NCBI GenBank assembly: GCA_002215645.1
Contig: NGFI01000014.1
Location: forward strand, 1 to 64,000
From: Gemmatimonadetes bacterium 2013_60CM_65_52
Lineage (GTDB): Bacteria > Gemmatimonadota > Gemmatimonadetes > Gemmatimonadales > Gemmatimonadaceae
DNA length: 64,000 bases
Direction of reading: 5' to 3'
Part shown: one piece after another, positions 1-64,000 of the stretch
Numbering within the stretch: the stretch's first letter is position 1
Layout of the letters: the number at the start of each line of letters is the position of its first letter
The notes under the pieces: model-generated
Told to the model about the DNA's origin: nothing
Seen by the model: only the letters and a program-made list of their open reading frames with translations
The model's database searches: none
Made by a program: the position numbers and the translations under genes

Positions 1-59
1 AGCCGGGGGACATGGAGAATCGGTACAGCGAATTGCTCGGAACGCTCATGGACGGCTAG
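1..59 (+). CDS. 3' end of an upstream gene (partial)
   Basis: An open frame runs from the window edge to a TAG at 57-59, ending in residues MENRYSELLGTLMDG. Only about 19 codons are visible, so no family can be named. It is kept because it is in the same direction as the next gene and has an ordinary amino-acid composition; it could still be a chance frame. Confidence 0.3.
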   Translation, partial: PGDMENRYSELLGTLMDG

Positions 60-383
60 CTGAGATCTGGAATCCGGGTGCTCAGGTTGCATGGCGAGCG
101 CGACCAGTCACACACCCCATGGATCTCGGCCCGAGCCGAAGTCGCTCGACGGGCATGAACCGCACCGAACCGTGGACGGGCAATGACATGGACACGTACA
201 CGGACGAACTCGCCCTGGTCGAAGTACTGGAACTGTGCGACGCGATTCACGTCGAGCTCTCGACCGGCGGCGATCGCGCATCCGTCTAACCAATCGGTTA
301 GGCGAAAGACTGGTCGACCGACGAATAGTTGTGGCGGGATGCTGATACCATCTTCCGCGCTCGACTTCTTTCGGGAGCGATCG
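60..383. other. Intergenic region with a candidate operator
   Basis: I see no convincing gene in these 324 bases. At 286-301 there is a perfect 6-4-6 palindrome, CTAACC-AATC-GGTTAG, the size and shape of a TetR-type operator. It lies about 80 bp before the hydrolase start at 384, so it may control that gene. No TetR gene is visible in the window to pair with it. Confidence 0.35.
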
Positions 384-1226
384 ATGCGGAAGCAGCTGAG
401 GATCGGAATCATGGTTGCCCTTGCGAGCATCATGCATGCGGCGGCGGCACCCTGCGTTGCACAGCAACAGCTCAGCGGCTCGCGAGTTGGGAAAGCCTCG
501 CCGAAAGCCACGAAAGCGAGCCTCGAATCCAACCGGAGTCACACCATGGGACCAACGATCGTACTCGTGCATGGCGCTTGGGCCGACGCGACTGGCTGGT
601 ATGATGTCACGCGCCTCCTGCAGGACGCTGGGTACAACGTCGTCGCGGTGCAGAACTCATTGTTCTCGTTCGCGACGGACATCGAGACGACAAAGCGTCT
701 CATCGATGCGCAGCAAGGGCCTCTCGTCGTCGTCGGGCACTCCTATGGGGGGGCGGTCATGTCGGCAGCGGCATCAGGAAATCCGAATGTGAAGGCGCTC
801 GTGTACGTCGCCGCGTTCGCGCCAGATCAGGGTGAAGCACTGGGAGGGCTGTTGCAGAAGTACCCCGATCTTGGACTGGGCGGCGCGCTGCGCCCGGATG
901 CCGCCGGATTCCTCTACATCGACCCCGCGCAATATCCCAAGGTCTTCGCCAACGGGCTTCCGGACAAGCAGGCCCGGGCTTTTGCCACGGAGCAAAAGCC
1001 GATCGCCGGCAGCGCGCTTGGCGAGCCGTTGACCATACAGCCGGCGTGGAGATCGGCACCGACATGGTTCGTGCTCGCGACGGAAGATCGAGCGATCAAT
1101 CCAGAGCTCGCGCACTTCATGGCCACGCGCATGAAGGCGAAAGTATCGGAAATCCGCTCGGGCCATCTGGTGTTCATATCGCACGCCGCAGAAGTCGCGC
1201 GAATCATCGAGAGCGCCGCGAGATAA
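384..1226 (+). CDS. Secreted alpha/beta hydrolase (esterase-like)
   Basis: A 280-aa protein. The ATG at 384 is preferred over the longer frame because it has a GGGAG ribosome site 6-10 bases upstream and opens a signal peptide (basic MRKQLR, hydrophobic run, AAAAPCVAQ). The mature part begins like salicylate-esterase/EstC-type hydrolases: TIVLVHGAWAD forms the oxyanion-hole region near residue 60, GHSYGG places the nucleophile at Ser120, and a late GHLVFISH supplies the likely catalytic His. Expected role is hydrolysis of a small ester outside the cytoplasm; the substrate cannot be read. It is followed after 3 bp by the tautomerase gene, so the two are probably co-transcribed. Confidence 0.8.
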   Translation: MRKQLRIGIMVALASIMHAAAAPCVAQQQLSGSRVGKASPKATKASLESNRSHTMGPTIVLVHGAWADATGWYDVTRLLQDAGYNVVAVQNSLFSFATDIETTKRLIDAQQGPLVVVGHSYGGAVMSAAASGNPNVKALVYVAAFAPDQGEALGGLLQKYPDLGLGGALRPDAAGFLYIDPAQYPKVFANGLPDKQARAFATEQKPIAGSALGEPLTIQPAWRSAPTWFVLATEDRAINPELAHFMATRMKAKVSEIRSGHLVFISHAAEVARIIESAAR

Positions 1227-1229
1227 CCG

Positions 1230-1664
1230 ATGCCGATGATTGACGTCTACGCGCCGGCCGGTGTGTTCAACGATACGTACCAGCTGGCGCGTGACCTCGC
1301 TACGGCGGTCATGAGGATCGAGCAGGTACCGCCCATCGCGATGTTCCGGCAGAACACCGCCGCGTTCGTGCACGAGCTGCCGCCCGGCCACTGTTCGAAT
1401 GTTGACGGTGACGAGGCATGCATCCGGGTTCAGGTGCTGACGAACGCAGGAGCGCTGAATCGCGATAAGCAGATCGAGATCGTAGCGGAGCTCACGCGGA
1501 TCGCCGGCGCCGCGGCCGCCAATGCCTCGGTCCAGCCGCGAACATGGGTGTTACTCACCGAAGCACCAGATGGTGGATGGGGCCTCTGGGGTCACGCTCA
1601 TACGAACGCTGATCTCGTGGGCGCCGCTCGTAAGGCAATGGCCGCGTCGGCGAAGGACGAATGA
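1230..1664 (+). CDS. Tautomerase superfamily protein
   Basis: A 144-aa protein whose second residue is proline (MPMIDVYAPAGVF), as in the 4-oxalocrotonate tautomerase superfamily, where Pro1 of the processed protein is the catalytic base. The beta-alpha-beta pattern appears twice, as expected for a fused two-unit member. The C-terminal half has LLTEAPDGGWGLWGHAHT, the usual WVLLTE-like strand. It starts 3 bp after the hydrolase and is probably in its operon. Substrate unknown. Confidence 0.7.
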   Translation: MPMIDVYAPAGVFNDTYQLARDLATAVMRIEQVPPIAMFRQNTAAFVHELPPGHCSNVDGDEACIRVQVLTNAGALNRDKQIEIVAELTRIAGAAAANASVQPRTWVLLTEAPDGGWGLWGHAHTNADLVGAARKAMAASAKDE

Positions 1665-1812
1665 TTCAACGTTGTGGAGGAACATGCCCACGAAGACGTC
1701 GACTGTTGCGGTCGTGTCTCACGCCAGCGTCCCTTTGCGCGGCCGGCAACGGCGTAGCCGCATCGTCGCCCACGAGCATTGCGCGGCCTGCCCTTCAGCG
1801 CAAACGTAACGG

Positions 1813-2403
1813 ATGCCAGACTCCACGCGGAAACGGTGCTCCTGGGTCAACGTCGAGAACGCGCTGATGCTGGAATACCACGATGTGGAATGGGGAGTTC
1901 CGACGCATGACGACCGGAAGCATTTCGAGTTCCTGGTTCTCGAAGGCGCACAAGCTGGACTCAGCTGGTCGATCATCCTCAACAAGCGCGACGGATACCG
2001 GCGCGCGTTCAGCCAGTTCGATCCAAGCAAGGTCGCGAGATACACTGACGCGCGAATCGACAAGCTCGTCGCTGACGGCGGCATTATTCGGAATCGCGCA
2101 AAGATCAGCGCCGCCGTGAAAAACGCGCAGGCATTCCTGAAGGTTCAGGAGGAGTTCGAGAGCTTCGACGCGTATTGCTGGCAATTCGTGAACGGAAGCC
2201 CACGGCAGAATCGTTGGCGTTCGATGAACGAGATTCCTGCTTCGACAGAAGAATCGGACGCGTTCAGCCGCGATCTCAAACGTCGTGGATTCTCGTTCGT
2301 CGGAACGACGACCATCTACGCGCACATGCAGGCGGTCGGAATGGTCAACGACCACGTGGTCGAGTGTTTTCGACATCGTGAAATTCGACGGCTCGGCGCC
2401 TGA
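1813..2403 (+). CDS. tag: DNA-3-methyladenine glycosylase I
   Basis: A 196-aa base-excision repair enzyme that removes 3-methyladenine from alkylated DNA. The zinc site typical of Tag is intact: Cys9 and His23 at the N-terminus (CSWV...EYHDVEWG) and His181/Cys185 in NDHVVEC. The EYHDVEWGVP and GLSWSIILNKR blocks are strongly conserved in this family, and the length matches the usual 180-200 aa. The first 148 bp upstream hold nothing I can identify. Confidence 0.95.
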   Translation: MPDSTRKRCSWVNVENALMLEYHDVEWGVPTHDDRKHFEFLVLEGAQAGLSWSIILNKRDGYRRAFSQFDPSKVARYTDARIDKLVADGGIIRNRAKISAAVKNAQAFLKVQEEFESFDAYCWQFVNGSPRQNRWRSMNEIPASTEESDAFSRDLKRRGFSFVGTTTIYAHMQAVGMVNDHVVECFRHREIRRLGA

Positions 2404-2586
2404 AACTCTTTGGCTCCCGCAACGCGCGCTTGGCTGATTGCATCGACGTCGAGGCGCAACGCAAGCAAGCGCATTGGAACGCGAAGGGGCAGAACTTCGT
2501 CGCGCTGCAACGACCGCGCGGCAGCTGCGCGAGCCGTACCAGCTGGTTCCCAAATGCTCCCACAACGGCCTTGCGGGCTGAAAATG

Positions 2587-2624
2587 AAAAGTTCGACATC
2601 ACTGTAAGTGATTGTCGGACTTTT
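2587..2624. terminator. Bidirectional hairpin terminator next to the tRNA fragment
   Basis: A 17/18-nt imperfect stem (AAAAGTTCGACATCACT against AGTGATTGTCGGACTTTT, one G-U and one bulge) around the loop GTA, with a T-run on both strands. It directly abuts the tRNA-Gln 3' fragment at 2625. On the minus strand it lies just where the terminator of an intact tRNA-Gln would be. Confidence 0.65.
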
Positions 2625-2669
2625 AGTTGCCCCTCCTGGGATCGAACCAGGACTCTCCTGATCCAGAGT
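2625..2669 (-). repeat. 45-bp copy of the tRNA-Gln 3' part (putative att site)
   Basis: These 45 bases are identical to 4987-5031, which covers tRNA-Gln from just beyond its 3' end through the T-arm and variable loop into the anticodon loop. The match stops abruptly at the anticodon, as at crossover sites of tyrosine-recombinase islands that integrate into tRNA genes. The remaining tRNA half is absent, so this is not a functional tRNA. Confidence 0.8.
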
Positions 2670-3277
2670 GATACGGCTCACAGGCACTGTTCCAGCAACT
2701 TGCGCGATTCTCATGGAGTTGCTCCGCATCCTGCTGCGGTCCACGCGACGCGAGTCGCGCATTGCTGGATCGAACCTTAGTGAGATGTTGAGGGTGCGGC
2801 CGGAGAGCACTGGTTGCCAAACTGATTGCTGCTGTAATGGCGACTGTGTCCGAACTCTTGCGATGAATAGGACGAGGAGGCAATCATGCCATTTGCGGAG
2901 AGCAATCCGCACTCGTGCGCGGATTACACGTCTGCTCCAAGACGTGTACGCCTGACATCCTCGATACGGTGAAGCACTTGATCTTGCCGCCTGCCTGCTC
3001 CAACCCATCAAGTTCAGGTTCCGCTCGATTCCGCCGATCGTAGGCAACAGGGTTCGGCTACGCGCCGTTTGCCCCTGTAGCTGAAGCGGACCAGAAATCG
3101 GTTCGCGCCGGCGAATCGCATCTGACGTACCCAACGATCGCCGCACTTCCATACCTCATCGCTTGCCCGCTCTATTGCATACAATTCAAACCAGTCGCAC
3201 CTTAGCGGTCCGAGCCTCCGTGACCGGCCGCCGCGGATCGCCACGTCGCCGCTCGTTCACCTTCACCAATCCCGACG
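2670..3277. other. Non-coding stretch between att-like repeat and secreted protein gene
   Basis: About 600 bases without a convincing reading frame; candidate frames on both strands have unnatural composition and no recognisable domain. It follows the tRNA fragment and may be decayed island DNA. No integrase remnant could be recognised. Confidence 0.5.
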
Positions 3278-4702
3278 TTGCGACACTCGAAACTCGCACT
3301 GTCTCTCCGCCTCGCCGCCCTCCTCGCGCTTGTCCTCTGCCAGCCCCGCACCACCGAAGCACAGGACGATCGCACCGGACGACTCGAGGGGCGTGTGATC
3401 GACAGTACTCGCGCGCGCCCACTCGTCGGCACACGCGTCGTCGTGGTGAGCATGGATGCACGTTTGGCAATGAGCGGCGCCGCGTCGACCGATTCCGCAG
3501 GCAGGTATCACATCGATTCGCTGCCGCCCGGACGCTACGCGGTCGGCTTCGAGAGCGCACTCCTCGATTCCCTCGAGATCAACCTCTCCGGGCGCACGGT
3601 CGTTGTCGCGCCAGGACGGACCGCGACGATCGATCTCGCCCTTCCGCCCGCCGCGATGCTCCGCAGTGCGCTGTGTCCGAACGTGACTCTCCCGGCGCAA
3701 ACGGGCGTGATCTTCGGGCACGTGGTGGACGTGGAGAGCGAGAACGCGGTGCCGGGCGCCGTGCTCGCGCTGTCGTGGATGGAGCGCGACGTCGACCGTG
3801 CCACGCTGCGTCCGGTGAATCGAGAGCGCACCGCATCGGCGATCACCGACGCCGACGGATGGTACCGACTGTGCGGCGTGCCGACGGACACGTGGCTCGC
3901 AATGCAGCTCCAGCACATGGGCCGCACGGGTCCGGTGATTCGCGCGCTCGTCAATGACACGCTGGGGATCGCCGTCCGTCACCTCTCGTTCGACGCGTCC
4001 ACGGCGCGTCCGGCATCGGACTCCGCGACATCGGCTGCAGCCACGGACAGCGTCGCCGCCCTTCTCCTGTCTGGGACTGCGATGCTGAGCGGCATCGTGC
4101 GCGGAACGGGCGATGCCCCGCTCGCGTCGGCGGGGGTCGGAGTGCGCGGCGCGCGCGCCACGGGGACGACGGACGCGCTCGGCCGCTACGCACTCAGGGG
4201 GCTGCCGGCCGGCACGCAGATGCTCGAGGTGCGGCACGTCGGATACTCCGCCGCCGAGATGCCCGTCGAGCTGCGGAGCGGCGTCATGGCGACGAGCGAC
4301 GTGCGGCTACAGCGTGTGGTGAACCTCGACTCCATCCGCGTCGTCGCGACGCGCCAGCGCTACAAGGAGTTCAATGAGGTACGAAAGCACACGATCGGTC
4401 TCTTCTTCGGCCCCGAAGACATGGAGTGGCGGCAACGCACGGTGTACGCGAGCGACGTGATCGAGCAGATCCCCGGCTTCCGGGTGATCGGTGATGGCAT
4501 CATGGCGGACGTGGTAAGCAACCGCGGTGCGTCCCTCGGCCCGTGCAAGACGAACGTCGTCATCGATGGCGTCGAGGGATCCTCGATCAACGACGTCAGC
4601 CCGCTCCTGATCGGAGCGTTCGCGGCGTTCCGGCAAGGCGATATGCCGCCGCAAGAATACGATCGGGGGTGCGGAGTGATCCTCATCTGGACGAAGCGAT
4701 GA
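3278..4702 (+). CDS. Secreted protein with carboxypeptidase-regulatory and TonB-plug-like domains
   Basis: A 474-aa protein from a TTG start, beginning with a signal peptide (hydrophobic residues 8-20, then TTEAQ). Three carboxypeptidase-regulatory-like beta-sandwich units follow: GRLEGRVIDS...GRYHIDSLPPGRY, GVIFGHVVD...GWYRLCGVP and LSGIVRGTGD...GRYALRGLPAG. The C-terminal 130 residues (SDVIEQIPGFRVI...GCGVILIWTKR) resemble a TonB-receptor plug domain without the barrel. Such proteins are abundant in Gemmatimonadota and Bacteroidota; the role is probably outer-membrane or surface binding, but no ligand can be read. It is the only clear gene between the two 45-bp tRNA repeats. Confidence 0.75.
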   Translation: MRHSKLALSLRLAALLALVLCQPRTTEAQDDRTGRLEGRVIDSTRARPLVGTRVVVVSMDARLAMSGAASTDSAGRYHIDSLPPGRYAVGFESALLDSLEINLSGRTVVVAPGRTATIDLALPPAAMLRSALCPNVTLPAQTGVIFGHVVDVESENAVPGAVLALSWMERDVDRATLRPVNRERTASAITDADGWYRLCGVPTDTWLAMQLQHMGRTGPVIRALVNDTLGIAVRHLSFDASTARPASDSATSAAATDSVAALLLSGTAMLSGIVRGTGDAPLASAGVGVRGARATGTTDALGRYALRGLPAGTQMLEVRHVGYSAAEMPVELRSGVMATSDVRLQRVVNLDSIRVVATRQRYKEFNEVRKHTIGLFFGPEDMEWRQRTVYASDVIEQIPGFRVIGDGIMADVVSNRGASLGPCKTNVVIDGVEGSSINDVSPLLIGAFAAFRQGDMPPQEYDRGCGVILIWTKR

Positions 4703-4954
4703 GCTACTGACGAGCTAGGGGTGTAGTCACGTGACGCGCGAGCCAGCACGCGCCCCTTCTCAAAAGAATCGGGTGAGAACGCCCAAGCGATCTCGTCGGG
4801 CCATATGGTTGTCGTCGCTCGTGTCCGTCGCAGTTTTCATTTCTTTCTTGCCTTTGGCTGTTGTGGCCTTGCCGGCCTTGACCTCGACGTCATTCGGCTC
4901 AATCAGGAGAATTTTCAGGGACCAATCTGGGGGAGTCGCCGCCCCAAGCAATAA

Positions 4955-4983
4955 GGCGAGCCAACCGAACCGGTTGACTCGCC
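4955..4983 (-). terminator. Hairpin terminator downstream of tRNA-Gln
   Basis: On the minus strand, GGCGAGTCAACCG pairs with CGGTTGGCTCGCC around a short loop (12 of 13 positions), followed by TTATTGCTT. It lies 6 bp past the tRNA-Gln 3' end, so it probably ends that transcript. Confidence 0.6.
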
Positions 4984-4986
4984 TAG

Positions 4987-5031
4987 AGTTGCCCCTCCTG
5001 GGATCGAACCAGGACTCTCCTGATCCAGAGT
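4987..5031 (-). repeat. 45-bp repeat within tRNA-Gln (putative att site, tRNA-proximal)
   Basis: Identical to 2625-2669. This copy is inside the intact tRNA gene and spans its 3' end to the anticodon loop. Confidence 0.8.
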
Positions 5032-5061
5032 CAGGCGTGTTGCCAGTTACACCAAGGGGCA
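4989..5061 (-). tRNA. tRNA-Gln (anticodon CTG)
   Basis: Reading the minus strand from 5061: the acceptor TGCCCCT pairs with AGGGGCA, the anticodon stem CCTGA/TCAGG encloses CTCTGGA with anticodon CTG, and the T-arm is CCTGG-TTCGATC-CCAGG. The length is 73 nt with discriminator A and no encoded CCA. It decodes CAG. Confidence 0.95.
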
Positions 5062-5164
5062 AAAAAACCGCCGAAATGCGCACCGAATGCATTGCGGGCG
5101 GAACCCTTGTAGAATAGCCGGGTCAGAGACTTGCTTCAACCCCTCGTCCGCCAGGAGGCCGCTT

Positions 5165-6472
5165 CTGAAACCGCATCCCCACTGCGGAAGCCGCGTCGCG
5201 TCGCCCCGCGTGCTCCTCGCGCTCCTGCCATTCCTCGGCGCCGGATGCCGGCAGGTGCAGTCCGGCTTCGGCGCCGACGCCCACGCACGAACCAGCGTCG
5301 ACCAGTTCTACGGCGCACTCGCGAACCGCCATCTCGAGATCGTGCGCAACGCAAAGTACGACTACGCGCGCGTCCAGCTCTCGCGCGGAGCGCTCTCCCC
5401 GTCACGCGTGTACGACGACACGGCGGCATGGACGGCATCGTCCGGAGCGGTCCGCGTGCTGGAGACGTTCGGCACCCACACGGACGACAAGTACGTCATG
5501 AGCTCGCACCGCACCGTGCCCGCGCCCGCAAAGCCGGCGGACGGACGGCACGTGACGACGCTCAGCCGCATGTCGGAGGGGGAATACCAATGGGACACGA
5601 CCGTCGACTTCGCGCTGGGCAGCATACGTCCCGCCGATCTCGCCCTGGTGATCTCGCGACTGATGGCAGCGGGTGAGGGCCTCACCGAGAAGGACGCGCG
5701 CGCGGAAATCGCGGCAGCGGCGCCGCGTTCGTCCGCGGTGCTCGGCGCCCTCTTCTCCCTCGACACCATCCGGCCGCTCGCGCTCGGCGACGGCTCGACG
5801 CTGGTGACGCTCGGGATCGGCGTGCATTCCGATCAATTGCGCCAGAAGTGGCCGGCGTTCGGCGAATACGTGCGCAAATACGTGGACTCCGCGCGGCTCC
5901 GGTTCGTGCTGACGGACAGGAGCGGCGCGCCGTTCCTCGATGCGCAGGGTCACGACCGGTTCCTGTCGATCAAGGTGCGCTCACTCGGTGGACATCTGGT
6001 GTCGCTGACGGGGCCACCGAGGCCGATGCCGGACACGCTCGTCATCCTCGCCGACTTCACGACGAAGGTGAAGTTGTGGCACGTCGGATTTCATGACCTG
6101 TCACTCGACTTCGTGAACTCATCACGAGGCGAGGCAGAGCGCGACTGGACGGTGACGGGACGTCGCGAGCCGCATTGGAACCTTCCGTTCATCACGGCGC
6201 GCCTGATCCGGGCGCCGTTGCGGCGTCCGTTCGCCGGCGAGGGCGCGCTGTTCCGACTGGGAGTGCGCGCAGGTACAGGCGACGAACCGACGGTGCTGGT
6301 GCGGCAGTCGCGCCTGGTCGTGCAGGAGAGCGCAATTCTTCGCTTCATCAATTCGTTGACGAGCACCGCCATGGACGACTTCGGCGGACGCGCGGAGCGC
6401 GAAGAGAATCAGTGGCTGCGCGAGCTGTTCATCGCCATGCGCGATGATGCACACGCGGTGCTCGGACCATGA
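5165..6472 (+). CDS. Hypothetical exported protein, about 435 aa
   Basis: Not recognised. The frame is open from an ATG at 5087, but that start would place the first codons in the tRNA-Gln promoter and put a basic stretch before the hydrophobic segment. AGGAGG at about 5152-5157 lies 7 bp before a CTG at 5165, after which LLALLPFLGAGC looks like a lipoprotein-type signal with Cys; I use this start, with low certainty. The body is an alpha/beta mixture (SVDQFYGALANRHLEIVRNAKYDY, several TLVILADFTTK-like strands) with no motif I can name. A strong terminator follows at 6559. Confidence 0.6.
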   Translation: MKPHPHCGSRVASPRVLLALLPFLGAGCRQVQSGFGADAHARTSVDQFYGALANRHLEIVRNAKYDYARVQLSRGALSPSRVYDDTAAWTASSGAVRVLETFGTHTDDKYVMSSHRTVPAPAKPADGRHVTTLSRMSEGEYQWDTTVDFALGSIRPADLALVISRLMAAGEGLTEKDARAEIAAAAPRSSAVLGALFSLDTIRPLALGDGSTLVTLGIGVHSDQLRQKWPAFGEYVRKYVDSARLRFVLTDRSGAPFLDAQGHDRFLSIKVRSLGGHLVSLTGPPRPMPDTLVILADFTTKVKLWHVGFHDLSLDFVNSSRGEAERDWTVTGRREPHWNLPFITARLIRAPLRRPFAGEGALFRLGVRAGTGDEPTVLVRQSRLVVQESAILRFINSLTSTAMDDFGGRAEREENQWLRELFIAMRDDAHAVLGP

Positions 6473-6558
6473 GGGTCGGAGTCTTCTGTTACGCTCTCAA
6501 TCACATGCTCGTCCAGTTGACAGTGGGGCATGCTTGGTTACATTTCTTTGTGTGACGG

Positions 6559-6589
6559 CGGCCCCGCACGGTTGCGGGGCCGTTTCTGT
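6559..6589 (+). terminator. Rho-independent terminator
   Basis: A perfect 10-bp stem CGGCCCCGCA/TGCGGGGCCG with a CGGT loop, followed by TTTCTGT. It ends the 5165-6472 transcript before tRNA-Ala. Confidence 0.9.
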
Positions 6590-6632
6590 CTACCCTCGAG
6601 TTCGGCGACGGCCGCTCGAACCCGTACCATGC

Positions 6633-6705
6633 GGGGCTGTAGCTCAGCTGGGAGAGCGCGCCGTTCGCAACGGCGAGGTCAGGGGTTCGATCCCCCTCAG
6701 CTCCA
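6633..6705 (+). tRNA. tRNA-Ala (anticodon CGC)
   Basis: The acceptor GGGGCTG pairs with CAGCTCC. The D-arm GCTCAGCTGGGAGAGC, anticodon stem CGCCG/CGGCG around TTCGCAA (anticodon CGC) and T-arm AGGGG-TTCGATC-CCCCT are canonical. It is 73 nt including discriminator A, with no encoded CCA. Confidence 0.96.
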
Positions 6706-6802
6706 TCTCGAGGCAGTTCCGTTGGCTCAGCCAACTGCAGTTTTTGCCCGCCGCCGTTCGGTAGGACGTAGAGTTCCAATGACGGTGACGTGGCATCCTC
6801 CG

Positions 6803-6840
6803 GCGCCGCGGTCCAATCGGATCGCGGCGCTTTCTGTTGT
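6803..6840 (+). terminator. Rho-independent terminator of tRNA-Ala
   Basis: A 12-bp stem (GCGCCGCGGTCC against GGATCGCGGCGC, one G-U pair) with loop AATC, followed by TTTCTGTTGT. Confidence 0.85.
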
Positions 6841-6857
6841 AGGAGGATAGGATAGTT

Positions 6858-7823
6858 TTGTCCCCCATGATTCCCACGCCCGTCGAAATTCGTGCCGCCG
6901 CCGAACGACTCCGCGGCATCACGCAGCGTACCCCGCTCGTGCCCTCTCCCGAGCTTTCCTTCGAGCTTGGGACACCGGTCTACCTCAAGTGCGAGAACCT
7001 TCAGCGCACCGGATCCTTCAAGCTCCGCGGCGCATTCAACGTCCTCGCCACGCTGTCCGAATCAGAGCGCCAGCGCGGAGTCGTCGCGTCATCCGCCGGC
7101 AACCACGGACTCGGCATTGCCCTCGGGGCAAAGTTGCTCGGCATTCGCGCACGGGTCTTCGTGCCCTCCTCGGCACCGGCCGTGAAGCGTGAGGGCATCG
7201 CGGCACTCGGCGCCGAGGTGGATGAGTCGCAACCGGATTACGACGGTGCGCATGCGCTGGCACTGCGCCACGCCGCCGAATCTGGCTGCACGTTCGTGAA
7301 TCCGTGCGCGGGCGCAACGCTGCTCGCGGGACAGGGGACGATTGCGCTCGAAGTGCTCGACGCGCTGCCGTCGGTGCGGACGATGGTCGTTCCGGTTGGC
7401 GGCGGCGGCCTCGTCGGTGGCATTGCGGCACTGCTGCGCGCGGAGACGCCGCACGTGCGTATCGTGGGTGCGCAGACTGCGGTGACGAACGCGATGTCGA
7501 AGTCGCTCGCCGCGTCGCGGCTGGAGTCTGTTCCCGTCGTTCCGACGCTCGCGGACGGACTCGCGGGACAGATCGACGAAGAGGGGCTGGCGATCGGTCA
7601 GTTCGCGATCGATGAGCTGCGAATCGTGGAGGAGACGGAGGTCGCGGACGCGATCGCGTGGGTCTCCAATGCGCACGACATGCGCGTCGAAGGGGCGGGC
7701 GCGGTAGGAGTCGCGACAGCGCGCCGAGCCGATGCGCGCCTGGATGGCCCGGTGGTGATTGTATTGTCAGGCGGCAACATCGACGACACGCGCTGGCGCG
7801 ACGTGGTGGCCGCGCGAACCTGA
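6858..7823 (+). CDS. Threonine/serine dehydratase family (PLP) enzyme
   Basis: A 321-aa fold-type II PLP enzyme. The Schiff-base lysine is Lys55 in TGSFKLRGA, and the phosphate-binding Gly-rich loop is VVPVGGGGLVGG. SSAGNHGLGIA and the C-terminal VVIVLSGGN are also family hallmarks. Expected reaction is deamination of threonine or serine to a 2-oxo acid; serine racemase is an alternative at this length, since there is no C-terminal ACT-like regulatory domain. AGGAGG lies 11 bp before the TTG at 6858; an ATG three codons further in is the other possible start. Confidence 0.9.
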   Translation: MSPMIPTPVEIRAAAERLRGITQRTPLVPSPELSFELGTPVYLKCENLQRTGSFKLRGAFNVLATLSESERQRGVVASSAGNHGLGIALGAKLLGIRARVFVPSSAPAVKREGIAALGAEVDESQPDYDGAHALALRHAAESGCTFVNPCAGATLLAGQGTIALEVLDALPSVRTMVVPVGGGGLVGGIAALLRAETPHVRIVGAQTAVTNAMSKSLAASRLESVPVVPTLADGLAGQIDEEGLAIGQFAIDELRIVEETEVADAIAWVSNAHDMRVEGAGAVGVATARRADARLDGPVVIVLSGGNIDDTRWRDVVAART

Positions 7824-7871
7824 CTCGCGAGGGATAGTCGTCGCGTGACGACCGATCCCTCGCGAAGTCAG
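7820..7871. terminator. Long hairpin between convergent genes
   Basis: CTGACTCGCGAGGGAT pairs with ATCCCTCGCGAAGTCAG (one bulge), with an inner GTCGTC/GACGAC stem. It sits between the convergent dehydratase and KGG genes. There is no T-run, so it may act as a Rho-independent-like block in both directions or as an RNA 3'-end stabiliser. Confidence 0.6.
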
Positions 7872-7884
7872 GCCGCGGCGAGCG

Positions 7885-8457
7885 TCATGGACGCTCGATG
7901 CTGCGTTCCGCTGGTGCGCTGTTCCGCGACTCTCCGCCCAGCGAGCTACCCGATGGCCGAGGAGGATTCGCGCTCGCGTTCCGCTGCTGCTGGGAGAGGC
8001 TGCTCCCGATGCCGACCTCGCGATCGCTCTGGAGCCTCTCGGAACCGCCCGATCCGCCCCGATCCTGAAGCCGCGCCACGCGATTTGCACCGCGCGCTTC
8101 CCCACCGCGGCGGCCGATGGCCGCCATGTGCTCGCGATTCTTGCTCACGGTGACGCCACCCTTTCGGCCCGCGGCGCGCGCCTCGCTCGAGTCGAACTCG
8201 TGCGCCGTTCCCTTCTGATGCGCGGCACGCCCGCCCTTGCTGGCGATCTCCCGCTGCTTGGATCGGTCCATGGAGGCAAATCCGCGATTGCTACGCGCAC
8301 GCGGAGACCCCTGGCCGCTGGCCGAAGCCGCGCGCGATTGCGCGGCGAGCCCATCGCCGCTGGAAGGACGCGAGAAGCGCCCACTCTCGTCCGCTACTTC
8401 GCGCTGCCGTTCCCGATCCGCGCCGAAGCGCTCGTCATCGTTCGGTCTGATCGCCAT
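7885..8457 (-). CDS. KGG-repeat stress-associated protein
   Basis: A 190-aa very hydrophilic protein. It has tandem KGG-type motifs near its middle: GFASMDRSKQREIASKGGRAAH, then ARAAGRKGG, then MAAIGRRGG. This is the layout of the con-10/GsiB-type stress-induced family, thought to act as hydrophilins in desiccation and general stress. The ATG at 8457 is chosen because GAGGAGG lies about 8 bp upstream; the longer frame lacks such support. Both ends are low-complexity (SSLGGESRN, SRPSSGDG). Confidence 0.8.
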   Translation of the reverse strand: MAIRPNDDERFGADRERQREVADESGRFSRPSSGDGLAAQSRAASASGQGSPRARSNRGFASMDRSKQREIASKGGRAAHQKGTAHEFDSSEARAAGRKGGVTVSKNREHMAAIGRRGGEARGANRVARLQDRGGSGGSERLQSDREVGIGSSLSQQQRNASANPPRPSGSSLGGESRNSAPAERSIERP

Positions 8458-8590
8458 CACTGCTACCTCCTCAAGAGTTTGGGCGGGCGGCCCGTCATAC
8501 GAGTTCAACTGTGCAAACCCCGGACCCATGCGCGCTTGCGCCCTCTTTCGCCCGAGCTCGATTTAGAAGCAAAGCTCGGGCCGCAACGCG

Positions 8591-8596
8591 TATATT
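8591..8596 (+). promoter_or_regulatory. Putative -10 box (TATATT) of rnz
   Basis: TATATT ends 8 bp before the rnz ATG, so a transcript started from it would be nearly leaderless. The same hexamer stands before the genes at 11925, 44151 and 55936. No clear -35 is seen. Confidence 0.45.
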
Positions 8597-8604
8597 TCGC
8601 CGCC

Positions 8605-9570
8605 ATGTCGCTTTCCATCCGTTTGCTGGGCACCTCGGCCTCCCGACCCACCGTGGAGCGCAACGTCGCGTCGCTCGCCGTGGTGCGGGAGGGCGAGACG
8701 CTGCTGTTCGACTGCGGCGAGGGCACCCAGCGACAGATGATGCGGTACGGTGTCTCGTTCGGCTTGGCGGACATCTTCTTCACACATCTCCACGCAGACC
8801 ACGTGATCGGCGTCATCGGTTTGCTGCGCACGATGTCGCTGCAGGGACGGACCGAACCGATGCGGCTCTTCGGACCACGCGGCGCGGCGCGCATGCTGAA
8901 GCGTGCGGAGGACTTCGCGGTGGACCGGCTCGCCTTTCCCCTCGAGGTGACGGAGCTGGAGCCGGGGCAGAACGTCGCCAGAAAGGACTATGCGATCGTG
9001 CCCTACGCCGCCGATCATCGTGGCGCGCGCGCACTGGGTTTCGCGGTCGTCGAGGAGATTCGCAAGGGACGCTTCAACCCGGACCGCGCCCGCGAGCTTG
9101 GCGTCCCGGAAGGGCCGCTCTGGGGGGAGATCCATCGCGGGCGACCGGTGACGCTGGATGACGGACGCGTCATCGATCCGTCGGAGCTGGTCGGCGCGCC
9201 GCGGGCAGGGCGCAAGGTCGTGATCACCGGAGACACGCGTCCCTGTCAGGGGACGATCGACGCCGCACGCGACGCGGACGTCCTCGTGCACGAGGCGACG
9301 TTTGGCGACGAGGAGGCGGAACGCGCCGTGGAGACGGGTCATTCCACGGCGCGCGAGGCGGCCATCGTGGCGCGCGACGCGAACGTCGGCACGCTGGTGC
9401 TCGTGCATTTTTCCGCGCGCTATTCGCGTGACGCGAGCGATCTCGGGAAGGAGGCGCGCGAGGTGTTCGAGAACACGGCAGTCGGAAAGGACGGCATGGA
9501 GATCGACGTCCCCTACCGTGTCACGCCGGTGTCGGCTCCGGAGCCTGCGTCAACGGATCGCGCCGGCTGA
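8605..9570 (+). CDS. rnz: Ribonuclease Z (tRNA 3'-processing endonuclease)
   Basis: A 321-aa metallo-beta-lactamase-fold enzyme that cuts tRNA precursors 3' of the discriminator base. That suits the two tRNA genes here, which do not encode CCA. The zinc motif HLHADH is at residues 61-66, with further ligands in TGDTRPC, GHSTAREA and VHFSARYS; RLLGTSASRPT at the N-terminus and the insertion RARELGVPEGPLWG are RNase Z features. The ATG at 8605 is chosen since homology begins there, not at the upstream in-frame starts antisense to the KGG gene. Confidence 0.95.
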   Translation: MSLSIRLLGTSASRPTVERNVASLAVVREGETLLFDCGEGTQRQMMRYGVSFGLADIFFTHLHADHVIGVIGLLRTMSLQGRTEPMRLFGPRGAARMLKRAEDFAVDRLAFPLEVTELEPGQNVARKDYAIVPYAADHRGARALGFAVVEEIRKGRFNPDRARELGVPEGPLWGEIHRGRPVTLDDGRVIDPSELVGAPRAGRKVVITGDTRPCQGTIDAARDADVLVHEATFGDEEAERAVETGHSTAREAAIVARDANVGTLVLVHFSARYSRDASDLGKEAREVFENTAVGKDGMEIDVPYRVTPVSAPEPASTDRAG

Positions 9571-9814
9571 CCGGCATCGAGCGCAGGAACAGCCTGGCGA
9601 TGGACGCGTCATCGAGCTGCTCGAGCACGCGATCTTCGTCGAGACGCGCGGTCACGCTGCGTGATTCCGGCCCATTGGTAATGACCCAGTTGTAGCGGTC
9701 GAGGCGTGACGTGCGGCCGTCGGGATGGCGGAAGTAGATGACCGCGTTGCTGGAACCTGGCGTGGTGATGCTGACACGCCATGCTATGCCGTCCGGCGTC
9801 GTAAACGTTCTCAT
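9521..9814 (-). CDS. Conserved hypothetical protein, 97 aa
   Basis: A small soluble protein (MRTFTTPDGIAWRVSI...SSNAVIYFRHPDGRTSRLDRYNW) with beta-rich character. It does not belong to a family I can name. It overlaps the 3' end of rnz by 50 bp in convergent orientation and is followed downstream by nothing on its own strand. Its sensible composition and good spacing to the DUF2203 gene upstream support it as real. Confidence 0.65.
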   Translation of the reverse strand: MRTFTTPDGIAWRVSITTPGSSNAVIYFRHPDGRTSRLDRYNWVITNGPESRSVTARLDEDRVLEQLDDASIARLFLRSMPVSRRDPLTQAPEPTPA

Positions 9815-9831
9815 GGTGTGGGTGTGGGTGT

Positions 9832-10233
9832 TCAGCCGACGAGTGTCGGCGACAGAGGCTGCCGCGAGGCGAACCCGGAGTCCACTTCGTGCCAGAACTG
9901 GACCGACGGCTCGCCAAGCCTCCAGCAGAGGAGGACCTGCCGTCCGTCCATTTCGCTCGGGAAGTCGACGAGTCCCACGCGACGGTCCTTGAGTTGCGCA
10001 CCCAACTGTTCCAACTCCGCCTGATAGCCATCGATGTCGCTCGCGATCTGCTGAATGCGGCGCTCGAGCGCGGCAAGACGCGGATCGGGGAATTCGGGAG
10101 CCACGGCGGAGCCGAGGAGGTCGAGCTCGGCGATGGCTTCCTGCCAGCGGCGGTGCTCCTGGACGACGTCCTCGACGATGCGCCGGACCAGGGGAAGCGC
10201 GCGGTTGGCGTGATCGATGGTGAACAGCGTCAT
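9832..10233 (-). CDS. DUF2203 family protein
   Basis: A 133-aa protein beginning MTLFTIDHANRALPLVRRIVEDVV, the typical DUF2203 N-terminus. A coiled-coil-like middle (residues 45-85) follows, and it ends in DFPSEMDGRQVLLCWRLGEPSVQFWHEVDSGF, the family's conserved C-terminal block. The function is unknown. The ATG at 10233 is chosen because the family begins there. Confidence 0.85.
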   Translation of the reverse strand: MTLFTIDHANRALPLVRRIVEDVVQEHRRWQEAIAELDLLGSAVAPEFPDPRLAALERRIQQIASDIDGYQAELEQLGAQLKDRRVGLVDFPSEMDGRQVLLCWRLGEPSVQFWHEVDSGFASRQPLSPTLVG

Positions 10234-10273
10234 GCCTCGCAATCTAACGTGCTCCGCTGCGACGGACAGAGCG

Positions 10274-10759
10274 TCACTGCCGTTCCGCCAGCGCCTGCTC
10301 GCGCCGGCGCACGGCCACTGCATTCCGGAGCCGGTCCTCGTCTGTCTCGAGGTGAAGTCGCGGCACCGGGGCAGGCTTTCCGTCGTCGCCGAGGTGCACG
10401 AAGGTGAGCCAGCATTCGTTCGTGTGCCGCCGCACAGCGCGAGCGATGTGCTCCGCATAGACGTCGGCAAGGACGGCGATGGAGGTGCGTCCCACATGGA
10501 CGACGCGCGCGCGCACTTCCACGAGCTCGCCGACGCGGATCGGCTCCTTGAAGAGAATGCGGTCGATCGAAAGTGTCGTCACCTGTCCGCCGCAGTGACG
10601 CATGGCGCTCAGCGCCGCGCAGCGGTCCACCATACTCATGATGACGCCGCCGAACACCGACGGGTGTTTGAGCCCATTGGCGTGATGGGGCATCATGAGA
10701 TCGGCGACGATGGCTTCCGACGTGTGGGGAGTTCGAAGGTGCTCGGGAGCTTTCGTCAT
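10274..10759 (-). CDS. Acyl-CoA thioesterase, hotdog fold
   Basis: A 161-aa single-hotdog protein of the YciA/BFIT type that hydrolyses acyl-CoA. The blocks MMPHHANGLKHPSVFGGVIMSMVDRCAA (central helix with catalytic Asp) and VTTLSIDRILFKEPIRVGELVEVRARVVHVGRTSI are diagnostic. Its ATG overlaps the stop of the upstream lipoprotein-like gene by 4 bp (ATGA), implying translational coupling. Confidence 0.9.
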   Translation of the reverse strand: MTKAPEHLRTPHTSEAIVADLMMPHHANGLKHPSVFGGVIMSMVDRCAALSAMRHCGGQVTTLSIDRILFKEPIRVGELVEVRARVVHVGRTSIAVLADVYAEHIARAVRRHTNECWLTFVHLGDDGKPAPVPRLHLETDEDRLRNAVAVRRREQALAERQ

Positions 10760-11925
10760 CGGAGCATGGAGGCGAGCTGGAGCCGGACGCGGGATGCGCC
10801 GGCGATATGCGTTTCCGTTCCGTACGCGGCGGCTTCCTCGAACGCGCGAACGAGGGCATGCCGCGTCGCGGCATCGAATGCGGGACGGTCGAGCCAGTAA
10901 ATGCGCGTTGCCGGTGCCGACAGCGGCATCACTGCCCACTCACGCGAAACGCTGTCGCGCAGCGCGAGCCGCCCGGCTCCTGAGGAATCGTATCGAATGA
11001 CGACCGAGTACGCGCCATGGCGCCAGACGTCGCGCGCTCCATTGGCCGACGTCACCGGAAGTGACGGAGCGACGTCGCGCCACCATTTCGGCTCGGCGAA
11101 TGGTATGGGCGCGAGCGGCAGCACGTGACCGGCGTCGCCCGTGCCGGAGCCGGGAACGGCGTACGCGATGGCAGGTCCGCCTCCGGCAGTGGTGATGGAG
11201 AAGCTGCCCGCGTCGAAGCGGTAGTTGGAGAGCATCGCCGATGCGCGACGGCCCCGCTCGTCGCGGCTCGCACGAATGGAGTCGGCCATCTCGCGCAGCG
11301 CGCGGTCGCGTTGCCGCTCGATGGATCCTGCCCCATCGCCAGCGACGTCGGAGAGCGAGGCGGGACGGCCCGTGCGGAGATCGAGCACACCAACGCGGCT
11401 CGTGTGCCAGAGAGGGACATTGGGACGCTCGACGTCGGTGTGCAGGGAGTACGAGACGAATGGCCCATGCGCGGCGCCGATCTCGAGCGTCGCTGCCGCG
11501 CGCAACCGCGGCTCGTCGCTCGGCTCATCTCCTCGCGCGAGGGGCTGGTCGTCGGGATGCGCACGGGCGTATCGGCGAGCGATATCGGGTACGATGCTGT
11601 CCGTGAATACGCGAACGGAGTCACCACTGCGGAGGTCCCGCTTGTAGACGCTTTGACCGACGAGATCTGCCTCGCCGAACGAGCGCTCGTCGTCAACGAC
11701 GTACACCTCGACGAATTGTCCGTCGACGCGGGCCAGCTCGAGCGGAGCACCGCGCACCCGGAGTCCAGCGGTGTCGCTCGCGACCCAGTAGGCGGAGTCG
11801 CCGGCAGCTACGATAAACTCGGCCGTCGGCCTCGCCGAGCCGCGCGTGGCGGATTGGCGTGCGTCGCGGCATGCGTCGAGCGCAAGCGTCAGGAACAGGG
11901 CGGACGGGAGGACCAGCAGGCGCAT
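10756..11925 (-). CDS. Hypothetical lipoprotein, 389 aa
   Basis: The N-terminus MRLLVLPSALFLTLALDACRD is a signal peptide ending at a Cys at residue 19. The body resembles secreted DUF3298/RsiV-like proteins only vaguely: a beta-rich N-terminal half, LHTDVERPNVPLWHTSRVGVLDLRTG in the middle, and a second domain with YSVVIRYDSSGAGRLALRD. No catalytic motif can be identified. It is coupled to the thioesterase by a 4-bp overlap and preceded by a TATATT box. Confidence 0.65.
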   Translation of the reverse strand: MRLLVLPSALFLTLALDACRDARQSATRGSARPTAEFIVAAGDSAYWVASDTAGLRVRGAPLELARVDGQFVEVYVVDDERSFGEADLVGQSVYKRDLRSGDSVRVFTDSIVPDIARRYARAHPDDQPLARGDEPSDEPRLRAAATLEIGAAHGPFVSYSLHTDVERPNVPLWHTSRVGVLDLRTGRPASLSDVAGDGAGSIERQRDRALREMADSIRASRDERGRRASAMLSNYRFDAGSFSITTAGGGPAIAYAVPGSGTGDAGHVLPLAPIPFAEPKWWRDVAPSLPVTSANGARDVWRHGAYSVVIRYDSSGAGRLALRDSVSREWAVMPLSAPATRIYWLDRPAFDAATRHALVRAFEEAAAYGTETHIAGASRVRLQLASMLR

Positions 11926-11934
11926 GCTCGAGGG

Positions 11935-11940
11935 AATATA
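11935..11940 (-). promoter_or_regulatory. Putative -10 box (TATATT)
   Basis: On the minus strand TATATTCCC lies 9 bp before the ATG at 11925, the same arrangement as at rnz, suggesting a short or absent leader. Confidence 0.4.
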
Positions 11941-12033
11941 GCGCGCGGCAGGCTCATTTCCGGCGTGAAAGCTGCGAGGACGTCAGTGCGATTACCCTTC
12001 CGGAGTCCAAAAACCATGCAACCCGTCTGAATC

Positions 12034-13134
12034 GTGCGTCTTTCGTTGGGTGTTGCCTTTCTCGGTCTCGTGCTTCGCGTTCAATCGCCGTGCGTGCTGG
12101 CGCAAGCGCCGCGCCTGGACGTCGTCACGGACTTTCCCATCGTGCGGGCCGTGTACGTGAACCGCTTCGCGGCGCAGAGCGCCCGGAAGATGAAGAAACT
12201 CGTCGCGCTCGCGGACAGTACCGAGATCAATGCGCTCGTCATCGACATGAAAGACGAGTTCGGACTGAATTTCACGACGACGAATCCAGCATTCGCGAAG
12301 AACGCCGGGACGGCGGGCGTCGTGAAGAACCTGCCCGCCCTGCTCGACACGCTGCGCGCACACAAAATTCTCGCCATTGCGCGTCTCGTGGTGTTCAAGG
12401 ACTCCGTTGCTGCGCACGTCCATCCCGAGTGGACCATCCGTCGCAAGGACAGCACGATCTGGCGCGACAAGAAGGGAATCGCGTGGGTGAATCCGTATCA
12501 GCACGAATTATGGGACTACAACATCGGCGTGGCAGAGGAGCTCGCGAAGATGGGATTTGGCGAGATCCAGTTCGATTACATCCGCTTTCCCGAGCCGTAC
12601 CCTTCGCTGCCGAGACAGGTCTTTCCCAGCAGCGGCAACACGTCGAAGCCCGATCTCCTCGCCGCGTTCCTCAAGGAGGCCACGACGCGGCTCGACAAGC
12701 TCGGAGTGCGGACCACCGCCGACATCTTCGGCCTCGTGACGACGGTGAATGGCCCGTTGGAGGTCGGCCAGTATTGGGAGAAGATCTCACCGAACGTGGA
12801 CGTGGTGCTGCCGATGGTGTATCCGTCGCACTATCCGCACGGAGACTTCGGGATTCCGGTACCGAACGCGGAGCCGTACAAGGTCGTGAGCATCGCGGTC
12901 GGCCGCGCAAAGCAGCGCGACCAGAAGCTCGGCATCAAGACACCGGAACACATTCGCCCGTGGCTGCAGGCCTTCACGCTGGGCAAGCCGCCGTACGGAC
13001 CTGAACAGATCGAGGCGCAGAAGAAGGCCGTGTACGACTCCGGGTACGATGGCTGGGTGTTGTGGAATCCCGGGTCGCGCTACGAGCCCTTTGTCCCGGC
13101 GCTCGAGAAGGAGCTGGTGTCGCGCAAGAAGTAG
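12034..13134 (+). CDS. Putative glycoside hydrolase (DUF4015-type TIM barrel), secreted
   Basis: A 366-aa protein with a signal peptide (LGVAFLGLVLRVQSPCVLAQ). The rest follows the DUF4015 putative glycosyl-hydrolase family: VRAVYVNRFAAQS...INALVIDMKDEFG near residue 65, HPEWTIRRKDSTIWRDKKGIAWVNPY, GFGEIQFDYIRFPEP at the expected active-site strand, and a C-terminal YDGWVLWNPGSRYE. These acidic loop residues suit a retaining hydrolase acting on a surface or peptidoglycan-like polysaccharide; the substrate is unknown. GTG start. Confidence 0.85.
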   Translation: MRLSLGVAFLGLVLRVQSPCVLAQAPRLDVVTDFPIVRAVYVNRFAAQSARKMKKLVALADSTEINALVIDMKDEFGLNFTTTNPAFAKNAGTAGVVKNLPALLDTLRAHKILAIARLVVFKDSVAAHVHPEWTIRRKDSTIWRDKKGIAWVNPYQHELWDYNIGVAEELAKMGFGEIQFDYIRFPEPYPSLPRQVFPSSGNTSKPDLLAAFLKEATTRLDKLGVRTTADIFGLVTTVNGPLEVGQYWEKISPNVDVVLPMVYPSHYPHGDFGIPVPNAEPYKVVSIAVGRAKQRDQKLGIKTPEHIRPWLQAFTLGKPPYGPEQIEAQKKAVYDSGYDGWVLWNPGSRYEPFVPALEKELVSRKK

Positions 13135-13135
13135 T

Positions 13136-14362
13136 TCACGTGCGCGCCAACTCTTTCGTCGCGGACACGAGCCGGTCGACTTCATCGGCGGTCGTATAAC
13201 ACGCGGCCCCCACACGGACGAAACCGTCGGCAGCCTGACCCAGCACCTCGGCCACCGTCTGCGCGTAGAAGTCGCCGTTGGAGGCATAGACGCCACGCGT
13301 CGCGAGATGACGCGCGACGTCGGTGGTCGAGTGACCGCGCACCGTGAAGGAGAGCGTCGGCGTACGCGGCGTCCCCGGCGGTGGCCCGAAGAGCGTAACG
13401 CCGTCGATCGATGCGAGGCCCTCCCACAGGCGAGTCAGGAGCTCGTTTCCGCGCTGATGTAGAGCTCCGTAAGCCCGAACAAGACGCTCGCGCAGATTAC
13501 CGTTCTCACCGCCGATTGAGGCGATGTACTCCACGGCGGCCGCCGACCCGACGATCCCCTCGTGGTTCTGCGTCCCCGTTTCGATGCGCTCGGGTGCATC
13601 GGTCGGCGCAGGATCCAGCCTGGGAATGTCGATTGAGTCCACGAGCTCGCGCTTTCCAAATAGCGCGCCGGCGTGCGGACCGTAGAACTTGTACGCCGAG
13701 CATGCGAGGAAGTCGCAGCCGATCTGCTTCACGTCCGTCAGTACATGGGGCGCGGCGTGCACCGCGTCCACGAAGGTGACCGCACCCACGTCGCGCGCAC
13801 GGGCGCAGACCGCTGCGACGTCGGTAATGGTGCCGAGGGCGTTCGATGCCGCGCCGATAGCCACCAGTCGGGTGCGCGGTCCGATGGCGCGCGCGAGGTC
13901 ATCGGGATCGTGGCGGAACGTCCGGGGATCGAGTCGAACGGTGCGTACCACGAGATCGCGCTCCTTCGCGATGGTGCGCCAGGGCGCGACGTTCCCGTGA
14001 TGGTCGAGCTCCGTGACGACGATCTCATCTCCCTGGCCCCATCGGCGCGAGAGACCGCGTGCGAGGTGAAAGGTGATCGTCGTCATGTTGTTGCCGAACG
14101 AGACGTCCGCGGGCGCCGCGTTGAAGAATGCCGCAAACGTTTCCCGTGCCTGGTCCAGCAACCGATCGGTCTCGGCACTGGTGGGATACGCCCAGTGGGT
14201 GTTGGCGTTGTGATGAAACAGGTAGTCCGTCATCGCCTGCGCGACGGAGCGCGGCACCTGGGTTCCGCCTGGTCCGTCGAAGTACGCGACAGGGTGGCTC
14301 TGCTCGCGGCGCTCGAGTGCCGGGTAGTCGGATCGGATGGACTCGGTGGTCCGGACGCTCAT
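13136..14362 (-). CDS. Cysteine desulfurase-like class V aminotransferase
   Basis: A 408-aa fold-type I PLP enzyme. The internal aldimine lysine lies in CSAYKFYGPHAG; the upstream FVDAVHAAPHVLTDV gives the cofactor-stacking His and Asp, and TELDHHGNVAPW is the substrate loop of the SufS/NifS-like group. It belongs to the 'cysteine desulfurase-like, TIGR01976' type rather than to the Fe-S biogenesis SufS, since no suf genes adjoin it. The ATG at 14362 is chosen where homology begins. Its 3' end abuts the gene at 12034. Confidence 0.88.
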   Translation of the reverse strand: MSVRTTESIRSDYPALERREQSHPVAYFDGPGGTQVPRSVAQAMTDYLFHHNANTHWAYPTSAETDRLLDQARETFAAFFNAAPADVSFGNNMTTITFHLARGLSRRWGQGDEIVVTELDHHGNVAPWRTIAKERDLVVRTVRLDPRTFRHDPDDLARAIGPRTRLVAIGAASNALGTITDVAAVCARARDVGAVTFVDAVHAAPHVLTDVKQIGCDFLACSAYKFYGPHAGALFGKRELVDSIDIPRLDPAPTDAPERIETGTQNHEGIVGSAAAVEYIASIGGENGNLRERLVRAYGALHQRGNELLTRLWEGLASIDGVTLFGPPPGTPRTPTLSFTVRGHSTTDVARHLATRGVYASNGDFYAQTVAEVLGQAADGFVRVGAACYTTADEVDRLVSATKELART

Positions 14363-14401
14363 GAGATGACGGGAGTGCGGTTGGGAGCGATATTGCGGCG
14401 T

Positions 14402-14629
14402 ATGATAACGCGTCTGCGGATCAGCGGCATGAGCTGCCAGCACTGTGTGAACGCCGTGTTCACGGCGCTGACGCCGGTGCCCGGCATCGTTTCGGCGCAG
14501 GTGTCCATCGGTGGTGCGGTGATCGAGCACGATGGACGCGCAACGCGCGAACTGTTGGAGGCAGCCGTCGAGAGCGCGGGATACTCGCTCGATGACGCCG
14601 AGGACACGCGCGCCTTGCCGGTGCTTTGA
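14402..14629 (+). CDS. Heavy-metal-associated (HMA) domain protein
   Basis: A 75-aa single HMA (ferredoxin-like) domain. Its metal-binding GMSCQHC motif puts the ligands at Cys12 and Cys15, as in copper chaperones of the CopZ type. Its stop overlaps the start of the EamA transporter (TTGA). The metal is probably Cu(I), by family analogy only. Confidence 0.88.
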   Translation: MITRLRISGMSCQHCVNAVFTALTPVPGIVSAQVSIGGAVIEHDGRATRELLEAAVESAGYSLDDAEDTRALPVL

Positions 14630-15537
14630 CGCAACCGCACGTGGACCGCCCGCCGCGGGCGGTGCTGAGCGCGACGCTGCTGGTACTGTTCAGCGCGTGT
14701 TGCTTCGGCTCCATCGCCATCCTGATCACACTGGGAACGCGAAGTGGAGCGCGACTGATCGACCTTCTGCTCTGGCGTTACGCGGTGGCGGCGGTGCTCC
14801 TTGCCGCCGTAAGCGGCGGAATGCGAGCATTCCGGCTTGGGCCTTCGCGTACCGTGAAGCTGCTGGTGCTCACGGGCGGCGGCCAGGCGGCGATCGCGTT
14901 CGTGACTCTGTCGGCGCTCAAGTACATTCCCGCGGCGTCGCTCACGTTTCTCTTCTATACGTATCCGGCCTGGGTCGCGGCCATCTCGGCCGTGCGGCGA
15001 ACCGAGCGGCTCACCACTGTCCGCGTCATCGCGCTCCTGCTGTCGCTGTCGGGCGTGGCGTTCATGGTCGGAGTACCGGGTGCTGGAGGCCTCAATCCCA
15101 CCGGAGTGGCGCTCGCGTTGCTGGGAGCCCTGATCTACGCCGCGTACATCCCGATGATGGGGCACCTCGGCGGCGATCTCTCGCCCGCGGTTACGTCGAC
15201 GTACGCATCGGTCGGCGCCGCGGCGATCTTCCTGGCGGCGTCGCTTGCGGCCGGGCCGCTGAATCTGCACTTCACGCCGGTGGCGCTCGTGTGTATCGCG
15301 CTCCTCGCGGTCGTGTGCACGGTGTTCGCATTCATCGCGTTTCTGCGCGGCCTTGCGGTGATCGGACCAGTGCGCACCGCGATCATCAGTACCATCGAAC
15401 CGTTCTGGACGGCGTTGTTGGCGGGCGCTGTGCTGGGACAGGTTCCCGGACCGCGCACGTTTGTCGGCGGAGTGCTGATCGCGAGCGCGGTGATCGTCCT
15501 CCAGCTAGCGCACGCTCGAGGCAGCAAGCGGGGATAG
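14626..15537 (+). CDS. EamA/DMT-family transporter
   Basis: A 303-aa integral membrane protein with about ten hydrophobic helices arranged as two EamA repeats (residues about 15-140 and 155-295). GSIAILITLG and SALKYIPAASLTFLFYTYPAW are typical of the drug/metabolite superfamily. TTG start overlapping the HMA gene by 4 bp. The substrate is unknown. Its 3' end overlaps the acyl-CoA dehydrogenase gene by 33 bp in convergent orientation. Confidence 0.88.
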   Translation: MTQPHVDRPPRAVLSATLLVLFSACCFGSIAILITLGTRSGARLIDLLLWRYAVAAVLLAAVSGGMRAFRLGPSRTVKLLVLTGGGQAAIAFVTLSALKYIPAASLTFLFYTYPAWVAAISAVRRTERLTTVRVIALLLSLSGVAFMVGVPGAGGLNPTGVALALLGALIYAAYIPMMGHLGGDLSPAVTSTYASVGAAAIFLAASLAAGPLNLHFTPVALVCIALLAVVCTVFAFIAFLRGLAVIGPVRTAIISTIEPFWTALLAGAVLGQVPGPRTFVGGVLIASAVIVLQLAHARGSKRG

Positions 15538-17433
15538 CACCGCGTCCGGCAAGCCGGAGACGTTCGTCGACGCGTGGGGCATCAGCCCCACGATGCCCTG
15601 CTCCAGCCATTCGTGCTCGCCCGCAAGGACGCGCTGTGCCACGCGGTACGTCGCCTTGTCGTGCGCGCCGTAAAACGCATCGAACCGCTGGCCAATGCGG
15701 TCGCGCGCTTCGCGGCAGAACAGGTCAGCGAGCTCGGTGGCCTCGTGATTGCCGTCTCTCGCGAGCATGCTCGCGCGGACGCAAACGGCTGTCATTGCGA
15801 ACAGGTCCGCGCCGATGTCGACCGCGCGGAACAGCACCATCTGTCGCCGCTCGAGGCCGGGCCCGAAGCGCGCCATCGCGTGAAAGAGCGCGCGTCCAAG
15901 CCGGCGCGTTGCACGTTCCGCCCAACGCAGATGATGCGCGAGTGATCCGAAGTCGCTGAATGCACCCGGTACGCTTCCCTTGCCGAACCATCGCGACGCG
16001 TACCACGCGGGATAGAAGCGGACCGCGCGCCCCAGCGCGGCTGCTTTTTCCGCTCCGGACGCATGCTTGTCGACCAATGCGAAGGCCGTCTTGAAGTGGT
16101 GATCAACCGCCTCACGCGCGATGAACAGCCGCATCACCTCGGACGTGCCTTCGAAGATGAGATTGATGCGGAAATCGCGCATGGCGCGCTCGATGGGAAT
16201 CGGGACTTCTCCGCGGGCGCGCAGCGAGTCTGCAGTCTCGTAGCCACGCCCCCCGCGGATCTGGAGCGCGTCGTCGATGATGCGCCATCCGGCTTCCGTG
16301 TTCCACATCTTGGCGACGGCCGCCTCGAGGCGGATGTCGTATTTGCCGCCCTCGTTGAGTGCGACGGTGAGCTCCGCGATGCTTTCCATCGCAAAGGTGT
16401 TCGCCGCCATGAGCGCGAGCTTCTGCGCGACCGCTTCGTGCTTGCCGATCGGCTGACCCCATTGCACACGCTCGCCGGCCCACCATCGCGACGCCTCCAG
16501 CGCCGCCTTCGCGCCGCCCATGCTGCTCGCCGGCAGCGTGAGGCGTCCCGTGTTGAGCGTCACGAGCGCGAGCTTGAGCCCCTTCCCTTCGCCCCAGAGA
16601 ATGTTCTCGCTCGGGACGCGCACATTGTTGAAGCGGATGACGCCATTCTCGATGGCCTTGAGCCCCATGAAGCGGCAGCGATGAACGATCTCGATGCCGG
16701 GCGTGTTGGCCTCGACGATGAATGCCGTTATCTGTTTGCGTGGCTTGCCCTTCACGACCTGGTCGGGCGTGCGCGCCATGACGACGAGCAGCTCCGCGCG
16801 CGTGCCGTTGGTGCACCACAGCTTGGTTCCATTCAGCGTCCAGTAGGTGCCGTCCTCGCTCGCCGTCGCCGTGGTGCGCATGTTCGCGGGGTCCGATCCC
16901 GCGTCCGTCTCGGTCAGCGCAAACGCGGAAATGGCGCCGCGAGCGAGCCGGGGAAAGAAGCGCTGCTTCTGCTCCGGCGTGCCGAACAGCTTGAGCGGTT
17001 GCGGGAGACCGATGGACTGACTCGCAGACAGGAGTGCCGTGAGCGAACCGTCCTTGCTCGTCACCATGGCCATTGCACGCGTATAGCTGGCGTAAGAGAG
17101 CCCGAGCCCGCCGTACTCCTGCGGAATCTTGATGCCGAACGCTCCGATGTCGCGCAGCTCCTGCACGTCTTCTTCGGGGATCTCGCCCGTGCGGTCGATC
17201 ATGTCGGAATCCACGCGCTCCAGGAACGAACGGAGCTTCGGGAAGAACGCCTGCGCGCGCGCCTGTTCGTCCGCGTCTTCGTGCCGCGGATGCGGGTGGA
17301 CGAGATCCAGGCGGAAGCGGCCGAGGAAGAGCTCGCGGACGAAGCTCGGTCCGGACCATTCGCTCTCGCGTGCCGCTTCGGCGACGTCGCGTGCTTCCTG
17401 CGCGGAGGCGAGTCCGGCGGACTGCTCGGGCAT
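15505..17433 (-). CDS. Acyl-CoA dehydrogenase with C-terminal extension
   Basis: A 642-aa flavoenzyme for the first beta-oxidation step. The core holds the FAD-binding ALTETDAGSDPANM, the C-terminal helical domain with QIRGGRGYETADSLRAR, and INLIFEGTSEVMRLFIAREA with the catalytic glutamate region. At 642 aa it is longer than the usual 380-aa SCAD/MCAD; the additional C-terminal 170 residues match the VLCAD-like group. The ATG at 17433 is followed by an acidic lead sequence. SURF1 lies 16 bp upstream, so the two could be co-transcribed. Confidence 0.92.
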   Translation of the reverse strand: MPEQSAGLASAQEARDVAEAARESEWSGPSFVRELFLGRFRLDLVHPHPRHEDADEQARAQAFFPKLRSFLERVDSDMIDRTGEIPEEDVQELRDIGAFGIKIPQEYGGLGLSYASYTRAMAMVTSKDGSLTALLSASQSIGLPQPLKLFGTPEQKQRFFPRLARGAISAFALTETDAGSDPANMRTTATASEDGTYWTLNGTKLWCTNGTRAELLVVMARTPDQVVKGKPRKQITAFIVEANTPGIEIVHRCRFMGLKAIENGVIRFNNVRVPSENILWGEGKGLKLALVTLNTGRLTLPASSMGGAKAALEASRWWAGERVQWGQPIGKHEAVAQKLALMAANTFAMESIAELTVALNEGGKYDIRLEAAVAKMWNTEAGWRIIDDALQIRGGRGYETADSLRARGEVPIPIERAMRDFRINLIFEGTSEVMRLFIAREAVDHHFKTAFALVDKHASGAEKAAALGRAVRFYPAWYASRWFGKGSVPGAFSDFGSLAHHLRWAERATRRLGRALFHAMARFGPGLERRQMVLFRAVDIGADLFAMTAVCVRASMLARDGNHEATELADLFCREARDRIGQRFDAFYGAHDKATYRVAQRVLAGEHEWLEQGIVGLMPHASTNVSGLPDAVLSPLAASSVR

Positions 17434-17449
17434 AGACCCTGTCCTGTGG

Positions 17450-18187
17450 CTATTGCTGCAAGTTAGCTCGCGGCATTTCGGGGTGCACAGCCGTGACACG
17501 TGAGCGGTCGCGCCAGGCGACGATGCCCGCTCCCACGACGGCAATCGCGGCGAAGATGAACCACTGAATCGCGTATTCACGATGCGGCCCCTCGTCGAGC
17601 GCGGGTAGCTCGCGCCGCGCCGGATGCGAGAGATCGGCCGTGTCTCCCACCGCAATCAGGAAATACGGCGCGACCGGATACGGCAGTCTGGCCGCGAGCT
17701 CCGCCCGCGTGACGCGCCGGATGACTCGGGGATTCGCCGCTTTCACCATGGCGGTATCCGCCGCATAGAGCTGCACGTATGCCAGCAGGCTCGCAGAATC
17801 ACCCTCCCGCCAGCGCGGCTGGTCGACGGTGGACGCATCCGGGGAATAGACCCAGCCGCGATTCACCATTACCGCCGTGTCGGTGCCGTCGAGACGGACG
17901 GGCGTCAGAAGCTCCACACCTGGTGACCCGCGGCGAGTCCGCGGGCTGAGGATCAGTTCGTGGCCATAGTCGAACCGTCCGGATATCCGCACTCCGCGGT
18001 AGTGCGCCTCGGCCGAGTCGCGCGGAAGCTGCCGAAAGTCGACCGGGCGTGTGGTCTGCTGCCGCGTGAAGTTTGCATTCCAGGCCTGGCGTTCCCTGAG
18101 GCGCGCGATCTGCCAGAAGCCGAGCCGCAGAAAGATGGCCGCGGCCACGGCGGCAAGTGCACAGAAGACGAGAATTCGACGCGGCAT
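17450..18187 (-). CDS. SURF1 family cytochrome-oxidase assembly protein
   Basis: A 245-aa protein with the two-helix SURF1 topology: one membrane segment at residues 5-23 (FCALAAVAAAIFLRLGFWQI) and one near 215-232 (YAIQWFIFAAIAVVGAGIVAW). Conserved blocks are LGFWQIARLRERQAWN, GRFDYGHELILSPR, VMVNRGWV and the EYAIQWF signature. It is expected to help heme-copper oxidase assembly in an aerobic respirer. Confidence 0.93.
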   Translation of the reverse strand: MPRRILVFCALAAVAAAIFLRLGFWQIARLRERQAWNANFTRQQTTRPVDFRQLPRDSAEAHYRGVRISGRFDYGHELILSPRTRRGSPGVELLTPVRLDGTDTAVMVNRGWVYSPDASTVDQPRWREGDSASLLAYVQLYAADTAMVKAANPRVIRRVTRAELAARLPYPVAPYFLIAVGDTADLSHPARRELPALDEGPHREYAIQWFIFAAIAVVGAGIVAWRDRSRVTAVHPEMPRANLQQ

Positions 18188-18220
18188 CGCGCGAAATGTA
18201 TGAGCCGTGCACGCACTCGA

Positions 18221-19030
18221 TCAAAACAGCGACATCTGCTCGCCGAGGGATTCCGGATTCACAGGAGCCTGGCCGACCATGCGCTGGAGCTCTCGCGCGC
18301 TTTGCGGCGAGTGACCGGCAAAGAGGTTGTTCACGTAACCGTAGACCTTCACGTTCACCTTCGACAGCGTGGTCATCACGTCCGCCCACTCCTCCAGCTC
18401 GCGCGTGCGGTCGATCTGAATGCGCGAGTAATCCACGATGTCGCGGTTGGCGCCCATCCATCGGAGATACGCAAAGTTCGCCGTTGGCCGCGAGGCGAGC
18501 GCCAGCATCTGCTTGCGGGGAATCCAGCGAGCGTCGGTCACGGCGAGCGCCACGCCATGCTCTGCCAGCAGCGCAATCACGCCGTCGTTGATCCACCCGC
18601 GATGGCGGAACTCGATGGCAAATCGGATGTCGCGCGGCAACGCCGGAAGCAGGTTGGCGACGGCGGGCAGCTCGCTCGGGCCGAAATCGGGAGCAAGCTG
18701 GATGAGCACGGGTCCAAGCTTGTCATATAGCTCGCGTGCGCGCTCGAAGAATTCTTCCGCGAGATCGGCGGAGTCCCGCAGCCGCCGCTCGTGGGTGATT
18801 TCCTGGGGAAGCTTGAGCGCGAACGTGAATCCCGGCGGCGTCCGTTCATACCATCCGCGCACCGTCCTGACCGGCGGAACCGCGTAGAAGGTGGAGTCCA
18901 CCTCCACCGTGTCGAAAGCACGCGCATAGACCGTGAGGTAGTCCGCCGGCCGCGTGTCGCCCGGGTAGAACGGTCCCACCCACGCATCATAGTTCCAGCC
19001 CTGCGTACCAAGCCGAATCGGCGCGCTCAT
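18221..19030 (-). CDS. DUF72 family protein
   Basis: A 269-aa TIM-barrel-like protein. It has the DUF72 landmarks IRLGTQGWNYDAWVGPFYP at the N-terminus, TVEVDSTFYAVPP, FTFALKLPQEITHERRL, and VKVYGYVNNLFAGHSPQSAREL at the C-terminus. The biochemical role of the family is not established. Confidence 0.92.
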   Translation of the reverse strand: MSAPIRLGTQGWNYDAWVGPFYPGDTRPADYLTVYARAFDTVEVDSTFYAVPPVRTVRGWYERTPPGFTFALKLPQEITHERRLRDSADLAEEFFERARELYDKLGPVLIQLAPDFGPSELPAVANLLPALPRDIRFAIEFRHRGWINDGVIALLAEHGVALAVTDARWIPRKQMLALASRPTANFAYLRWMGANRDIVDYSRIQIDRTRELEEWADVMTTLSKVNVKVYGYVNNLFAGHSPQSARELQRMVGQAPVNPESLGEQMSLF

Positions 19031-19153
19031 GCGCAGAATGGGCGCCGATGAGCCCGCGATGTCAAGCGAGGCATGGCGGCGAGCGCGGCTGCCGCGTTAA
19101 CCGGTCCTGAACTTGCTCGATGCGTGACGCGTAACTCCAGACGAGGAGACATC

Positions 19154-19738
19154 ATGAGCGATCGCGATCCCCGATTCGATTCGACCGACGGAAAGGTCGA
19201 GCGCGCGAAGGATGTGGCGCTAGGAAAGCATGACAGCAACCCGAGCCACGTGGACGAAGCGGCCGAAGGCGTCGGCGGCATCGGTGGCGTGCTCACCGGC
19301 GCGGCATTGGGGTCCGGCGCGGGTCCCATCGGCACCATCGTCGGTGGAATCGCCGGCGCGGTGGGTGGATGGTGGGCGGGCCGCGCGGTGACCGAAGCGG
19401 CAAGCACCCTCACAAAGGAAGACGACGAGTACTACCGCGGGCACTACGAGCAGTCGCCAAATCGCCTCGCCGACCGGTCCTACGACGACGTGCGCCCCGC
19501 CTACATGCTCGGACATCTCGCCGCGCACAATCCCGACTATCGCAACCGCAGCTGGAAGGAGGTGTCGAAAGACCTTCAGCGTGGATGGTCGGTGGACAAC
19601 GCCAAGCGGTTCGGGGACTGGGAGTCCATCAGCGGCTACGCGGGCGAGGGCTACGAGCGCGGCCGCTCGATCGTGGACACGGGCGCGAAGAGAACGGCGG
19701 AGTCGATGCAGAACATCGTGGATCGAAACCTTCCGTGA
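19154..19738 (+). CDS. Hypothetical glycine-zipper protein, 194 aa
   Basis: The ATG at 19154 follows GAGGAG by 6 bp. The N-terminal 35 residues are hydrophilic, residues 40-76 are a Gly-rich hydrophobic zipper (GGIGGVLTGAALGSGAGPIGT...), and the acidic, aromatic C-terminal half contains YRNRSWKEVSKDLQRGW. It resembles stress-linked proteins encoded beside KGG and Usp proteins in soil bacteria; function unknown. Its 3' end meets a convergent gene across a palindromic repeat. Confidence 0.75.
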   Translation: MSDRDPRFDSTDGKVERAKDVALGKHDSNPSHVDEAAEGVGGIGGVLTGAALGSGAGPIGTIVGGIAGAVGGWWAGRAVTEAASTLTKEDDEYYRGHYEQSPNRLADRSYDDVRPAYMLGHLAAHNPDYRNRSWKEVSKDLQRGWSVDNAKRFGDWESISGYAGEGYERGRSIVDTGAKRTAESMQNIVDRNLP

Positions 19739-19745
19739 CGTGACC

Positions 19746-19806
19746 GGTGAACCGTAAACGCGAACGGTGGGTGTTCCCGCTCACCGTTTACCGCTTACGG
19801 TTCACC
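19746..19806. repeat. Imperfect intergenic palindrome (GGTGAACCGTAAACG type)
   Basis: A 61-bp imperfect inverted repeat beginning GGTGAACCGTAAACG and ending CGTTTACCGCTTACGGTTCACC. It shares its motif with 56624-56657. Both copies lie between convergent genes, and in both the stop codon of the minus-strand gene falls inside the element. Confidence 0.7.
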
Positions 19807-20144
19807 ACTAATCGCATCTCAGCCAGTCCACGCTTCGCGAGCCAGGCGCCAGTCACCAGTTCCATGACCCCGGTGACGGTTGCGCCGATCCACATGTGGC
19901 CGTTCGCAATCCGCCCGATCAGTGTCGTAAGGAAGATCGTGAGCGCGACGATCATCACCACCGACACGCCGAACGCCAACGCCAGCCAGAGCAAGCCGCG
20001 CGTCGCGCGGAACACGCTGTCGGCCGTCTCGAGTCTCGCGAGCTGAATCTCGTCCGCGACCAAGCGCTTCGAGTCGTCGCGCAGACGGCGAACGAGATCG
20101 GGAACGCCCACATCGGGATCGGTCGTGATGGATCGCGCAGTCAT
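19788..20144 (-). CDS. Small membrane protein, holin-X-like
   Basis: A 118-aa protein with a hydrophilic N-terminus (VPDLVRRLRDDSKRLVADEIQLARLE) and two membrane segments near residues 50-76 and 84-102. This is the layout of the DUF1469/phage-holin-like Actinobacterial holin X family often found with stress genes. The last codons (VVNRKR) and the stop come from the palindromic repeat at 19746-19806. Confidence 0.75.
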   Translation of the reverse strand: MTARSITTDPDVGVPDLVRRLRDDSKRLVADEIQLARLETADSVFRATRGLLWLALAFGVSVVMIVALTIFLTTLIGRIANGHMWIGATVTGVMELVTGAWLAKRGLAEMRLVVNRKR

Positions 20145-20200
20145 GGTCTCGACGGAATCAGACACACGACCCGCGGGCGCAAGGAGCGTTCCGGACTGCG

Positions 20201-20896
20201 CTATTCCGTGTCGAGCTCCACATGTACCTGTTTCGCGAGCGAGACGCCGATGGCGCGCGTCGTTCCCCCCGCAGGGCCGTCCACCCACAGCGTAATGGGT
20301 CCGTCGAAAGGCGCTTTCCCCAGAATCCGCACTTTCGCGCCCGGCAGAATGCCGAGCTCGGCCAGATATCGCAGTCGGGCGGAATCCTCGTCCTGCACGC
20401 GGCGCACTCGGACGCTCGTGCCCTCCGACATGTCGCCCAGCAAAGCAAGTCGTCCCTCTTCGACGCGGCCATCCGGGGTCGGAATCGGTGCACCGTGTGG
20501 ATCGTGTCTCGGATTGCCGAGCGACGCCGCCATGCGCTCGATCAGCTCCTCCGACGCCGAGTGCTCGAGCCGCTCGGCCTCCTCGTGCACGCGGTCCCAC
20601 GGATAGCCGAGCACCTCGGTGAGATAGCACTCGAGGATGCGATGCCGGCGCAGCGTGCGGAGGGCCGCGCGTCTCCCGCCGCCCGTGAGACGCGCGCCAC
20701 GATACGGTTCGTGCAGGATCAGCCCCTGCTCCGCCAGACGCCGCATCATGCCGCTCACCGATGCCGGCGAGATGTCGAGCCGGTCCGCGATGTCGTTCGT
20801 GGTGGCGGCCTGTCCGAGTCGCTCGAGATCGTAGATGACCTTGAGGTAGTCCTCGACGGGAGCCGTCAGCACCGGCGGCGCGTGCGCCGGCGTCAT
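20201..20896 (-). CDS. mntR: DtxR/MntR-family metal-dependent repressor
   Basis: A 231-aa regulator. The N-terminal winged helix (EDYLKVIYDLERLGQAATTNDIADRLDISPASVSGMMRRLAEQGL) is classic DtxR. The dimer/metal domain has HRILECYLTEVLGYPWDRVHEEAERLEH, and the C-terminal 75 residues form an SH3/FeoA-like domain. Mn(II) rather than Fe(II) is inferred from its operon with mntH. Its ATG overlaps the stop of usp (ATGA), and a palindrome fitting its family lies before mntH. Confidence 0.9.
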   Translation of the reverse strand: MTPAHAPPVLTAPVEDYLKVIYDLERLGQAATTNDIADRLDISPASVSGMMRRLAEQGLILHEPYRGARLTGGGRRAALRTLRRHRILECYLTEVLGYPWDRVHEEAERLEHSASEELIERMAASLGNPRHDPHGAPIPTPDGRVEEGRLALLGDMSEGTSVRVRRVQDEDSARLRYLAELGILPGAKVRILGKAPFDGPITLWVDGPAGGTTRAIGVSLAKQVHVELDTE

Positions 20897-21339
20897 GGCG
20901 TGCGTGCGCGCCGCGACGTGCCGCGCACCATCAGCACGGGAACGGTGGTGCGGTGGCGCACCTGATTCGCGACGCTGCCGAGCAGAAGATCCTGCACGCC
21001 CGTGTGGCCGTGGGTGCTCATCGCCACGAGATCGCAATTCTCCCGCTCCGCCGCTTCGGCGATCTCGGTCCCGGGGTCACCACCCGCCAACACGCACTCC
21101 ACGGCGATGCCGGCCGACGCCAGCTCGTCGGCGCGCGCTTCGATGTATGCACGGTCGCGCTTCATCTCGTCGCTCTCGCGCAGCACGAGCTGATGCTGGT
21201 TCCGCGCCGCCCATCCGTCGGCGACGTGAATGAGTACCACCGACGAGCCACCGCAGTGCAGCGCGAGCAGGCGCACGTGCGCGACGACGGCATCGTCGTA
21301 GTCCGTATGCTCGAGGGGGACGAGTATGCGCTTGTACAT
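20893..21339 (-). CDS. Universal stress protein (UspA family)
   Basis: A 148-aa single Usp domain: MYKRILVPLEHTDYDDAVVAHV at the N-terminus and the ATP-binding-type motif MSTHGHTGVQDLLLGSVANQVRHRTTVPVLMVR at the C-terminus (G-2x-G-9x-G-S/T pattern). It lies between mntH and mntR and is coupled to mntR by a 4-bp overlap, which ties a stress nucleotide-binding protein to manganese homeostasis. Confidence 0.92.
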   Translation of the reverse strand: MYKRILVPLEHTDYDDAVVAHVRLLALHCGGSSVVLIHVADGWAARNQHQLVLRESDEMKRDRAYIEARADELASAGIAVECVLAGGDPGTEIAEAAERENCDLVAMSTHGHTGVQDLLLGSVANQVRHRTTVPVLMVRGTSRRARTP

Positions 21340-21365
21340 GAGATGGGAAATGTGCTCCAGCGAGG

Positions 21366-22736
21366 CTACGCGAGCCACTCGCGGACCGCCTGCACCAGCA
21401 GCCAGACGTTCAGAACGGCGATGAGCGCCGCCACAAAATAGGCCAATCCCTTGAGCCACGACGAATTGACGAATTCGCCCATCTTGGCCTTCTCCGACGT
21501 GAACATGACGAGCGGAAAGACCGCGAACGAGAGTTGGAGGCTGAGTACGACCTGGCTCAGAATCAACAGTTTAGCAGTCGCCGACGCGCCGCCGATCAGC
21601 GCGACGATGACCGCCGGCACGATGGCGATGAGCCGCGTGATGAGCCGGCGCAGCCACGGACGGATCCGGATGTCCAGAAAACCCTCCATGACGATCTGGC
21701 CAGCGAGCGTTCCCGTCAGGGTGGAGTTCTGGCCGGACGCCAGCAGCGCCAGCGCGAATACCGTACTGGAGCCCGCTCCGAGCAGCGGCGTGAGGAGCTT
21801 GTGCGCGTCCTGGATCTCGGCGACCTCCGCATGGCCGCTCGTGTGAAAGCTTGCCGCCGCGACGATGAGAATGGCGGCGTTGATGAACAGCGCCATCGTC
21901 AGCGCGATGGTGGAATCGATGAACGCGTAGCGAACGGCCTCGCGCCGCCCCTCCGGATTCTCCTCGTATCGCCGCGTCTGCACGATGGACGAGTGCAGAT
22001 AGAGATTGTGCGGCATCACGGTGGCGCCGAGAATGCCGATGGCGATGTACAGCATGGCGGGGTTCGTGACGACTTGCGGCGAAGGAATGAACCCCTTCGC
22101 AACGGCCAGCACGTCCGGGCGAGCCAGCACCAGCTCGAACGCGAAGCAAACGCCGACCGTAGCGATGAGCGTGATGACCAGCGCCTCGAGGACGCGAACC
22201 CCCCGATTCTGCAGATAGAGCAGCAGAAGGACGTCGAAGCCGGTGATAAGGACGCCGATCGGCAGAGGAATGCCAAACAGCAGGTTGAACGCAATTGCCG
22301 AACCGATCACCTCGGCCAGATCGCAGGCGGCAATGGCGATCTCGCAGAGTACCCAGAGCCCCCAGACCACGGGACGGCTGAAATGGTCGCGACACGCCTG
22401 CGCGAGGTCGCGGCCGGTGACGACGCCGAGCTTGGAGGCGAGTCCCTGGAGCAGAACCGCCATGAGGTTGGAGGCCAGGATGACGCTGAGCAGCGTGTAG
22501 CCGAACTTCGACCCTCCGGCCAGGTCGGTAGCCCAGTTGCCGGGGTCCATGTAGCCGACGGCCACCAGATATCCCGGACCCGCGAAGGCGAGCAGCTTCC
22601 GCCACACCGAGCGGCTCCCGACCGGGACGCTGCGATAGACCTCGGCGAGGCTGGGGGCGACGCGCGCATGCCGCCAACCGGCGTCAGGCGGCTGGAGATC
22701 GGGTGGTTGGGGCCGTTCGACGCGGCGTGCGCTCAT
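21366..22736 (-). CDS. mntH: Nramp-family divalent metal (Mn2+) transporter
   Basis: A 456-aa proton-coupled importer with about 11 hydrophobic helices. The metal-binding DPGNW motif occurs in [11 protein letters not shown], and the helix-6 signature is [15 protein letters not shown]. It heads the mntH-usp-mntR operon. A perfect 6-4-6 palindrome lies 10 bp before its ATG, so repression by the operon's own MntR is likely. Confidence 0.95.
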
Positions 22737-22745
22737 CGGGCTTGA

Positions 22746-22761
22746 TTTAGGTTACCCTAAA
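22746..22761 (-). promoter_or_regulatory. MntR/DtxR-type operator before mntH
   Basis: TTTAGG-TTAC-CCTAAA is a perfect 6-4-6 palindrome, close to known MntR/DtxR boxes. It lies between the mntH start (22736) and an AT-rich TATTATATTT stretch that could hold the -10 box. Repressor binding there would block mntH transcription. Confidence 0.8.
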
Positions 22762-22807
22762 TATAATATGAGGCGCAGATAGACAAGCCCATCACTACAT
22801 TCCGGCC

Positions 22808-23209
22808 ATGCCAGACACCACGCCCGCGGACGTCAGCGGTCTCGCCCAGATTGCGCTGACGGTGTCCGACGTCGCGCAGAGCACGCCGTTCTACCGCGAT
22901 GCGGTCGGCCTCAGATTTCTCTTCGCCGCCGGACCGAACCTCGCGTTCTTCGACATCGGCGGCGTCCGGCTCATGCTCGCGCCGCCCGAAGGCAGGTTCA
23001 CGGCGGGCGTGAGCTCGGTGCTCTATCTGCGTGTCGGCGACATCGCCGCGGCACACTCGGCCATGAAATCCCGGGGGGTCACGTTCGCCAACGAGCCGCA
23101 TCTGATCGCGAAAATGCCCGACCACGATCTTTGGCTGTGCGAGTTCCGGGATCCGGACGGCAACACACTCGCGCTGATGTCCGAGGTACGCCCGCCGCAG
23201 CCCGCGTAG
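22808..23209 (+). CDS. VOC (glyoxalase/bleomycin-resistance) family protein
   Basis: A 133-aa protein with two beta-alpha-beta-beta-beta units: LAQIALTVSDVAQSTPFYRDAVGLRFLF, and the C-terminal LWLCEFRDPDGNTLALMSEV with the usual metal-ligand glutamate region. The substrate cannot be read. It is divergent from mntH. Confidence 0.88.
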   Translation: MPDTTPADVSGLAQIALTVSDVAQSTPFYRDAVGLRFLFAAGPNLAFFDIGGVRLMLAPPEGRFTAGVSSVLYLRVGDIAAAHSAMKSRGVTFANEPHLIAKMPDHDLWLCEFRDPDGNTLALMSEVRPPQPA

Positions 23210-23219
23210 GTCGATTCGG

Positions 23220-23882
23220 CTAGCCGTGGACCTCGTCGATGGAATCACCGTCGACACCGCAGCCCATGTAGTCGAGGAACTGGCGTAACGCCCGTTCGGT
23301 GAGCCCCCACACGGTGTGTTCGCCGTGCTGAAACAGGCTCACGCGCCGCCGCCCGCCGTGCATGTTCACGAGCCCGGTTCCCCACGCCGCCTGCTCTCGT
23401 AGCGCCGACAGCGGAACCCAGAACGCACTCGCCACTTCGGGCGACGGCACCACGTCGACGTTCGCCGTCACCAATGCGACGTACGGGCGAATCACGAGCG
23501 GAGGAAGCAACGGCGACCGCGGCGCGAGATCATCCAGGTGGCCAAGCACGCGTCCGTCGCGCGCCACGTCGATGCCCGTCTCCTCCGACGTCTCGCGTAA
23601 CGCCGTCATCTCGAGGTCCCGGTCGCCGGGATCCATGCGTCCGCCCGGACACGCGATGTGCCCGCTCCACGGATCGCCCTCGGCTTCCGCGCGCTTGATC
23701 AGCAGCAGCTCGGGCTCCCCATCGGGCCGAGCGCGCAGGAGGAGCAGAATGGCCGCGCGGCGTACGGCGACGTCGGTCTCCATGATCCTGCCCGGCCGCT
23801 CCCGCAACGAATTGATGAAATGCCGGATCAGCGGGTGCTGCTCGAACCGGTCCAGCTCCGACGTTACGTGATCCGTCTCCAC
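23220..23882 (-). CDS. NUDIX hydrolase, probable CoA pyrophosphatase
   Basis: A 220-aa protein starting at a GTG 1 bp after the rhodanese stop. The block LLLIKRAEAEGDPWSGHIACPGG followed by REtSEETGI is the NudL/UPF0035 combination that cleaves CoA into phosphopantetheine and 3',5'-ADP. The first acidic NUDIX position is Asp as in NudL. The C-terminus is WGLTERALRQFLDYM. Confidence 0.85.
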   Translation of the reverse strand: METDHVTSELDRFEQHPLIRHFINSLRERPGRIMETDVAVRRAAILLLLRARPDGEPELLLIKRAEAEGDPWSGHIACPGGRMDPGDRDLEMTALRETSEETGIDVARDGRVLGHLDDLAPRSPLLPPLVIRPYVALVTANVDVVPSPEVASAFWVPLSALREQAAWGTGLVNMHGGRRRVSLFQHGEHTVWGLTERALRQFLDYMGCGVDGDSIDEVHG

Positions 23883-23883
23883 G

Positions 23884-24234
23884 TCAGTCGACGTCGCCTC
23901 CCGCCTCCACCCAGCCGCGGATGCCGCCGGCCAGCGAGCACACGTTCGTGTACCCCATCTGCTGCATCGTGTCGGCCGCGAGCGCGGAACGATTTCCACT
24001 CGCGCAGTAGATGACGACCTCGGCATCGCGCGGCACGGCGGCCTCGATCTTCGTCTCGAGGTTTCCGCGCGAAACATGTACCGCGCCCGGAATGCGTCCG
24101 AGATTCACCTCGGGCAGATCGCGCACGTCGAGAAAGACGACGTCCCCGCGCTCGTGCAGCGAGAACGCCTGACGTGCGTCGACCTGCTTGATGCGCGTCT
24201 TGGATTCGTTGATGAGGTCGGTGCCGCTCTTCAT
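23884..24234 (-). CDS. Rhodanese-like sulfurtransferase
   Basis: A 116-aa single rhodanese domain. The catalytic Cys77 is in the active loop YCASGNRSA, with FLDVRDLPEVNLGRIPGAVHV upstream. Expected activity is persulfide transfer. It is coupled to the NUDIX gene downstream. Confidence 0.92.
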   Translation of the reverse strand: MKSGTDLINESKTRIKQVDARQAFSLHERGDVVFLDVRDLPEVNLGRIPGAVHVSRGNLETKIEAAVPRDAEVVIYCASGNRSALAADTMQQMGYTNVCSLAGGIRGWVEAGGDVD

Positions 24235-24258
24235 TGGAGAGGAGGTCGAGGTTCGCGA

Positions 24259-25155
24259 TTATGCTGACGTCACGGTGAGCGTGCGTGCGTCCGCGTCGAG
24301 CACTGCGGAGGCGCCGAGTGGAATGGTCCACTGGTCGTCGATGTGGCCGAGTGGAATGCCGGTGAGGGCAGGTACGCCGGCGGCGTCCGCCACGTCGCGA
24401 AACAGGTCGTCGAGCGCCGGGACGCCTTCGTCTTCGGCCTCGCGGCCGGTGAACTGTCCGAACGCGACGCCCGCGAGGCGCGAGAGCGCACCACAAAGGT
24501 GGAGTTGACGCAGCATGCGATCGATGCGGTACGTGGCTTCGCCGATGTCCTCCAGCACGAGGATCGCTCCCGTGTAATCCGGCGAGTACGGCGTGCCGCA
24601 GAGCGCGGCGAGAAGCGCCAGGTTGCCACCCACGAGCCGGCCTTCCGCGCGACCGGGGCGCAACACCTGCGCCGCATCGGCCACGCCGCACGAGTCGCGA
24701 TGGTCCGTCACCGCATGCACGAGTGACTGCCGCGAGAAATTGCTGAGTGGCGAGCGCGCCGTGGGGCCATGGTACGTGACGACGTCCGCACATCGGCCGA
24801 ACGCCGAATGGAGCGCCGTAATGTCCGAGTACCCGATGAGTGTCTTCGGGCGGCGGCGCATTGCGTCGAAGTCCACGATCTCGAGGAGACGCATGGTGCC
24901 GTAACCGCCTCGCAGGCACCAGATGCCGTCGATGCGCTCGTCGCGCAGCGCCGTGTTGAAGTCGCGCGCGCGTTCGGCGTCGTCTCCGGCGAGGTAACCG
25001 GTTCGCGCGAGCGCATGCTCGCCGATGACCGGCTCCCATCCCAACGATTCCGCCTGAACGCGCGCAATCTCCAGCTCGCGTGCATCGCGCAATGGGCCGG
25101 CTGGCGCGACCAGCGCGACACGGGCGCCGCGGCCGAGCGGTGGTGGAAATCGCAT
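24259..25155 (-). CDS. LD-carboxypeptidase (peptidase S66)
   Basis: A 298-aa enzyme that removes the terminal D-Ala from murein tetrapeptides during recycling. The nucleophile is Ser110 in LIGYSDITALH, and the Glu/His partners are in LVLEDIGEATYRIDRML and IPLGHIDDQWTIPLG. LRGGYGTMRLL is also family-typical. The ATG at 25155 is the start of homology; the longer frame crosses the Gly/Ser gene region. Confidence 0.92.
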   Translation of the reverse strand: MRFPPPLGRGARVALVAPAGPLRDARELEIARVQAESLGWEPVIGEHALARTGYLAGDDAERARDFNTALRDERIDGIWCLRGGYGTMRLLEIVDFDAMRRRPKTLIGYSDITALHSAFGRCADVVTYHGPTARSPLSNFSRQSLVHAVTDHRDSCGVADAAQVLRPGRAEGRLVGGNLALLAALCGTPYSPDYTGAILVLEDIGEATYRIDRMLRQLHLCGALSRLAGVAFGQFTGREAEDEGVPALDDLFRDVADAAGVPALTGIPLGHIDDQWTIPLGASAVLDADARTLTVTSA

Positions 25156-25316
25156 GGATTCGCAACGTAGAGAGCGCTCGTGAGCGGTGCAACCGAGCGC
25201 CGGTTGTGCCCGGATGTTTGGGCATTCCTTATGCGAATGTTTGCGCACACGCTGGGGGAGCGCGAATGCAAGCTCGGCCCATGCGGAAAGCCCACTGCTG
25301 ATACATCGGAGGACAC

Positions 25317-25616
25317 ATGGCAGATCAGAAAAACACTTCGAACACCGGCGGGAATGCCTCCTCGACCAACCGCGATCTCGACTCGTCGTCGCAGGGCGAC
25401 GGGCAGAGCAGCTCGGGTGGAATGAGCGGCAGCTCCGGAAATGGCGGGACGCAGAAGGGCGGATCCTCGTCGGGCACGCAGGGCGAAAACCCTGGCGGGA
25501 TGAAGAGCCCAGGTCAGGGCGGGCAGTCGTCGCGCCAGGGATCGCAGAGCGGCTCGTCGGGCAGTTCGGGAAGCTCAGGGAGCTCCGGCGGATCGGGCGG
25601 CAGCAGCAATCGCTGA
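25317..25616 (+). CDS. Gly/Ser/Gln-rich low-complexity protein, 99 aa
   Basis: GGAGG lies 5 bp before the ATG. The protein is almost entirely G, S, Q, N and T with repeated GSSGSSG runs, no hydrophobic core and no signal peptide, so it is probably disordered. Such hydrophilin-like proteins often belong to desiccation responses in soil bacteria; that role is inference. A terminator follows directly. Confidence 0.75.
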   Translation: MADQKNTSNTGGNASSTNRDLDSSSQGDGQSSSGGMSGSSGNGGTQKGGSSSGTQGENPGGMKSPGQGGQSSRQGSQSGSSGSSGSSGSSGGSGGSSNR

Positions 25617-25630
25617 TCGGTCTCCGGACG

Positions 25631-25667
25631 CGAAGGGCGCTCCACGCGGGGCGCTCTTCGTGTTTTG
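25631..25667 (+). terminator. Rho-independent terminator
   Basis: A 12-bp stem CGAAGGGCGCTC/GGGCGCTCTTCG (two G-U pairs) with loop CACGCG, followed by GTTTTGT. It lies 15 bp after the Gly/Ser-rich gene. Confidence 0.85.
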
Positions 25668-25668
25668 T

Positions 25669-25717
25669 CCCATGGCGTGAACATTCCCATGGTGTGACGA
25701 ACATTCCCATGGCGTGA
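25669..25717. repeat. Three direct repeats of CCCATGGYGTGA
   Basis: CCCATGGCGTGA at 25669-25680, CCCATGGTGTGA at 25686-25697 and CCCATGGCGTGA at 25706-25717. The starts are 17 and 20 bp apart. They lie 40-90 bp before the glycosyltransferase ATG and could be a regulator array. Confidence 0.6.
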
Positions 25718-25756
25718 CGGTGGCCGCGTACCGTGTTGACCTCGCATCTTCCCGCC

Positions 25757-26925
25757 ATGTCCGTGCGAGTTGCCCTGCTTGCCGCTGCTCCCTGGGTCGT
25801 GACGCCCCTCGTCACCATGATTCGCGCGCGGCAGTCCCGCTCGCTCGACGACGAGTCGGACGTCCCCCCGGTGGATGGGCCGTTCGTCTCCATCGTGATC
25901 CCGCACGGAACGAGGAGCACAACATCGTTCGCTGCGTTCGCTCGGCGCTCTCGTCCACGTATCCGCGGCTCGAGGTGATCGCGGTGGACGATCACTCCAC
26001 CGATGCGACCGGTGCGCTACTGGCAGCGATCGCAGCGGATGATTCGCGGCTTCACGTGGTAGTTCCTCCGCCGCTTCCCGATGACTGGTTCGGTAAACAG
26101 TGGGCGTGCACTGCCGGTGCACGCGCGGCGCGGGGAGACGTCCTCGCGTTCTTCGATGCCGACACCTGGCAGGAGCCCGATCTGGTGACGCGATGCATCA
26201 ATGCGATGCGCGCACGCGAGGCCGATTTTCTCAGCGTGGTCGGCACGCAGGCGCTCGGCACATTCTGGGAGCGCGTGGTGCAGCCGCAGATGCTCGCGCT
26301 GATGCTCGCGCGGTTCGGCGGGACGGAGACCGTGAACAGGTCCTCGCTGGCGGAGAACAAGATCGCGAACGGTCAATGCATCTTCATGCGTCGCGATGCC
26401 TACGACACTACGGGAGGCCACGAAGCCGTGCGCGACCGTCCCGCCGAGGATCTCGCGCTGGCGCAGCGGTGGTTTCTATTGGGGAGGAAGTGTTTTCTCG
26501 TGCTCGGGCTCGATCAGTTCACAACGCGTATGTACACGTCGCTCGGTACGCTGTTGGAGGGCTGGGGCAAGAATGTCTTCGCCGCGGGACGAGAGACGAT
26601 CGGCGGCGGGCGGGCCGGTCAGGCGATCTATCCGTTGCTTCTTCTGCTTCCCGCGATTGTCGGGCTGGCGCCGCCGCTCATGATGATGCTCGCGGCGTTC
26701 GGGGTTGTCGGCAGTGAGGCGGCGCTGTGGGCGACGGTTGCGCTGGGAGCCAACCTCGTGTGGTGGCTGCTCGTGTACTTGTGGCTCGACTTCGGACTGG
26801 TGCGTGCTGTCGGCTACACGGTGGCGAGTCCGCTCGGTGCGCTGGTCATGCTGTACATCACCGCGAAGGCCATCGTGCGGGGACGTCGCGTTCGTTGGAA
26901 GGGACGCGAGTACCTCGCGGCGTGA
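25757..26925 (+). pseudogene. Family 2 glycosyltransferase, frameshifted at 25900-25902
   Basis: The N-terminal part (MSVRVALLAAAPWVV...GPFVSIVIP) is in one frame and the rest (ARNEEHNIVRCVRSALSSTYPRLEVIAVDDHSTD...) in another. One extra C in the CCC run at 25900-25902 would join them as FVSIVIPARNEE, the exact GT2 start motif. The remainder is a normal GT-A domain (AVDDHSTD, FFDADTW, NGQCIFMRRDAY, EDLALAQR) plus three or four C-terminal membrane segments, like hydroxychlorobactene/carotenoid-type or hopanoid GT2 enzymes. A true mutation or a homopolymer sequencing error would both explain it. Confidence 0.8.
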
Positions 26926-26987
26926 TCTGCTCATTGTTGCAATAGCACGATGACGACCGTGCGCAGGTTGCCTGATAGCCTGCGCGT

Positions 26988-29960
26988 GTGCAGACACTTC
27001 GCCGTGCCGCCGAGCTGCTTCACGCAGCCAATTCCCCCGACGGAAGGCTCGCCGTCGCGCGCGAGTTGGGATTTCGCGGCGAGGCGTTGACGCTCGATGC
27101 CGTCGCGCGGGAGCGATTGCGGCTTCCGATCACAGTACGTGCTGCCACGCTCGTGGCCGGTGTCGGTGCTTTGCGCGCGCTCTTGATCGATTCCACTGAG
27201 GTGGAGTCGCTACGCCAGCTCCTTACGTCGCTCGCGGCGCCACTGGGTTCGCGATCGGCGCACGTGCTGTGGACGGTCATCGCCTCGTCGGCGTCCGGAG
27301 ACGAAATCGGAATCGCGTGCTGGCAACCCGGAGCACGCGGCAGCCGCACTGTCGCGCTCGTCGCTCAGCGGGCGCGGATCGTCGCGAGCGACGCGGAATC
27401 ACTCTGCGCACTCGCTGCGGCAACCGACGTCGACGACCTCGCCGTCTACACGCGCTGGTGCGAGCTCCTCGGGTGCGGCGCGCTATCCCGCAAGTTCTAT
27501 CGCATTCTGGAATCGCGAGTGCGTACACTCGCCGAGTCGCTGACCGGTGTGCCTGCCTCGGAGCGCAGCGAGCTCGCGTTGTTATGCGTGTCGCGTCTGC
27601 TCTTCCTCTCGTTCCTCGAGGCGAAGGAATGGCTGAACGGAGACCGCGCTTTCCTTTCCGCGAGCTTCGATGGCTGCATGGCCGGTGGCGGACGATTCCA
27701 CCAACGGGTCCTGCTTCCACTCTTCTTCGGAACGCTCAACACGCGCATGTCTCGACGTGCGCCGGAGGCGAGGCGCCTCGGCGCCATCCCATTCCTGAAT
27801 GGCGGTCTGTTCTCGCGTGCGCCCATCGAACGCCGCAATGCGAGGGCGCGGTTCAGCGACGAAGCCATCGGGCAGGTATTCGGGGATCTGCTTGGAGCGT
27901 TTCGTTTCACGGCTCGGGAGAACCAGGAGCACTGGGGAGAGGCGTCGATCGATCCCGAAATGCTTGGACGTGCCTTCGAGTCGCTCATGGCGGCGCGCGA
28001 GCGGCGCACTAGTGGCGCCTTCTACACGCCGCAGGAGTTGGTGGCACGCGTCACACGTCGCGCGTTGGTCGTCGCACTCGGCGACGACACGCTCGCCGAG
28101 TCGAGCGTGGAGGCTGCGCTGGGCGGTGATGAGCTGTCGCCGAAGGATGCGGAGACGCTATGTGCGAGACTGAAGCACTTCGCGGTGCTCGATCCGGCGT
28201 GCGGCTCGGGTGCGTTCCTCGTCCACGTGCTCGAGCGCGTTGCCGATCTGCGCAAGGCAGCCGGCGATTCACGGAACATCTCGGCCATTCGGCGAGAGGT
28301 ACTCGCACGAACGATCTACGGAGTGGACGTGAATCCCACAGCGGTTTGGCTGTGCGAGCTTCGACTCTGGCTCTCCGTGGTCATCGAGAGCACGGAGGAG
28401 CGCATGTCCGCTGTCCCAGCCCTTCCGAATCTCGACGGCAATATTCGCGTCGGTGATGCGCTTTCTGGTGCGGCGTTCTTCGAGCCGCCGGCGTTGATGG
28501 GACCGAGTGCAACCCTCGTTCGACTGCATGAGCGGTATGTGCGGGCGACAGGTCCGCGCAAAGCTCCCCTCCGCCGCGCGCTGGCGCGGGAGGAACGTCG
28601 TCGCGCCGTAGCAACGATCGATCGCGAGCTCACCGCGATCTCCTCGGTGCGGCGTGAGCGCCTCGTCGTGCGACGGGCTGCGGACCTCTTCGGCGAGCGA
28701 GCAGTTCCAGGACGAGACGAACGTATGGAGATGCGGAGTCAGCGACTTCGCGCCGCCGCGCTGCGCCGCGAGCGACGTCGCCTCGCTGATGGAGGAGCGG
28801 TTCCGTTCTCGTTTCCAAGTCACTTCGGCGCGGCACATGCGCGCGGCGGCTTCGATCTCGTGATCGGCAATCCGCCGTGGGTTCGGCTGCACAACATCAC
28901 GCCGACCGCGCGCGCCGGTCTACGTGCCCGGTTCGTGACGTATCGCGAGGCTGGTTGGGAGCTCGGCTCACGCGCCGGCCATGCGGCGAGGGGCTTCTCA
29001 TCGCAGGTCGATCTCGCCGCGCTGTTCGTGGAACGAAGCACGCAGCTCGCGTCGACGCATGGGTGCATCGCGTTGCTCGTGCCGGCCAAGCTGTGGCGGT
29101 CGCTCGCCGGCGGCGGTGTGAGGCGGCTCGTGACACAGGATCTCACGCTCCGCACGCTCGAGGACTGGTCCGAGGCTCCGTCCACGTTCGACGCCGCGGT
29201 GTATCCGTCCGCGCTCGTCGCGTCGCGTAGCAGCGACCGTCGCGATGCGGTGATCGGTGTGCACCGTCGCACGATGGAGCTGCAATGGAGCGCGAGCGCG
29301 CGCGATCTCCGCTATCTGCGACATGACGCCGCGAGTCCATTGCTTTTGTTGCCGCCGGACGCGCGCCGCGTCTTCGACCGACTCGCCGGATGCGGTCCCG
29401 CGCTCGGCGACAGCAGGTTCAGGCGCGCGATCCTCGGCGTGAAGTGCGGATGCAACGATGCGTTCATCGTCGACGCTGTCGAGGTTCGGGGGGCGCTGGT
29501 CACGATAGAGCGAGAGGGGCGCCACGGTGACATCGAGCGCGAGCTGCTTCGTCCGCTCCTGCGCGGTGACCACGTCACGCCCTGGCAAATCCAGCGAGGG
29601 CGACACGCCATCATCTGGACACACGATGACTTCGACGAACCCCTGCGTGCTCTTCCACCCGGCGCCGCGCACTGGCTGGCGCCGTGGCGACGGCGGTTGC
29701 TCGATCGGACCGATCTTCGCGGCACTCGGGCATGGTGGGCTCTGTTTCGAACGGAGAGCGCCGATTCGTCGAAAACGCGCGTCGTCTGGAACGACTTCGG
29801 CCGCACGCCCAGAGCTGCGCTGCTGCCGAGGGGAGATCGGACGGTGCCGTTGAACAGCTGCTATGTCGTCCAGTGCGACGACGAAAGCGACGCGTTGGCG
29901 CTCACCGCGTTGCTGAACAGCGCCGTTGCCGCCGCATGGCTCAACGCCATCGCGGGTTAA
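26988..29960 (+). CDS. Eco57I-like DNA adenine methylase, truncated by the casposon
   Basis: A 990-codon frame from a GTG start. The N-terminal 330 residues are helical and unassigned. From about 330 it reads like Eco57I/type IIG-type methylases: DPEMLGRAFESLMAARERRTSGAFYTPQELV, the AdoMet-binding LDPACGSGAFLVHVLE near 402, the catalytic GNPPWVRL near 628, then a target-recognition-like C-terminal half. The frame is cut after LNAIA by the casposon left end, which adds Gly and a TAA. The native gene had 77 more codons, now at 41612-41846. No PD-(D/E)xK nuclease motif was recognised. Together with the helicase downstream it looks like a restriction or defence locus. Loss of the tail may or may not abolish activity. 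Confidence 0.88.
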   Translation: MQTLRRAAELLHAANSPDGRLAVARELGFRGEALTLDAVARERLRLPITVRAATLVAGVGALRALLIDSTEVESLRQLLTSLAAPLGSRSAHVLWTVIASSASGDEIGIACWQPGARGSRTVALVAQRARIVASDAESLCALAAATDVDDLAVYTRWCELLGCGALSRKFYRILESRVRTLAESLTGVPASERSELALLCVSRLLFLSFLEAKEWLNGDRAFLSASFDGCMAGGGRFHQRVLLPLFFGTLNTRMSRRAPEARRLGAIPFLNGGLFSRAPIERRNARARFSDEAIGQVFGDLLGAFRFTARENQEHWGEASIDPEMLGRAFESLMAARERRTSGAFYTPQELVARVTRRALVVALGDDTLAESSVEAALGGDELSPKDAETLCARLKHFAVLDPACGSGAFLVHVLERVADLRKAAGDSRNISAIRREVLARTIYGVDVNPTAVWLCELRLWLSVVIESTEERMSAVPALPNLDGNIRVGDALSGAAFFEPPALMGPSATLVRLHERYVRATGPRKAPLRRALAREERRRAVATIDRELTAISSVRRERLVVRRAADLFGERAVPGRDERMEMRSQRLRAAALRRERRRLADGGAVPFSFPSHFGAAHARGGFDLVIGNPPWVRLHNITPTARAGLRARFVTYREAGWELGSRAGHAARGFSSQVDLAALFVERSTQLASTHGCIALLVPAKLWRSLAGGGVRRLVTQDLTLRTLEDWSEAPSTFDAAVYPSALVASRSSDRRDAVIGVHRRTMELQWSASARDLRYLRHDAASPLLLLPPDARRVFDRLAGCGPALGDSRFRRAILGVKCGCNDAFIVDAVEVRGALVTIEREGRHGDIERELLRPLLRGDHVTPWQIQRGRHAIIWTHDDFDEPLRALPPGAAHWLAPWRRRLLDRTDLRGTRAWWALFRTESADSSKTRVVWNDFGRTPRAALLPRGDRTVPLNSCYVVQCDDESDALALTALLNSAVAAAWLNAIAG
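29940..29953 (+). repeat. Casposon target-site duplication, left copy
   Basis: CTCAACGCCATCGC, identical to 41598-41611. Fourteen bp is a typical target duplication length for casposases. Confidence 0.92.
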
Positions 29961-29990
29961 GAGAGAAGCTTCCCGGAACTTCACCCCCCC
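29954..29990 (+). repeat. Casposon left terminal inverted repeat
   Basis: Starts GGGTTAAGAGAGAAGC and ends ACTTCACCCCCCC. It matches the reverse complement of 41561-41597 at 31 of 37 positions; the mismatches are at 12, 17, 18 and 21-23. A C-tract continues to 29992, and a 7-bp hairpin (AAAGGCT/AGCCTTT, 29993-30021) follows. Confidence 0.92.
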
Positions 29991-30107
29991 CCAAAGGCTA
30001 GGCTCCGGGCGGAAAGCCTTTAGTTTCGACTGTGTGATCGGGGGGGCGATAACGAGCAACGCTCGCGACTTGCATATGTCAACGCGCTTCAGAGAGATGA
30101 TCTAGAC

Positions 30108-30893
30108 ATGCCAAACCGTCGTCCGACTCCCTCCGGTCTCGAAGTGAAGGTCTTCGCTACCGTCGAGGAGATCGAGCAAGCTGTCAGGAAATTGCAGCGA
30201 CGTATCGACGACGTGAACAGCTTCAATCCGATGGCGACCGCCATGTTTCGGACGGGAGCCGACGAGGTCTTGGCGAGCGACATTAGCAATTCAATTCGAG
30301 AAGTATTCGGTCCGAACTCCCCAGAATTCGACGAGCATCAGCACTTCAACCTTTGGGGTGGGAGTGGAGTCGGCACGCCGCGCGACAATGTTCTGGAACG
30401 CGGTCGTTCACAGGCGAGAACAATATTGCATGGTCTAGTCAAGCGTCTCCGTGAAAAAGGCGAGGACCTACTTCAGGACACGGGCAAATCGCCCGCTAGC
30501 TATTTCGAACGTCTGAATCTGCATCCCCGCATCGCTGACGTAGCAAGAGAACTTTTCCTCGACGGGTATCACTGGGAAGCAGTTTTTGCGGCCTCGAAGG
30601 CACTCATTAACTATGTCAAAGAACGGTCTGGCAAGCACGATCTAGACGGCGCGCCATTGATCCGCACGGTTTTCTCAAAGAACGCTCCGATATTGGCTTT
30701 CAATGACCAAAAAGATCAGGTGGACCAGGACGAACAGGAGGGCATGATGCATCTGTTTGAGGGCGCAGTAATGGCAATTCGGAATCCCGGCGGGCACTCA
30801 TTTCCGGAGGGACCGGAGCAAAGAGCGATAGAATACATCTCCATGCTAAGTCTCTTGGCATTTCGCACACAGGAAGCGAAGAGGCGCCCTTAA
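30108..30893 (+). CDS. Hypoth_Ymh/TIGR02391 family protein (casposon cargo)
   Basis: A 261-aa protein. The N-terminal 130 residues are helical and unassigned. The C-terminal half is the Hypoth_Ymh (TIGR02391) domain: LHPRIADVARELFLDGYHWEAVFAASKALI...KHDLDGAPLIRTVFS...EGMMHLFEGAVMAIRNPGGH. This family is common on mobile elements and in defence islands and may be HEPN-related, with the RNPGGH end as a possible RNase-type motif; no activity is established. It has markedly lower GC than the host genes, so it is probably acquired cargo. An AGAGA-type weak ribosome site precedes the ATG. Confidence 0.85.
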   Translation: MPNRRPTPSGLEVKVFATVEEIEQAVRKLQRRIDDVNSFNPMATAMFRTGADEVLASDISNSIREVFGPNSPEFDEHQHFNLWGGSGVGTPRDNVLERGRSQARTILHGLVKRLREKGEDLLQDTGKSPASYFERLNLHPRIADVARELFLDGYHWEAVFAASKALINYVKERSGKHDLDGAPLIRTVFSKNAPILAFNDQKDQVDQDEQEGMMHLFEGAVMAIRNPGGHSFPEGPEQRAIEYISMLSLLAFRTQEAKRRP

Positions 30894-30974
30894 TTACGAC
30901 ACTCCAGACGCGTTGAACAGGACGCGAACCCCACCGTCCGGCACGCGCTAGTCAGAGACGGCATCGCTCTCTAT

Positions 30975-31703
30975 CTACTTCTCGCTTGCCGCGATGTATC
31001 GAGACACGATGAACGCAATTGTTTGACTAGCCGTGTCGGCAAGTCGTCTAACTCTTCGACTGAACTGTTCTGTGCCTACGGATTCGCCTAACTCCTGTAG
31101 CAAAGCGCTATACGCGGCATCCGCAAAATAGAAACGCGTGCGCTCCATGTTTGTCCCCGTAGACGCGTAAGCGACTTCGTTGTGCGGACCTTTCGCGGTT
31201 TCATAGAAATGTCTGCGGAAACCTTTTACCAGAGCCTTGGGCTGGTAGTAGTGATAGGCAGCGGTATGGCGGATGCGCCGAAGCATGCTGGTGAGCGCCC
31301 TATCCCGACCACCGCCCTTGTCTGTCGCGACGTCTACCAACTCCCTCCACTCGCGTCGTGTCTGCGGCACTGCGTGACTCAGAATGGCTGTGATCTCCGC
31401 TCCGCGCGCCTCAGTCTCAAAGGTCGCAATCAGCACAAGTAGTTCATGGAGTTGGGCCAGCACCAGACGCGTGGTTTGAATCTCTAGTCCGGTATATTGC
31501 CCATTGTGGCCAGTGATTGCTGCGGCCTTGGGGCTCTTCCATTCATGGAGCATGCCTTGCCAGATAATCAGCCCCTTAAGGTCGTTGAACGCCGCCGCCA
31601 GGGCTAGAATGAATGCCTGAAGATCGTTGCGCTCGACATCGCCGACAATGCCGTTCGGGTCAAAGCGACGTAGTGGTGCTAAGGGGAAGGTATGATCGGT
31701 CAC
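30975..31703 (-). CDS. Unknown 242-aa protein (casposon cargo)
   Basis: Not recognised. It is a mainly helical soluble protein: DLQAFILALAAAFNDLKGLIIWQG near residue 30, LVLAQLHELLVLIATFETEARGAEI in the middle, and RRIRHTAAYHYYQPKALVKGFRRHF near 155 with a conspicuous Arg/His-rich helix. The helical bundle and Arg-His cluster resemble HEPN-type or abortive-infection proteins superficially, but I cannot assign it. It faces away from the core genes, has low GC, and sits in the left cargo arm. Confidence 0.65.
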   Translation of the reverse strand: MTDHTFPLAPLRRFDPNGIVGDVERNDLQAFILALAAAFNDLKGLIIWQGMLHEWKSPKAAAITGHNGQYTGLEIQTTRLVLAQLHELLVLIATFETEARGAEITAILSHAVPQTRREWRELVDVATDKGGGRDRALTSMLRRIRHTAAYHYYQPKALVKGFRRHFYETAKGPHNEVAYASTGTNMERTRFYFADAAYSALLQELGESVGTEQFSRRVRRLADTASQTIAFIVSRYIAASEK

Positions 31704-32035
31704 GACGGCCCTTGAGCATGAGGGGGTCTGATCATGATGTCAACTCGATTGCTTGCTCGTCCGCGACAGCTGGCCATGTTGGACTCTCCCGGGACTAGGA
31801 GCTATCACCTTCTTACACGAGGAACCGCAATGGCTTCATTCATGGATCGCGCGGGCCAAATCGGTCGCGGCGCTTGGCATGATGAGAGGGAGGCCCGTAA
31901 GAACTTGGACGAGTTTTCTGCTTCCGGCGCGCGACGTTCCTACTGCTCCTCGTTGCCGTTGTAGGTATAGTCGTTGAGATTGCCAAATAGGCACGTGCGA
32001 ATAGACCTCGATTCTCAACTTGTGCAGAGGGGCCA
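31704..32035. other. Casposon cargo spacer with possible decayed membrane ORF
   Basis: No secure gene. A frame at 31830-31964 starts well (GAGGA before an ATG; MASFMDRAGQIGRG) but ends in a poor sequence. A different frame from about 31903 to 31990 encodes a clean membrane helix (ATFLLLLVAVVGIVVEIAK). This may be a small membrane gene broken by a frameshift. Confidence 0.35.
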
Positions 32036-32218
32036 ATGCTTATCCTCTTGGGCGCCATTATCGTCATCGAACTCGCTATCATCATATCGAGACTGAACGC
32101 CATCGCCCGCAGCACCGAGCTGTTCAGGCGTCATTACCTCGACGTCCTCAACTTCAAAGGCATTTCAGTCTGGGCACCTGATGGCTACTATCCGCTTGAC
32201 AGCACGTCGGCGCCATAG
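32036..32218 (+). CDS. Small membrane protein, 60 aa (casposon cargo)
   Basis: GAGGGG lies about 5 bp before the ATG. Residues 2-17 form a strong hydrophobic helix (LILLGAIIVIELAIII), followed by a soluble tail RSTELFRRHYLDVLNFKG. It ends 80 bp before the cas1 3' end in convergent orientation. Function unknown; a toxin or membrane anchor are possible but unsupported. Confidence 0.5.
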   Translation: MLILLGAIIVIELAIIISRLNAIARSTELFRRHYLDVLNFKGISVWAPDGYYPLDSTSAP

Positions 32219-32297
32219 GCCCCCAAATGAAGGCGGCTTTTTTTGCTGCCAGATGAATACTCGGCCAAGCTAGGAAATGGGCCGGGCCGCACTGTCA

Positions 32298-33824
32298 TCA
32301 TTTCGCGGCGAGTCGTTTCAATGCGTCCCAGTGTCTCGGATGCGGGGTCATTCGGCCCGTGCGAATGTGCTTGCATGAGCTGAAAGAAAGCCCCGTTACC
32401 GCAACAAGAGCACGAGCGGGTAAGCCCCTTATGCACGGGAATATCTCGCGCTTGTAGAGTGTAGGACTCGGAATGCTTTTCTGATGCGCCTCCCAAGTCG
32501 AGTTGAGGACGTGCTGTCGCTTCGCATTCTGGCGGTGCGTTTCGCGCGTTTCAGGACTCATGCGGCGATCCTCGCCAATCGCCCGGAGTTGTCGCTGGAT
32601 TGCGACGCCCTTCTGTGCCGCTCGCTTTACGTGCGCAGGAAGGCATGCGTCGCAATATGTCCGCGTCGGCTTGTTCAACGTCTGGCCGCATTCCTTGCAA
32701 CGCGGCGCGAGCGTTACGGCCTTCGCGGTGTCTTCTGTCCGCATGCGATTGCGCTGTGTGAGCGGTGTCCGTAACCGTAGAGGCGTTGTCTCGGTCAGCG
32801 GCACGATTGGGCCGATTGGCAACCGAACATGTGCGAACGCCCACGCCGCGTCCTCCGCGACGGGAGCCAGCGCCTTGGCCCACTGCGGGGCAGTCTCAGC
32901 AAGCGCCGAGGTGAGCGGCGGAAGCAAGCGACAATTGCCGTCACGATTCTCGAAGAAGTCCGCCTTGAGGAATGTGCGCTCCTCAAGCATTCGGAGAACG
33001 AACGCGTCAACGTTCGGCCGGACTGGCTCCATGACATCCGTGGCGAAGCTCTCCCGATTCGGCCTATCCGCGTGAATTAGTCCCATCGCCGCGTCACATC
33101 CGACGCGCTGCAACGCGAGCCGCGACTCCGCCTCCAAAATGCCATACAGATAGTTGAGGAACGCGTTGATTGGCGTGCTTGCTTTGCGCGGCGACGACGA
33201 GAGCTGAGAACGCCGAGAGTCGAAGGCGAGCCAATGCGACGGGACGCGCGCCAAATCCCGCGAGCCGAAGCGCATCGGGATGCCGTTCCACGCGTCCCAA
33301 TATGCCGCCGCTGCTCGCGACTCGATGTAGCGCAGGTCCGCCATCGTGTTCGCGTCGGCCAGCGCTTCGCTCGCGCCCTGAAGCACACGCACAGCGTCGC
33401 GCTTTCCGCCCATATCGCGCAGCACCTCGCATTGACCGTTGACCTTGCCTAGCAGTAGCGAGCGCGCAATGTCAACGCCTTGCGGAAGCGCCGACGCAAG
33501 CGCCTGACCGCGCCGAACACGTACATCGTCGAGCGCGCGAGACACATTGGTCGCAATGAGGCGACCGTCGTTGTCGAGCTGTATGAAGGAAATGCCGGTA
33601 TCGGACATCCAGCGCAGCGCATCGAGTGAGACGGTGCCGGTATGACCATGCACCACGACGCGTTGCACATCGGGCGCGACGCGCGCGAAACGACGCATGC
33701 GCCGCGACCGCGCGAGACCGTCCTCGATGACGAGATGTCCGCGTTCGACCACGATGCGAACGCCATAACCGTCAACCGCGACCACACCGTGACCCGTGCG
33801 TGCCTTCAATGCTGTTGCTGTCAT
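32298..33824 (-). CDS. cas1: Casposase: solo Cas1 with C-terminal zinc ribbon and HTH
   Basis: A 508-aa integrase. The N-terminal beta domain covers residues 10-95. The catalytic alpha domain has the Cas1 metal ligands Glu168 (YIESRAAAAYW), His251 (GLIHADRPNR) and Glu266 (ATDVMEPVRP); the 15-residue His-Glu spacing and LNYLYGILEAESRLAL are typical. Residues 376-394 form a CxxC-x11-CxxC zinc ribbon, and 458-508 a basic helix-turn-helix-like tail (TGLSFSSCKHIRTGRMTPHPRHW). At 508 aa it is well above the 300-340 aa of CRISPR Cas1, as expected for casposases, which need added DNA-binding domains to hold the TIRs. No cas2 or array adjoins it. The start is the ATG overlapping the HTH stop (ATGA), so the two are translated together. 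Confidence 0.95.
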   Translation of the reverse strand: MTATALKARTGHGVVAVDGYGVRIVVERGHLVIEDGLARSRRMRRFARVAPDVQRVVVHGHTGTVSLDALRWMSDTGISFIQLDNDGRLIATNVSRALDDVRVRRGQALASALPQGVDIARSLLLGKVNGQCEVLRDMGGKRDAVRVLQGASEALADANTMADLRYIESRAAAAYWDAWNGIPMRFGSRDLARVPSHWLAFDSRRSQLSSSPRKASTPINAFLNYLYGILEAESRLALQRVGCDAAMGLIHADRPNRESFATDVMEPVRPNVDAFVLRMLEERTFLKADFFENRDGNCRLLPPLTSALAETAPQWAKALAPVAEDAAWAFAHVRLPIGPIVPLTETTPLRLRTPLTQRNRMRTEDTAKAVTLAPRCKECGQTLNKPTRTYCDACLPAHVKRAAQKGVAIQRQLRAIGEDRRMSPETRETHRQNAKRQHVLNSTWEAHQKSIPSPTLYKREIFPCIRGLPARALVAVTGLSFSSCKHIRTGRMTPHPRHWDALKRLAAK

Positions 33825-34765
33825 GCGGATGCGATCAAGGTAGAAAGATCGTCGTCCGGCCACTCGGCAACCGGACGTTGGAGTAAGCCAGAGAAGGCAC
33901 GAAAGAGCGTCGGGAAGAGCGCGTGCGACCGAACCGGGAGCCAGAGGAGCACCATAGTCGGTTGCAAGTCGTCGAGCCCCTCCGCGAGCACGTGGGCGAA
34001 GCCCTTGTCCATCTCGGCATTGAAAAACTCTTCCGGTTGTTGGAGCACGAGGGGCAATGCGCGTTCGAGCAAGACGCGCAACTCGTCTCGCGCGCTGGAC
34101 AGGTCGGCCGACTGCGCGCCGTCGAACGCTGTCCGCAGTCGATCTGGCTGAACAGCACGACTCATCGCGTGTGCTGCCTGCGGCGTGAACCACGTCGCGC
34201 GCTCAACGCCAAGGCCCTTCGCCAGGAGTGCCGCGTCTGCTCGGTCGTGGCTGGTGTACGCGCCCGACGCGATTTCAAAGAGCAACGCGTGAAACGTGGC
34301 ATAGCGCGCCTTCCCTAACCGGCGACGCAGGCGTCCGAGGTCGCGATCTGTCACACGAGACAGTGCGCGGGCCTCAAACGCGGCCGCGAAGTCGTCGCTG
34401 TCCTCCGCGTACAAACGTTCCGCGACGTGACTGCGCTCCTCAATGTCAGCGAGTGCCGTTTCGAGAATGGCGCGAATGCGGGTTGCCTCAATCGGGAACC
34501 CGTTCCACCAGAGACGCCAGAGCGCAGCCTCGACGCTGCGATTCGCTGCGAGTTGTTCGGCAACGGCGACGAGCTGAGGCCCGGCTGATTCCGGATAGCT
34601 CGCGAGCATGCCGGACCCGCGACCACGGCCGCGCAGCACGGGCGACGGAAGCAAGCCGCGTTTTCGCCAACGGTCGAATTGCGAGAGTGTGACCGCGTGC
34701 CCCCGCTCCGCCGCATACGCGAGGACGTCCTCTTTCGACCAATTGACGGCTGAGGCATCGGGCAT
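33821..34765 (-). CDS. HTH protein coupled to cas1, 314 aa
   Basis: The N-terminus (SKEDVLAYAAERGHAVTLSQFDRWRKRGLLPSPV) is a MerR-like winged helix. It is followed by a Gly/Arg linker and a helical body (residues 55-314) with VAEQLAANRSVEAALWRLWWNGFPIEA and no enzymatic motif. Its stop overlaps the cas1 start by 4 bp, so it is made together with the casposase. It may regulate the divergent promoter region or serve as a DNA-binding partner in transposition; both are inference. Confidence 0.75.
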   Translation of the reverse strand: MPDASAVNWSKEDVLAYAAERGHAVTLSQFDRWRKRGLLPSPVLRGRGRGSGMLASYPESAGPQLVAVAEQLAANRSVEAALWRLWWNGFPIEATRIRAILETALADIEERSHVAERLYAEDSDDFAAAFEARALSRVTDRDLGRLRRRLGKARYATFHALLFEIASGAYTSHDRADAALLAKGLGVERATWFTPQAAHAMSRAVQPDRLRTAFDGAQSADLSSARDELRVLLERALPLVLQQPEEFFNAEMDKGFAHVLAEGLDDLQPTMVLLWLPVRSHALFPTLFRAFSGLLQRPVAEWPDDDLSTLIASA

Positions 34766-34911
34766 ACCTCAACTTACATCGGTACGCGTCGGCCTGCTAG
34801 AAGGCTGGCGCAGTCATGTGATTTTAGGAGAGCGCAGTAACGGAATTGCCGTTACATCGGTGCGCGAAACATGGCACGAAGCTGCTTGCGGCTCGATTCC
34901 GGAGATAGGCA
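34766..34911. promoter_or_regulatory. Divergent control region of the casposon core operons
   Basis: 146 bp between two divergently transcribed HTH genes. A 15-bp direct repeat TTACATCGGT(A/G)CGCG occurs at 34774-34788 and 34852-34866, one copy near each gene. A 19-bp palindrome GTAACGGAATTGCCGTTAC lies at 34837-34855, overlapping the second repeat by 4 bp. These look like operators that one of the HTH proteins could use to set casposase and polymerase levels. Confidence 0.65.
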
Positions 34912-35139
34912 ATGGATCGGCACGACCCCCTCCTCAGTAGCGCCGATGCGGCGCGCATTCTCGATGTGACGCCCGCGTCCGTGCGCAACATGCAGAAACG
35001 CGGCGAGCTGGCCGTGGCGGAAATCACGGTGGGCGGAATTCACCTCTATCGCGGCAGCGAAGTCCGACGCCTCGCGACAATGCGCGACACGGCGAAGCGC
35101 GCGGCACGCGCACCAAACCGCGACGGCGGTCGGCGGTAG
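34912..35139 (+). CDS. Small HTH/excisionase-like protein, 75 aa
   Basis: MDRHDPLLSSADAARILDVTPASVRNMQKRGELAVAEITVGGIHLYRGSEVRRLA is a MerR/Xis-type winged-helix DNA-binding domain; the last 15 residues are basic. The position as first gene of the rightward operon next to operator-like repeats suggests a regulator or a recombination directionality factor. The next gene starts 3 bp after its stop. Confidence 0.75.
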   Translation: MDRHDPLLSSADAARILDVTPASVRNMQKRGELAVAEITVGGIHLYRGSEVRRLATMRDTAKRAARAPNRDGGRR

Positions 35140-35142
35140 TGC

Positions 35143-35685
35143 ATGCCCGCCAAGCGCACGACATCGGGCGGGAAGGCACCGCCAGCGCGAACGGACGCGC
35201 GCAGGAAGGCACGGACGGACCTGCGCGCGCAGCTCGCGCAGCAACGCAGCCTAGACGGGTTGCAGCGCATGCGCGCGCGTGGCCTCTCGCTCACCCAAGC
35301 GGCCGCGCAGGCGGGCACCACGCCACGCACGATGCAGCGCCATGTCGGCCGCGCACTCAAGAAGCGCGACGACGGCCGGTTTGCCCCGACCACATGGGAC
35401 CGCATTCCACGCACGATGCGATTCCTCACGGAGAACGGTGTGATCGACCTGATTCTTCGCGATTCGCGCGCGGCTAGTGACCTCGCGCGGTATATGGGCG
35501 CGGTCGATCAGTTCTTGAAAACGGGGGATCAGGGGCCGCTCGCGGCGTTTCGCGGCAAGTCCGTGAAGTCCGGCAAAACCGCGCACGCCTACGTCACGAA
35601 TCCGAGCACGCTGGAACGCCTCGCCTATGCAGGCGAAGTGGCTTTTGAAGACCTCTACGCGCTCACGACTGGGGAAACGAAATGA
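35143..35685 (+). CDS. HTH protein, 180 aa
   Basis: A basic N-terminal 45 residues precede a helix-turn-helix (MRARGLSLTQAAAQAGTTPRTMQRHVGRAL, about 50-80). The C-terminal half (VIDLILRDSRAASDLARYMGAVDQFLKTGDQGPLAAFRGKSVK) is of unknown type. It lies between the Xis-like and HNH genes, with 3-bp and 4-bp junctions to them. Its location suggests a role in end recognition, replication or regulation of the element. Confidence 0.65.
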   Translation: MPAKRTTSGGKAPPARTDARRKARTDLRAQLAQQRSLDGLQRMRARGLSLTQAAAQAGTTPRTMQRHVGRALKKRDDGRFAPTTWDRIPRTMRFLTENGVIDLILRDSRAASDLARYMGAVDQFLKTGDQGPLAAFRGKSVKSGKTAHAYVTNPSTLERLAYAGEVAFEDLYALTTGETK

Positions 35686-36119
35686 CCGCGCCGGCACGCG
35701 ACCCGATTGCGAGCGAAGCACGCCGCGCGAAACGCGAGCGCCTACTCGGAGACAGTCCCGCGTGCGTGCGATGTGGGCTGGCAGAGATTGACAGCCTCAT
35801 CGCGGTCAAGCGCGGGGTGCTCGAAGCGCATCACGTGGTCGGCCGCGCCAATGATGAAGACTTGACGGTCGCTCTGTGCCGGAACTGTCATGCGGTCGTA
35901 ACCGAGCGCTATCGGGACGCGGGCGTGTCGCTCAACCGTCCGCCGACCGTACTCCATCAGCTCGCGGCGATCCTGCGCGCGCAAAGCGCGCTCCTCATCG
36001 ACCTTGGCCACCGCGGCGTACTCCTAGCTGATGCGCTGTGTCAGCTCATTGCGCTGCTCGATCGCGAATTTCCGAGCTGGCGCGCCATCGCGCGCGTGGT
36101 CACATGGCGCGCGCGCTGA
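35682..36119 (+). CDS. HNH endonuclease
   Basis: A 145-aa protein whose residues 28-70 form an HNH module with zinc Cys pairs: CVRC at 28-31, then LEAHHVVGRAND (catalytic His50/51), then CRNCH at 66-70. HNH nucleases accompany cas1 and polB in most casposons, although their job (donor nicking, target choice or competition) is not settled. It overlaps the HTH gene by 4 bp and the polB start by 16 bp. Confidence 0.9.
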   Translation: MTAPARDPIASEARRAKRERLLGDSPACVRCGLAEIDSLIAVKRGVLEAHHVVGRANDEDLTVALCRNCHAVVTERYRDAGVSLNRPPTVLHQLAAILRAQSALLIDLGHRGVLLADALCQLIALLDREFPSWRAIARVVTWRAR

Positions 36120-39115
36120 TTCCAGACGCGGCATCGACCGCGCCGACGCTCATTCCGGTCGCCCTGCGCGCGCACACGGTGCGCGGCACAGACACGGGAC
36201 CGGACGCGCCGTCGAGCGCGCGCGCTGAGGCTGCACTCGACGTCCCAAAGCGTGCACGCACGGGGCGCGCGGAACCGCGCTGGCCGCGTCACGTGCTCGT
36301 GTTCGATACCGAAACCACGACGGACGCGCGCCAGTCGCTCACGTTCGGCAGTTACCGGGTCTCGCGCTGGCAATCGGGGGGCTCGCTCGTGCTCATTGAG
36401 GAGGGACTCTTTCACGCGGACGACCTCGCGACCGCGCAGCCGGACGCACTGCGTGAACTGGACGCGTACGCGACAGCGCGCGGCGTGACGTTGCTGACGC
36501 GCCGTCAATTTATGACGCGCGTGTTCAAGCCAGTCGCCATTGACCTGCGCGGGATGGTCGTCGCGTTCAACCTCCCATTTGACCTGTCCCGAATTGCAAT
36601 TGAATCGGGCGACGCGCGCAACAAGTTTCGGGGCGGGTTTTCGTTCACGCTGTGGGATTATCAGGACGCAGCCACGGGCGAATGGCGCGAGCATCCCTAT
36701 CGGCCGCGCATCTGCGTGAAAAGCCTCGACAGCAAGCGCGCCTTTATTGGCTTTTCACGACCAATGACCACGGGCGAACCCAACGCGCGCGCCTTTCGCG
36801 GGCATTTTCTGGACGCGCGCACGCTCGCGTTCGCGCTCAGTGCGAAAAGCCATAGCCTCGCGTCCGCGTGCGCGACGTTCGGCGTGGCGCACGGCAAGTT
36901 GACCGTTGAGGAGCACGGGCGCGTCACGGCCGACTACATCGACTATAATCGGCGCGATGTGCTGGCCACGGAAGAACTACTGGTGACACTGCGCGTCGAA
37001 TTTGACCAGCTCGGCCTCTCCCTCGCCCCAATGCGCGCGTATTCGCCCGCGTCCATTGCCAAGGCGAATTTGCGCGCGTTCGGGATTCGACCGCTTCGGA
37101 CCAAAGCGCCCGGCATTTCGGACGCGGAATTCGGCCGGTGCATGACCGCGTTTTATGGCGGGCGCGCGGAATGCCGGATTCGGCGCGTCCCGGTGCCGGT
37201 CGTGACGGTCGATTTCCGGTCCATGTACCCGACCGTGAATTGTCTGCTCGATTTGTGGCGCGTAGTGACGGCTGCCCGCATCACGTTTCGTGACTGCACC
37301 GACGAGTTTCGCGCGCTGGTCGCGGCCGCGTCATTGGACGCGGCGTTTGATCCGGCAACCTGGCCGCGTTTGTGTTGCTTTGCGGAGATCGAACCGGACG
37401 ATGATATCCTGCCCGTGCGTGGGAAATACGCACAGACGCGCGAGGGGCTGAATATTGGCGTCAATCGCCTCACGTCGCCCGTCCCGATGACCTATGCCGG
37501 GCCGGACGTGTACGCGTCCGCCCTATTGACCGGCAAAGCGCCGCGCATTCGGCACGCGTGGCAATTGTGCGGCGAGGGCACGCAGGACGATTTACGCCCG
37601 GTCGCGCTTGCGGGCAGAATTCCGGTGAATCCGCGCGAAATGGATTTCTTTCGCACGGTCATTGAGGAACGCGTACGCGTGAAATCATCGGCCGACTATC
37701 CGCCCGCCGAGCGCGACCGCATTGCGCAGCTCCTCAAGATTGTCGCGAATAGCGGGAGTTACGGCATTTTCGCCGAAATGAACCGCGACGAATTAGCGTG
37801 CGACGACACGGAAACGGTCACGGTATTCGGCCATACCGCGCCATTTGCGCAGCAAACGACCGCGCCAGAGAACAGCGGCGAATTCTGCTTCCCGCCCGTG
37901 GCCGCGCTCATTGTGGCCGCTGCGCGGCTCATGCTCGCGCTCTTGGAACGGTGCGTCACCGACCGCGGCGGAACGTACGCGTTCTGTGACACCGATTCGA
38001 TGGCCATTGTTGCGACCGAACGCGGTGAATTGATCGAATGCGAGGGCGGAATGGCCGACGTGACTGACCGCATGGAAGCGGTGCGCGCGCTGTCGTGGTC
38101 GGACGTGCACGCCATTCAAGCACAATTTGACGCGCTCAATCCGTACGACCCGCGCGTCATTCCGACCATTTTGAATATTGAGGACCTGAATTATTCCAGC
38201 CGGGGACAGCGCGCGATATACGCGTATGTCGTGTCTGCGAAACGCTATGCGCTCTATTCACGGACCGACACGGGCGAAATTCAGCTCGAAAAATGCTCGG
38301 AGCACGGCCTTGGGCACCTATTGAGCCCATTACCGAAGGGAAGCGCTGAGAAATGGCCGGATATGCTCTGGAACATCATCTTCCACCGGGAATTCGGGCT
38401 GCCGTGCGAAAGCCCGCAATTCCTCAATTATCCGGCCATTTCGCGCATTTCGGTCAGCACGCCGCGCTATTTTCGCGGGTTTCTGCGCAATTGGGCGGAA
38501 TTGGAATATTCGGCGCGTATTAAGCCGTTCGGCTTCTTGGTGAGCGCGCACGTGGCGCGCTTCGGACATCCGGCGGGCGTAAATGCGCGCGCGTTTCATT
38601 TGGTCGCGCCATTTACGGCCAATCCGAAAGAATGGGCGCGCCAGTTGTGGACGGACACGTATTCCGGGGCGGAATACGCCATTTCGACCAGCCTGACCGT
38701 TCGACCGGGTGTGGTGCGCGTCCGGTCATTCGCGGACGTCCTGGCGGAATTCCTCGCCCACGGCGAAGTCAAGAGCGCGACCGCGAGGGGCGAACCTGCG
38801 GGCGCGAGTGCGCGCGGGCTGCTATTCCGACGTCACATCATGCCAAGCGAGCTGCGACTCATTGGCAAGGAATCGAACGCCCTTGAGGCAGCGGGAGCGG
38901 GACTCATTGGCGATTGGGACCGCATTCTGAGCACGTACGGCGACCGAACGACCACCAACGCACCGCCGATAGAACTACTTACTGCGGCGTCTGCGGCGAC
39001 ACTCGCGAAGGCATGGAATGTGAGCGTCCGAACGGTGCGAGAGTGGCGCAGAAATCGCCGCGAAACAACCTCTCCGGTAGCGACAGCTAGCGTCCTTGAG
39101 CTTCAGAGCAGATGA
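36104..39115 (+). CDS. Family B DNA polymerase of the casposon
   Basis: A 1003-aa replicative polymerase. Proofreading motifs: Exo I FDTETT (Asp68/Glu70), Exo II NLPFD (Asn156/Asp160), Exo III YNRRD (Tyr281/Asp285). Polymerase motifs: A DFRSMYP (Asp370), B KIVANSGSYG (Lys545, Tyr553), C YAFCDTDS (Asp629/Asp631). All catalytic residues are present. A C-terminal HTH-like tail (TLAKAWNVSVRTVREWRRNRR) follows. About 165 residues between motifs A and B leave room for a TPR-type insertion, but protein priming cannot be settled by eye. The ATG at 36104 keeps the HNH overlap at 16 bp; an earlier in-frame ATG at 36038 would overlap by 82 bp. Ile is often ATT here, unlike the ATC-rich host genes. Confidence 0.92.
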   Translation: MARALIPDAASTAPTLIPVALRAHTVRGTDTGPDAPSSARAEAALDVPKRARTGRAEPRWPRHVLVFDTETTTDARQSLTFGSYRVSRWQSGGSLVLIEEGLFHADDLATAQPDALRELDAYATARGVTLLTRRQFMTRVFKPVAIDLRGMVVAFNLPFDLSRIAIESGDARNKFRGGFSFTLWDYQDAATGEWREHPYRPRICVKSLDSKRAFIGFSRPMTTGEPNARAFRGHFLDARTLAFALSAKSHSLASACATFGVAHGKLTVEEHGRVTADYIDYNRRDVLATEELLVTLRVEFDQLGLSLAPMRAYSPASIAKANLRAFGIRPLRTKAPGISDAEFGRCMTAFYGGRAECRIRRVPVPVVTVDFRSMYPTVNCLLDLWRVVTAARITFRDCTDEFRALVAAASLDAAFDPATWPRLCCFAEIEPDDDILPVRGKYAQTREGLNIGVNRLTSPVPMTYAGPDVYASALLTGKAPRIRHAWQLCGEGTQDDLRPVALAGRIPVNPREMDFFRTVIEERVRVKSSADYPPAERDRIAQLLKIVANSGSYGIFAEMNRDELACDDTETVTVFGHTAPFAQQTTAPENSGEFCFPPVAALIVAAARLMLALLERCVTDRGGTYAFCDTDSMAIVATERGELIECEGGMADVTDRMEAVRALSWSDVHAIQAQFDALNPYDPRVIPTILNIEDLNYSSRGQRAIYAYVVSAKRYALYSRTDTGEIQLEKCSEHGLGHLLSPLPKGSAEKWPDMLWNIIFHREFGLPCESPQFLNYPAISRISVSTPRYFRGFLRNWAELEYSARIKPFGFLVSAHVARFGHPAGVNARAFHLVAPFTANPKEWARQLWTDTYSGAEYAISTSLTVRPGVVRVRSFADVLAEFLAHGEVKSATARGEPAGASARGLLFRRHIMPSELRLIGKESNALEAAGAGLIGDWDRILSTYGDRTTTNAPPIELLTAASAATLAKAWNVSVRTVREWRRNRRETTSPVATASVLELQSR

Positions 39116-39981
39116 ACTCCGTAAATACTCGCATTGCCAAGGACCTCTGGGACTCAATTGCGTCCCACTTCCAGTTCAAGGAGCCGGCCCGCTATCTGGC
39201 TCACTACACGACCGCCACTGCCGCCACGCAGATTCTTCAGACCGGCCAGCTGTGGGCCACCGATACAGCCACGTTTGATCCCCGCCATGTTGAAGGACAT
39301 CGGCAGTTATTCGCCGCCGAAGCCGTGCGTTTGTATCGAAAAACGGGACCGGAGCCGAACGCTCCGTTTCGCAAGGCGCTGTCCGACCAGTTCTCAGATC
39401 CCGTCTTGGCCCCAAGATTCTTTGCCGCCTGCCTAAGCGTGGATACCGATTCTCCGCACATGTGGCGGACGTACGGGGACGACGGCAACGGCGTAGCACT
39501 CATTATTGACTCGCAACTGGTCAACCGCGACCTCAAAGTCATTGCTGCCCCGTGTATCTACGCGCCCTCCGCGCAGCTGGACCTGTTCGCAAACCTAATG
39601 GAACGGTGTGATGCTCTCTCGGTCAGCCTCCCCGCCGAGGAAAGGGCCGAGCTCCTTCCCCACGCCACGGCACTCGCCAACATGCTTCTTCAGGCCTATA
39701 AGCACCTGTACTTGAGTCCCGAACGTGAATGTCGGTATGTGTACATGGAACACGATGGGCAGTCGTATCCACGTCTAGACGCTCCGCATCCTGAGCGTAG
39801 AGCCTTGCCGCTGGTAGGGGCCGGAACGACTAGTCCCTTCGTCTGTGCGGTTTCAGGCCCGCGTCGCACCGACGAAATCGATGCCGACTTTCGAGAGCGG
39901 CTTTGTTCAGCTGGCTATTCAAACATGCCCGTAACAAGTTCGACCGTTGACATGGCCAGCCTCACCGCAAGCGAGGACTAA
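39112..39981 (+). CDS. DUF2971-like protein (casposon)
   Basis: A 289-aa protein with the DUF2971 pattern: RYLAHYTTATAATQILQTGQLWATDTATFDPRHVEG near residue 27, then FFAACLSVDTDSPHMWRTYGDDGNGVALII near 103, and YLSPERECRYVYM later. The family is of unknown activity and is frequent in mobile and defence-related loci. The ATG overlaps the polB stop (ATGA), so it is produced with the polymerase and is not loosely attached cargo. Confidence 0.75.
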   Translation: MNSVNTRIAKDLWDSIASHFQFKEPARYLAHYTTATAATQILQTGQLWATDTATFDPRHVEGHRQLFAAEAVRLYRKTGPEPNAPFRKALSDQFSDPVLAPRFFAACLSVDTDSPHMWRTYGDDGNGVALIIDSQLVNRDLKVIAAPCIYAPSAQLDLFANLMERCDALSVSLPAEERAELLPHATALANMLLQAYKHLYLSPERECRYVYMEHDGQSYPRLDAPHPERRALPLVGAGTTSPFVCAVSGPRRTDEIDADFRERLCSAGYSNMPVTSSTVDMASLTASED

Positions 39982-40553
39982 CCAGATGATCTCGTTGATT
40001 TGAATACGAGTCGCACAGAGGTAACACCCTTGAGGCAGCCATTCGGCGCGCTCGGCGAATCCCGCTCAGAAGTGTCAGCGCCGGCCGCTCGAAAGGGGCG
40101 AGGGCGTCGGGGGGGCAATCACCACCAGCCGACCGCGGGCCAGAGCACGCGGACGTGTCGCGAGGGGTAGCCCTTCGCAGACCGAGAGAATCGCGTCTTT
40201 CCAATCGCCTGTGCGACGACGGTCGAGACGCCTGCCACAGCACGAGCAAAATAGAAATATTCCGCCTTTACCCTCCCCCTGCTCCCACGCGTGATGTTTG
40301 CGTCTCACGAGTCGCCTCCGGGTCATGCAACCGAGAATGCGAGCGCGGAGCGCACGGGGCTACAGCGTATACATAGCACCGTCAGCCTTACCCTCCGCGT
40401 GGCCGGGGGGGGGGGGGTGCTGGGGTGAAGCCGTCAGGGGTTGTGTGTTTTTCTGGGTCTTGTTGCCTAGCGGTCTGTCCGCGACCTCCGTCTATTCCCA
40501 AGCGACAGCAGCAGCACAGCTCCATTCCAAGGTGTTTTTCTCGGGAGGGTACG
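39982..40553. other. Casposon spacer with poly-G tract and TIR-like motif
   Basis: 572 bp without a secure gene. A minus-strand frame at 40075-40326 has a Cys cluster (FLFCSCCGRRLD) but no clear ribosome site. At 40405-40417 there are 13 consecutive G residues, followed by TGCTGGGGTGAAG at 40418-40430. The G-run and GGGGTGAAG echo the inner part of the right terminal repeat (GGGGGGGTGAAG, 41561-41572), suggesting a former or duplicated element end. Confidence 0.5.
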
Positions 40554-41492
40554 GTGTCTCGGTCCCGCGCGGTCCTCGCGCTCGCAACGTCCGTGGCGCT
40601 GGTTGCCGCGGCCTGCACAAAGGCCTCCCCGGACGCTGGCGCGGTCAGCGAAGGCCCGCACATCTCGCTCGATACCGCTAAAGTCCGGGAGCTTCGAGCG
40701 GAACGGAAGATGACGGATTCGGCGTTGAGCCTTCCCGATACCGCGAAGGGCGAGCATGCTGCGCGTGAGTTCGTCGCTCTGCTTAAGCCACTGCGACTCA
40801 TCGAGGCACAGGAGACGCTCGGGCGGCTCGGCTACGGGATCGCGATTTCCGGTGAGCTCGACGCACCAACTCGGCGCGCGTTCAGGGAGTTCGCCCGGCG
40901 CCATGGCGTGCCACTGACAGATTCGCTCTCCGCTGAGATGGAACTCGCACTTAAGTACTCCTCAGATCGTTCGTTCGTGCCATTTGCGCTCCACGATCTA
41001 ACAGTCTGGACAAGCAACTGGACGGCGCCTAGCTACGGAAGCGTTCATGCGCAGGGCACTTGGTCGCCAGCCGATCCCCCGCGGCAAACCTCAAGCATCT
41101 GGTGCTACCACGATCTTCGCGTGTGCCGCGAAACGGTCGCCTACGTCCTCATGGGAAACTTGTACACCGATGAGATTGAGTACACCGTGGAGTTGTGGGA
41201 CAACGAAGAATTGACGGCACGCAGCAACAGCACGTGCATGAGCGACAAGCTGACCATCAACCGATCTCAGGAGTCGTTGGTCCTCGTGCGCAGCGCCCGT
41301 GGTGCCGATCTCGAGTTCTGTGTCCGCACCCGATCCGCCAACCGGGAGTCCGTCTCGCGACTAGTCGATGGCCGGACGGTTACGGACTCACTGAACTACG
41401 AGGGGATGAAGTTCATTCGCCTTGGGCCGAAGGCGGCAACGCTGCTGCGCAAGGTTCAGCAAATGAGCAAGGCGACAGACGGGAAGAGGTGA
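40554..41492 (+). CDS. Lipoprotein with peptidoglycan-binding-like domain (casposon cargo)
   Basis: A 312-aa protein. The GTG at 40554 follows GGGAGG by 5 bp and opens a lipoprotein signal (VLALATSVALVAAAC, Cys near residue 20). Residues 75-120 (LIEAQETLGRLGYGIAISGELDAPTRRAFREFARRHGVPLT) form a PG_binding_1-like helical unit; the C-terminal part is beta-rich with two Cys pairs. It resembles chromosomal secreted genes of this organism more than transposon genes, and is the last gene before the right end. A role in element biology is not evident. Confidence 0.75.
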   Translation: MSRSRAVLALATSVALVAAACTKASPDAGAVSEGPHISLDTAKVRELRAERKMTDSALSLPDTAKGEHAAREFVALLKPLRLIEAQETLGRLGYGIAISGELDAPTRRAFREFARRHGVPLTDSLSAEMELALKYSSDRSFVPFALHDLTVWTSNWTAPSYGSVHAQGTWSPADPPRQTSSIWCYHDLRVCRETVAYVLMGNLYTDEIEYTVELWDNEELTARSNSTCMSDKLTINRSQESLVLVRSARGADLEFCVRTRSANRESVSRLVDGRTVTDSLNYEGMKFIRLGPKAATLLRKVQQMSKATDGKR

Positions 41493-41560
41493 TGAACGGG
41501 TGCCAATCGAGCGACGGTCCGCTGCCGACCGAGCGGCGGCAAAAGAGCAGATTTGTGTGA

Positions 41561-41597
41561 GGGGGGGTGAAGTTGGCGGGGGCTTATCTCTTAACCC
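41561..41597 (-). repeat. Casposon right terminal inverted repeat
   Basis: Its reverse complement starts GGGTTAAGAGATAAGC and ends ACTTCACCCCCCC, matching 29954-29990 at 31 of 37 positions. Confidence 0.92.
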
Positions 41598-41611
41598 CTC
41601 AACGCCATCGC
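41598..41611 (+). repeat. Casposon target-site duplication, right copy
   Basis: CTCAACGCCATCGC, identical to 29940-29953. It lies in the same reading frame of the methylase as the left copy (Leu-Asn-Ala-Ile-Ala). Confidence 0.92.
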
Positions 41612-41846
41612 GGAGCCGGCGCGCGGTGGCTGGCATCGCTACCTCGCGTGGACGATGTCACTTCTTCCCCTTCCCGCGGACTGGGACCGGGCCCGCGAGC
41701 TGTTGGCGCCTCTCGCGGAACGCGCCATCGGTGGAGCACCGCCCACGGACGCCGAACTGCTGAGCGCCACATGCCGCGCGTATCGGCTGCATTCAGCTCA
41801 TGTGGCGCCCCTTCTCGCGTGGTGCCATCACCCGCCGATCGGCTGA
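41612..41846 (+). pseudogene. Severed C-terminal tail of the methylase
   Basis: From the end of the right target copy the methylase frame continues for 77 codons to a TGA at 41844: EPARGGWHRYLAWTMSLLPLP, then a helical tail ending CHHPPIG. The EPARGGxxRYLxWTxxLLPxP block is a usual end-region of these methylases, which confirms the reconstruction. Without the 5' part it has no start with a ribosome site; an internal ATG at 41655 exists but its translation is doubtful. Confidence 0.88.
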
Positions 41847-44074
41847 CTCGCGCGCGCGCCGTAGTGGCGCACGCGTGCCTCGGTCCGTTGCCGCGCGAGC
41901 GCCTCGGTGGGATCACGCTGCGCGAGGATCAGCGCGACACGATCCGTCGCGCGACGCGGATGATTGCCGCCTGTGGAGGCTGTGTCATCGCCGAGGAGGT
42001 AGGCCGAGGAAAGACCTTCGTTGCGCTGGCGCTGGCGCGTGATTGGCGCCGTGCGCTCGTCGTCGCGCCGGCCGTTCTTCGCGAGACGTGGCGCGTGGCT
42101 TCCGCTCGCGCCGACGTGACCACTTGTTTCATCTCGCACGAATCGCTGAGTCGCGGCACCACGCCAGGCGAGATGTTCGACGGAGTCATCGTCGATGAGT
42201 CGCATCACTACAGAACGACGAGCACACGACGGTATGAAATCCTCGTCGAGCTCACGGCCGCACGCGTGCCGATCGTTCTGCTATCCGCCACGCCCGTCCA
42301 GAATCGCGCGAGAGATCTCGCTGCACAGGTGGCCCTTTTCCTCGGCGAAGCCGCGTTTCACATGGACGAGGCAAATCTCTCTCGTTTCGTGCTCCGCAAC
42401 GCGGAGCCGCCGAGTGCTGCGATGCCTGTCGTCGCAGCCCCCGAATGGCTCGAGATCGATGCCAATGACGGCGAGGTGCTGGATGCCATTCTGGGCTTGC
42501 CTGCATCAGTTGCACTACGTGATGGCGGCACCGCCGACGTGCTGCGCACCATCTCTCTCGTTCGCGCGTGGGCGTCGAGCCGCGCCGCGCTCCGCGATCG
42601 CATTCGTGCTCGTCGCCGCGTGGCGACCGCCGTCGAGCAGGGGCTTGCCGAGCAGCGTCTGCCATCGCGACGCGAGGTGCGGTCGTGGACCGGAATCGAT
42701 CGCGACATCCAACTCGGCTTCGCGGCGCTCCTGATCGACGATGCGGTGGATGTTCGGCGGTGCAGTGAGCTCCGTGAGGGCATCACGCGAGAGCTGGAAG
42801 CCCTTGCCCGCCTCGCGTCGTTACTTCGCGAGCTCCCCGACCCCGATGTCGCGCGCTGCCAGGCGATCCGGGCTCTCGTGCGGGCGAATCCGGATGTCCC
42901 CGTGCTGGCCTTCAGCAACTTCTCCAGCACGGTTGCGGCGCACCATGCATCGCTTCGTGATCTCGACGGAGTCGGCCTTCTCACGGCTCGATCGGCGCGC
43001 ATTGCGTCCGGCCACATTTCGCGAAGTGAGCTTCTCGAGCGATTCGCGCCGCTTGCGCAAGGAGCGCGTCGTCCGCATGAGCGGGAGCGCGTAACGCTGT
43101 TGCTCGCGACCGACTTGCTCGCCGAGGGCATGAATCTTCAGGACGCCGGCATCGTGCTCCATCTGGATCTGCCCTGGAATCCGGCGCGGCTTGCTCAGCG
43201 TGTGGGACGGGTGCGACGTCCCGGCGGCGTGGCGTATGTGCGAACGTATGTGCTTGCGCCACCAGCCCGCGCTGCGTCACTCCTTGCGCTCGAGGCACGT
43301 CTTCGCCGCAAGCTTGCGACGTCGCGCACGCTTGTGGGCACGACGTTCGATGTATTGCCAGCGCTGTCTCGAGATGCCGCGCTCGCGCGCGTGGATGGGC
43401 GCCGGGCGATGCACCTGGATGCGGAGGCGCGAGGTGAGATGCACGCGTGCATCGCGCGATGGAGCAATGATGCGGCGCTGCCCATCCACGAGCTTCCCGT
43501 GTTCGCCGCAGTATCGAGCGATAGAACGGGCTGGCTGGCCGCCCTGTCCGATGGCACGCTCGTCGCACGCCTGTCGGGCGATACATCAGGCGAGCGAATG
43601 GTTCTTGACGCCTTGCGACAGGCAAATGCGCCGTCTGTGCAACCATGCCCAGAAGCCTTTGAGCAGGCGCTGCGCGAGCTCGACGAGTGGCGAGCGGCTT
43701 TACTGATCGGCGAGCTGACCGCGGCGTCTCCTCTTTCCTCGGTAGCGCGCGACAATGCGCTCGCATTGCTGCTCCGCGCTGCGGCAACAATTCCTCGACA
43801 CGAGCGAGCAGGAGCTGCGCCGGCCATTGCGCAACTGCGCCTCATGCTCGGTCGACCGATGTCGCTCGGACTCGAGAGACGTTTCCTGCGACGCATGCAA
43901 ACCCTGGAGACGACGGACAATGCCGCCGGAGCACTTCGCGCCATCGCAGACGAAATACCATGCGAACAGTTGCCGAAGGAGAGGCACGAGCTTGTTTCGC
44001 TTATCCTCTTCGAGAGCCCGGATGCAGATCAGCGCCTGGCCGCAAAATCGCCGACCGCATCGATCTGCCTCTGA
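41819..44074 (+). CDS. DEAD/SNF2-type helicase of the methylase locus
   Basis: About 751 aa. Superfamily 2 motifs in order: LREDQRDTI (Q-like), AEEVGRGKTF (Walker A, near residue 60), VIVDESHHYR (DExH, near 127), LLSATPVQN (III, near 157), then VLAFSNFSSTV, TDLLAEGMNLQDAGIVLHLDLPWNP (V, near 435) and QRVGRVRRPG (VI). The arrangement is closest to SNF2/RapA-like helicases of restriction and DISARM-type systems. The frame is open from 41567, but sequence before 41770 is antisense-like to the methylase tail. GTG at 41819/41822 gives a short overlap with the methylase stop; ATG at 41771 is the alternative. In the uninterrupted locus it would be translated right after the methylase. Confidence 0.88.
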   Translation: MVPSPADRLTRARAVVAHACLGPLPRERLGGITLREDQRDTIRRATRMIAACGGCVIAEEVGRGKTFVALALARDWRRALVVAPAVLRETWRVASARADVTTCFISHESLSRGTTPGEMFDGVIVDESHHYRTTSTRRYEILVELTAARVPIVLLSATPVQNRARDLAAQVALFLGEAAFHMDEANLSRFVLRNAEPPSAAMPVVAAPEWLEIDANDGEVLDAILGLPASVALRDGGTADVLRTISLVRAWASSRAALRDRIRARRRVATAVEQGLAEQRLPSRREVRSWTGIDRDIQLGFAALLIDDAVDVRRCSELREGITRELEALARLASLLRELPDPDVARCQAIRALVRANPDVPVLAFSNFSSTVAAHHASLRDLDGVGLLTARSARIASGHISRSELLERFAPLAQGARRPHERERVTLLLATDLLAEGMNLQDAGIVLHLDLPWNPARLAQRVGRVRRPGGVAYVRTYVLAPPARAASLLALEARLRRKLATSRTLVGTTFDVLPALSRDAALARVDGRRAMHLDAEARGEMHACIARWSNDAALPIHELPVFAAVSSDRTGWLAALSDGTLVARLSGDTSGERMVLDALRQANAPSVQPCPEAFEQALRELDEWRAALLIGELTAASPLSSVARDNALALLLRAAATIPRHERAGAAPAIAQLRLMLGRPMSLGLERRFLRRMQTLETTDNAAGALRAIADEIPCEQLPKERHELVSLILFESPDADQRLAAKSPTASICL

Positions 44075-44112
44075 CAATCTCGTCCGACGGGTCCCCAACG
44101 CGCCCGGATTGC

Positions 44113-44118
44113 TATATT
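44113..44118 (+). promoter_or_regulatory. Putative -10 box (TATATT)
   Basis: GCTATATTCG lies 32 bp before the aldo/keto reductase ATG and 39 bp after the helicase stop; it shares the hexamer seen at three other genes here. Confidence 0.4.
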
Positions 44119-44150
44119 CGACCGGTTCTCTCCAACTGAACGGGCTCCAC

Positions 44151-45128
44151 ATGCGCTACACCCGACTCGGACACACCGGACTCACCGTCTCGCGGATCTG
44201 CCTCGGCACCATGACCTACGGCGACCCCGCCTGGCGCTCATGGGTCCTCGACGAAGACGCCGCCCGCTCGTTCTTCCGCGTCGCCATCGAATCCGGCATC
44301 AACTTCTTCGACACCGCCGACATGTACTCCCTCGGCGTCAGCGAGGAGATCGTCGGGCGCGCGCTTCGCAAGTTTGCCAAGCTCGACGAGATCGTCATCG
44401 CCACCAAGGCGTACTGGCCGATGAACGACAAGCCGAACATGTCCGGGCTCTCGCGCAAACACCTCGTGCAGGCATGCGAGGCAAGCCTCAAGCGCCTCGG
44501 CATCGAGACGATCGACCTCTACCAGATCCACCGCCTCGACAACTCCTATCCCATCGAGGAGACGCTGGCGGCGCTCGACCACCTCGTGCACCAGGGCAAG
44601 GTGCGCTACATCGGTGCGAGCTCGGGCTACGCATGGCAGATGGCGCAGGCGCTCTCCGCATCGGAGAGGAACGGCTGGGCGCGATTCGTCTCCATGCAGA
44701 ACCACTACAACCTTCTCTATCGCGAGGAGGAACGGGAGATGCTTCCCCTCTGCGAGAAGGAGGGCGTCGGCGTCATTCCATGGTCACCGATGGCGCGTGG
44801 CATTCTCGCGCGGCCGCGGCCGAAGAACACGAAGGCCGTCACGACTCGCGCGGAGACGGACACCTATCAGAAGGAGATGTACACCAACAACGTGGACTGG
44901 GGCATCGTGGACGCGGTGCAACGCATCTCCGCCGATCGAGGCGTGAGCGCGGCACGGATTGCGCTGGCGTGGCTGCTGTCCAAGCCCGCCGTCACGGCAC
45001 CCATCATCGGCGCCACGAAGCTGCCGCAGCTCGAGGACGCCATCGGCGCCGTGGACGTCAGCCTCGCCCCCGAGGAAATCGCCGAGCTCGAGGCGCCCTA
45101 CAAGCCGCACCCGATTCTCGGGCACTGA
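44151..45128 (+). CDS. Aldo/keto reductase
   Basis: A 325-aa (beta/alpha)8 NADPH-dependent oxidoreductase. The catalytic tetrad is complete: Asp54 and Tyr59 in FFDTADMYS, Lys86 in IATKAYW and His127 in LYQIHR. The NADP-binding C-terminal segment is PIIGATKLPQLEDAIGAVD. Closest in style to the YajO/Tas-like AKR group; the substrate is unknown. Confidence 0.95.
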   Translation: MRYTRLGHTGLTVSRICLGTMTYGDPAWRSWVLDEDAARSFFRVAIESGINFFDTADMYSLGVSEEIVGRALRKFAKLDEIVIATKAYWPMNDKPNMSGLSRKHLVQACEASLKRLGIETIDLYQIHRLDNSYPIEETLAALDHLVHQGKVRYIGASSGYAWQMAQALSASERNGWARFVSMQNHYNLLYREEEREMLPLCEKEGVGVIPWSPMARGILARPRPKNTKAVTTRAETDTYQKEMYTNNVDWGIVDAVQRISADRGVSAARIALAWLLSKPAVTAPIIGATKLPQLEDAIGAVDVSLAPEEIAELEAPYKPHPILGH

Positions 45129-45132
45129 GCCG

Positions 45133-46161
45133 CTACTTCGGGATCGCTCCTTTCGCCACGCGGCCGCGCGGTCCAACCGCGTAACCGGCGGTACTCGACG
45201 CGAAGGCCACCGAGTTGTAGCCGGTGCTGTCGGTGCGTGTCCACGTGAGGCCGCCGTCGCGCGAGAGATCGGTGCCCCGCAGTCCCACCGCGACGATGGT
45301 ACGACCCTTCGTACCCGGCACGAACGAGACGGAGGACTCGTAGGCCTGAGGCGACGCGGCGCTGTCCGCGAGCGTCCAGTGCTTTCCACCGTCGGCCGTC
45401 AGCGCGACGTTGCGTCCACCCAATTCCGGACGTTGATAGTCGCCCCCGACGATGATGCCATGCGTCCGGTCGCGAAAGTCCGCCGAGAAGATGCCGGCAG
45501 ATGCGGCGCCGGCACGGATCGGTGTGTCGCGCACGGTCCAGCTCTTACCGCGGTCTCCGGAGTGAAACACGCGCGCCACGGTGGCGCCGCCGGTGACGAA
45601 CCAGGCGTCTCGGGTTCCCTGCACCGCCAGACAGCTTCCACTCGCCGCGAAGGCACCTTCGCCCGTGAGTGCCACGGGCATTCCCTCGACGGGAGTCTCC
45701 TCCCACGTGTCGCCGCCGTTGGACGTCGTGATCACCAGGAAGCGTCCGTCGACGGGATCGCTCATGGCGATGCCATGCTTCGCGTCCCAGAACTTGATGG
45801 CGTCGAAGAACGAGCCTTTACGCAGGCCGGTGAATCGAACCGACCAGGTTCGTCCGCCATCGGTCGTGCGAAAAACTCGTCCGGAGTCCGCGATGCTCAT
45901 CGCGTGCGCCACCGTGGCCGACGTCGCGGCGATGGAGCGAAGATCGAGCGCAGCCGCTCCCGGCACTGTATCGGCGCGCCAGTGAGCTCCACCGTCGGTG
46001 GTGCGCAGAATGGTGCCGTGGGTTCCACTCGCCCAGACGACACTCGGGGAGACCACGCTCAAACCGCGCAGCTCGTTCGTGGTTCCGCTGTCCTGCTGCG
46101 TCCAGAATGCGCTGAGCGCCACGGTGAGCAGCATCACAACGCCTGCGTACGTCAGCGACAT
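45133..46161 (-). CDS. Secreted BNR/YCF48-like beta-propeller protein
   Basis: A 342-aa protein with an N-terminal membrane/signal segment (YAGVVMLLTVALSAFW). At least five blades each carry a BNR-type motif: RTTDGGAHW, RTTDGGRTWSV, TSNGGDTWEE, HSGDRGKSWTV, LTADGGKHW and SRDGGLTWTR. This is the WD40/YVTN-like oxidoreductase-annotated group related to YCF48. Ligand unknown. The ATG at 46161 follows AAGGATC. Confidence 0.85.
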   Translation of the reverse strand: MSLTYAGVVMLLTVALSAFWTQQDSGTTNELRGLSVVSPSVVWASGTHGTILRTTDGGAHWRADTVPGAAALDLRSIAATSATVAHAMSIADSGRVFRTTDGGRTWSVRFTGLRKGSFFDAIKFWDAKHGIAMSDPVDGRFLVITTSNGGDTWEETPVEGMPVALTGEGAFAASGSCLAVQGTRDAWFVTGGATVARVFHSGDRGKSWTVRDTPIRAGAASAGIFSADFRDRTHGIIVGGDYQRPELGGRNVALTADGGKHWTLADSAASPQAYESSVSFVPGTKGRTIVAVGLRGTDLSRDGGLTWTRTDSTGYNSVAFASSTAGYAVGPRGRVAKGAIPK

Positions 46162-46253
46162 GCGGGATCCTTTCGGCTCGGGTAGCACGGCAGAGGCTGT
46201 CGCAAAGGTACAGCTTATGCCCTTTGGCCGGTCACGACCCATCGGAGGACGCT

Positions 46254-46751
46254 ATGCTGACGGGACGCGAACGGGAAGCATTCGCGCTGCGGGTAATCGA
46301 GGAGGTGCGCCGCTGGCCGGGCGTGGAGATGCGGCCGCACGCCAGCCCTCACGAAGCGGGGGAGTCTGACGGCGTGGAGTTCCGGCTCTACGGGCGGCAG
46401 GTCGGCCACCTGCACGGCGACTGTGCCCTGCATCTGGCACTCACCAAGGCGCTGAAGGAGGCGGTCATCCGCGGCAACCTCGCGGAACCACTCGATGAAG
46501 TCGCGGCGACGTCCGCCTGGGCGATGTTGAATCCGATCACGCAGGACGACGCGGAGCGCGCGATCTGGCTGCTGCGGCTCAACTATGTGCGGCTGCGCCG
46601 CCAGCGTCTCTCGCCGACAGCGGCGGCGACCTCCGAGGTTCTCCAGGAGCACCAGGCGGCGCTCGGCTCCACGAGTGAGGACGCCAACAAGGAGTTGCAG
46701 CGAACGCAGGCGCGGTCGCGGCCGCGTCCGATTCCTCCGCTGGAGGCGTAG
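46254..46751 (+). CDS. Luciferase-domain (DUF5519) protein
   Basis: A 165-aa protein; CGGAGG precedes the ATG by 6 bp. VIEEVRRWPGVEMRPH...DGVEFRLYGRQVGHLHGDCALHLALTKAL matches the small 'luciferase' (PF17648/DUF5519) family despite the name, for which no bacterial function is known. The C-terminal 40 residues are charged and low in complexity. Confidence 0.75.
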   Translation: MLTGREREAFALRVIEEVRRWPGVEMRPHASPHEAGESDGVEFRLYGRQVGHLHGDCALHLALTKALKEAVIRGNLAEPLDEVAATSAWAMLNPITQDDAERAIWLLRLNYVRLRRQRLSPTAAATSEVLQEHQAALGSTSEDANKELQRTQARSRPRPIPPLEA

Positions 46752-46754
46752 CGA

Positions 46755-46901
46755 CTACTCGCCGTCGGGCGGCGTCCTGGGCCGCGGGGGCAGACGCCGC
46801 AGGCGTGACCGAAGGAAGCGCCATCGCACGTAGGTGAGGACCACGAACACGAGCGCGAGCTCGATCGCGAGCGGCCACTCGAAGCTCATCGAGACGACCA
46901 T
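46755..46901 (-). CDS. Small single-pass membrane protein, 48 aa
   Basis: ATG 3 bp after the stop of the upstream gene. Residues 8-24 are hydrophobic (EWPLAIELALVFVVLTYV), followed by a highly basic tail (RWRFLRSRLRRLPPRPRTP). Its position as a coupled second gene and clean membrane topology suggest a real small protein. Confidence 0.55.
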   Translation of the reverse strand: MVVSMSFEWPLAIELALVFVVLTYVRWRFLRSRLRRLPPRPRTPPDGE

Positions 46902-46904
46902 CGG

Positions 46905-47372
46905 TCAGTAGCCGATGGAGAGTCCGACCGGAACGATCGTGTCGTGCTGGGTGTTGTCCGCGTGACTGATACGGCGCATGAACCCCACTCGCCCGCCCAC
47001 GCCGAAGATCAACATCCCGTGCACTTGCACGCCCACATACGTGGTATGCTCGGCCGCGGTCCAGGGCTCGTCTCCCGTGCGCAATATCGCCGCACGCAGC
47101 GAATAGCCCGAGCCGAACGAGCCGAAAAGATGGAAGTAGCCGGCATTTGCGCCGAAGCCCTGCTGGCCTATCTCCAACATCGCGATGAAGCCGTCGTTCC
47201 CCTTGTCCACGCGGTCCACGAGCATGCCCAACGCGGCTGAGGCTCGCAGCGGACTTCCATAGTGAATGCCGATGGCCGGAAACAGGCCGGTCACCGGCTC
47301 ATGCGGGGCATCCTGCGCTTCAGCGCGCAGCGCCAGACAGAGAAGCATCGCGACGCAAGCAATTCGAGGCAT
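46905..47372 (-). CDS. Hypothetical outer-membrane-type protein, 155 aa
   Basis: A signal peptide (MPRIACVAMLLCLALRAEAQ) is followed by beta-rich amphipathic strands with Gly/aromatic patterns (FGANAGYFHLFGSFGSGYSLRAAILR, GVGGRVGFMRRIS), ending in Tyr. This suggests a small beta barrel. Function unknown. The ATG at 47372 gives the proper signal peptide. Confidence 0.65.
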   Translation of the reverse strand: MPRIACVAMLLCLALRAEAQDAPHEPVTGLFPAIGIHYGSPLRASAALGMLVDRVDKGNDGFIAMLEIGQQGFGANAGYFHLFGSFGSGYSLRAAILRTGDEPWTAAEHTTYVGVQVHGMLIFGVGGRVGFMRRISHADNTQHDTIVPVGLSIGY

Positions 47373-47412
47373 CACCAATGCTGTCGCGCGGCGACGCACG
47401 CGTCCAGCGCGA

Positions 47413-48183
47413 TCACGCGTCTGTGTACAGGTCATCGACGTCCGCGCTGGCGAGATCCACAAGATATTGTCCGATCGTCTGCGTGAGCTCCGCAACGTAG
47501 CGCGCGCCTTTTTCAGGTGTCGCAAGCGACGGATTGCCGGCGCCCGTGTCCGCGGAGATCTGCGTCCAGCGGCGCGGCGCCCACGCCCACCCCTTGCGCA
47601 GCGCATCGATCTTCCAACGGCGCTCGCGTCCGTCGCCCGCCTCGTCGAGGGGACGCACGAGCTCCGGCGCCACGTGCATCATCACGCTCGTCTCCAGCTC
47701 GCCGGCATGGTCGCCGAGATCCGTGAAGATCTTCGCCGGGTCGCCGACCTTGTACCAGTTGACGGTGGACAGAAACACGCTCGTGTGCGCCTGAAGCTCC
47801 CGGATCATCTGGCGGAAATCGTTGCCGCCGTGGCCGTTGAACACCACGAGCTTCCGGATGCCCTGCGTCTCGAGCGCGTGCGCGACATCCCTGAGGAGCG
47901 CCGCCTGCGTGGCCGGGTTCATGTTGAGACACAGCTTGATGTCGAGCTGTCCCGTATTCACGCCGAAGGGCACGCACGGCAGCACGATCACCTTCGCGCC
48001 CCGCTCCCACGCAATGCGCGCGCACTCGGCCGAGAGCGCCTCGCACTGGATGTTGTCGGTGGCGTACGGAAGGTGGTAGTTGTGCGCCTCCGTGGCGCCC
48101 CACGGGAGCACGGCGACTTCGTACGGCGTCGCATCCACGAGCTTCCACGTACTCTCGGCCAGAATGTATGGACGCGTTGTCAT
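47413..48183 (-). CDS. Creatininase family amidohydrolase
   Basis: A 256-aa metal-dependent hydrolase. Metal ligands are in VLPWGATEAHNYHLPYATD, FNGHGGNDFRQMI and DHAGELETSVMMH, the creatininase/MftE/FAPy-deformylase pattern. The actual substrate (creatinine, FAPy or a peptide) cannot be determined. ATG at 48183. Confidence 0.92.
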   Translation of the reverse strand: MTTRPYILAESTWKLVDATPYEVAVLPWGATEAHNYHLPYATDNIQCEALSAECARIAWERGAKVIVLPCVPFGVNTGQLDIKLCLNMNPATQAALLRDVAHALETQGIRKLVVFNGHGGNDFRQMIRELQAHTSVFLSTVNWYKVGDPAKIFTDLGDHAGELETSVMMHVAPELVRPLDEAGDGRERRWKIDALRKGWAWAPRRWTQISADTGAGNPSLATPEKGARYVAELTQTIGQYLVDLASADVDDLYTDA

Positions 48184-48345
48184 GACACTTCTCTGAACGT
48201 GATCGGCGCGAAGCGTTGAAGCGCGAAGTCTACGGATGAGCCGGTCGGCGAGCCAGCCCGAGCCGCACACGATTCGGCACTGGTGAGCATGGCGGGCACG
48301 TGCTCTGCGGATTGTCTGGCATGATCTGTCACTGGAGTGCACGCA

Positions 48346-48960
48346 ATGAGACCTCACGTCGCTTACGCCGCCCTGTTTCTCGTCCTGCCCGTCGTGCTCG
48401 CGGACTGCGGACGCGCTGAAAACGCGCGGACCGATTCAGCGGGTGGCAACGTCACGGCCGAGCGCGCCATGACGGTGGATACGGGAAATGCACTGAGTGT
48501 AACTCCGACCGAGGGCGGAGTCGCAAAGCTCACTCCGACGGACGAGAAGAGCGTTTCTACCGCCGGCAAATACAAGCTGACGGACGACAACTTTCGCAGG
48601 TTCATTGCGGCCACCGACAGCGTGCTGTCGCTTCGCGCGCGCGACTCGAGCGTGAGATCGTTCCTCGACGCGAACATCACCGACGCAGGCAGCGACATCC
48701 AGGTGAAGGACATCGACGCGGGGCTCAAGCGGCTCCAGAACAATGCGACGGTGAGCAATGCGATCACGTCGACGGGAATGTCGGTGCGTGACTACTTCGT
48801 CGCCGCCATCGCGATTGCGCAGGCGGAGCGTTTCATGGGCGATCCATCGGCCGCAGTGCACACGGCCACGCTCAGACCCAACGCCGAGTTCCTGCGCGGC
48901 CATCGCGCCGAGCTCAAGGCGTTGAGAGAGCGTCAGAAGGGCGCGATCATCGTCCGCTGA
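48346..48960 (+). CDS. Hypothetical exported protein, 204 aa
   Basis: The ATG at 48346 follows CTGGAG by 8 bp. A signal peptide with Cys near residue 21 (YAALFLVLPVVLADC) could be a lipoprotein, but Asp before the Cys is atypical. The rest is helical with LTDDNFRRFIAATDSVLSL and VRDYFVAAIAIAQAERFMG, a pattern frequent in Gemmatimonadota-type hypothetical proteins. No function assigned. Confidence 0.7.
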   Translation: MRPHVAYAALFLVLPVVLADCGRAENARTDSAGGNVTAERAMTVDTGNALSVTPTEGGVAKLTPTDEKSVSTAGKYKLTDDNFRRFIAATDSVLSLRARDSSVRSFLDANITDAGSDIQVKDIDAGLKRLQNNATVSNAITSTGMSVRDYFVAAIAIAQAERFMGDPSAAVHTATLRPNAEFLRGHRAELKALRERQKGAIIVR

Positions 48961-48993
48961 CGGACCACGGCTGGCGGGCGCGCCCGAGCTACG

Positions 48994-49545
48994 TCAGAGC
49001 GCGCCTGTCTTCGTCGCGACCCAGATCCATGGGCCCGTGGGCTCCTTGCCCGGAGGAAGCGAGCGCGGAACGCCCTTCGGGTTTGGTCCGAGCGACTTGA
49101 TGTACCGATAAATCGCGCGCAAGTCGCGCTCGTTCATCTGCGCCGTGTTCCACCACGGCATCGGCGGATGGCCGTCGCCACCATCCGTGGTTTTGAGCAC
49201 CTCCACCCAGTGATCCTCCGACTGCCGCTGCGTGATCGTGCGGAGGTTCTTGCCATAGGACGTGCCCCACTCGCCCCTGAAGCCGACGTTCAGCCCCGCG
49301 AAGCGGTCGGCCGGCGGAATCTTGCCTTTGGACTCCACCCAGCCCTGCGTGTGGCAGTCGTTGCAGCTTCCGACGATAGTGAGATACTCACCTGCCTGCT
49401 CCATACTCTCAGCCTGCATGGCGGGCCCGGTGGATGGTGGCATCGTGCTGCTGCCCGCCGTCGCGCCAGCGCTCGCGCCGCCGTGACACGCAACGGTAAA
49501 GGCCACCAGAGCGATGGCCGCGGCTGTCTTTCGGTAGAGAGGCAT
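48994..49545 (-). CDS. Cytochrome c-like lipoprotein
   Basis: A 183-aa protein with a lipoprotein-like signal (IALVAFTVAC, Cys20). One heme c site is at Cys61/Cys64/His65 (SCNDCHTQ). PPMPWWNTAQMNERDLRAIYRYIKSLGP is the usual distal Met region and final helix of mono-heme c-type domains. It probably shuttles electrons at the periplasmic face. Confidence 0.88.
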   Translation of the reverse strand: MPLYRKTAAAIALVAFTVACHGGASAGATAGSSTMPPSTGPAMQAESMEQAGEYLTIVGSCNDCHTQGWVESKGKIPPADRFAGLNVGFRGEWGTSYGKNLRTITQRQSEDHWVEVLKTTDGGDGHPPMPWWNTAQMNERDLRAIYRYIKSLGPNPKGVPRSLPPGKEPTGPWIWVATKTGAL

Positions 49546-49633
49546 GAGTCCGTGCAGTAGGTGACTGGAGGATCTCCACCCACCTACTACACGGATGATG
49601 CCCCAGCCGCTAGTTCCCGCGGCGTGTGTGGGC

Positions 49634-50470
49634 TTACGGCCTCTTGCCCAGTGCGCCGCTGACCGTTCCGCTCACGGCGCCGGTTACGCCGCCGCGCGCG
49701 CCGGTGAGCGCACCAGAGGCCGCGGCACCTGCACCTGCCGCCGCACTGCCCGCCGCGTTCGCCGACCCGGTGCCAGCGCTGCCACCCGACGTCGTGGAGG
49801 AGCTGCCTGCGACGCTCCCACTCGTCGATCCGGAGGCGCTGCCGCCTGAACGGCCGAGGTTCACCGCGCCATTCAGTGCGCTCGAGGAGTTGACGTCCAC
49901 GGCGATGCCGCGGAGTTGTGCATCAGATGCATGAGACGCGAGCTGTGCCTCCACCTGCGCCACGGCATTCGCGGTCGACTTGCCCTGCGTCTGCAACGAC
50001 GTCAGCACGTCGAACGCAACCACGAGCGAGCGGTCTCCCGGTGCCTTGGCAGCCACTGCTTCGATCTGTGCGCTCGTGTAGCCGCGGGCCATCAACTGTG
50101 CACCGCGCGACACTTCCTCATCGCTTGGAGCAGTGTGTCCCGCCCGAACGATCGCGTCATGCGACGTCTGAAGGTCCACCAGCGTGCGCCGGCTCGCCGC
50201 CACGATCTGCGCTTCCGTCGCACCCTTCGCCTCACCCTCGGCGACACGCCGCCGGATCGGCTGCTCGGGCAGCTTGCGCTCGCGCGCGACGCGTACGTTC
50301 GCCTCGATCTGATTCTGCGCGTCGGCCGAGAGGCGGTGGCCCGAACCATTTCCAACGTTTGCCGACCCCGAGGTCTTCACTTCGGTTCGTGACTGCACCT
50401 GGGCGCTCGTCTGCGCAAACACCACGGCGGGCGCGAGAACGAGCGAGGCAACGATCATTGACTTCATCAT
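49634..50470 (-). CDS. Exported Ala/Gly/Ser-rich hypothetical protein, 278 aa
   Basis: AAGGAG lies 10 bp before the ATG; a signal peptide (MIVASLVLAPAVVFAQ) follows. Residues 45-190 are helical (RVARERKLPEQPIRRRVAEGEAKGA...). The last 90 residues are low-complexity G/S/A/T with glycine-zipper-like ends. No known domain. Confidence 0.7.
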   Translation of the reverse strand: MMKSMIVASLVLAPAVVFAQTSAQVQSRTEVKTSGSANVGNGSGHRLSADAQNQIEANVRVARERKLPEQPIRRRVAEGEAKGATEAQIVAASRRTLVDLQTSHDAIVRAGHTAPSDEEVSRGAQLMARGYTSAQIEAVAAKAPGDRSLVVAFDVLTSLQTQGKSTANAVAQVEAQLASHASDAQLRGIAVDVNSSSALNGAVNLGRSGGSASGSTSGSVAGSSSTTSGGSAGTGSANAAGSAAAGAGAAASGALTGARGGVTGAVSGTVSGALGKRP

Positions 50471-50543
50471 TCGAGATCTCCTTGAGGAGTTGATTCGTGC
50501 TCCTGCGCACACCCACGCGCGCGGGAGGTCTTGCGACGTTCGG

Positions 50544-51722
50544 TCAACGCACGTTCACCAGCGCTGAGCGTCCGCCAAATCCGTCGTCTACAGCAGACGC
50601 GCCATCGGGGACCATCCATTCCTTCCCGTCGACCTTGAACGCATACCGGTACTCGCCCGGTGAGAGCCGCACGTCGGCGTACCACACGCCGTCGCCGGCC
50701 CGCGTCGCGGGAATCGGCGTCCACGAATTCCAGTCGCCGGCAAGCTCCACGCGGGAGGCGCCAGGTGCGCGGATCGCGAGTCTCGTAGCGCCGGCGGGAA
50801 CGGCCGGCGCGCCGCGCAGTGGTGCTGGCGCGGAATCGTCGAGACGACGCAGCCCGTGCAGCAACACGCCGATGCTCGCGTAATTGCCGCCCAGCGTGCC
50901 CGAGATCCGATTGCTCGGATAGCTGCCGGCAGCCCCCTGGATGGCGAACGACGGCCCAACCGACCATGTGGCGCTCAGACCGCCGAATCCTTTCTGCTCG
51001 TCGGGCGCATCGCGAAAGCCGCCGCTCACGCCGAACGACATCGGGCCACTCGTGAGCATCCCTGACGCAACGCGATCGACAACGCTGACTCCGGTGACGC
51101 GCGCGTGCTCCTCGCGGTAGCTCACCATCCCGCCCTCACCAGGCCGCGCGCCGGCCACGTTCATCACGGCGCCGAACACTGGACCGGCGCTCGTGTGGGA
51201 CACGGTCATGTCGCGCGTGGCAACGGTTGGCGCGCCCACTACGCCGCCCGGCGTGGTGACCGGCTCGCGGATGCTCGTGGACCCGCTGGCCAGGTGTCCG
51301 CCGGCGAAGACCGTGACGTTCGCCAGCGACGCCTCGAGCGTCGGCGTGAGATCCACGCTTCCGTACGTCGCATCGAAGGACGTCCGGGTCACGGAGCCGC
51401 TCGCGGACGTTCCGAGCGCGACCCCCGTGACGATGGGCAGCCGCGTGCCGAGGCTCGCCGTTCCGCCGAGCGCGCGTGCGTTCGAGCCGAATTGCGTGCC
51501 GCTGAGCGCGAGGCCCGCCGTGAGACGTGGATCGGGCGCCAGCACGACCGAAGGCGACAACGTGATGGCGTTCGATCTGAAGCCGCGCTGGTCAGTGGCC
51601 ACGCCGGCGCTCACGCCGATTTCGCCGCGCATCATCTGCGCATGCAGAGGAGCGGCAACGAGTAGCGCGAGACGCGCGAATGTGGCGAGCGTTGCGCGTG
51701 GCGAATGCAATGGAGGGAACAT
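50544..51722 (-). CDS. Outer-membrane-type protein with C-terminal CBM48/AMPK-type domain
   Basis: A 392-aa protein. The signal peptide ends at PLHAQ. Residues 35-300 are beta-rich with alternating Gly/Ser/Thr strands, like a barrel or autotransporter-type sheet. Residues 310-392 (ATRLAIRAPGASRVELAGDWNSWTPIP...GEYRYAFKVDGKEWMVPD) form a glycogen-recognition (CBM48/AMPK1_CBM) domain with the conserved GDWNSW and YRYAFKVDG. Linking a putative barrel to a CBM48-type module suggests surface glucan binding; this is inference. Confidence 0.75.
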   Translation of the reverse strand: MFPPLHSPRATLATFARLALLVAAPLHAQMMRGEIGVSAGVATDQRGFRSNAITLSPSVVLAPDPRLTAGLALSGTQFGSNARALGGTASLGTRLPIVTGVALGTSASGSVTRTSFDATYGSVDLTPTLEASLANVTVFAGGHLASGSTSIREPVTTPGGVVGAPTVATRDMTVSHTSAGPVFGAVMNVAGARPGEGGMVSYREEHARVTGVSVVDRVASGMLTSGPMSFGVSGGFRDAPDEQKGFGGLSATWSVGPSFAIQGAAGSYPSNRISGTLGGNYASIGVLLHGLRRLDDSAPAPLRGAPAVPAGATRLAIRAPGASRVELAGDWNSWTPIPATRAGDGVWYADVRLSPGEYRYAFKVDGKEWMVPDGASAVDDGFGGRSALVNVR

Positions 51723-51868
51723 GTATGAGGCTTACACTCGATCGTTTCAGACCGTTCCGTTGCAATGTCTAAGCCATTGTGGTACTGTGACTTAGGCCCG
51801 TTTCGCGTGTGATGCGGGTCACCTGCGCATTCTCGCGCTCGCTTGCCTGTCTCGACATCATTCATTGA

Positions 51869-52543
51869 ATGCCTTCCGCACTCCTGTTCGACCTCGACGG
51901 CACGCTCGTCGACTCCATCGAGCTCATCCTCGGCTCAGCCCGACATGCCTTCATCGGGTTTGCCGGACGCGCGCCTACCGACGACGAATGGCGCGCCGAA
52001 ATCGGTCGTCCCCTGCTCAGCGTGATTCGGGAGTACGCACAGGACGACGCCGAGGCCGAACGCCTCCTGGCGCGATACCGTGAGTACCAGTTGCAGCATC
52101 ACGACCGGCTTCTTCACGCATACGACGACATGCTCGATGTGCTCAACGGCTTCGCCGCGGCGGGCCATCCGCTGGCCGTCGTCACGAGCAAGGCCGACTG
52201 GCTCGCGCGACGCGCGCTCGATCACGTCGGAATGAGCGCACTGTTCCCCGTGCTCGTTGGTTGCGACACGTGCGTCAATCACAAGCCGCACCCTGAGCCA
52301 GTGGAGCGTGGTCTCGCGCTGCTGGAGGCGCAGGCCTCGAACGCGATCTACGTCGGTGATTCCCCGCACGACATCGCGTCCGGACGCGGAGCCGCCGTGG
52401 CGACGATCGGCGTCACATGGGGCGCCTTCGGGCGCGCGGCGCTGGAAGCGAGCGGAGCCGACCTCGTGATCGACGCTGTCCGGGAGCTTCCCGAGGCTGT
52501 ACTACGGATGGCCGAGCGGGCGGGCGGCGTTCAAACCTTCTGA
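51869..52543 (+). CDS. HAD-superfamily phosphatase (phosphoglycolate phosphatase-like)
   Basis: A 224-aa HAD hydrolase with nucleophile Asp8 and acid Asp10 in LLFDLDGTLVDS, the cap domain of subclass IA, motif II VVTSK, motif III NHKPHPEP and motif IV YVGDSPHDIASG. Phosphoglycolate or another small phosphoester is likely. Confidence 0.92.
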   Translation: MPSALLFDLDGTLVDSIELILGSARHAFIGFAGRAPTDDEWRAEIGRPLLSVIREYAQDDAEAERLLARYREYQLQHHDRLLHAYDDMLDVLNGFAAAGHPLAVVTSKADWLARRALDHVGMSALFPVLVGCDTCVNHKPHPEPVERGLALLEAQASNAIYVGDSPHDIASGRGAAVATIGVTWGAFGRAALEASGADLVIDAVRELPEAVLRMAERAGGVQTF

Positions 52544-52593
52544 GCCGTTTGAGTATCCCATTCAGTGCACCGAACGGGGTTCCCGGACGATCG

Positions 52594-53160
52594 ATGACGG
52601 CAGTGGCACTTCCTGAACCTGTCCTGACCGACCCAACGACGACCGACCCCGACGTGACGCTCGCGGCGAGCGGGGACCGTCGCGCGTTCGAGCGGCTCTA
52701 CCATGCACACGTCAACCGGGTGTTCTCGCTCTGCGCGCGCATGGTCCCGGACCGCGTGCGCGCCGAGGAGCTGACGCAGGACGTCTTCGTGCGGGCGTGG
52801 GAGAAGCTCCACCTGTTTCGGGGCGAAAGTGCGTTCGGCACCTGGCTCCACCGGCTCACGGTGAACGTGGTGCTGAACGACCGGAAGACGGAGGGGCGGC
52901 AGCGATCGAGGTTCGAGGATGATGAGGAAGGCGATGGCGTAGAAGGGTTGGCGGCGAGGCCGGTCTCACCGGGCGACAGGATGGATCTCGAGAAGGCGAT
53001 CGCAGCGCTGCCGAAGGGAGCACGACGGGTGTTCACGCTGCACGACGTGGAAGGCTACAAGCACGAAGAGATCGCCGAGATGCTCGGCGTGACATCAGGA
53101 GCGACGAAGGCGCAGCTTCACCGGGCGCGGATGCTGTTGAGGGAGGCACTGACGAGATGA
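52594..53160 (+). CDS. ECF-type RNA polymerase sigma factor
   Basis: A 188-aa sigma-70 family protein. Region 2 is at residues 28-95 (AFERLYHAHVNRVFSLCARMVPDRVRAEELTQDVFVRAWEKLHLF) and region 4 at 128-185 (ALPKGARRVFTLHDVEGYKHEEIAEMLGVTSGATKAQLHRARMLLR). Its stop overlaps the start of the anti-sigma factor, so the pair is co-translated. It probably controls the downstream DUF4097 genes. Confidence 0.95.
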   Translation: MTAVALPEPVLTDPTTTDPDVTLAASGDRRAFERLYHAHVNRVFSLCARMVPDRVRAEELTQDVFVRAWEKLHLFRGESAFGTWLHRLTVNVVLNDRKTEGRQRSRFEDDEEGDGVEGLAARPVSPGDRMDLEKAIAALPKGARRVFTLHDVEGYKHEEIAEMLGVTSGATKAQLHRARMLLREALTR

Positions 53161-53957
53161 CGACATCTACGATGATTCTGGATTGCGACGGCTTTGCGAG
53201 TGTGCTCGCGGATTACCTCGAGGGTGACGCGACGCCGGCGGTGCGGACCGCGGTGGAGACGCATGCGGCGTCATGCGCGGCGTGCGGCCAGTTGCTCGAC
53301 GATCTGAACGGAATTCGCGTCGACGCGGCGGCGCTGCCGTCGCTCGAACCGTCGCGGGATCTGTGGGCCGGAATCGCCTCGCGTCTCGAGGCGCGTGTGT
53401 TGCCGCTGGATGCGAAGCGGACAATCGCGCCGGTGCGACGTCGCTGGTACGTCCCAGCCGCGGCAGCGGCGGCGCTCGTCGTCGTAACAGCCGGCGTGAC
53501 GCACTATCTCACCCGGGCTTCGCTGTCCGGTCCGGCGGCGCCCGGTCCTGTGGTCGCCGTGGCAAAGGCGCCGCTGCCCGCCGAGCCGAATGCGCGGATC
53601 GTCTCCACGCAGGTGGAGCAGCCCACCGCTTCGCCCGGCTCGGTGTCCCGCGTGGCGCCCGCAAAGGTGACCCCGGTGCGTTTCGCGAGCGCCGCGGCGG
53701 AGGCCGGAGAGCCTGTGCTGGAGAATGAGATCAGCGCGCTCCGGAAGATCGTGCGCGTCCGTCGCGCACAATTGGACCCACGTACCATCGCGGTGCTCGA
53801 GCAGAGCATCGCCGTCATCGATTCGGCCATCGTGCAGAGCCGCGCCGCCCTGGCGCGTGATCCGGCGAGCGCGTTTCTGGCCACACAGCTCAATCGTTCG
53901 CTCGAGAAGAAGGTCGATCTATTGCGGACTGCAGCGCAGCTTCCCGCAGGCACCTGA
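53157..53957 (+). CDS. Anti-sigma factor with zinc-finger domain
   Basis: A 266-aa protein with the ZAS-type HxxxCxxC (His36, Cys40, Cys43) near the N-terminus, one membrane helix at about 97-116 (YVPAAAAAALVVVTAGVTHYL) and a periplasmic Ala/Pro-rich region ending in a helical domain (VRRAQLDPRTIAVLEQSIAVIDSAI). It is expected to hold the ECF sigma factor at the membrane. Confidence 0.9.
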   Translation: MTTSTMILDCDGFASVLADYLEGDATPAVRTAVETHAASCAACGQLLDDLNGIRVDAAALPSLEPSRDLWAGIASRLEARVLPLDAKRTIAPVRRRWYVPAAAAAALVVVTAGVTHYLTRASLSGPAAPGPVVAVAKAPLPAEPNARIVSTQVEQPTASPGSVSRVAPAKVTPVRFASAAAEAGEPVLENEISALRKIVRVRRAQLDPRTIAVLEQSIAVIDSAIVQSRAALARDPASAFLATQLNRSLEKKVDLLRTAAQLPAGT

Positions 53958-53968
53958 GGATATCTGTC

Positions 53969-55030
53969 ATGAATGGTCTGTTGTTCCGGAAAGGCGTGAG
54001 GAGCGAGGCGCGGCGTCTGCGACCGCTGGCGATCGCACTGATGCTCGCGCTGCCTGCTGCTGCGTTCGCGCAATCGAGCGCCGAGCGAGATCGGGAACGC
54101 GAGCAGGCGCGCATCGAGCGTGATCGCGAGATACGGGAGCGGAACGCTGAACGGGCCCAGGAGCGCGCCGAGCGCGATCGGGAGCGGGCGCGCGAGCGAG
54201 CGGAGCGGGAGCGGGCCGGATCACTGGATACGACCGTGGCCTTCGATGCGCGCGGTGCGGTGACGGTCACCTGTCCGGGCGGAAGCGTGACCGTGACGGG
54301 ATCCTCACTCAACGAGATTCGCGTACATGCGCGCAGCGAGAACGGAGCCATCCGCTTTTCCAGCAGCGGAACGCGCGCCACGCTCGAGCCGGCGTCGGGA
54401 CGCGGCTGCTCCGACGGACAATTCGACGTCACCGTTCCAGCGGGCGCGCGAGTCATCGCCAGCACGTGGAGCGGCTCGGTGACCGTACGGAACGTGCATG
54501 GCGAGATCGACGTCCACTCGCAGAGTGGCGACGTGGAAGTGCGCGATGCCGGTGACCGGCTCGACGTGGAAACACTGTCGGGTGGCGTCTCGGTCTCCGG
54601 CGTGCGAGGGGAGTCGAACATCCATACCATCAGCGGCGACCTCACGCTCAGCGGCGCGCGGGGGAACGTGGTGGTCGAGACCGTGAGCGGCGACCTCGAT
54701 CTGCGCGACGTGATCGCAAAGCAGGTTCGCACGCATACCACCAGCGGCGAGGTCACCTTTCAGGGCCCGATCCTCGAGAGCGGCCGCTACGAGTTCAATA
54801 CGCATTCGGGGGGGATCGGACTCACTCTTCCAGCGGACATTGGCGCGGAGCTGAGCATCGCCACGTTCAGCGGGGGCATCGAGAGTGACTTTCCGATCAC
54901 GCTGACCATGGGGACGCACGGCATCGGCGCGGCACGAGCAAAGCGGCTCACCTTCACTGTCGGGCGGGGCACGGCGCGCATCGTCGCCGAGACCTTCAGC
55001 GGCGACATCACGCTTCGGCGTCACCGGTAA
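53969..55030 (+). CDS. Secreted DUF4097 beta-helix-like protein
   Basis: A 353-aa protein. A signal peptide (IALMLALPAAAFAQ) is followed by a strongly charged R/E coiled-coil (residues 36-82) and then DUF4097 repeats: VTVRNVHGEIDVHSQSGDVEV, LDVETLSGGVSVSG, NIHTISGDLTLSG, VVVETVSGDLDL. It lies in the ECF sigma operon, so surface stress is a plausible trigger. Confidence 0.85.
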   Translation: MNGLLFRKGVRSEARRLRPLAIALMLALPAAAFAQSSAERDREREQARIERDREIRERNAERAQERAERDRERARERAERERAGSLDTTVAFDARGAVTVTCPGGSVTVTGSSLNEIRVHARSENGAIRFSSSGTRATLEPASGRGCSDGQFDVTVPAGARVIASTWSGSVTVRNVHGEIDVHSQSGDVEVRDAGDRLDVETLSGGVSVSGVRGESNIHTISGDLTLSGARGNVVVETVSGDLDLRDVIAKQVRTHTTSGEVTFQGPILESGRYEFNTHSGGIGLTLPADIGAELSIATFSGGIESDFPITLTMGTHGIGAARAKRLTFTVGRGTARIVAETFSGDITLRRHR

Positions 55031-55040
55031 GGAGACGACT

Positions 55041-55871
55041 ATGACGAGACTCATCACACGCGCGACGACGCGACGGTTCGCGGCATCACTCGCCGGCATC
55101 CTGCTGGCGATGCCCGCGGCGCTCCTGGCCCAGGGTCGGCAGACCCAGCACGACTTCACGCTCTCCGAGCACGTTCCGCAGGGCGCCTGGATTCGCGTCC
55201 GAAACGTCAACGGCGAGATGCGGGTTCGATCCGCGAGCGGCGACAAGGTCGAGGTGATCGCGACCAAGTCGTGGCGGCGTGGCGATCCGAAGGACGTCAC
55301 CATCGAGACGAAGAAGAGCGCCGATGGCAGCATCCTGGTGTGCGCGATCTGGGTGGATACGAACACCACCTGCACCGAGGACAGCTACTCGAGCCACAGC
55401 GACCGCCGGTGGGACCGCGACCGCAACAACGACGTCTCCGTCGAATTCGAGATCCGGGTGCCGAAGGGCGTGAAGGTGGGCGTCTGGACGGTGAACGGCA
55501 GCGTCACCGTGGACGGGGTCACGAGCGAAGTGCGCGCCAGCACGGTGAATGGCGGGGTGGACGCCATCAGCACGGGTGGCCCGGTGCAGGCAAGCACGGT
55601 GAACGGCAGCGTCCGGGCGTCGATGGGACGTCTGGACGGAACCGAGGACCTGAACTTCACCACCGTCAACGGCTCCATCGTCGCCGAATTTTCCGGCGAC
55701 ATCGATGCGGACATCGAGCTTTCGACCGTGAACGGGCGGTTTCAGACCGACTGGCCGGTGACCATCACCGGGCGGATCGACCCCCGGCACCTCCGCGCCA
55801 CGCTCGGCAAGGGCGGCCGGCGGATCAAGCTGACGACCGTGAACGGCAACGTGGAGCTGCGAAAGCGCTAG
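55041..55871 (+). CDS. Secreted DUF4097 protein, second paralogue
   Basis: A 276-aa protein with a signal peptide (ILLAMPAALLAQ) and the same repeat type (VRNVNGEMRVRSASGDKVEV, VWTVNGSVTVDGV, ASTVNGGVDAISTGG, TTVNGSIVAEFSG, LTTVNGNVELRKR), lacking the charged coiled-coil of its neighbour. It begins 10 bp after that gene, in the same operon. Confidence 0.85.
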   Translation: MTRLITRATTRRFAASLAGILLAMPAALLAQGRQTQHDFTLSEHVPQGAWIRVRNVNGEMRVRSASGDKVEVIATKSWRRGDPKDVTIETKKSADGSILVCAIWVDTNTTCTEDSYSSHSDRRWDRDRNNDVSVEFEIRVPKGVKVGVWTVNGSVTVDGVTSEVRASTVNGGVDAISTGGPVQASTVNGSVRASMGRLDGTEDLNFTTVNGSIVAEFSGDIDADIELSTVNGRFQTDWPVTITGRIDPRHLRATLGKGGRRIKLTTVNGNVELRKR

Positions 55872-55900
55872 ACGGATGGCTCATCGCTGCCGCTGAGGGG

Positions 55901-55906
55901 TATATT
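55901..55906 (+). promoter_or_regulatory. Putative -10 box (TATATT)
   Basis: GGGGTATATTTCGG lies 29 bp before the Bax-inhibitor gene and matches the box at rnz (CGTATATTTCG) over 9 bases. Confidence 0.4.
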
Positions 55907-55935
55907 TCGGCATCCCCTCATCGGAGCTCCTTCTA

Positions 55936-56616
55936 ATGGGCGTGTCGTACCCAGGCACACTCGTTCTCAGTGGCGAGGAGCGTGCGACGCTCGTGCGCCG
56001 CACATACGGCCTCGTCTTCGTCAGCGTCATCGTCACCGCGCTCGGCGTTCTCTTCTGCATGAGCACGCCGAGTGTCTTTCAGGCTGCCGCTCAGCATCCG
56101 ATCATCACGATGATCGCGATGTTCGCGCCGCTCTGGATGGCCATGCAGGCGCGCCGCGATTACCCGAAGAACATCATCCTCACGCTGATCTTCACGTTCA
56201 TCGAGGGGATTTTCATCGCGCCGTTCCTGGTGTACGCGGAAACGCGCTCGCCGGGCATCATCGGCCAGGCCGGCATTCTCACGCTGTCCACGTTCGGCGT
56301 GCTGTCCCTGTACGCCGTGGTGAGCCGCCGCGACTTCAGCGCGTGGGGCAGCTTCTTCATGATCGGCCTGTGGGTGCTGATCGCGACATCGCTGCTCAAC
56401 TTCTTCTTCCAGAGCGCGCTGGCGTCGCTGTGGATAGCGGCCGGCACGGTGCTGGTGTTCAGCGGCCTGCTGGTGTTCGACACGGCGCGCATCGTCCGGT
56501 CGGGGCAGTACACGGCGGACGACTACGTGCCGGCCGCGGTGAACATCTATCTGGACCTGCTCAATCTCTTCCTGGCCATCGTGAGCTTGCTCGGCGGCGG
56601 GCGAAGGAGAGGCTGA
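55936..56616 (+). CDS. Bax inhibitor-1 (YccA/YbhL) family membrane protein
   Basis: A 226-aa protein with seven hydrophobic helices. GIFIAPFLVYAETRSPGIIGQAGILTLSTFGVLSLYA and VLVFSGLLVFDTARIVRSGQYTADDYVPAAVNIYLDLLNLFLAIV are the BI-1 hallmarks, with the conserved Asp pair that forms the pH-sensitive latch in family structures. Probably a proton-modulated Ca2+ leak or membrane-stress protein. Confidence 0.93.
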   Translation: MGVSYPGTLVLSGEERATLVRRTYGLVFVSVIVTALGVLFCMSTPSVFQAAAQHPIITMIAMFAPLWMAMQARRDYPKNIILTLIFTFIEGIFIAPFLVYAETRSPGIIGQAGILTLSTFGVLSLYAVVSRRDFSAWGSFFMIGLWVLIATSLLNFFFQSALASLWIAAGTVLVFSGLLVFDTARIVRSGQYTADDYVPAAVNIYLDLLNLFLAIVSLLGGGRRRG

Positions 56617-56623
56617 AGAGCCG

Positions 56624-56668
56624 GCGAACGGTGAACCGTTTACGGTGAACCGTTCGCGAGCTTTTCTA
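56624..56668. repeat. Intergenic palindrome (GGTGAACCGT type) and terminator
   Basis: GCGAACGGTGAACCG-TTTAC-GGTGAACCGTTCGC forms an imperfect stem and contains two direct GGTGAACCGT units; CTTTTCTATT follows, so it can terminate the Bax-inhibitor transcript. Related to 19746-19806. Confidence 0.65.
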
Positions 56669-56933
56669 TTCTTGCAGCCAGATCGAGATCCTGCTGGGTA
56701 ATTCCCCCTGCATCGTGCGTCGACAGCGTGCACACGATCCGCGTGTAGCGTATGTCGACGTCCGGGTGGTGGTTCGCGTCGTCCGCCGCCTTCGCCACGC
56801 GGTTCACGAACGCGATGCCGTCGGCGAAGGTGCTGAAGGTGAAACTCTTCGTGAGGACGTCGGCGCGGCGAGCCCATCCCGGCAGCGAACCGAGGGCGCG
56901 CTGAATCTCGAGATCGGAGAGACGAGAAGGCAT
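56640..56933 (-). CDS. 4a-hydroxytetrahydrobiopterin dehydratase (pterin carbinolamine dehydratase)
   Basis: A 97-aa enzyme that recycles the pterin cofactor. The signature DDANHHPDVDIRYTRIVCTLSTHDAGGITQQDLDLA is complete, with active-site His residues in NHHPD and THD. Its last residues (NGSP) and TAA stop are encoded within the intergenic palindrome. No phenylalanine hydroxylase gene is nearby. Confidence 0.95.
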   Translation of the reverse strand: MPSRLSDLEIQRALGSLPGWARRADVLTKSFTFSTFADGIAFVNRVAKAADDANHHPDVDIRYTRIVCTLSTHDAGGITQQDLDLAARIEKLANGSP

Positions 56934-56962
56934 GGAGCCCGGTGTCTGATGTGAGAAGAAGC

Positions 56963-57622
56963 ATGAAAAGTAGCGCACGCACGGTCGTCACGCTCGCGCT
57001 CGTTGGCCTGTGCGTCACCTCGGTGTCGCTGCACGCCCAGACGTCAGCCGGGGGCGTCGCATCGGACACCGTGCACGAGCCCGTGCGTCCCCCGCACTAT
57101 TGGCGCGACTTCACCGCCGGATTTGCGGCCAGTCTCCTGGCGCACGAGAGCGCGCACATCATCACGGCCTACGCCGTCGGCTCACACCCATGGATCGGGT
57201 TCGACAAGGGGCGTCCCACCGTGTACTCGGGGCTCAATGCCGTGCGTGAGCCGCGCAAGCAGTTCCTGTTCTCGAGCATGGGGCTCAACGCGCAGGCCGC
57301 GCTCGACGAAGGAATTCTCGACGCGCCGCATGAGCGGGGCTCCGCCTTCGAGCGCGGGATGCTGGCGAGCGGACTCGCCACGGCGGTGTTCTACGTCACC
57401 ATCGGCCGGACCGCCGCGGTGAGCGACGTGGATTTCATGGCGCGAACCTCCTCGCTCTCCAAGACGGACATCACGTACATCTACGGAGGCATTGCGGCGT
57501 TGCACCTGTTTCGCATCAGCCGTGACGCACACTACGCCGATTTCTTCGTGCGGCCTCAGCCGTCGCCTTCTACCGGCGGACTCCTGGTCGGCGTCCGGGT
57601 CCTTCCCGAGCAAACGCACTGA
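56963..57622 (+). CDS. Hypothetical exported/membrane protein with HExxH motif
   Basis: A 219-aa protein from ATG 56963 (a GTG at 56942 is also in frame). The signal ends at SLHAQ. Near residue 63 is SLLAHESAHIITAYAVGSHP, an HExxH in a hydrophobic helix, followed by FLFSSMGLNAQAALDEG and two further hydrophobic stretches. The motif could bind zinc, but I cannot assign it to a peptidase family, and the third ligand is not evident. Confidence 0.65.
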   Translation: MKSSARTVVTLALVGLCVTSVSLHAQTSAGGVASDTVHEPVRPPHYWRDFTAGFAASLLAHESAHIITAYAVGSHPWIGFDKGRPTVYSGLNAVREPRKQFLFSSMGLNAQAALDEGILDAPHERGSAFERGMLASGLATAVFYVTIGRTAAVSDVDFMARTSSLSKTDITYIYGGIAALHLFRISRDAHYADFFVRPQPSPSTGGLLVGVRVLPEQTH

Positions 57623-57749
57623 CGGCATTACCCCTTCGGTCGTGCCCGCCAGGTGACGCAGGACGCCGCGCACGAGTTTAGCGATAGCGCGCCTTGACCT
57701 GCTCCTCGCTCCTGGGGACGTTTAGGAATACTCCTCCTGCCCATCAAAC

Positions 57750-59294
57750 ATGACACAGCTTCGTTCCATACTTGCCGTCGGAGTTACCGCGCTCCTCATC
57801 GCCTGCGGCGGCGATACGCCCACGACGCCGCCTGTCGACACCACGAAGGCGCCGCCACCTCCGCCGCCACCGCCCGTGGTGGCATCCGTAACGCTGACCG
57901 GACCCGCGAAGCTCACGGTGGGACGCGCCGATACCGTAAAGGCCACGGCTCGCACTGCCGCCGGTGTGACGGTGACGGGAAAGACCTTCGCCTTCACGTC
58001 GAGCAACACCGCCGCGGTCACCGTGGACGCGGCAGGCGTCGTCCGGGCTGCAGGGCCGGGTACCGCGACGATCTCCGGCACGACGGATGGCGTCACGGGA
58101 ACTCTCTCCATCGTCTCCACCGACGCGTCGCTCTTCTCGATGACGCTCACGCCACCGGCAAATCCAATCCTCGTCGGCGGCACGGGTCAGATCGTCGCAT
58201 CGGGAAAGGACTCGTCCGGCGCTTCCGTCGCCATTCGCACCATCACGTGGACCTCAAGGAGTCCGGGCGTCGCCACGGTGTCATCCACCGGTGTGGTCAC
58301 CGGCGTATCCGCCGGCACCGCGACGATTTCAGCGGAGGGCATCACGAACACCGCGATCATCGCGACCACGACCGTCACGGTCGTTCCAGTGCCGATCGCC
58401 GCGGTCGTCATCACGCCGCCACTGGACACCATTCTCCACTTCCGCTTTCCGAAGCAGATCGTCGCCACGGCACGTGACAGCGCGGGCAACGTTCTCCAGC
58501 GTCCGATCACGTACAAGTCGTCCAACGTGGACGTCGCGGTGCTCGACGACTTTGGTCTCGCCACGGCCACCGGACAGGGACCCGTCACCGTCACGGCGAC
58601 GAGCGGCACCAAGAGCGCGAGCGTCAATCTCTACGTGGTGTCGGACTCGGGGCTGTACGTCGCCAGCAGAGGCGGCATTCCGGGCGACTTCTCCACGGCG
58701 TCCATCGACATTCCGAACGCGACGTCGCCCGCGACATTCTCGAAGCTGATCGACACGGACACCGTCACGCGCTTCAACTTCGTCACGTCCACGGGATCGT
58801 ATCGGGTCCGCACGAGCACGTCGGGCGACCCGAACCGCGTCGGCGCCACGCTCGCGGGCATCGCCCTGCAGCTCGGCGCGCAGACGACGCCGACCCCTGT
58901 CACCCTCGGCCCGCCAAGCTCGGTGGTGTCCATCGGCATGAAACCATACACGGCGACCATCACGGCGCCGGCGACCACGGGCGTCAACTCGCAGATCACC
59001 GTCACGTGGAGCTTCGACGAGACGACGCAGCCGTTCAGCTTCTTCCCGGCGCACGCTCCGGCCGGTCGCGTGTACTACTCGTCGTCGAATGGGGTGGACC
59101 TGAGCGGCACGACGGCCGCCGCGACGGTCACGCTGGACCCGAATACCGGCATCGCAATCTTCACGACGACGTTCACGGCACCGTCTACACCTGGTACGCT
59201 GTACATCCAGGTGGTGGGCGACGGCGCGGTGGCGCAGCTCGTCTATCCCATCAAGTTCCTCGGCGTCCCGTACAAGACGATCACCATTCAGTAA
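57750..59294 (+). CDS. Lipoprotein with bacterial Ig-like (Big_2) domains
   Basis: A 514-aa protein with an ideal lipobox (LLIACGG), a Thr/Pro-rich linker containing eight prolines, and three Ig-like domains of the Big_2 type: VTLTGPAKLTVGRADTVKATA..., SMTLTPPANPILVGGTGQIVA... and VVITPPLDTILHFRFPKQIVATA.... A C-terminal domain (GLYVASRGGIPGDFST...) is of unknown type. Presumably anchored in the outer membrane as a surface or adhesion protein. Confidence 0.85.
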   Translation: MTQLRSILAVGVTALLIACGGDTPTTPPVDTTKAPPPPPPPPVVASVTLTGPAKLTVGRADTVKATARTAAGVTVTGKTFAFTSSNTAAVTVDAAGVVRAAGPGTATISGTTDGVTGTLSIVSTDASLFSMTLTPPANPILVGGTGQIVASGKDSSGASVAIRTITWTSRSPGVATVSSTGVVTGVSAGTATISAEGITNTAIIATTTVTVVPVPIAAVVITPPLDTILHFRFPKQIVATARDSAGNVLQRPITYKSSNVDVAVLDDFGLATATGQGPVTVTATSGTKSASVNLYVVSDSGLYVASRGGIPGDFSTASIDIPNATSPATFSKLIDTDTVTRFNFVTSTGSYRVRTSTSGDPNRVGATLAGIALQLGAQTTPTPVTLGPPSSVVSIGMKPYTATITAPATTGVNSQITVTWSFDETTQPFSFFPAHAPAGRVYYSSSNGVDLSGTTAAATVTLDPNTGIAIFTTTFTAPSTPGTLYIQVVGDGAVAQLVYPIKFLGVPYKTITIQ

Positions 59295-59317
59295 GAGAGA
59301 GGTCCATCCGACCTCGG

Positions 59318-59350
59318 GAGAGCGGCGCAAGAGCGCCGCTCTCTTTTTTT
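59318..59350 (+). terminator. Strong Rho-independent terminator
   Basis: A perfect 11-bp stem GAGAGCGGCGC/GCGCCGCTCTC with loop AAGA, then seven T residues. It ends the Ig-like lipoprotein gene. Confidence 0.95.
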
Positions 59351-59358
59351 GTCGACGA

Positions 59359-60873
59359 TCAGGACTTGGGCGCGAGGATCCATCCGTCCTTCAGCTCCTC
59401 GACGATCTCGAAGCCGCGCGCCTTGAAGAGCGAGTCCTTCGGCGCATACAGCCTGTTCGGAATGCCGAACATCAGCACATAGCCGCGGCGCAAGCGCACG
59501 GTGTCCGCGAACGCCGCGAGCGTGGCTGCGTCGGACCGCCGAGGCAGCTCGCGAGCCGGCCGGTGCAAATGGAAGTACACGGCTGCCGGCCAACTGGAGT
59601 ACAGCGGAGAGCTCGCACCCTCCGTGCGCGCCCATGAGAGAACCTCGCTGTTCCGCCACTGTTGTCCCGCAAAGTCGGATCCCCACGTGAGCGCGTAGTG
59701 CGCCTTCGCACGCACCGCACGGGCGGCAGCCAGCCACCACGCCATCAGCATGACGAGAACGGCCACACGCGCCACGCGATGCGGTGCACCGCGCCACCAG
59801 ACGCCGAGGAGGGTCGCGATGCTCGTGGCGAGCAGCAGCAGTGCGGGCGACATCATGCGTTCGTCCAGCGGAATGTCCGGATCCGCGAGCAGGCGTGAAG
59901 CGGCGACCACCACGAAGTAGCACGCGACGATGAGTGCCGATGCCGCGACGATGCGCCATGCGAACGGTGCGCGTTCCACATCGCGCCTCGCGCGTGTGAC
60001 AGCCATCGTCATCAGTACAAGCAGTGCGATCGCCATGGCCAGTGCGATGAGGCCCCGGTGCGACATTGGGCTCGGGGCGCCGGGAATGTCAGGAGCCAAC
60101 CATGCGATGAGAGTCGCGAGTCCCTGACGAAGCGTCGGTCCCACGTGGCCATACACGGCGAACTGGCGAATTTCTCCCGGGCCGGCGGCGAGCCGCGTGC
60201 GCACGATCCAGATGACTTCCAGCAGCGCGGCCGGGGCCACGGCGACGGCGGCGCGCCGCACGCGCACGAGCCACGTGCCGGGCTGGACGAGCATCCAGAG
60301 CGCGAGCGCGGCGACGACCGCGGCCCCCGCGTAGCGTGTCATCACACCGGCGGCCGCGGGCAGGCCGGCGCGCAACGGACGATCCGGCCACCACACCATC
60401 GCCGCGAGTGTCCCGACCAGGCATGCGAAGAAGAGCGGCTCGCTCAGTACGGAGACGTACACCTCGTGCATCGATGTCATGGCGAACAGCGCGATAGGCA
60501 GCAACACACCAGCCACGAGTGACGTCGCCGAGCTCACGAGCAGTACCAGCACGCCGACGGTGACGAATGCGGCGACCGCCTGGATCAGCCGCGCGCCCTG
60601 CGGCGGCGCCATGCCGAAGCGGATGGGCAGCGCGAGCACAGTGGAGTAGCCGGGTGGAAAGTGTGCGAGCGCTTCGGTGCTGTCCGGGCTCGTCCACTTC
60701 GCGCTCGGAATCCAGTACGACCCTTTCCACGCCAGCGACTCGGCGGCACCGAGATAGGCCTGGGCATCGGGATCGAGTCCAGGGCCCGGATCCTCGGTGA
60801 TGATGATGACGAGGGTAAAGGCGACGACGCCGAGCAGGAGCGCGAGGACGAGGCGGGTGAGCCGCAGGGGCAT
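59359..60873 (-). CDS. Multi-pass membrane protein, GT-C glycosyltransferase-like
   Basis: A 504-aa protein with about ten membrane helices. The first loop carries acidic residues (EDPGPGLDPDAQAYLGAAESL) as in GT-C glycosyltransferases, which use lipid-phosphate sugars. The HFPPGYSTVLALPIRFG block resembles the PPGYP-type loop of ArnT/PMT-like enzymes. The C-terminal 150 residues are a soluble domain ending WILAPKS. Acceptor and donor are unknown. Confidence 0.75.
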   Translation of the reverse strand: MPLRLTRLVLALLLGVVAFTLVIIITEDPGPGLDPDAQAYLGAAESLAWKGSYWIPSAKWTSPDSTEALAHFPPGYSTVLALPIRFGMAPPQGARLIQAVAAFVTVGVLVLLVSSATSLVAGVLLPIALFAMTSMHEVYVSVLSEPLFFACLVGTLAAMVWWPDRPLRAGLPAAAGVMTRYAGAAVVAALALWMLVQPGTWLVRVRRAAVAVAPAALLEVIWIVRTRLAAGPGEIRQFAVYGHVGPTLRQGLATLIAWLAPDIPGAPSPMSHRGLIALAMAIALLVLMTMAVTRARRDVERAPFAWRIVAASALIVACYFVVVAASRLLADPDIPLDERMMSPALLLLATSIATLLGVWWRGAPHRVARVAVLVMLMAWWLAAARAVRAKAHYALTWGSDFAGQQWRNSEVLSWARTEGASSPLYSSWPAAVYFHLHRPARELPRRSDAATLAAFADTVRLRRGYVLMFGIPNRLYAPKDSLFKARGFEIVEELKDGWILAPKS

Positions 60874-60972
60874 TTGCCGGGCGCGTTCGAGGAAGATTGG
60901 ACAAAAATACGCAACGAAAGCCTCGTCGCGCGTTTTGATTGACGGCTCGTCCGGCGCGTACGTTCTTACGCC

Positions 60973-61221
60973 GTGACGATCCCCCAACTTGAAAGTTCCG
61001 AGATAAGGATCGGAAAGGCCCGGCAGAGAGTATTGGATGCAATACGAGAGATTGGTACTTTGTTGATGGCCTTTGGGCCGTTGGATGGTACGATCAATGA
61101 CGTAGCACTATCGATTGTCGCTGTGTTGTTTGCCCTGGGCCTGTTTGTGTTTCTGCTCAGTGTCCTTGTGGAAAGGAGGCTTGAAAAAAAATGCGAACTC
61201 CCGCGATCTTCGGCTTCGTAG
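60973..61221 (+). CDS. Small membrane protein, 82 aa
   Basis: GTG start. The hydrophilic first half (RIGKARQRVLDAIREIGTLL) is followed by a membrane helix at about 45-67 (VALSIVAVLFALGLFVFLLSVLVE) and a basic tail. Divergent from the GT-C gene and overlapping the next small ORF by 31 bp. Function unknown. Confidence 0.55.
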   Translation: MTIPQLESSEIRIGKARQRVLDAIREIGTLLMAFGPLDGTINDVALSIVAVLFALGLFVFLLSVLVERRLEKKCELPRSSAS

Positions 61222-61307
61222 CCGTATTCCTGTTCGCCATTTGCGGCGCCGCCTTCGTGTGGTTCACCACCCCCGACCCGAAGAAGGGGAAGTCGCCTCC
61301 GCAGTAA
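61191..61307 (+). CDS. Very small membrane protein, 38 aa
   Basis: AAAGGAGG lies 12 bp before the ATG. Residues 5-25 are hydrophobic (AIFGFVAVFLFAICGAAFVWF) and the tail is TTPDPKKGKSPPQ. The strong ribosome site and clean topology support translation. It overlaps the end of the 82-aa ORF in another frame. Confidence 0.55.
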   Translation: MRTPAIFGFVAVFLFAICGAAFVWFTTPDPKKGKSPPQ

Positions 61308-61427
61308 GGCAAAAACGCTGGGCTTCGAGTGTGCTTCGGCTTTTTTCGGTATTAGCGTCCCTATTTCAACGCGCTGCAAGCGGCCGTCGGTGTGAAGTTC
61401 GCCCGAGGCCACAATTTCCACTGAGCG

Positions 61428-61784
61428 CTACCGGTGCGCCCAGTATGTGTCGTCGCTGATGAGGACGTCGAGCTCGGGGCCGCCCTTCTCCACCGGATAG
61501 TCGGCGATGTGGATGGCGCTCGTCGTGATGCGACGTCCCTCCGCGTTCACCAGCTCGAGGCCCAGCTTGTCGCGCGCGGCGTGATACCGGGCGAGCTTGA
61601 TCTCGTCCATCGCTTCACCGCCCTTCATGGGGACCGCCTCGCGAAAGAGCTGGAACACCGGCTCCACGAGATCGTACCCGAGGCCGGGACGAAACACGCC
61701 CCACGCGCGACGCAGCTCCGGCTCGGCGTGCTCGAGCTCCGAGTGGCCGATGATGACGCCGTGCAGCCGAACGGTGTGCCGCAC
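61428..61784 (-). CDS. Conserved hypothetical protein, 118 aa
   Basis: A small soluble protein (MRHTVRLHGVIIGHSELEHAEPELRRAWGVFRPGLGYDLVEPVFQLFREA) with an alpha/beta pattern; no motif recognised. It starts 4 bp after the stop of the GNAT gene at 61789, so the two are likely co-transcribed. Confidence 0.7.
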   Translation of the reverse strand: MRHTVRLHGVIIGHSELEHAEPELRRAWGVFRPGLGYDLVEPVFQLFREAVPMKGGEAMDEIKLARYHAARDKLGLELVNAEGRRITTSAIHIADYPVEKGGPELDVLISDDTYWAHR

Positions 61785-61788
61785 CGCT

Positions 61789-62325
61789 CTACCCGATCAC
61801 GCCGCGGAACATGACGCGATCGGTCTGGCGATCTCGCCCGAGCACGAACGGTTGCGTCCCGGCATCTGCGAAACCCCAGCGACGGTAGAACGCGATTGCA
61901 CGGGCGTTGTGCTCCCACACGCCAAGCCACACCACGTCCTTGCCGCGAGACTCCGCCTCGTCGAGACAGCGCTGCATGAGCGCCGCCCCGATGCCCGACC
62001 CAAGAAGTCGGTGCACCGAGTACAATCGGGCGATTTCGATGGCATCGTGTGCGTTGACGCAGTCCGGTGCCGGCCCCTCATGCAACATCGCATATCCGAC
62101 GGCCTCACCGTTCTGCTCTGCCACGAAAACGATGATGCGTGAGTCGGAAAGCTCCGCGCGCTGGATGTCCTCGCCGAATGCGCGCGCCGTGTACGACGCC
62201 ATGTCCGCCGCGGTGTTGTCCGGGCCGAACGTATCGACAAACGTTTGACGCGCGAGCATGGCGAGCCGAGCGGCGTCGGTCATGTCGGCGCGGCGAATGG
62301 ACACACCCATGAGTGCCATCGTCAT
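61789..62325 (-). CDS. GNAT-family N-acetyltransferase
   Basis: A 178-aa acetyl-CoA-dependent transferase. VSIRRADMTDAARLAMLARQTFVDTFG is the usual N-terminus, and the acetyl-CoA loop is LYSVHRLLGSGIGAALMQRCL (motif A). NARAIAFYRRWGF and a final beta strand follow. Substrate unknown. Confidence 0.92.
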   Translation of the reverse strand: MTMALMGVSIRRADMTDAARLAMLARQTFVDTFGPDNTAADMASYTARAFGEDIQRAELSDSRIIVFVAEQNGEAVGYAMLHEGPAPDCVNAHDAIEIARLYSVHRLLGSGIGAALMQRCLDEAESRGKDVVWLGVWEHNARAIAFYRRWGFADAGTQPFVLGRDRQTDRVMFRGVIG

Positions 62326-62346
62326 GCGATCAACGTACGGCGGCCA

Positions 62347-63072
62347 TCACCGACGCGCGAGCGTCCGGAGTCCCAGCGCGCCGTTGATCCATCGTACCAA
62401 CGGCAGCATGCGTGCATAATCGCGCGCGAGGAGATCGGGAAGGCGAGCGCTGAAGGCGTCGCGCTGCGTGATTTCGCGCCCGACCGTGAAGGATTGATGA
62501 CGCAGCAACTGCGCGGCCGGGTGCTGGTCGGAGAAACCTCTCGGCATGCGCGACAGCATGTTCTCCTCCGCGAGTGTCCCGAAGCGGCGCTTCAGCGTGG
62601 GATCCGCCAGCACTCGTGCCAGTGGCCGATGGTCTTCCGCAACGACGTCGCGGATGCGCTGCAAGGTGGGCCGCGGCGGCATCCAGATCCCGCCGCCAAT
62701 GGATATGCGATCCGGCTCCATGTGAAAGTAGAAGCCGGCGCCCCCGTGCGGCGTGGTCGTGCCGACGCCGCGCCCCGCGTCGCCATGAAAGAACCAGCAC
62801 GCTACGTGAGTCTTGTATGGCGACTTGTCCTTCGAGAAGCGCACGTCGCGATGAATGCGGAAGAGGGAGCGTCTCGGATCGCCCACGAGCTCCGGGGCCA
62901 TCGTCGCAAGGCGTACGTCCACATCCTCCACCAACGCTGCCATTGGGGCGCGCAATTCGCCCTCGTACGTGCCGCGGTTGCGCTCGAACCACTCGCGTTC
63001 GTTGTTGCGGCGCAGGCGACGAAGGAACGTGAGTGCGGCGGGACGGAAGCCGGTGAATTCGGCTTCCGTCAC
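62347..63072 (-). CDS. DUF2461 (TIGR02453) family protein
   Basis: A 241-aa protein with the family blocks FLRRLRRNNEREWFERNRGTYE, FRIHRDVRFSKDKSPYKTHVACWF, GAGFYFHMEPDRISIGGGIW and LPDLLARDYARMLPLVRWIN. Function unknown. ATG overlaps the TonB-like stop by 4 bp. Confidence 0.92.
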   Translation of the reverse strand: MTEAEFTGFRPAALTFLRRLRRNNEREWFERNRGTYEGELRAPMAALVEDVDVRLATMAPELVGDPRRSLFRIHRDVRFSKDKSPYKTHVACWFFHGDAGRGVGTTTPHGGAGFYFHMEPDRISIGGGIWMPPRPTLQRIRDVVAEDHRPLARVLADPTLKRRFGTLAEENMLSRMPRGFSDQHPAAQLLRHQSFTVGREITQRDAFSARLPDLLARDYARMLPLVRWINGALGLRTLARR

Positions 63073-63785
63073 GGCGATGCGATGGCGCGCGTGTGTTCGG
63101 CCGGCGCCGGCTGCACCATCCGGAAATGGAAGGTCTGCTCCACCGTCTGCCGCACTCGCTTGCGGCCGATCATGGCCGGCGTGAAGCGCATGACGGGGAT
63201 CGCGGTGCTGACGGCGTCGAGAAACTTCGCGTTGGTCGCGCGCAGCACTTCCACGCTGGACGAGTCGGCTCGCCCCAACGTGTCCACGACGAATCGGACG
63301 GACACTGCGCCTTCGACGCCTTTCTTCATGAGATCGGGAGGGTATGCGGGCGCCGCGCTGTCTTCCTTTCGCGCGGCACTCTCTTCGACTTCGAGGACAG
63401 AATACACGGAATCCGGCGACGGTTCGGCGACCGAGGGCTGCTGGGCTCGCGGGTCGTGGCCCGCATCGCCGCCGGTCTGAGGGGCATCGGCCGGAGCGCC
63501 CCGCGGTTGAGGCTCGCCGATGCCAACCGCGACCGGACTGCCCGAGCCGATGTCCACGAACCGCAGGTGTTCGACGTACGCCTCTCTACTTCCCCTTCTG
63601 TCCGGCGGCGGAAGATAGTGGATGCTCTGCGTGATGGCGGCGGCCAGCTCGGGTGTGTGCACGGCCGTGCCCTGCACCGCGGCGCCGATCAACACAGCGT
63701 GCGTCACTATGCTGATCGTCGCGCTGGTCCCCATCGCCGGCGCCTTCACCACCGACTGCAGCCAGATGCGCAGCATGCCCATCAC
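63069..63785 (-). CDS. TonB-family energy transducer-like protein
   Basis: A 238-aa protein with one N-terminal membrane helix (ATISIVTHAVLIGAAVQGTAV), a Pro-rich linker (GEPQPRGAPADAPQTGG) and a C-terminal TonB-type domain (YPPDLMKKGVEGAVSVRFVVDTLGRADSSSVEVL...AIPVMRFTPAMIGRKRVRQTVEQTF). It would transfer inner-membrane energy to outer-membrane receptors, although no ExbBD genes are in view. Confidence 0.88.
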   Translation of the reverse strand: MMGMLRIWLQSVVKAPAMGTSATISIVTHAVLIGAAVQGTAVHTPELAAAITQSIHYLPPPDRRGSREAYVEHLRFVDIGSGSPVAVGIGEPQPRGAPADAPQTGGDAGHDPRAQQPSVAEPSPDSVYSVLEVEESAARKEDSAAPAYPPDLMKKGVEGAVSVRFVVDTLGRADSSSVEVLRATNAKFLDAVSTAIPVMRFTPAMIGRKRVRQTVEQTFHFRMVQPAPAEHTRAIASP

Positions 63786-63835
63786 CTCGTCGGCACCACC
63801 TGAGTATCAACGGACCTTCCGGCGGCGGCAACCCG

Positions 63836-64000
63836 TCACTGATTGTTCGCTTCGCCCGCAGCGAGCGTCGCCAGCGCGCCGTCCGTGACGCGATAGGTCG
63901 TCCAGTCGATCATCGCCACCGCGCCGAGCGACTGGTAGAAGCGGATCGCGTCCTCGTTCCAGTCCAGCACCGCCCACTCGAGCCTTCCGTACCCGCGTTC
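63836..64000 (-). CDS. GNAT acetyltransferase, 3' end (partial)
   Basis: The last 54 codons of a gene that begins beyond the window. RGYGRLEWAVLDWNEDAIRFYQSLGAVAMIDWTTYRV is the characteristic C-terminal end of diamine/spermidine-type GNAT enzymes (SSAT-like). Confidence 0.85.
   Translation of the reverse strand, partial: ERGYGRLEWAVLDWNEDAIRFYQSLGAVAMIDWTTYRVTDGALATLAAGEANNQ

Follow-up and report, generated by a model that had tools for sequence, protein, structure and literature searches.

A probable integrase-less element remnant at tRNA-Gln, a candidate integration hotspot in Gemmatimonadales

Introduction

In Gemmatimonadetes bacterium 2013_60CM_65_52 the 3′ part of a tRNA-Gln gene occurs twice, once within the intact gene and once some distance downstream of it, which raises the question of how the second copy came to lie there. 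The stretch of DNA analyzed here comprises 64,000 nucleotides of one contig and is referred to below as the window. An initial annotation of this DNA had read the arrangement as the trace of an island that integrated at tRNA-Gln and no longer has an integrase. The analysis described below compared the locus with other Gemmatimonadota genomes, and most probably (about 0.92) the stretch from 2625 to 4987 represents a small integrated element without an integrase, that is, a CIME-like remnant at tRNA-Gln.

Results

The tRNA-Gln gene and its displaced copy

The repeat finder returned one 45-nt pair, 100% identical and in the same orientation (2625-2669 and 4987-5031, spacing 2362), in agreement with the 45-bp copy of the tRNA 3′ part that had been reported 2.36 kb away; judged from the sequences, this identity is not due to chance. 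By manual count the far copy begins where the anticodon loop has its 5′ edge (tRNA nucleotide 31) and extends to the 3′ end plus one base, so that the boundary does fall in the anticodon loop as proposed; ARAGORN places the anticodon ctg at tRNA position 34. The underlying observation, a tRNA-Gln gene accompanied by a displaced copy of its 3′ part, is confirmed. A separate terminator behind the tRNA gene itself had also been claimed and was recovered, both as a hairpin and by a simple terminator scan, which gave two sites between 2400 and 5200 where 1.6 were expected. The terminator after the far copy had been called strong; a hairpin is present there, but it is weaker than the tRNA gene's own, given their folding energies (Table 1), and was missed by the terminator scan.

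Table 1. Features of the tRNA-Gln locus, in window coordinates
Feature	Position	Strand	Basis or remark
DNA beyond far copy to contig start	1-2586		absent from other fetched tRNA-Gln loci
Alpha/beta hydrolase, beyond far copy	183-1226		
Small protein, beyond far copy	1230-1664		
Methyladenine glycosylase, beyond far copy	1813-2403		
Hairpin after far copy	2587-2624	-	-14.7 kcal/mol, z -5.5
Displaced 3′ part of tRNA-Gln, 45 bp, far end of unit	2625-2669	-	repeat finder
Putative attachment motif CAAGTTGCTGGAA, 21 bp before CTCTGG of far copy	2690-2702	-	motif scan
Passenger gene, 474 aa, CarboxypepD_reg domain protein	3278-4702	+	ORF and Pfam
Near end of unit, 72 bp	4911-4982	-	sequence search against fetched loci
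Terminator hairpin directly after tRNA-Gln	4954-4984	-	-25.2 kcal/mol, z -6.6
Intact tRNA-Gln (anticodon CTG), putative integration site	4988-5061	-	ARAGORN

Content of the unit

The 2.3 kb between the copies contains one clear gene, which belongs to a large family with matches at E<=1e-20 in 50 of the 59 genomes of the window's family; its closest relative among these genomes, at 60% identity, is found in G004. Several neighboring paralogs (four matches) are located on contig 34 of G004 at 7867-18272. The passenger gene had no match at E<=1e-6 in any other fetched tRNA-Gln locus, the only loci with matches being those fetched for the passenger gene itself. The GC content of the unit (57-68%) falls inside the 58-69% range and its composition is not outstanding, which counts against an element.

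The statement that no integrase remains is true as far as tested. Nine integrases from elements of this type gave nothing better than E 0.04 against the unit, neither an integrase nor a remnant of one; the four PF00589 (Phage_integrase) matches of the window genome lie on contigs 2, 9, 11, and 13, none of them on contig 3, to which the window belongs; and the tRNA-Gln integrase family described below had no match in this genome among the five of ten candidates that were scored. On contig 9 of the same genome (G000), positions 4376-5698 (L138) encode a tyrosine integrase related to the far-copy integrases of G130 and G115. By eye, the DNA before the start of this gene resembles the 3′ end of another tRNA, although ARAGORN detects no tRNA there.

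A motif at fixed spacing before truncated copies

In one genus (g13) the DNA just before truncated tRNA-Gln copies falls into two families, A and B, of which family A carries CAAGTTGCTGGAA. When one mismatch is tolerated, this motif occurs 11 times in 1,445,605 fetched bases (1.45 Mb from loci that overlap in part, with L001 and L150, the window copies, excluded), each time 20-22 bp before the CTCTGG of a truncated tRNA-Gln copy (CCCTGG in one case). The window provides one of these occurrences, with a spacing of 21, and genus g13 the other ten. Because the g13 truncated copies had been fetched on purpose, a scan of 288 genomes is the fairer test. A fixed motif pattern gave 19 matches in 13 of these genomes, compared with two for a reversed-pattern control, and 13 of the 19 precede a truncated tRNA-Gln copy (four each in G021 and G071, the others in G073, G076, G044, G211, and the window's genome); the remaining six, in G046, G115, G155, G160, G163, and G252, are without such a copy. 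The context of nine matches, including the window's, was inspected in the genome scan and that of the other ten in earlier locus views. G211 belongs to the window's family and G044 to another genus of f2. Since the motif stands at a fixed spacing before truncated tRNA-Gln copies, the far copy appears to carry an element's attachment half. The pattern had no match in viral collections, and no integrase using a motif of the window's type was identified, the latter being a point against an element. Folding of the attachment region as a single-stranded, attC-like site gave z -2.3 for the window and -1.4 and -3.4 for two G021 sites.

Integrases and complete elements at tRNA-Gln

A family of tyrosine integrases is encoded just downstream of tRNA-Gln, reading toward the tRNA, in G224, G054, G112, and G239, and a more distant integrase is found at this gene in G012. 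Relatives of the family at E<=1e-15 occur in 59 of the 288 genomes of the order. When integrase positions were compared by hand with tRNA-Gln match positions, an integrase lay within about 320 bp of an intact tRNA-Gln in at least eight genomes (G224, G195, G112, G054, G239, G198, G199, and G219); because no more than three candidates were scored in each genome in the tRNA-Gln scan, its match counts are minimum values. Stops occur in the integrases of G112, G198, and G199, and the G219 integrase is in two pieces; the remaining relatives are located elsewhere or are unplaced. G224 carries a complete element consisting of tRNA-Gln, integrase, 13.3 kb of DNA and a truncated copy, in the same layout as the window; its integrase has no relative in viral contigs or phage records. 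Integrases of a second kind are positioned just before the far copy and contain an arm-binding domain in G130 and G111, with a related protein in G115. Some truncated copies have C-terminal fragments of the integrase family beside them, and in G129 an integrase abuts a truncated tRNA-Gln copy that is the far copy of a unit without a detected integrase. Broken integrase pieces that by eye resemble integron integrases (IntI) were seen near tRNA-Gln in G023 (L067, 4940-6147) and G025 (L066, 9279-9794). On sequence comparison, tRNA-Gln is an integration hotspot in this Gemmatimonadota order.

DNA on either side of tRNA-Gln in relatives

Fifty-six downstream regions were compared, the window's included (43 of 5 kb or more and nine of less than 2 kb), some of the loci having been picked non-randomly, by contig position or multiple copies. 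The sequence after tRNA-Gln varies from genome to genome and no gene is common to all 56 regions. The largest cluster, a kinase-like family, comprises eight of the 56 loci at scattered positions, and the second, an integrase family, six, five of which have it at 72-311 bp from the tRNA. Had the unit been ordinary core DNA, the same 2.3 kb would have been expected in all relatives according to the initial annotation; with its cargo gene absent from the other tRNA-Gln loci fetched and the downstream genes so variable, nothing of the kind was seen. The comparison with relatives did reveal larger islands of the same layout, but the uninterrupted site that it was also expected to reveal for this genome was not found among the relatives compared, which weighs against an element. 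A 461-aa protein considered as the native downstream gene was rejected, being patchy (five of 31 genomes) and absent from the window genome. It is encoded beside or near tRNA-Gln in G075 (L098, 5363-6748) and G015 (L075, 12050-13600) and is 67-91% identical across three families of the order. At two contig ends of G021 (L023, 69-141; L028, 5-77) an intact tRNA-Gln follows the 3′ end of a tRNA-Ala, reflecting either a duplication or an assembly effect.

Upstream of tRNA-Gln, positions 5087-6472 of the window encode a 461-aa protein without a Pfam match, and this gene is kept beside tRNA-Gln in many members of the window's family. A search with the protein alignment returned 30 loci in named genomes, every one of which carries the title Gemmatimonadetes, Gemmatimonadota or that of a subgroup, which would place the window in this group, probably among the Gemmatimonadaceae; a contig search with the single protein instead of the alignment returned nothing. 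On the other side, base 1 of the window is base 1 of its contig, and therefore just 2.6 kb are visible beyond the far copy. None of the three proteins encoded there (glycosylase, hydrolase, small protein) was matched at E<=1e-6 elsewhere among the tRNA-Gln loci fetched, and the DNA itself had no convincing match in these loci (best E 0.015).

Tandem arrays

In genus g13 the units are arranged in tandem and measure 0.4-7.6 kb, and no intact integrase was found in them. At least two truncated copies were counted manually, leaving out copies cut by contig ends, in nine of 28 f2 genomes, which had been chosen for several tRNA-Gln matches or candidates or for membership of g13; tandem truncated copies are also present in G130, from the window's family. 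One 12.5-kb contig of G021 has five truncated copies in the same orientation, with units of 1.3, 1.4, 2.7, and 4.4 kb. According to Pfam, the cargo of the g13 arrays includes a PAS protein, a cytochrome c, a transporter, a Y-family DNA polymerase, a protein kinase, an aldo/keto reductase with an AraC regulator, and a MOSC protein, with two scanned proteins belonging to no Pfam family; a sulfatase and a Fic protein are also found among the passenger genes of the hotspot. The DNA of G075 from 89 bp after the tRNA matches that of G076 from 770 bp after its last copy (90%, 511 bp), and a stretch further on matches G021 beyond its last copy (91%, 1817 bp), where a 410-bp piece is inverted. These matches fit a history in which arrays entered between the tRNA and older DNA, accompanied by rearrangement. 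The tandem units may be either moving cassettes or decaying tandems.

Ends of the units

Eighteen units were compared end against end for arm repeats, with a shuffle control. A clear repeat at both ends was detected in four: over 28 bp in G224 and over 22 bp in the first G130 unit, each with one mismatch, and in two units without a detected integrase, those of G129 (14 of 14) and G061 (20 of 21). One G071 unit was borderline (11.5 versus a shuffle maximum of 11), and 13 units, including the window's, have no clear shared end repeat; for the window unit this again counts against an element. Arm-type repeats follow tRNA-Gln in 10 of 55 sequences at p<=0.05, where about three are expected by chance; none was seen at the window unit's near end (p 0.79), a further point against an element. 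An arm-type repeat after the far copy, first seen by reading, failed the shuffle control (p 0.37). The 72 bp of the near end resemble DNA after tRNA-Gln in G010 (79%, E 2e-12) and G227 (74%, E 3e-5) and, weakly, DNA after a truncated copy in G063 (69%, E 0.002). Because this type of near end is spread patchily, the near terminator was probably brought by the element. The terminator after the far copy may be the tRNA gene's original one, as the initial annotation suggested. A search for a translated protein tail that the window's near end would share with those of G010, G227, and G063 did not establish one.

Discussion

An integrated element and its alternatives

The initial reading of the locus as the trace of a tRNA-Gln island without an integrase is strengthened by the larger islands of the same layout in relatives and by the attachment motif at the copy. 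In the proposed sequence of events, a tyrosine integrase would have recombined the attachment site of an element with tRNA-Gln at the anticodon loop, a tRNA 3′ half brought by the element, together with a terminator, would have restored the gene, and the displaced original 3′ part would mark the far end of a unit carrying one passenger gene, the integrase having been lost or never present. We infer the recombination event itself, the class of the inserting integrase, and the present immobility of the unit. Islands targeted to tRNA genes are recognized by an intact tRNA at one end and a displaced fragment at the other, both of which are present here, and by an internal integrase gene, which the window unit lacks. 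A CIME is characterized by two attachment sites and no recombination genes, a description that suits the unit, its sites being putative; as to derivation by deletion from an ICE or IME, another trait of CIMEs, no integrase remnant was found in the unit.

Whether the far copy is the end of the locus is a separate matter. It may be a boundary inside a longer tandem, with a second, older element beyond it whose far end lies off the contig. The glycosylase and hydrolase missing from other fetched tRNA-Gln loci are in keeping with this, as is the frequency of tandem truncated copies in the chosen f2 genomes and their presence in G130; set against this, the DNA after the far copy has no element signature, neither a significant arm-like repeat nor a convincing homologue, which leaves a longer tandem somewhat short of an even chance. 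If homologous or illegitimate recombination had simply duplicated part of the tRNA gene, involving no site-specific element, this would agree with a unit that has no integrase and no arm repeat at its near end. Such a duplication is very improbable in view of the motif, which is common at fixed spacing to truncated copies of other genera and families, the start of the copy at the anticodon loop, and the integrases at tRNA-Gln in relatives.

If the 2625-4987 unit is an integrated element, it could still be a working, non-autonomous one, moved by an outside integrase or by fusion with a neighboring element. The far attachment half is intact in sequence, and the G129 and G061 units keep both arms with no integrase detected, that of G129 having an integrase against its far copy; however, a matching arm is missing from the window unit's near end and the integrase family is unmatched in the window genome among the candidates scored, making continued activity unlikely. 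A broader and rather doubtful suggestion is that tRNA-Gln of the Gemmatimonadales may serve as a cassette capture site, at which short integrase-less units, with one to a few genes each and sharing attachment arms (families A and B), would be inserted in tandem by the integrases of other elements, the window unit being a captured family A cassette. If true, cassette capture at tRNA-Gln would constitute an integron analogue built on a tRNA gene.

Comparison with known systems

The CIME-like unit of the window leads to an order-wide hotspot with an integrase family, attachment motifs, and tandem units with passenger genes, and the tRNA-Gln site offers a defined place to seek recent gene gain in these bacteria. 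Tycheposons, too, are cargo units beside tRNA genes, with tyrosine recombinases. The tRNA-gene islands of the Islander database (PMC4383910) likewise have a restored tRNA gene and a displaced fragment at their two ends, but unlike them the window unit is without an integrase gene. The streptococcal CIMEs, for which PMC7563491 gives sizes of 1.2-13 kb and mentions a tRNA-Lys of S. agalactiae, share with the window unit end attachment sites, the lack of an integrase, passenger genes, small size, a tRNA 3′ end, and tandems. They differ in phylum and in tRNA; in addition, no conjugative parent has been identified here, and the two ends of the window unit do not match each other. Among the Dehalococcoides ssrA islands, 15 are without an integration module and for these the authors also suggest the term "cis-mobilizable" (PMC3146451). 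These islands resemble the present units in forming tandems, in their RNA-gene 3′-end repeats, and in a short motif conserved immediately ahead of the repeat; their target is tmRNA and their recombinase, going by Ccr-like figure labels, is of another type (PMC3146451), whereas here the target is tRNA-Gln and relatives encode Phage_integrase-type proteins.

A limited search of openly available text on Gemmatimonad tRNA-Gln, or on islands, integrases and tRNA in these bacteria, returned no description of the hotspot, and PMC11271474, from the Gemmatimonad literature, concerns other matters in its accessible part. By kind, the window unit matches the CIMEs and the Dehalococcoides ssrA islands without integration modules. 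Taken alone it is an ordinary kind of remnant; the novelty lies in where it is, in its motif, and in the tandem units of the order.

Follow-up and report, generated by a model that had tools for sequence, protein, structure and literature searches.

Gene content and boundaries of the element

The window, that is, the whole stretch of 64,000 nucleotides analysed here, comes from a soil bacterium of the Gemmatimonadaceae and carries on its reverse strand a gene (32298..33824) whose 508-aa product was identified as a casposase, a Cas1 protein with a C-terminal tail, from its translation, Pfam, alignment and structural models. The ORF starts at an ATG at position 33824 and overlaps the upstream gene by 4 nt (ATGA). 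Residues 17-301 match the Pfam family Cas_Cas1 (E=1.8e-42), and the NCBIfam Cas1 profile also matches strongly. The Cas1 domain, delimited at residues 12-335 (32820..33791, reverse strand) by VIA-align comparison with the casposase of Methanosarcina mazei (6OPM), contains E168, H251 and E266, which align with the E, H and E of that enzyme and, together with D263, are invariant across an alignment of seven casposases. The intact E168/H251/E266 site that the original prediction had read in this 508-aa protein is, thus, found alike in the translation, the Pfam match and both alignments. The top structural match of the core was 6OPM (Z 27.8, 3.4 Å over 301 residues, VIA-align), tied with the Archaeoglobus fulgidus Cas1 (4N06, Z 27.0), and solved-structure matches to the core mostly stop at residue 335-336.

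The casposase gene lies within an element of 11,644 bp (29954-41597) bounded by 37-nt terminal inverted repeats (TIRs) and a perfect 14-bp target site duplication (TSD). The left TIR, GGGTTAAGAGAGAAG...AACTTCACCCCCC (29954..29990, forward strand), and the right TIR (41561..41597, reverse strand) belong to an inverted repeat with 40-nt arms that are 83% complementary and occur just twice in the 4.2-Mb genome, which confirms as real the 37-bp TIR assumed beforehand. The left TSD copy, CTCAACGCCATCGC (29940..29953), adjoins the TIR and matches the right copy (41598..41611) at 14/14 positions. The original prediction named neither this TSD nor the gene into which the casposon is inserted.

Next to the casposase gene lies a reverse-strand gene (33821..34765) for a 314-aa protein with an N-terminus that looks MerR-like by eye; it matches no Pfam family and is also found beside cas1 in L042, L043 and L051, contigs carrying related elements. 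Four forward-strand genes follow. They encode a small HTH_17/MerR-like protein conserved in relatives (34912..35139; Pfam HTH_17, E=1.1e-6), a 180-aa HTH protein with homologues in L042, L043, L049, L050, L051 and L053 (35143..35685), an HNH-type endonuclease (35682..36119; weak Pfam HNH match, DUF7097 over the cut-off) and a family B DNA polymerase, PolB (36104..39115; weak DNA_pol_B_2 match), whose translation reads CDTDS at motif C and ends in an HTH-like segment. The HNH protein shares 55-59% identity, and PolB 59-64% identity, with their counterparts in the casposons of genomes G032 and G107, and the casposon gene set of the window element is common to its relatives. The casposase identity proposed from the sequence is, therefore, borne out by a complete bacterial casposon around the gene, with TIRs, a perfect 14-bp TSD, PolB, HNH and small HTH genes.

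The remaining genes are cargo. A gene of the Hypoth_ymh/TIGR02391 family (30108..30893, forward strand; Pfam PF09509, E=1.4e-29) matches the PADLOC profile Aga_HEPN (E=2.3e-17) and also resembles PD-Lambda-3_B, and may be a defence gene. It is followed by a reverse-strand ORF of 242 aa without a family match above the cut-off (30975..31703). Beyond polB lie, on the forward strand, a DUF2971-like gene (39112..39981; Pfam E=0.001) and an ORF of 355 aa with a peptidoglycan-binding match below the cut-off (40425..41492). A homologue of the DUF2971-like gene is located near one end of a distantly related casposon (L050:14817-15821; BLASTP E=6e-8).

Distribution and phylogeny of related casposases

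Casposons are rare in the Gemmatimonadaceae, being present in 4 out of 179 genomes. An alignment-based scan of genome contigs retrieved six close relatives of the window casposase and a single-sequence scan none; no close relatives were found in viral contigs by the single-sequence or later scans. Among the matches listed, those in plasmids were to CRISPR-type Cas1 proteins and the two in phages were partial, and neither were retained as casposase relatives. Further Gemmatimonadaceae casposases come from G032, G107 and G711 (tail only), and others from G040 (a second Gemmatimonadota family), two Acidobacteriota and one Chloroflexi contig. The phylum to which the L050 acidobacterium belongs yielded eight further genomes with casposases. 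Perfect 14-bp TSDs also flank the elements of G032, G107, G711, L050, L103, L104, L106, L107 and L108; TIRs were not found for L101 and L102.

The TIRs of the G032 casposon are very long, at about 270 nt with 83% identity (L075:115-382 and L042:3200-3466). A 60-nt inverted repeat in L042 was considered as its TIR and rejected as internal, the true ends being at L042:3200 and L075:382. Inverted copies of a gene of about 190 aa (L042:4114-4670 and 18060-18616; DNA 81% identical) lie near both ends of this casposon.

The strong Pfam and NCBIfam Cas1 matches would equally suit an ordinary CRISPR adaptation Cas1 that by chance lies inside a mobile island. We consider this extremely improbable, since the protein is the sole Cas1 of its genome (a whole-genome search found no second one) and its context is one of TIRs, TSD, PolB and HNH. 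Among the casposon genes compared with Pfam, no other cas gene was identified that would associate the protein with a CRISPR-Cas adaptation module. A maximum-likelihood tree of Cas1 domains points the same way: twelve bacterial casposases formed a group with support (96/87), separate from CRISPR Cas1 proteins of the same phylum, with the caveat that the M. mazei casposase, a family 2 enzyme and the only reference casposase in the tree, has a long branch and cannot be firmly assigned to this group. The window casposase and those of G032 and G107 grouped together (97/95).

Broken relatives also exist: the G107 casposase is spread over two contigs, and G141 and G012 hold remnants. The window element could, likewise, be a decayed relic with an inactive casposase, which is unlikely given that all its core genes are open, its catalytic residues are intact and its TSD copies match at 14/14 positions. 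The TSDs and the patchy distribution of the casposons are indirect signs of mobility.

Architecture of the C-terminal tail

A full-length AlphaFold2 model built from seven sequences (pLDDT 80) shows a confidently modelled Cas1 core, followed by a linker that is disordered (residues 336-371) and a tail that is ordered. In a tail-only model from 14 sequences (pLDDT 85), the zinc ribbon reached about 90 and the last 55 residues about 95. The tail consists of a predicted zinc ribbon (residues 376-394; 32643..32699, reverse strand) with cysteines 376/379 and 391/394 (CKEC-x11-CDAC), two long helices present in both models (residues 397-446; 32487..32636, reverse strand) and a C-terminal Xre/Cro-type HTH (residues 454-507; 32304..32465, reverse strand). 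The CxxC-x11-CxxC motif and HTH-like end noticed in the original prediction correspond to these cysteines and to a predicted four-helix HTH that contains TGLSFSSCKHIRTG at the C-terminus of the protein. The tail is folded in the models, being neither disordered nor covered by any CRISPR Cas1 match found, and CRISPR Cas1 structures align only with residues 11-335 or so, in line with the earlier statement that CRISPR Cas1 lacks such domains.

Solved structures matching the last ~58 residues were mostly Xre/Cro-type HTH proteins (C.EcoT38IS, Aca10, Aca1 and ClgR), with Z scores of 4-6 (up to 5.7) at about 3 Å, each match being weak and all concordant in kind. No Foldseek hit of the tail fell below E=0.001, and the HTH was, therefore, classed from numerous Xre matches that are weak but concordant. 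For the subtype of zinc ribbon, ribosomal L40e and other ribbons matched only at E 0.025 or worse. The tails of relatives showed weak Pfam matches to HTH_3/HTH_31 and to zinc ribbons.

A search for Cas1 proteins with the same tail recovered it in casposons of Gemmatimonadota and Acidobacteriota. A CxxC-x9..11-CxxC motif is present in 13 of the 15 casposases compared, and every one of the 14 with an intact C-terminus has an HTH bearing a PH.RHW-like motif, a recurrence that makes chance an inadequate explanation for either. The zinc motif is absent from the G040 and Chloroflexi proteins, which belong to the same clade; the suggestion that this composition marks a distinct lineage was, therefore, too strong. 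No sequence similarity was detected between the tail and that of the M. mazei casposase.

Repeated insertion into a methyltransferase gene

The window casposon interrupts an Eco57I-like DNA methyltransferase gene, whose 5' part (26988..29953, forward strand) comprises codons 1-989 and whose 3' remainder (41612..41846, forward strand) is in frame after removal of one TSD copy. With the element and one of the TSD copies taken out, the empty site is a single ORF of 1066 aa, which the casposon splits at codon 989. Homologues were found in 53 of the 59 Gemmatimonadaceae genomes sampled, mostly as one intact copy of about 1050-1100 codons. In PADLOC, the methyltransferase matched best, and in each case partially, to type IIG enzymes and to methylases of DISARM/BREX, and a helicase gene follows it in the window.

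The G032 casposon is inserted into this gene too, near codon 337; its TSD copies match at 14/14 positions over two contigs, and the joined ORF has 1082 aa. G711 carries two casposons in tandem (L120:1010-7160), with a TSD between them, at the same methyltransferase codons as in G032 (L-M-A-S-R), and its bin holds an intact second copy of the gene on another contig. The first of the tandem casposons carries an N4/N6 DNA methylase (PF01555), and the second is apparently truncated along with host-gene codons 338-730. The G107 casposon is inserted into another ORF. In G070, G195 and G299, the methyltransferase gene is split at the ends of contigs, and these cases were not counted as insertions. 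The G195 gene is broken between the ends of L078 and L079, which have 15 bp in common, CGACGCCGAGGAGAC, a TSD-sized overlap; this could reflect an unassembled insertion or an assembly effect.

The TSDs of all four Gemmatimonadaceae sites have C at position 1 and GCCAT at positions 7-11 (C-N5-GCCAT). A run of five identical columns, as in the first three sites found, occurred in 6.5e-5 of random triples. The expected number of C-N5-GCCAT sites is about 3,700 per genome and one 3.2-kb gene represents 0.08% of the genome, so hits in a single gene in three of the four genomes are not expected by chance, by an estimate that is post hoc and based on few elements. The reuse of the methyltransferase gene implies either that a longer sequence is read or that insertions in a dispensable gene survive best. 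The flanks of the Gemmatimonadaceae sites have nothing obvious in common beyond the TSD motif. Element orientation is the same at 4/4 Gemmatimonadaceae sites; it was discarded as evidence since both orientations occur at acidobacterial sites.

Acidobacterial target sites

Six acidobacterial elements have perfect 14-bp TSDs, each with TTGAC at one edge. Three of them (L103:4192-14052, L107:6915-15641 and L108:6899-15706) precede a tRNA-Gln gene by about 85-100 bp. There, the TTGAC upstream of the gene is followed 17 bp further by TACACT (TTGACC-N17-TACACT), a -35/-10 promoter-like arrangement, and the duplicated TTGAC looks like the -35 box of a putative tRNA-Gln promoter. Candidates for a -10 box are fair in L104 and L106 and poor in L050. 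The L103 and L107 TIRs differ, so the tRNA-Gln site has probably been used on more than one occasion; the L107 and L108 elements appear to represent one insertion, present in two genomes.

We tentatively suggest, as one possibility among several, that these bacterial casposons are site-specific for coding or promoter DNA, with the target set by sub-lineage: the conserved methyltransferase gene, which is inactivated, in Gemmatimonadaceae and -35-like TTGAC sites, for instance at the tRNA-Gln promoter, in Acidobacteriota. If so, disabling a host gene resembling those of restriction-modification systems may favour the survival of the incoming casposon.

Proposed role of the tail

Across relatives, the TIR is bipartite: GGG forms its terminal block, and an AA[C/G]T..CCCC-like inner box is located about 20 nt inwards. 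The terminal and inner blocks read GGGTTAAGAGA...AACTTCACCCCCCC in the window and G107, GGGTTATATGATAT...AACTTCACCCCCCC in G032, GGGATAGGGGATAG...GAAACTGCCCT in L050 and GGGTATATGTACAG...AAAAGTGACCCC in L104. Judged from these sequences, the arrangement would be consistent with one block serving catalysis and the other the DNA-binding tail.

By the mechanism that we favour, the Cas1 domain would join the casposon 3' ends to a 14-bp staggered target, as do the casposases of Aciduliprofundum boonei and M. mazei. The Cas1 core would read that target, C-N5-GCCAT in Gemmatimonadaceae casposons, and the zinc ribbon and Xre-type HTH would act as DNA-binding modules on a flexible linker. The tail would most likely dock the casposase on the casposon ends, probably at the AACTTCACCCC sequence that forms the inner box of the TIR. 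TIR recognition by the tail, as originally predicted, is plausible. The C-terminus of the acidobacterial casposon PolB is homologous to the casposase-tail HTH (hhalign probability 94%, E=1.1e-7), which favours binding to the TIR, since a polymerase would use element ends and has no evident use for a target. In the M. mazei casposase, integration was lost on deletion of the HTH (PMC6977970), which also speaks for this reading. Against it, the PolB tail of the Gemmatimonadaceae group that includes the window showed no detectable relation to the casposase tail, the latter has no sequence similarity to the M. mazei tail that could be found, and a family 1 casposase functions without an HTH (PMC6614799). 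Similar HTH domains on Cas1 and PolB were noted in family 2 casposons by Krupovic et al. 2014 (PMC4046053).

Alternatively, the tail could read the chromosomal target rather than the TIR, binding beside the 14-bp site and setting the choice of target, whether the Gemmatimonadaceae methyltransferase gene or the -35-like sites of Acidobacteriota. Target motifs differ between sub-lineages and the tails diverge too, and the reuse of one exact codon across two genera would call for more information than is contained in a 6-base motif with its ~3,700 expected sites per genome. For the M. mazei HTH, for which DNA binding in isolation was not demonstrated, the authors of that work lean to a role in target recognition (Hickman 2020, PMC6977970). 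However, the Gemmatimonadaceae flanks lack an obvious common sequence outside the TSD motif, a related HTH is also found on the acidobacterial PolB, and a family 1 casposase is target-specific without an HTH (PMC6614799). Target reading by the tail is, thus, a somewhat unlikely alternative to docking on the casposon ends. Overall, we regard it as probable that the product of 32298-33824 is the integrase (casposase) of a complete 11,644-bp bacterial casposon, with its tail most likely docking on the casposon ends.

CRISPR adaptation probably descends from casposons. The casposases studied at the bench are archaeal only (A. boonei, M. mazei and N. koreensis; PMC9939771). The bacterial set described here, in which elements are intact, their ends are mapped and the target sites number about nine, makes the role of the tail and changes in target choice testable. 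The repeated insertion of casposons, in tandem, at a single codon of a single gene also offers a natural parallel, outside tRNA genes, to the repeat-by-repeat growth of CRISPR arrays.

Comparison with known systems

CRISPR Cas1 proteins (A. fulgidus 4N06, type I-C and others) have a similar catalytic core but no such tail, and work with Cas2 on spacers. The element combines the features of the casposon superfamily, namely a stand-alone intact cas1, TIRs, a TSD and a PolB gene, and its TSD of 14 bp compares with a median of 15 nt among casposons (Krupovic 2014, PMC4046053). The A. boonei casposon resembles it in a PolB with CDTDS at motif C (PMC7544198), a casposase with a C-terminal HTH and a TSD of 14-15 bp; it differs in being archaeal and in targeting the 3' end of a tRNA-Pro gene, with a leader motif 8 bp upstream. 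The M. mazei family 2 casposase (6OPM; PMC6977970) shares the Cas1 core, a C-terminal HTH, a 14-bp TSD and site-specific and tandem insertion, whereas it has 406 aa, no reported zinc ribbon and a tail that is not detectably similar, and targets a tRNA-Leu gene with the motif CGCA at the TSD edge.

The closest architecture described is that of AceAut-C1, a bacterial family 3 casposon with zinc-binding and HTH domains fused to the Cas1 C-terminus (Krupovic 2014, PMC4046053) and a PolB gene. It comes from another phylum, and the likeness is drawn from the published description. The zinc ribbon and HTH tail read in the original prediction has, thus, been known as an architecture since 2014. Family 3 features found in the window element are a bacterial host, an HNH endonuclease and conserved HTH genes. 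Family 3 casposons insert into intergenic DNA (PMC6614799), which describes the known members rather than defining the family; the window casposon lies inside a methyltransferase ORF and was, therefore, not filed under family 3.

In the open literature searched, no paper paired casposons with Gemmatimonadota and one did so with Acidobacteria, through a reference only. Published casposons target intergenic DNA or the 3' ends of genes for tRNAs and aEF-2, and leave genes intact, so that, within this literature, the disruptive and repeated insertion into a methyltransferase gene is new.
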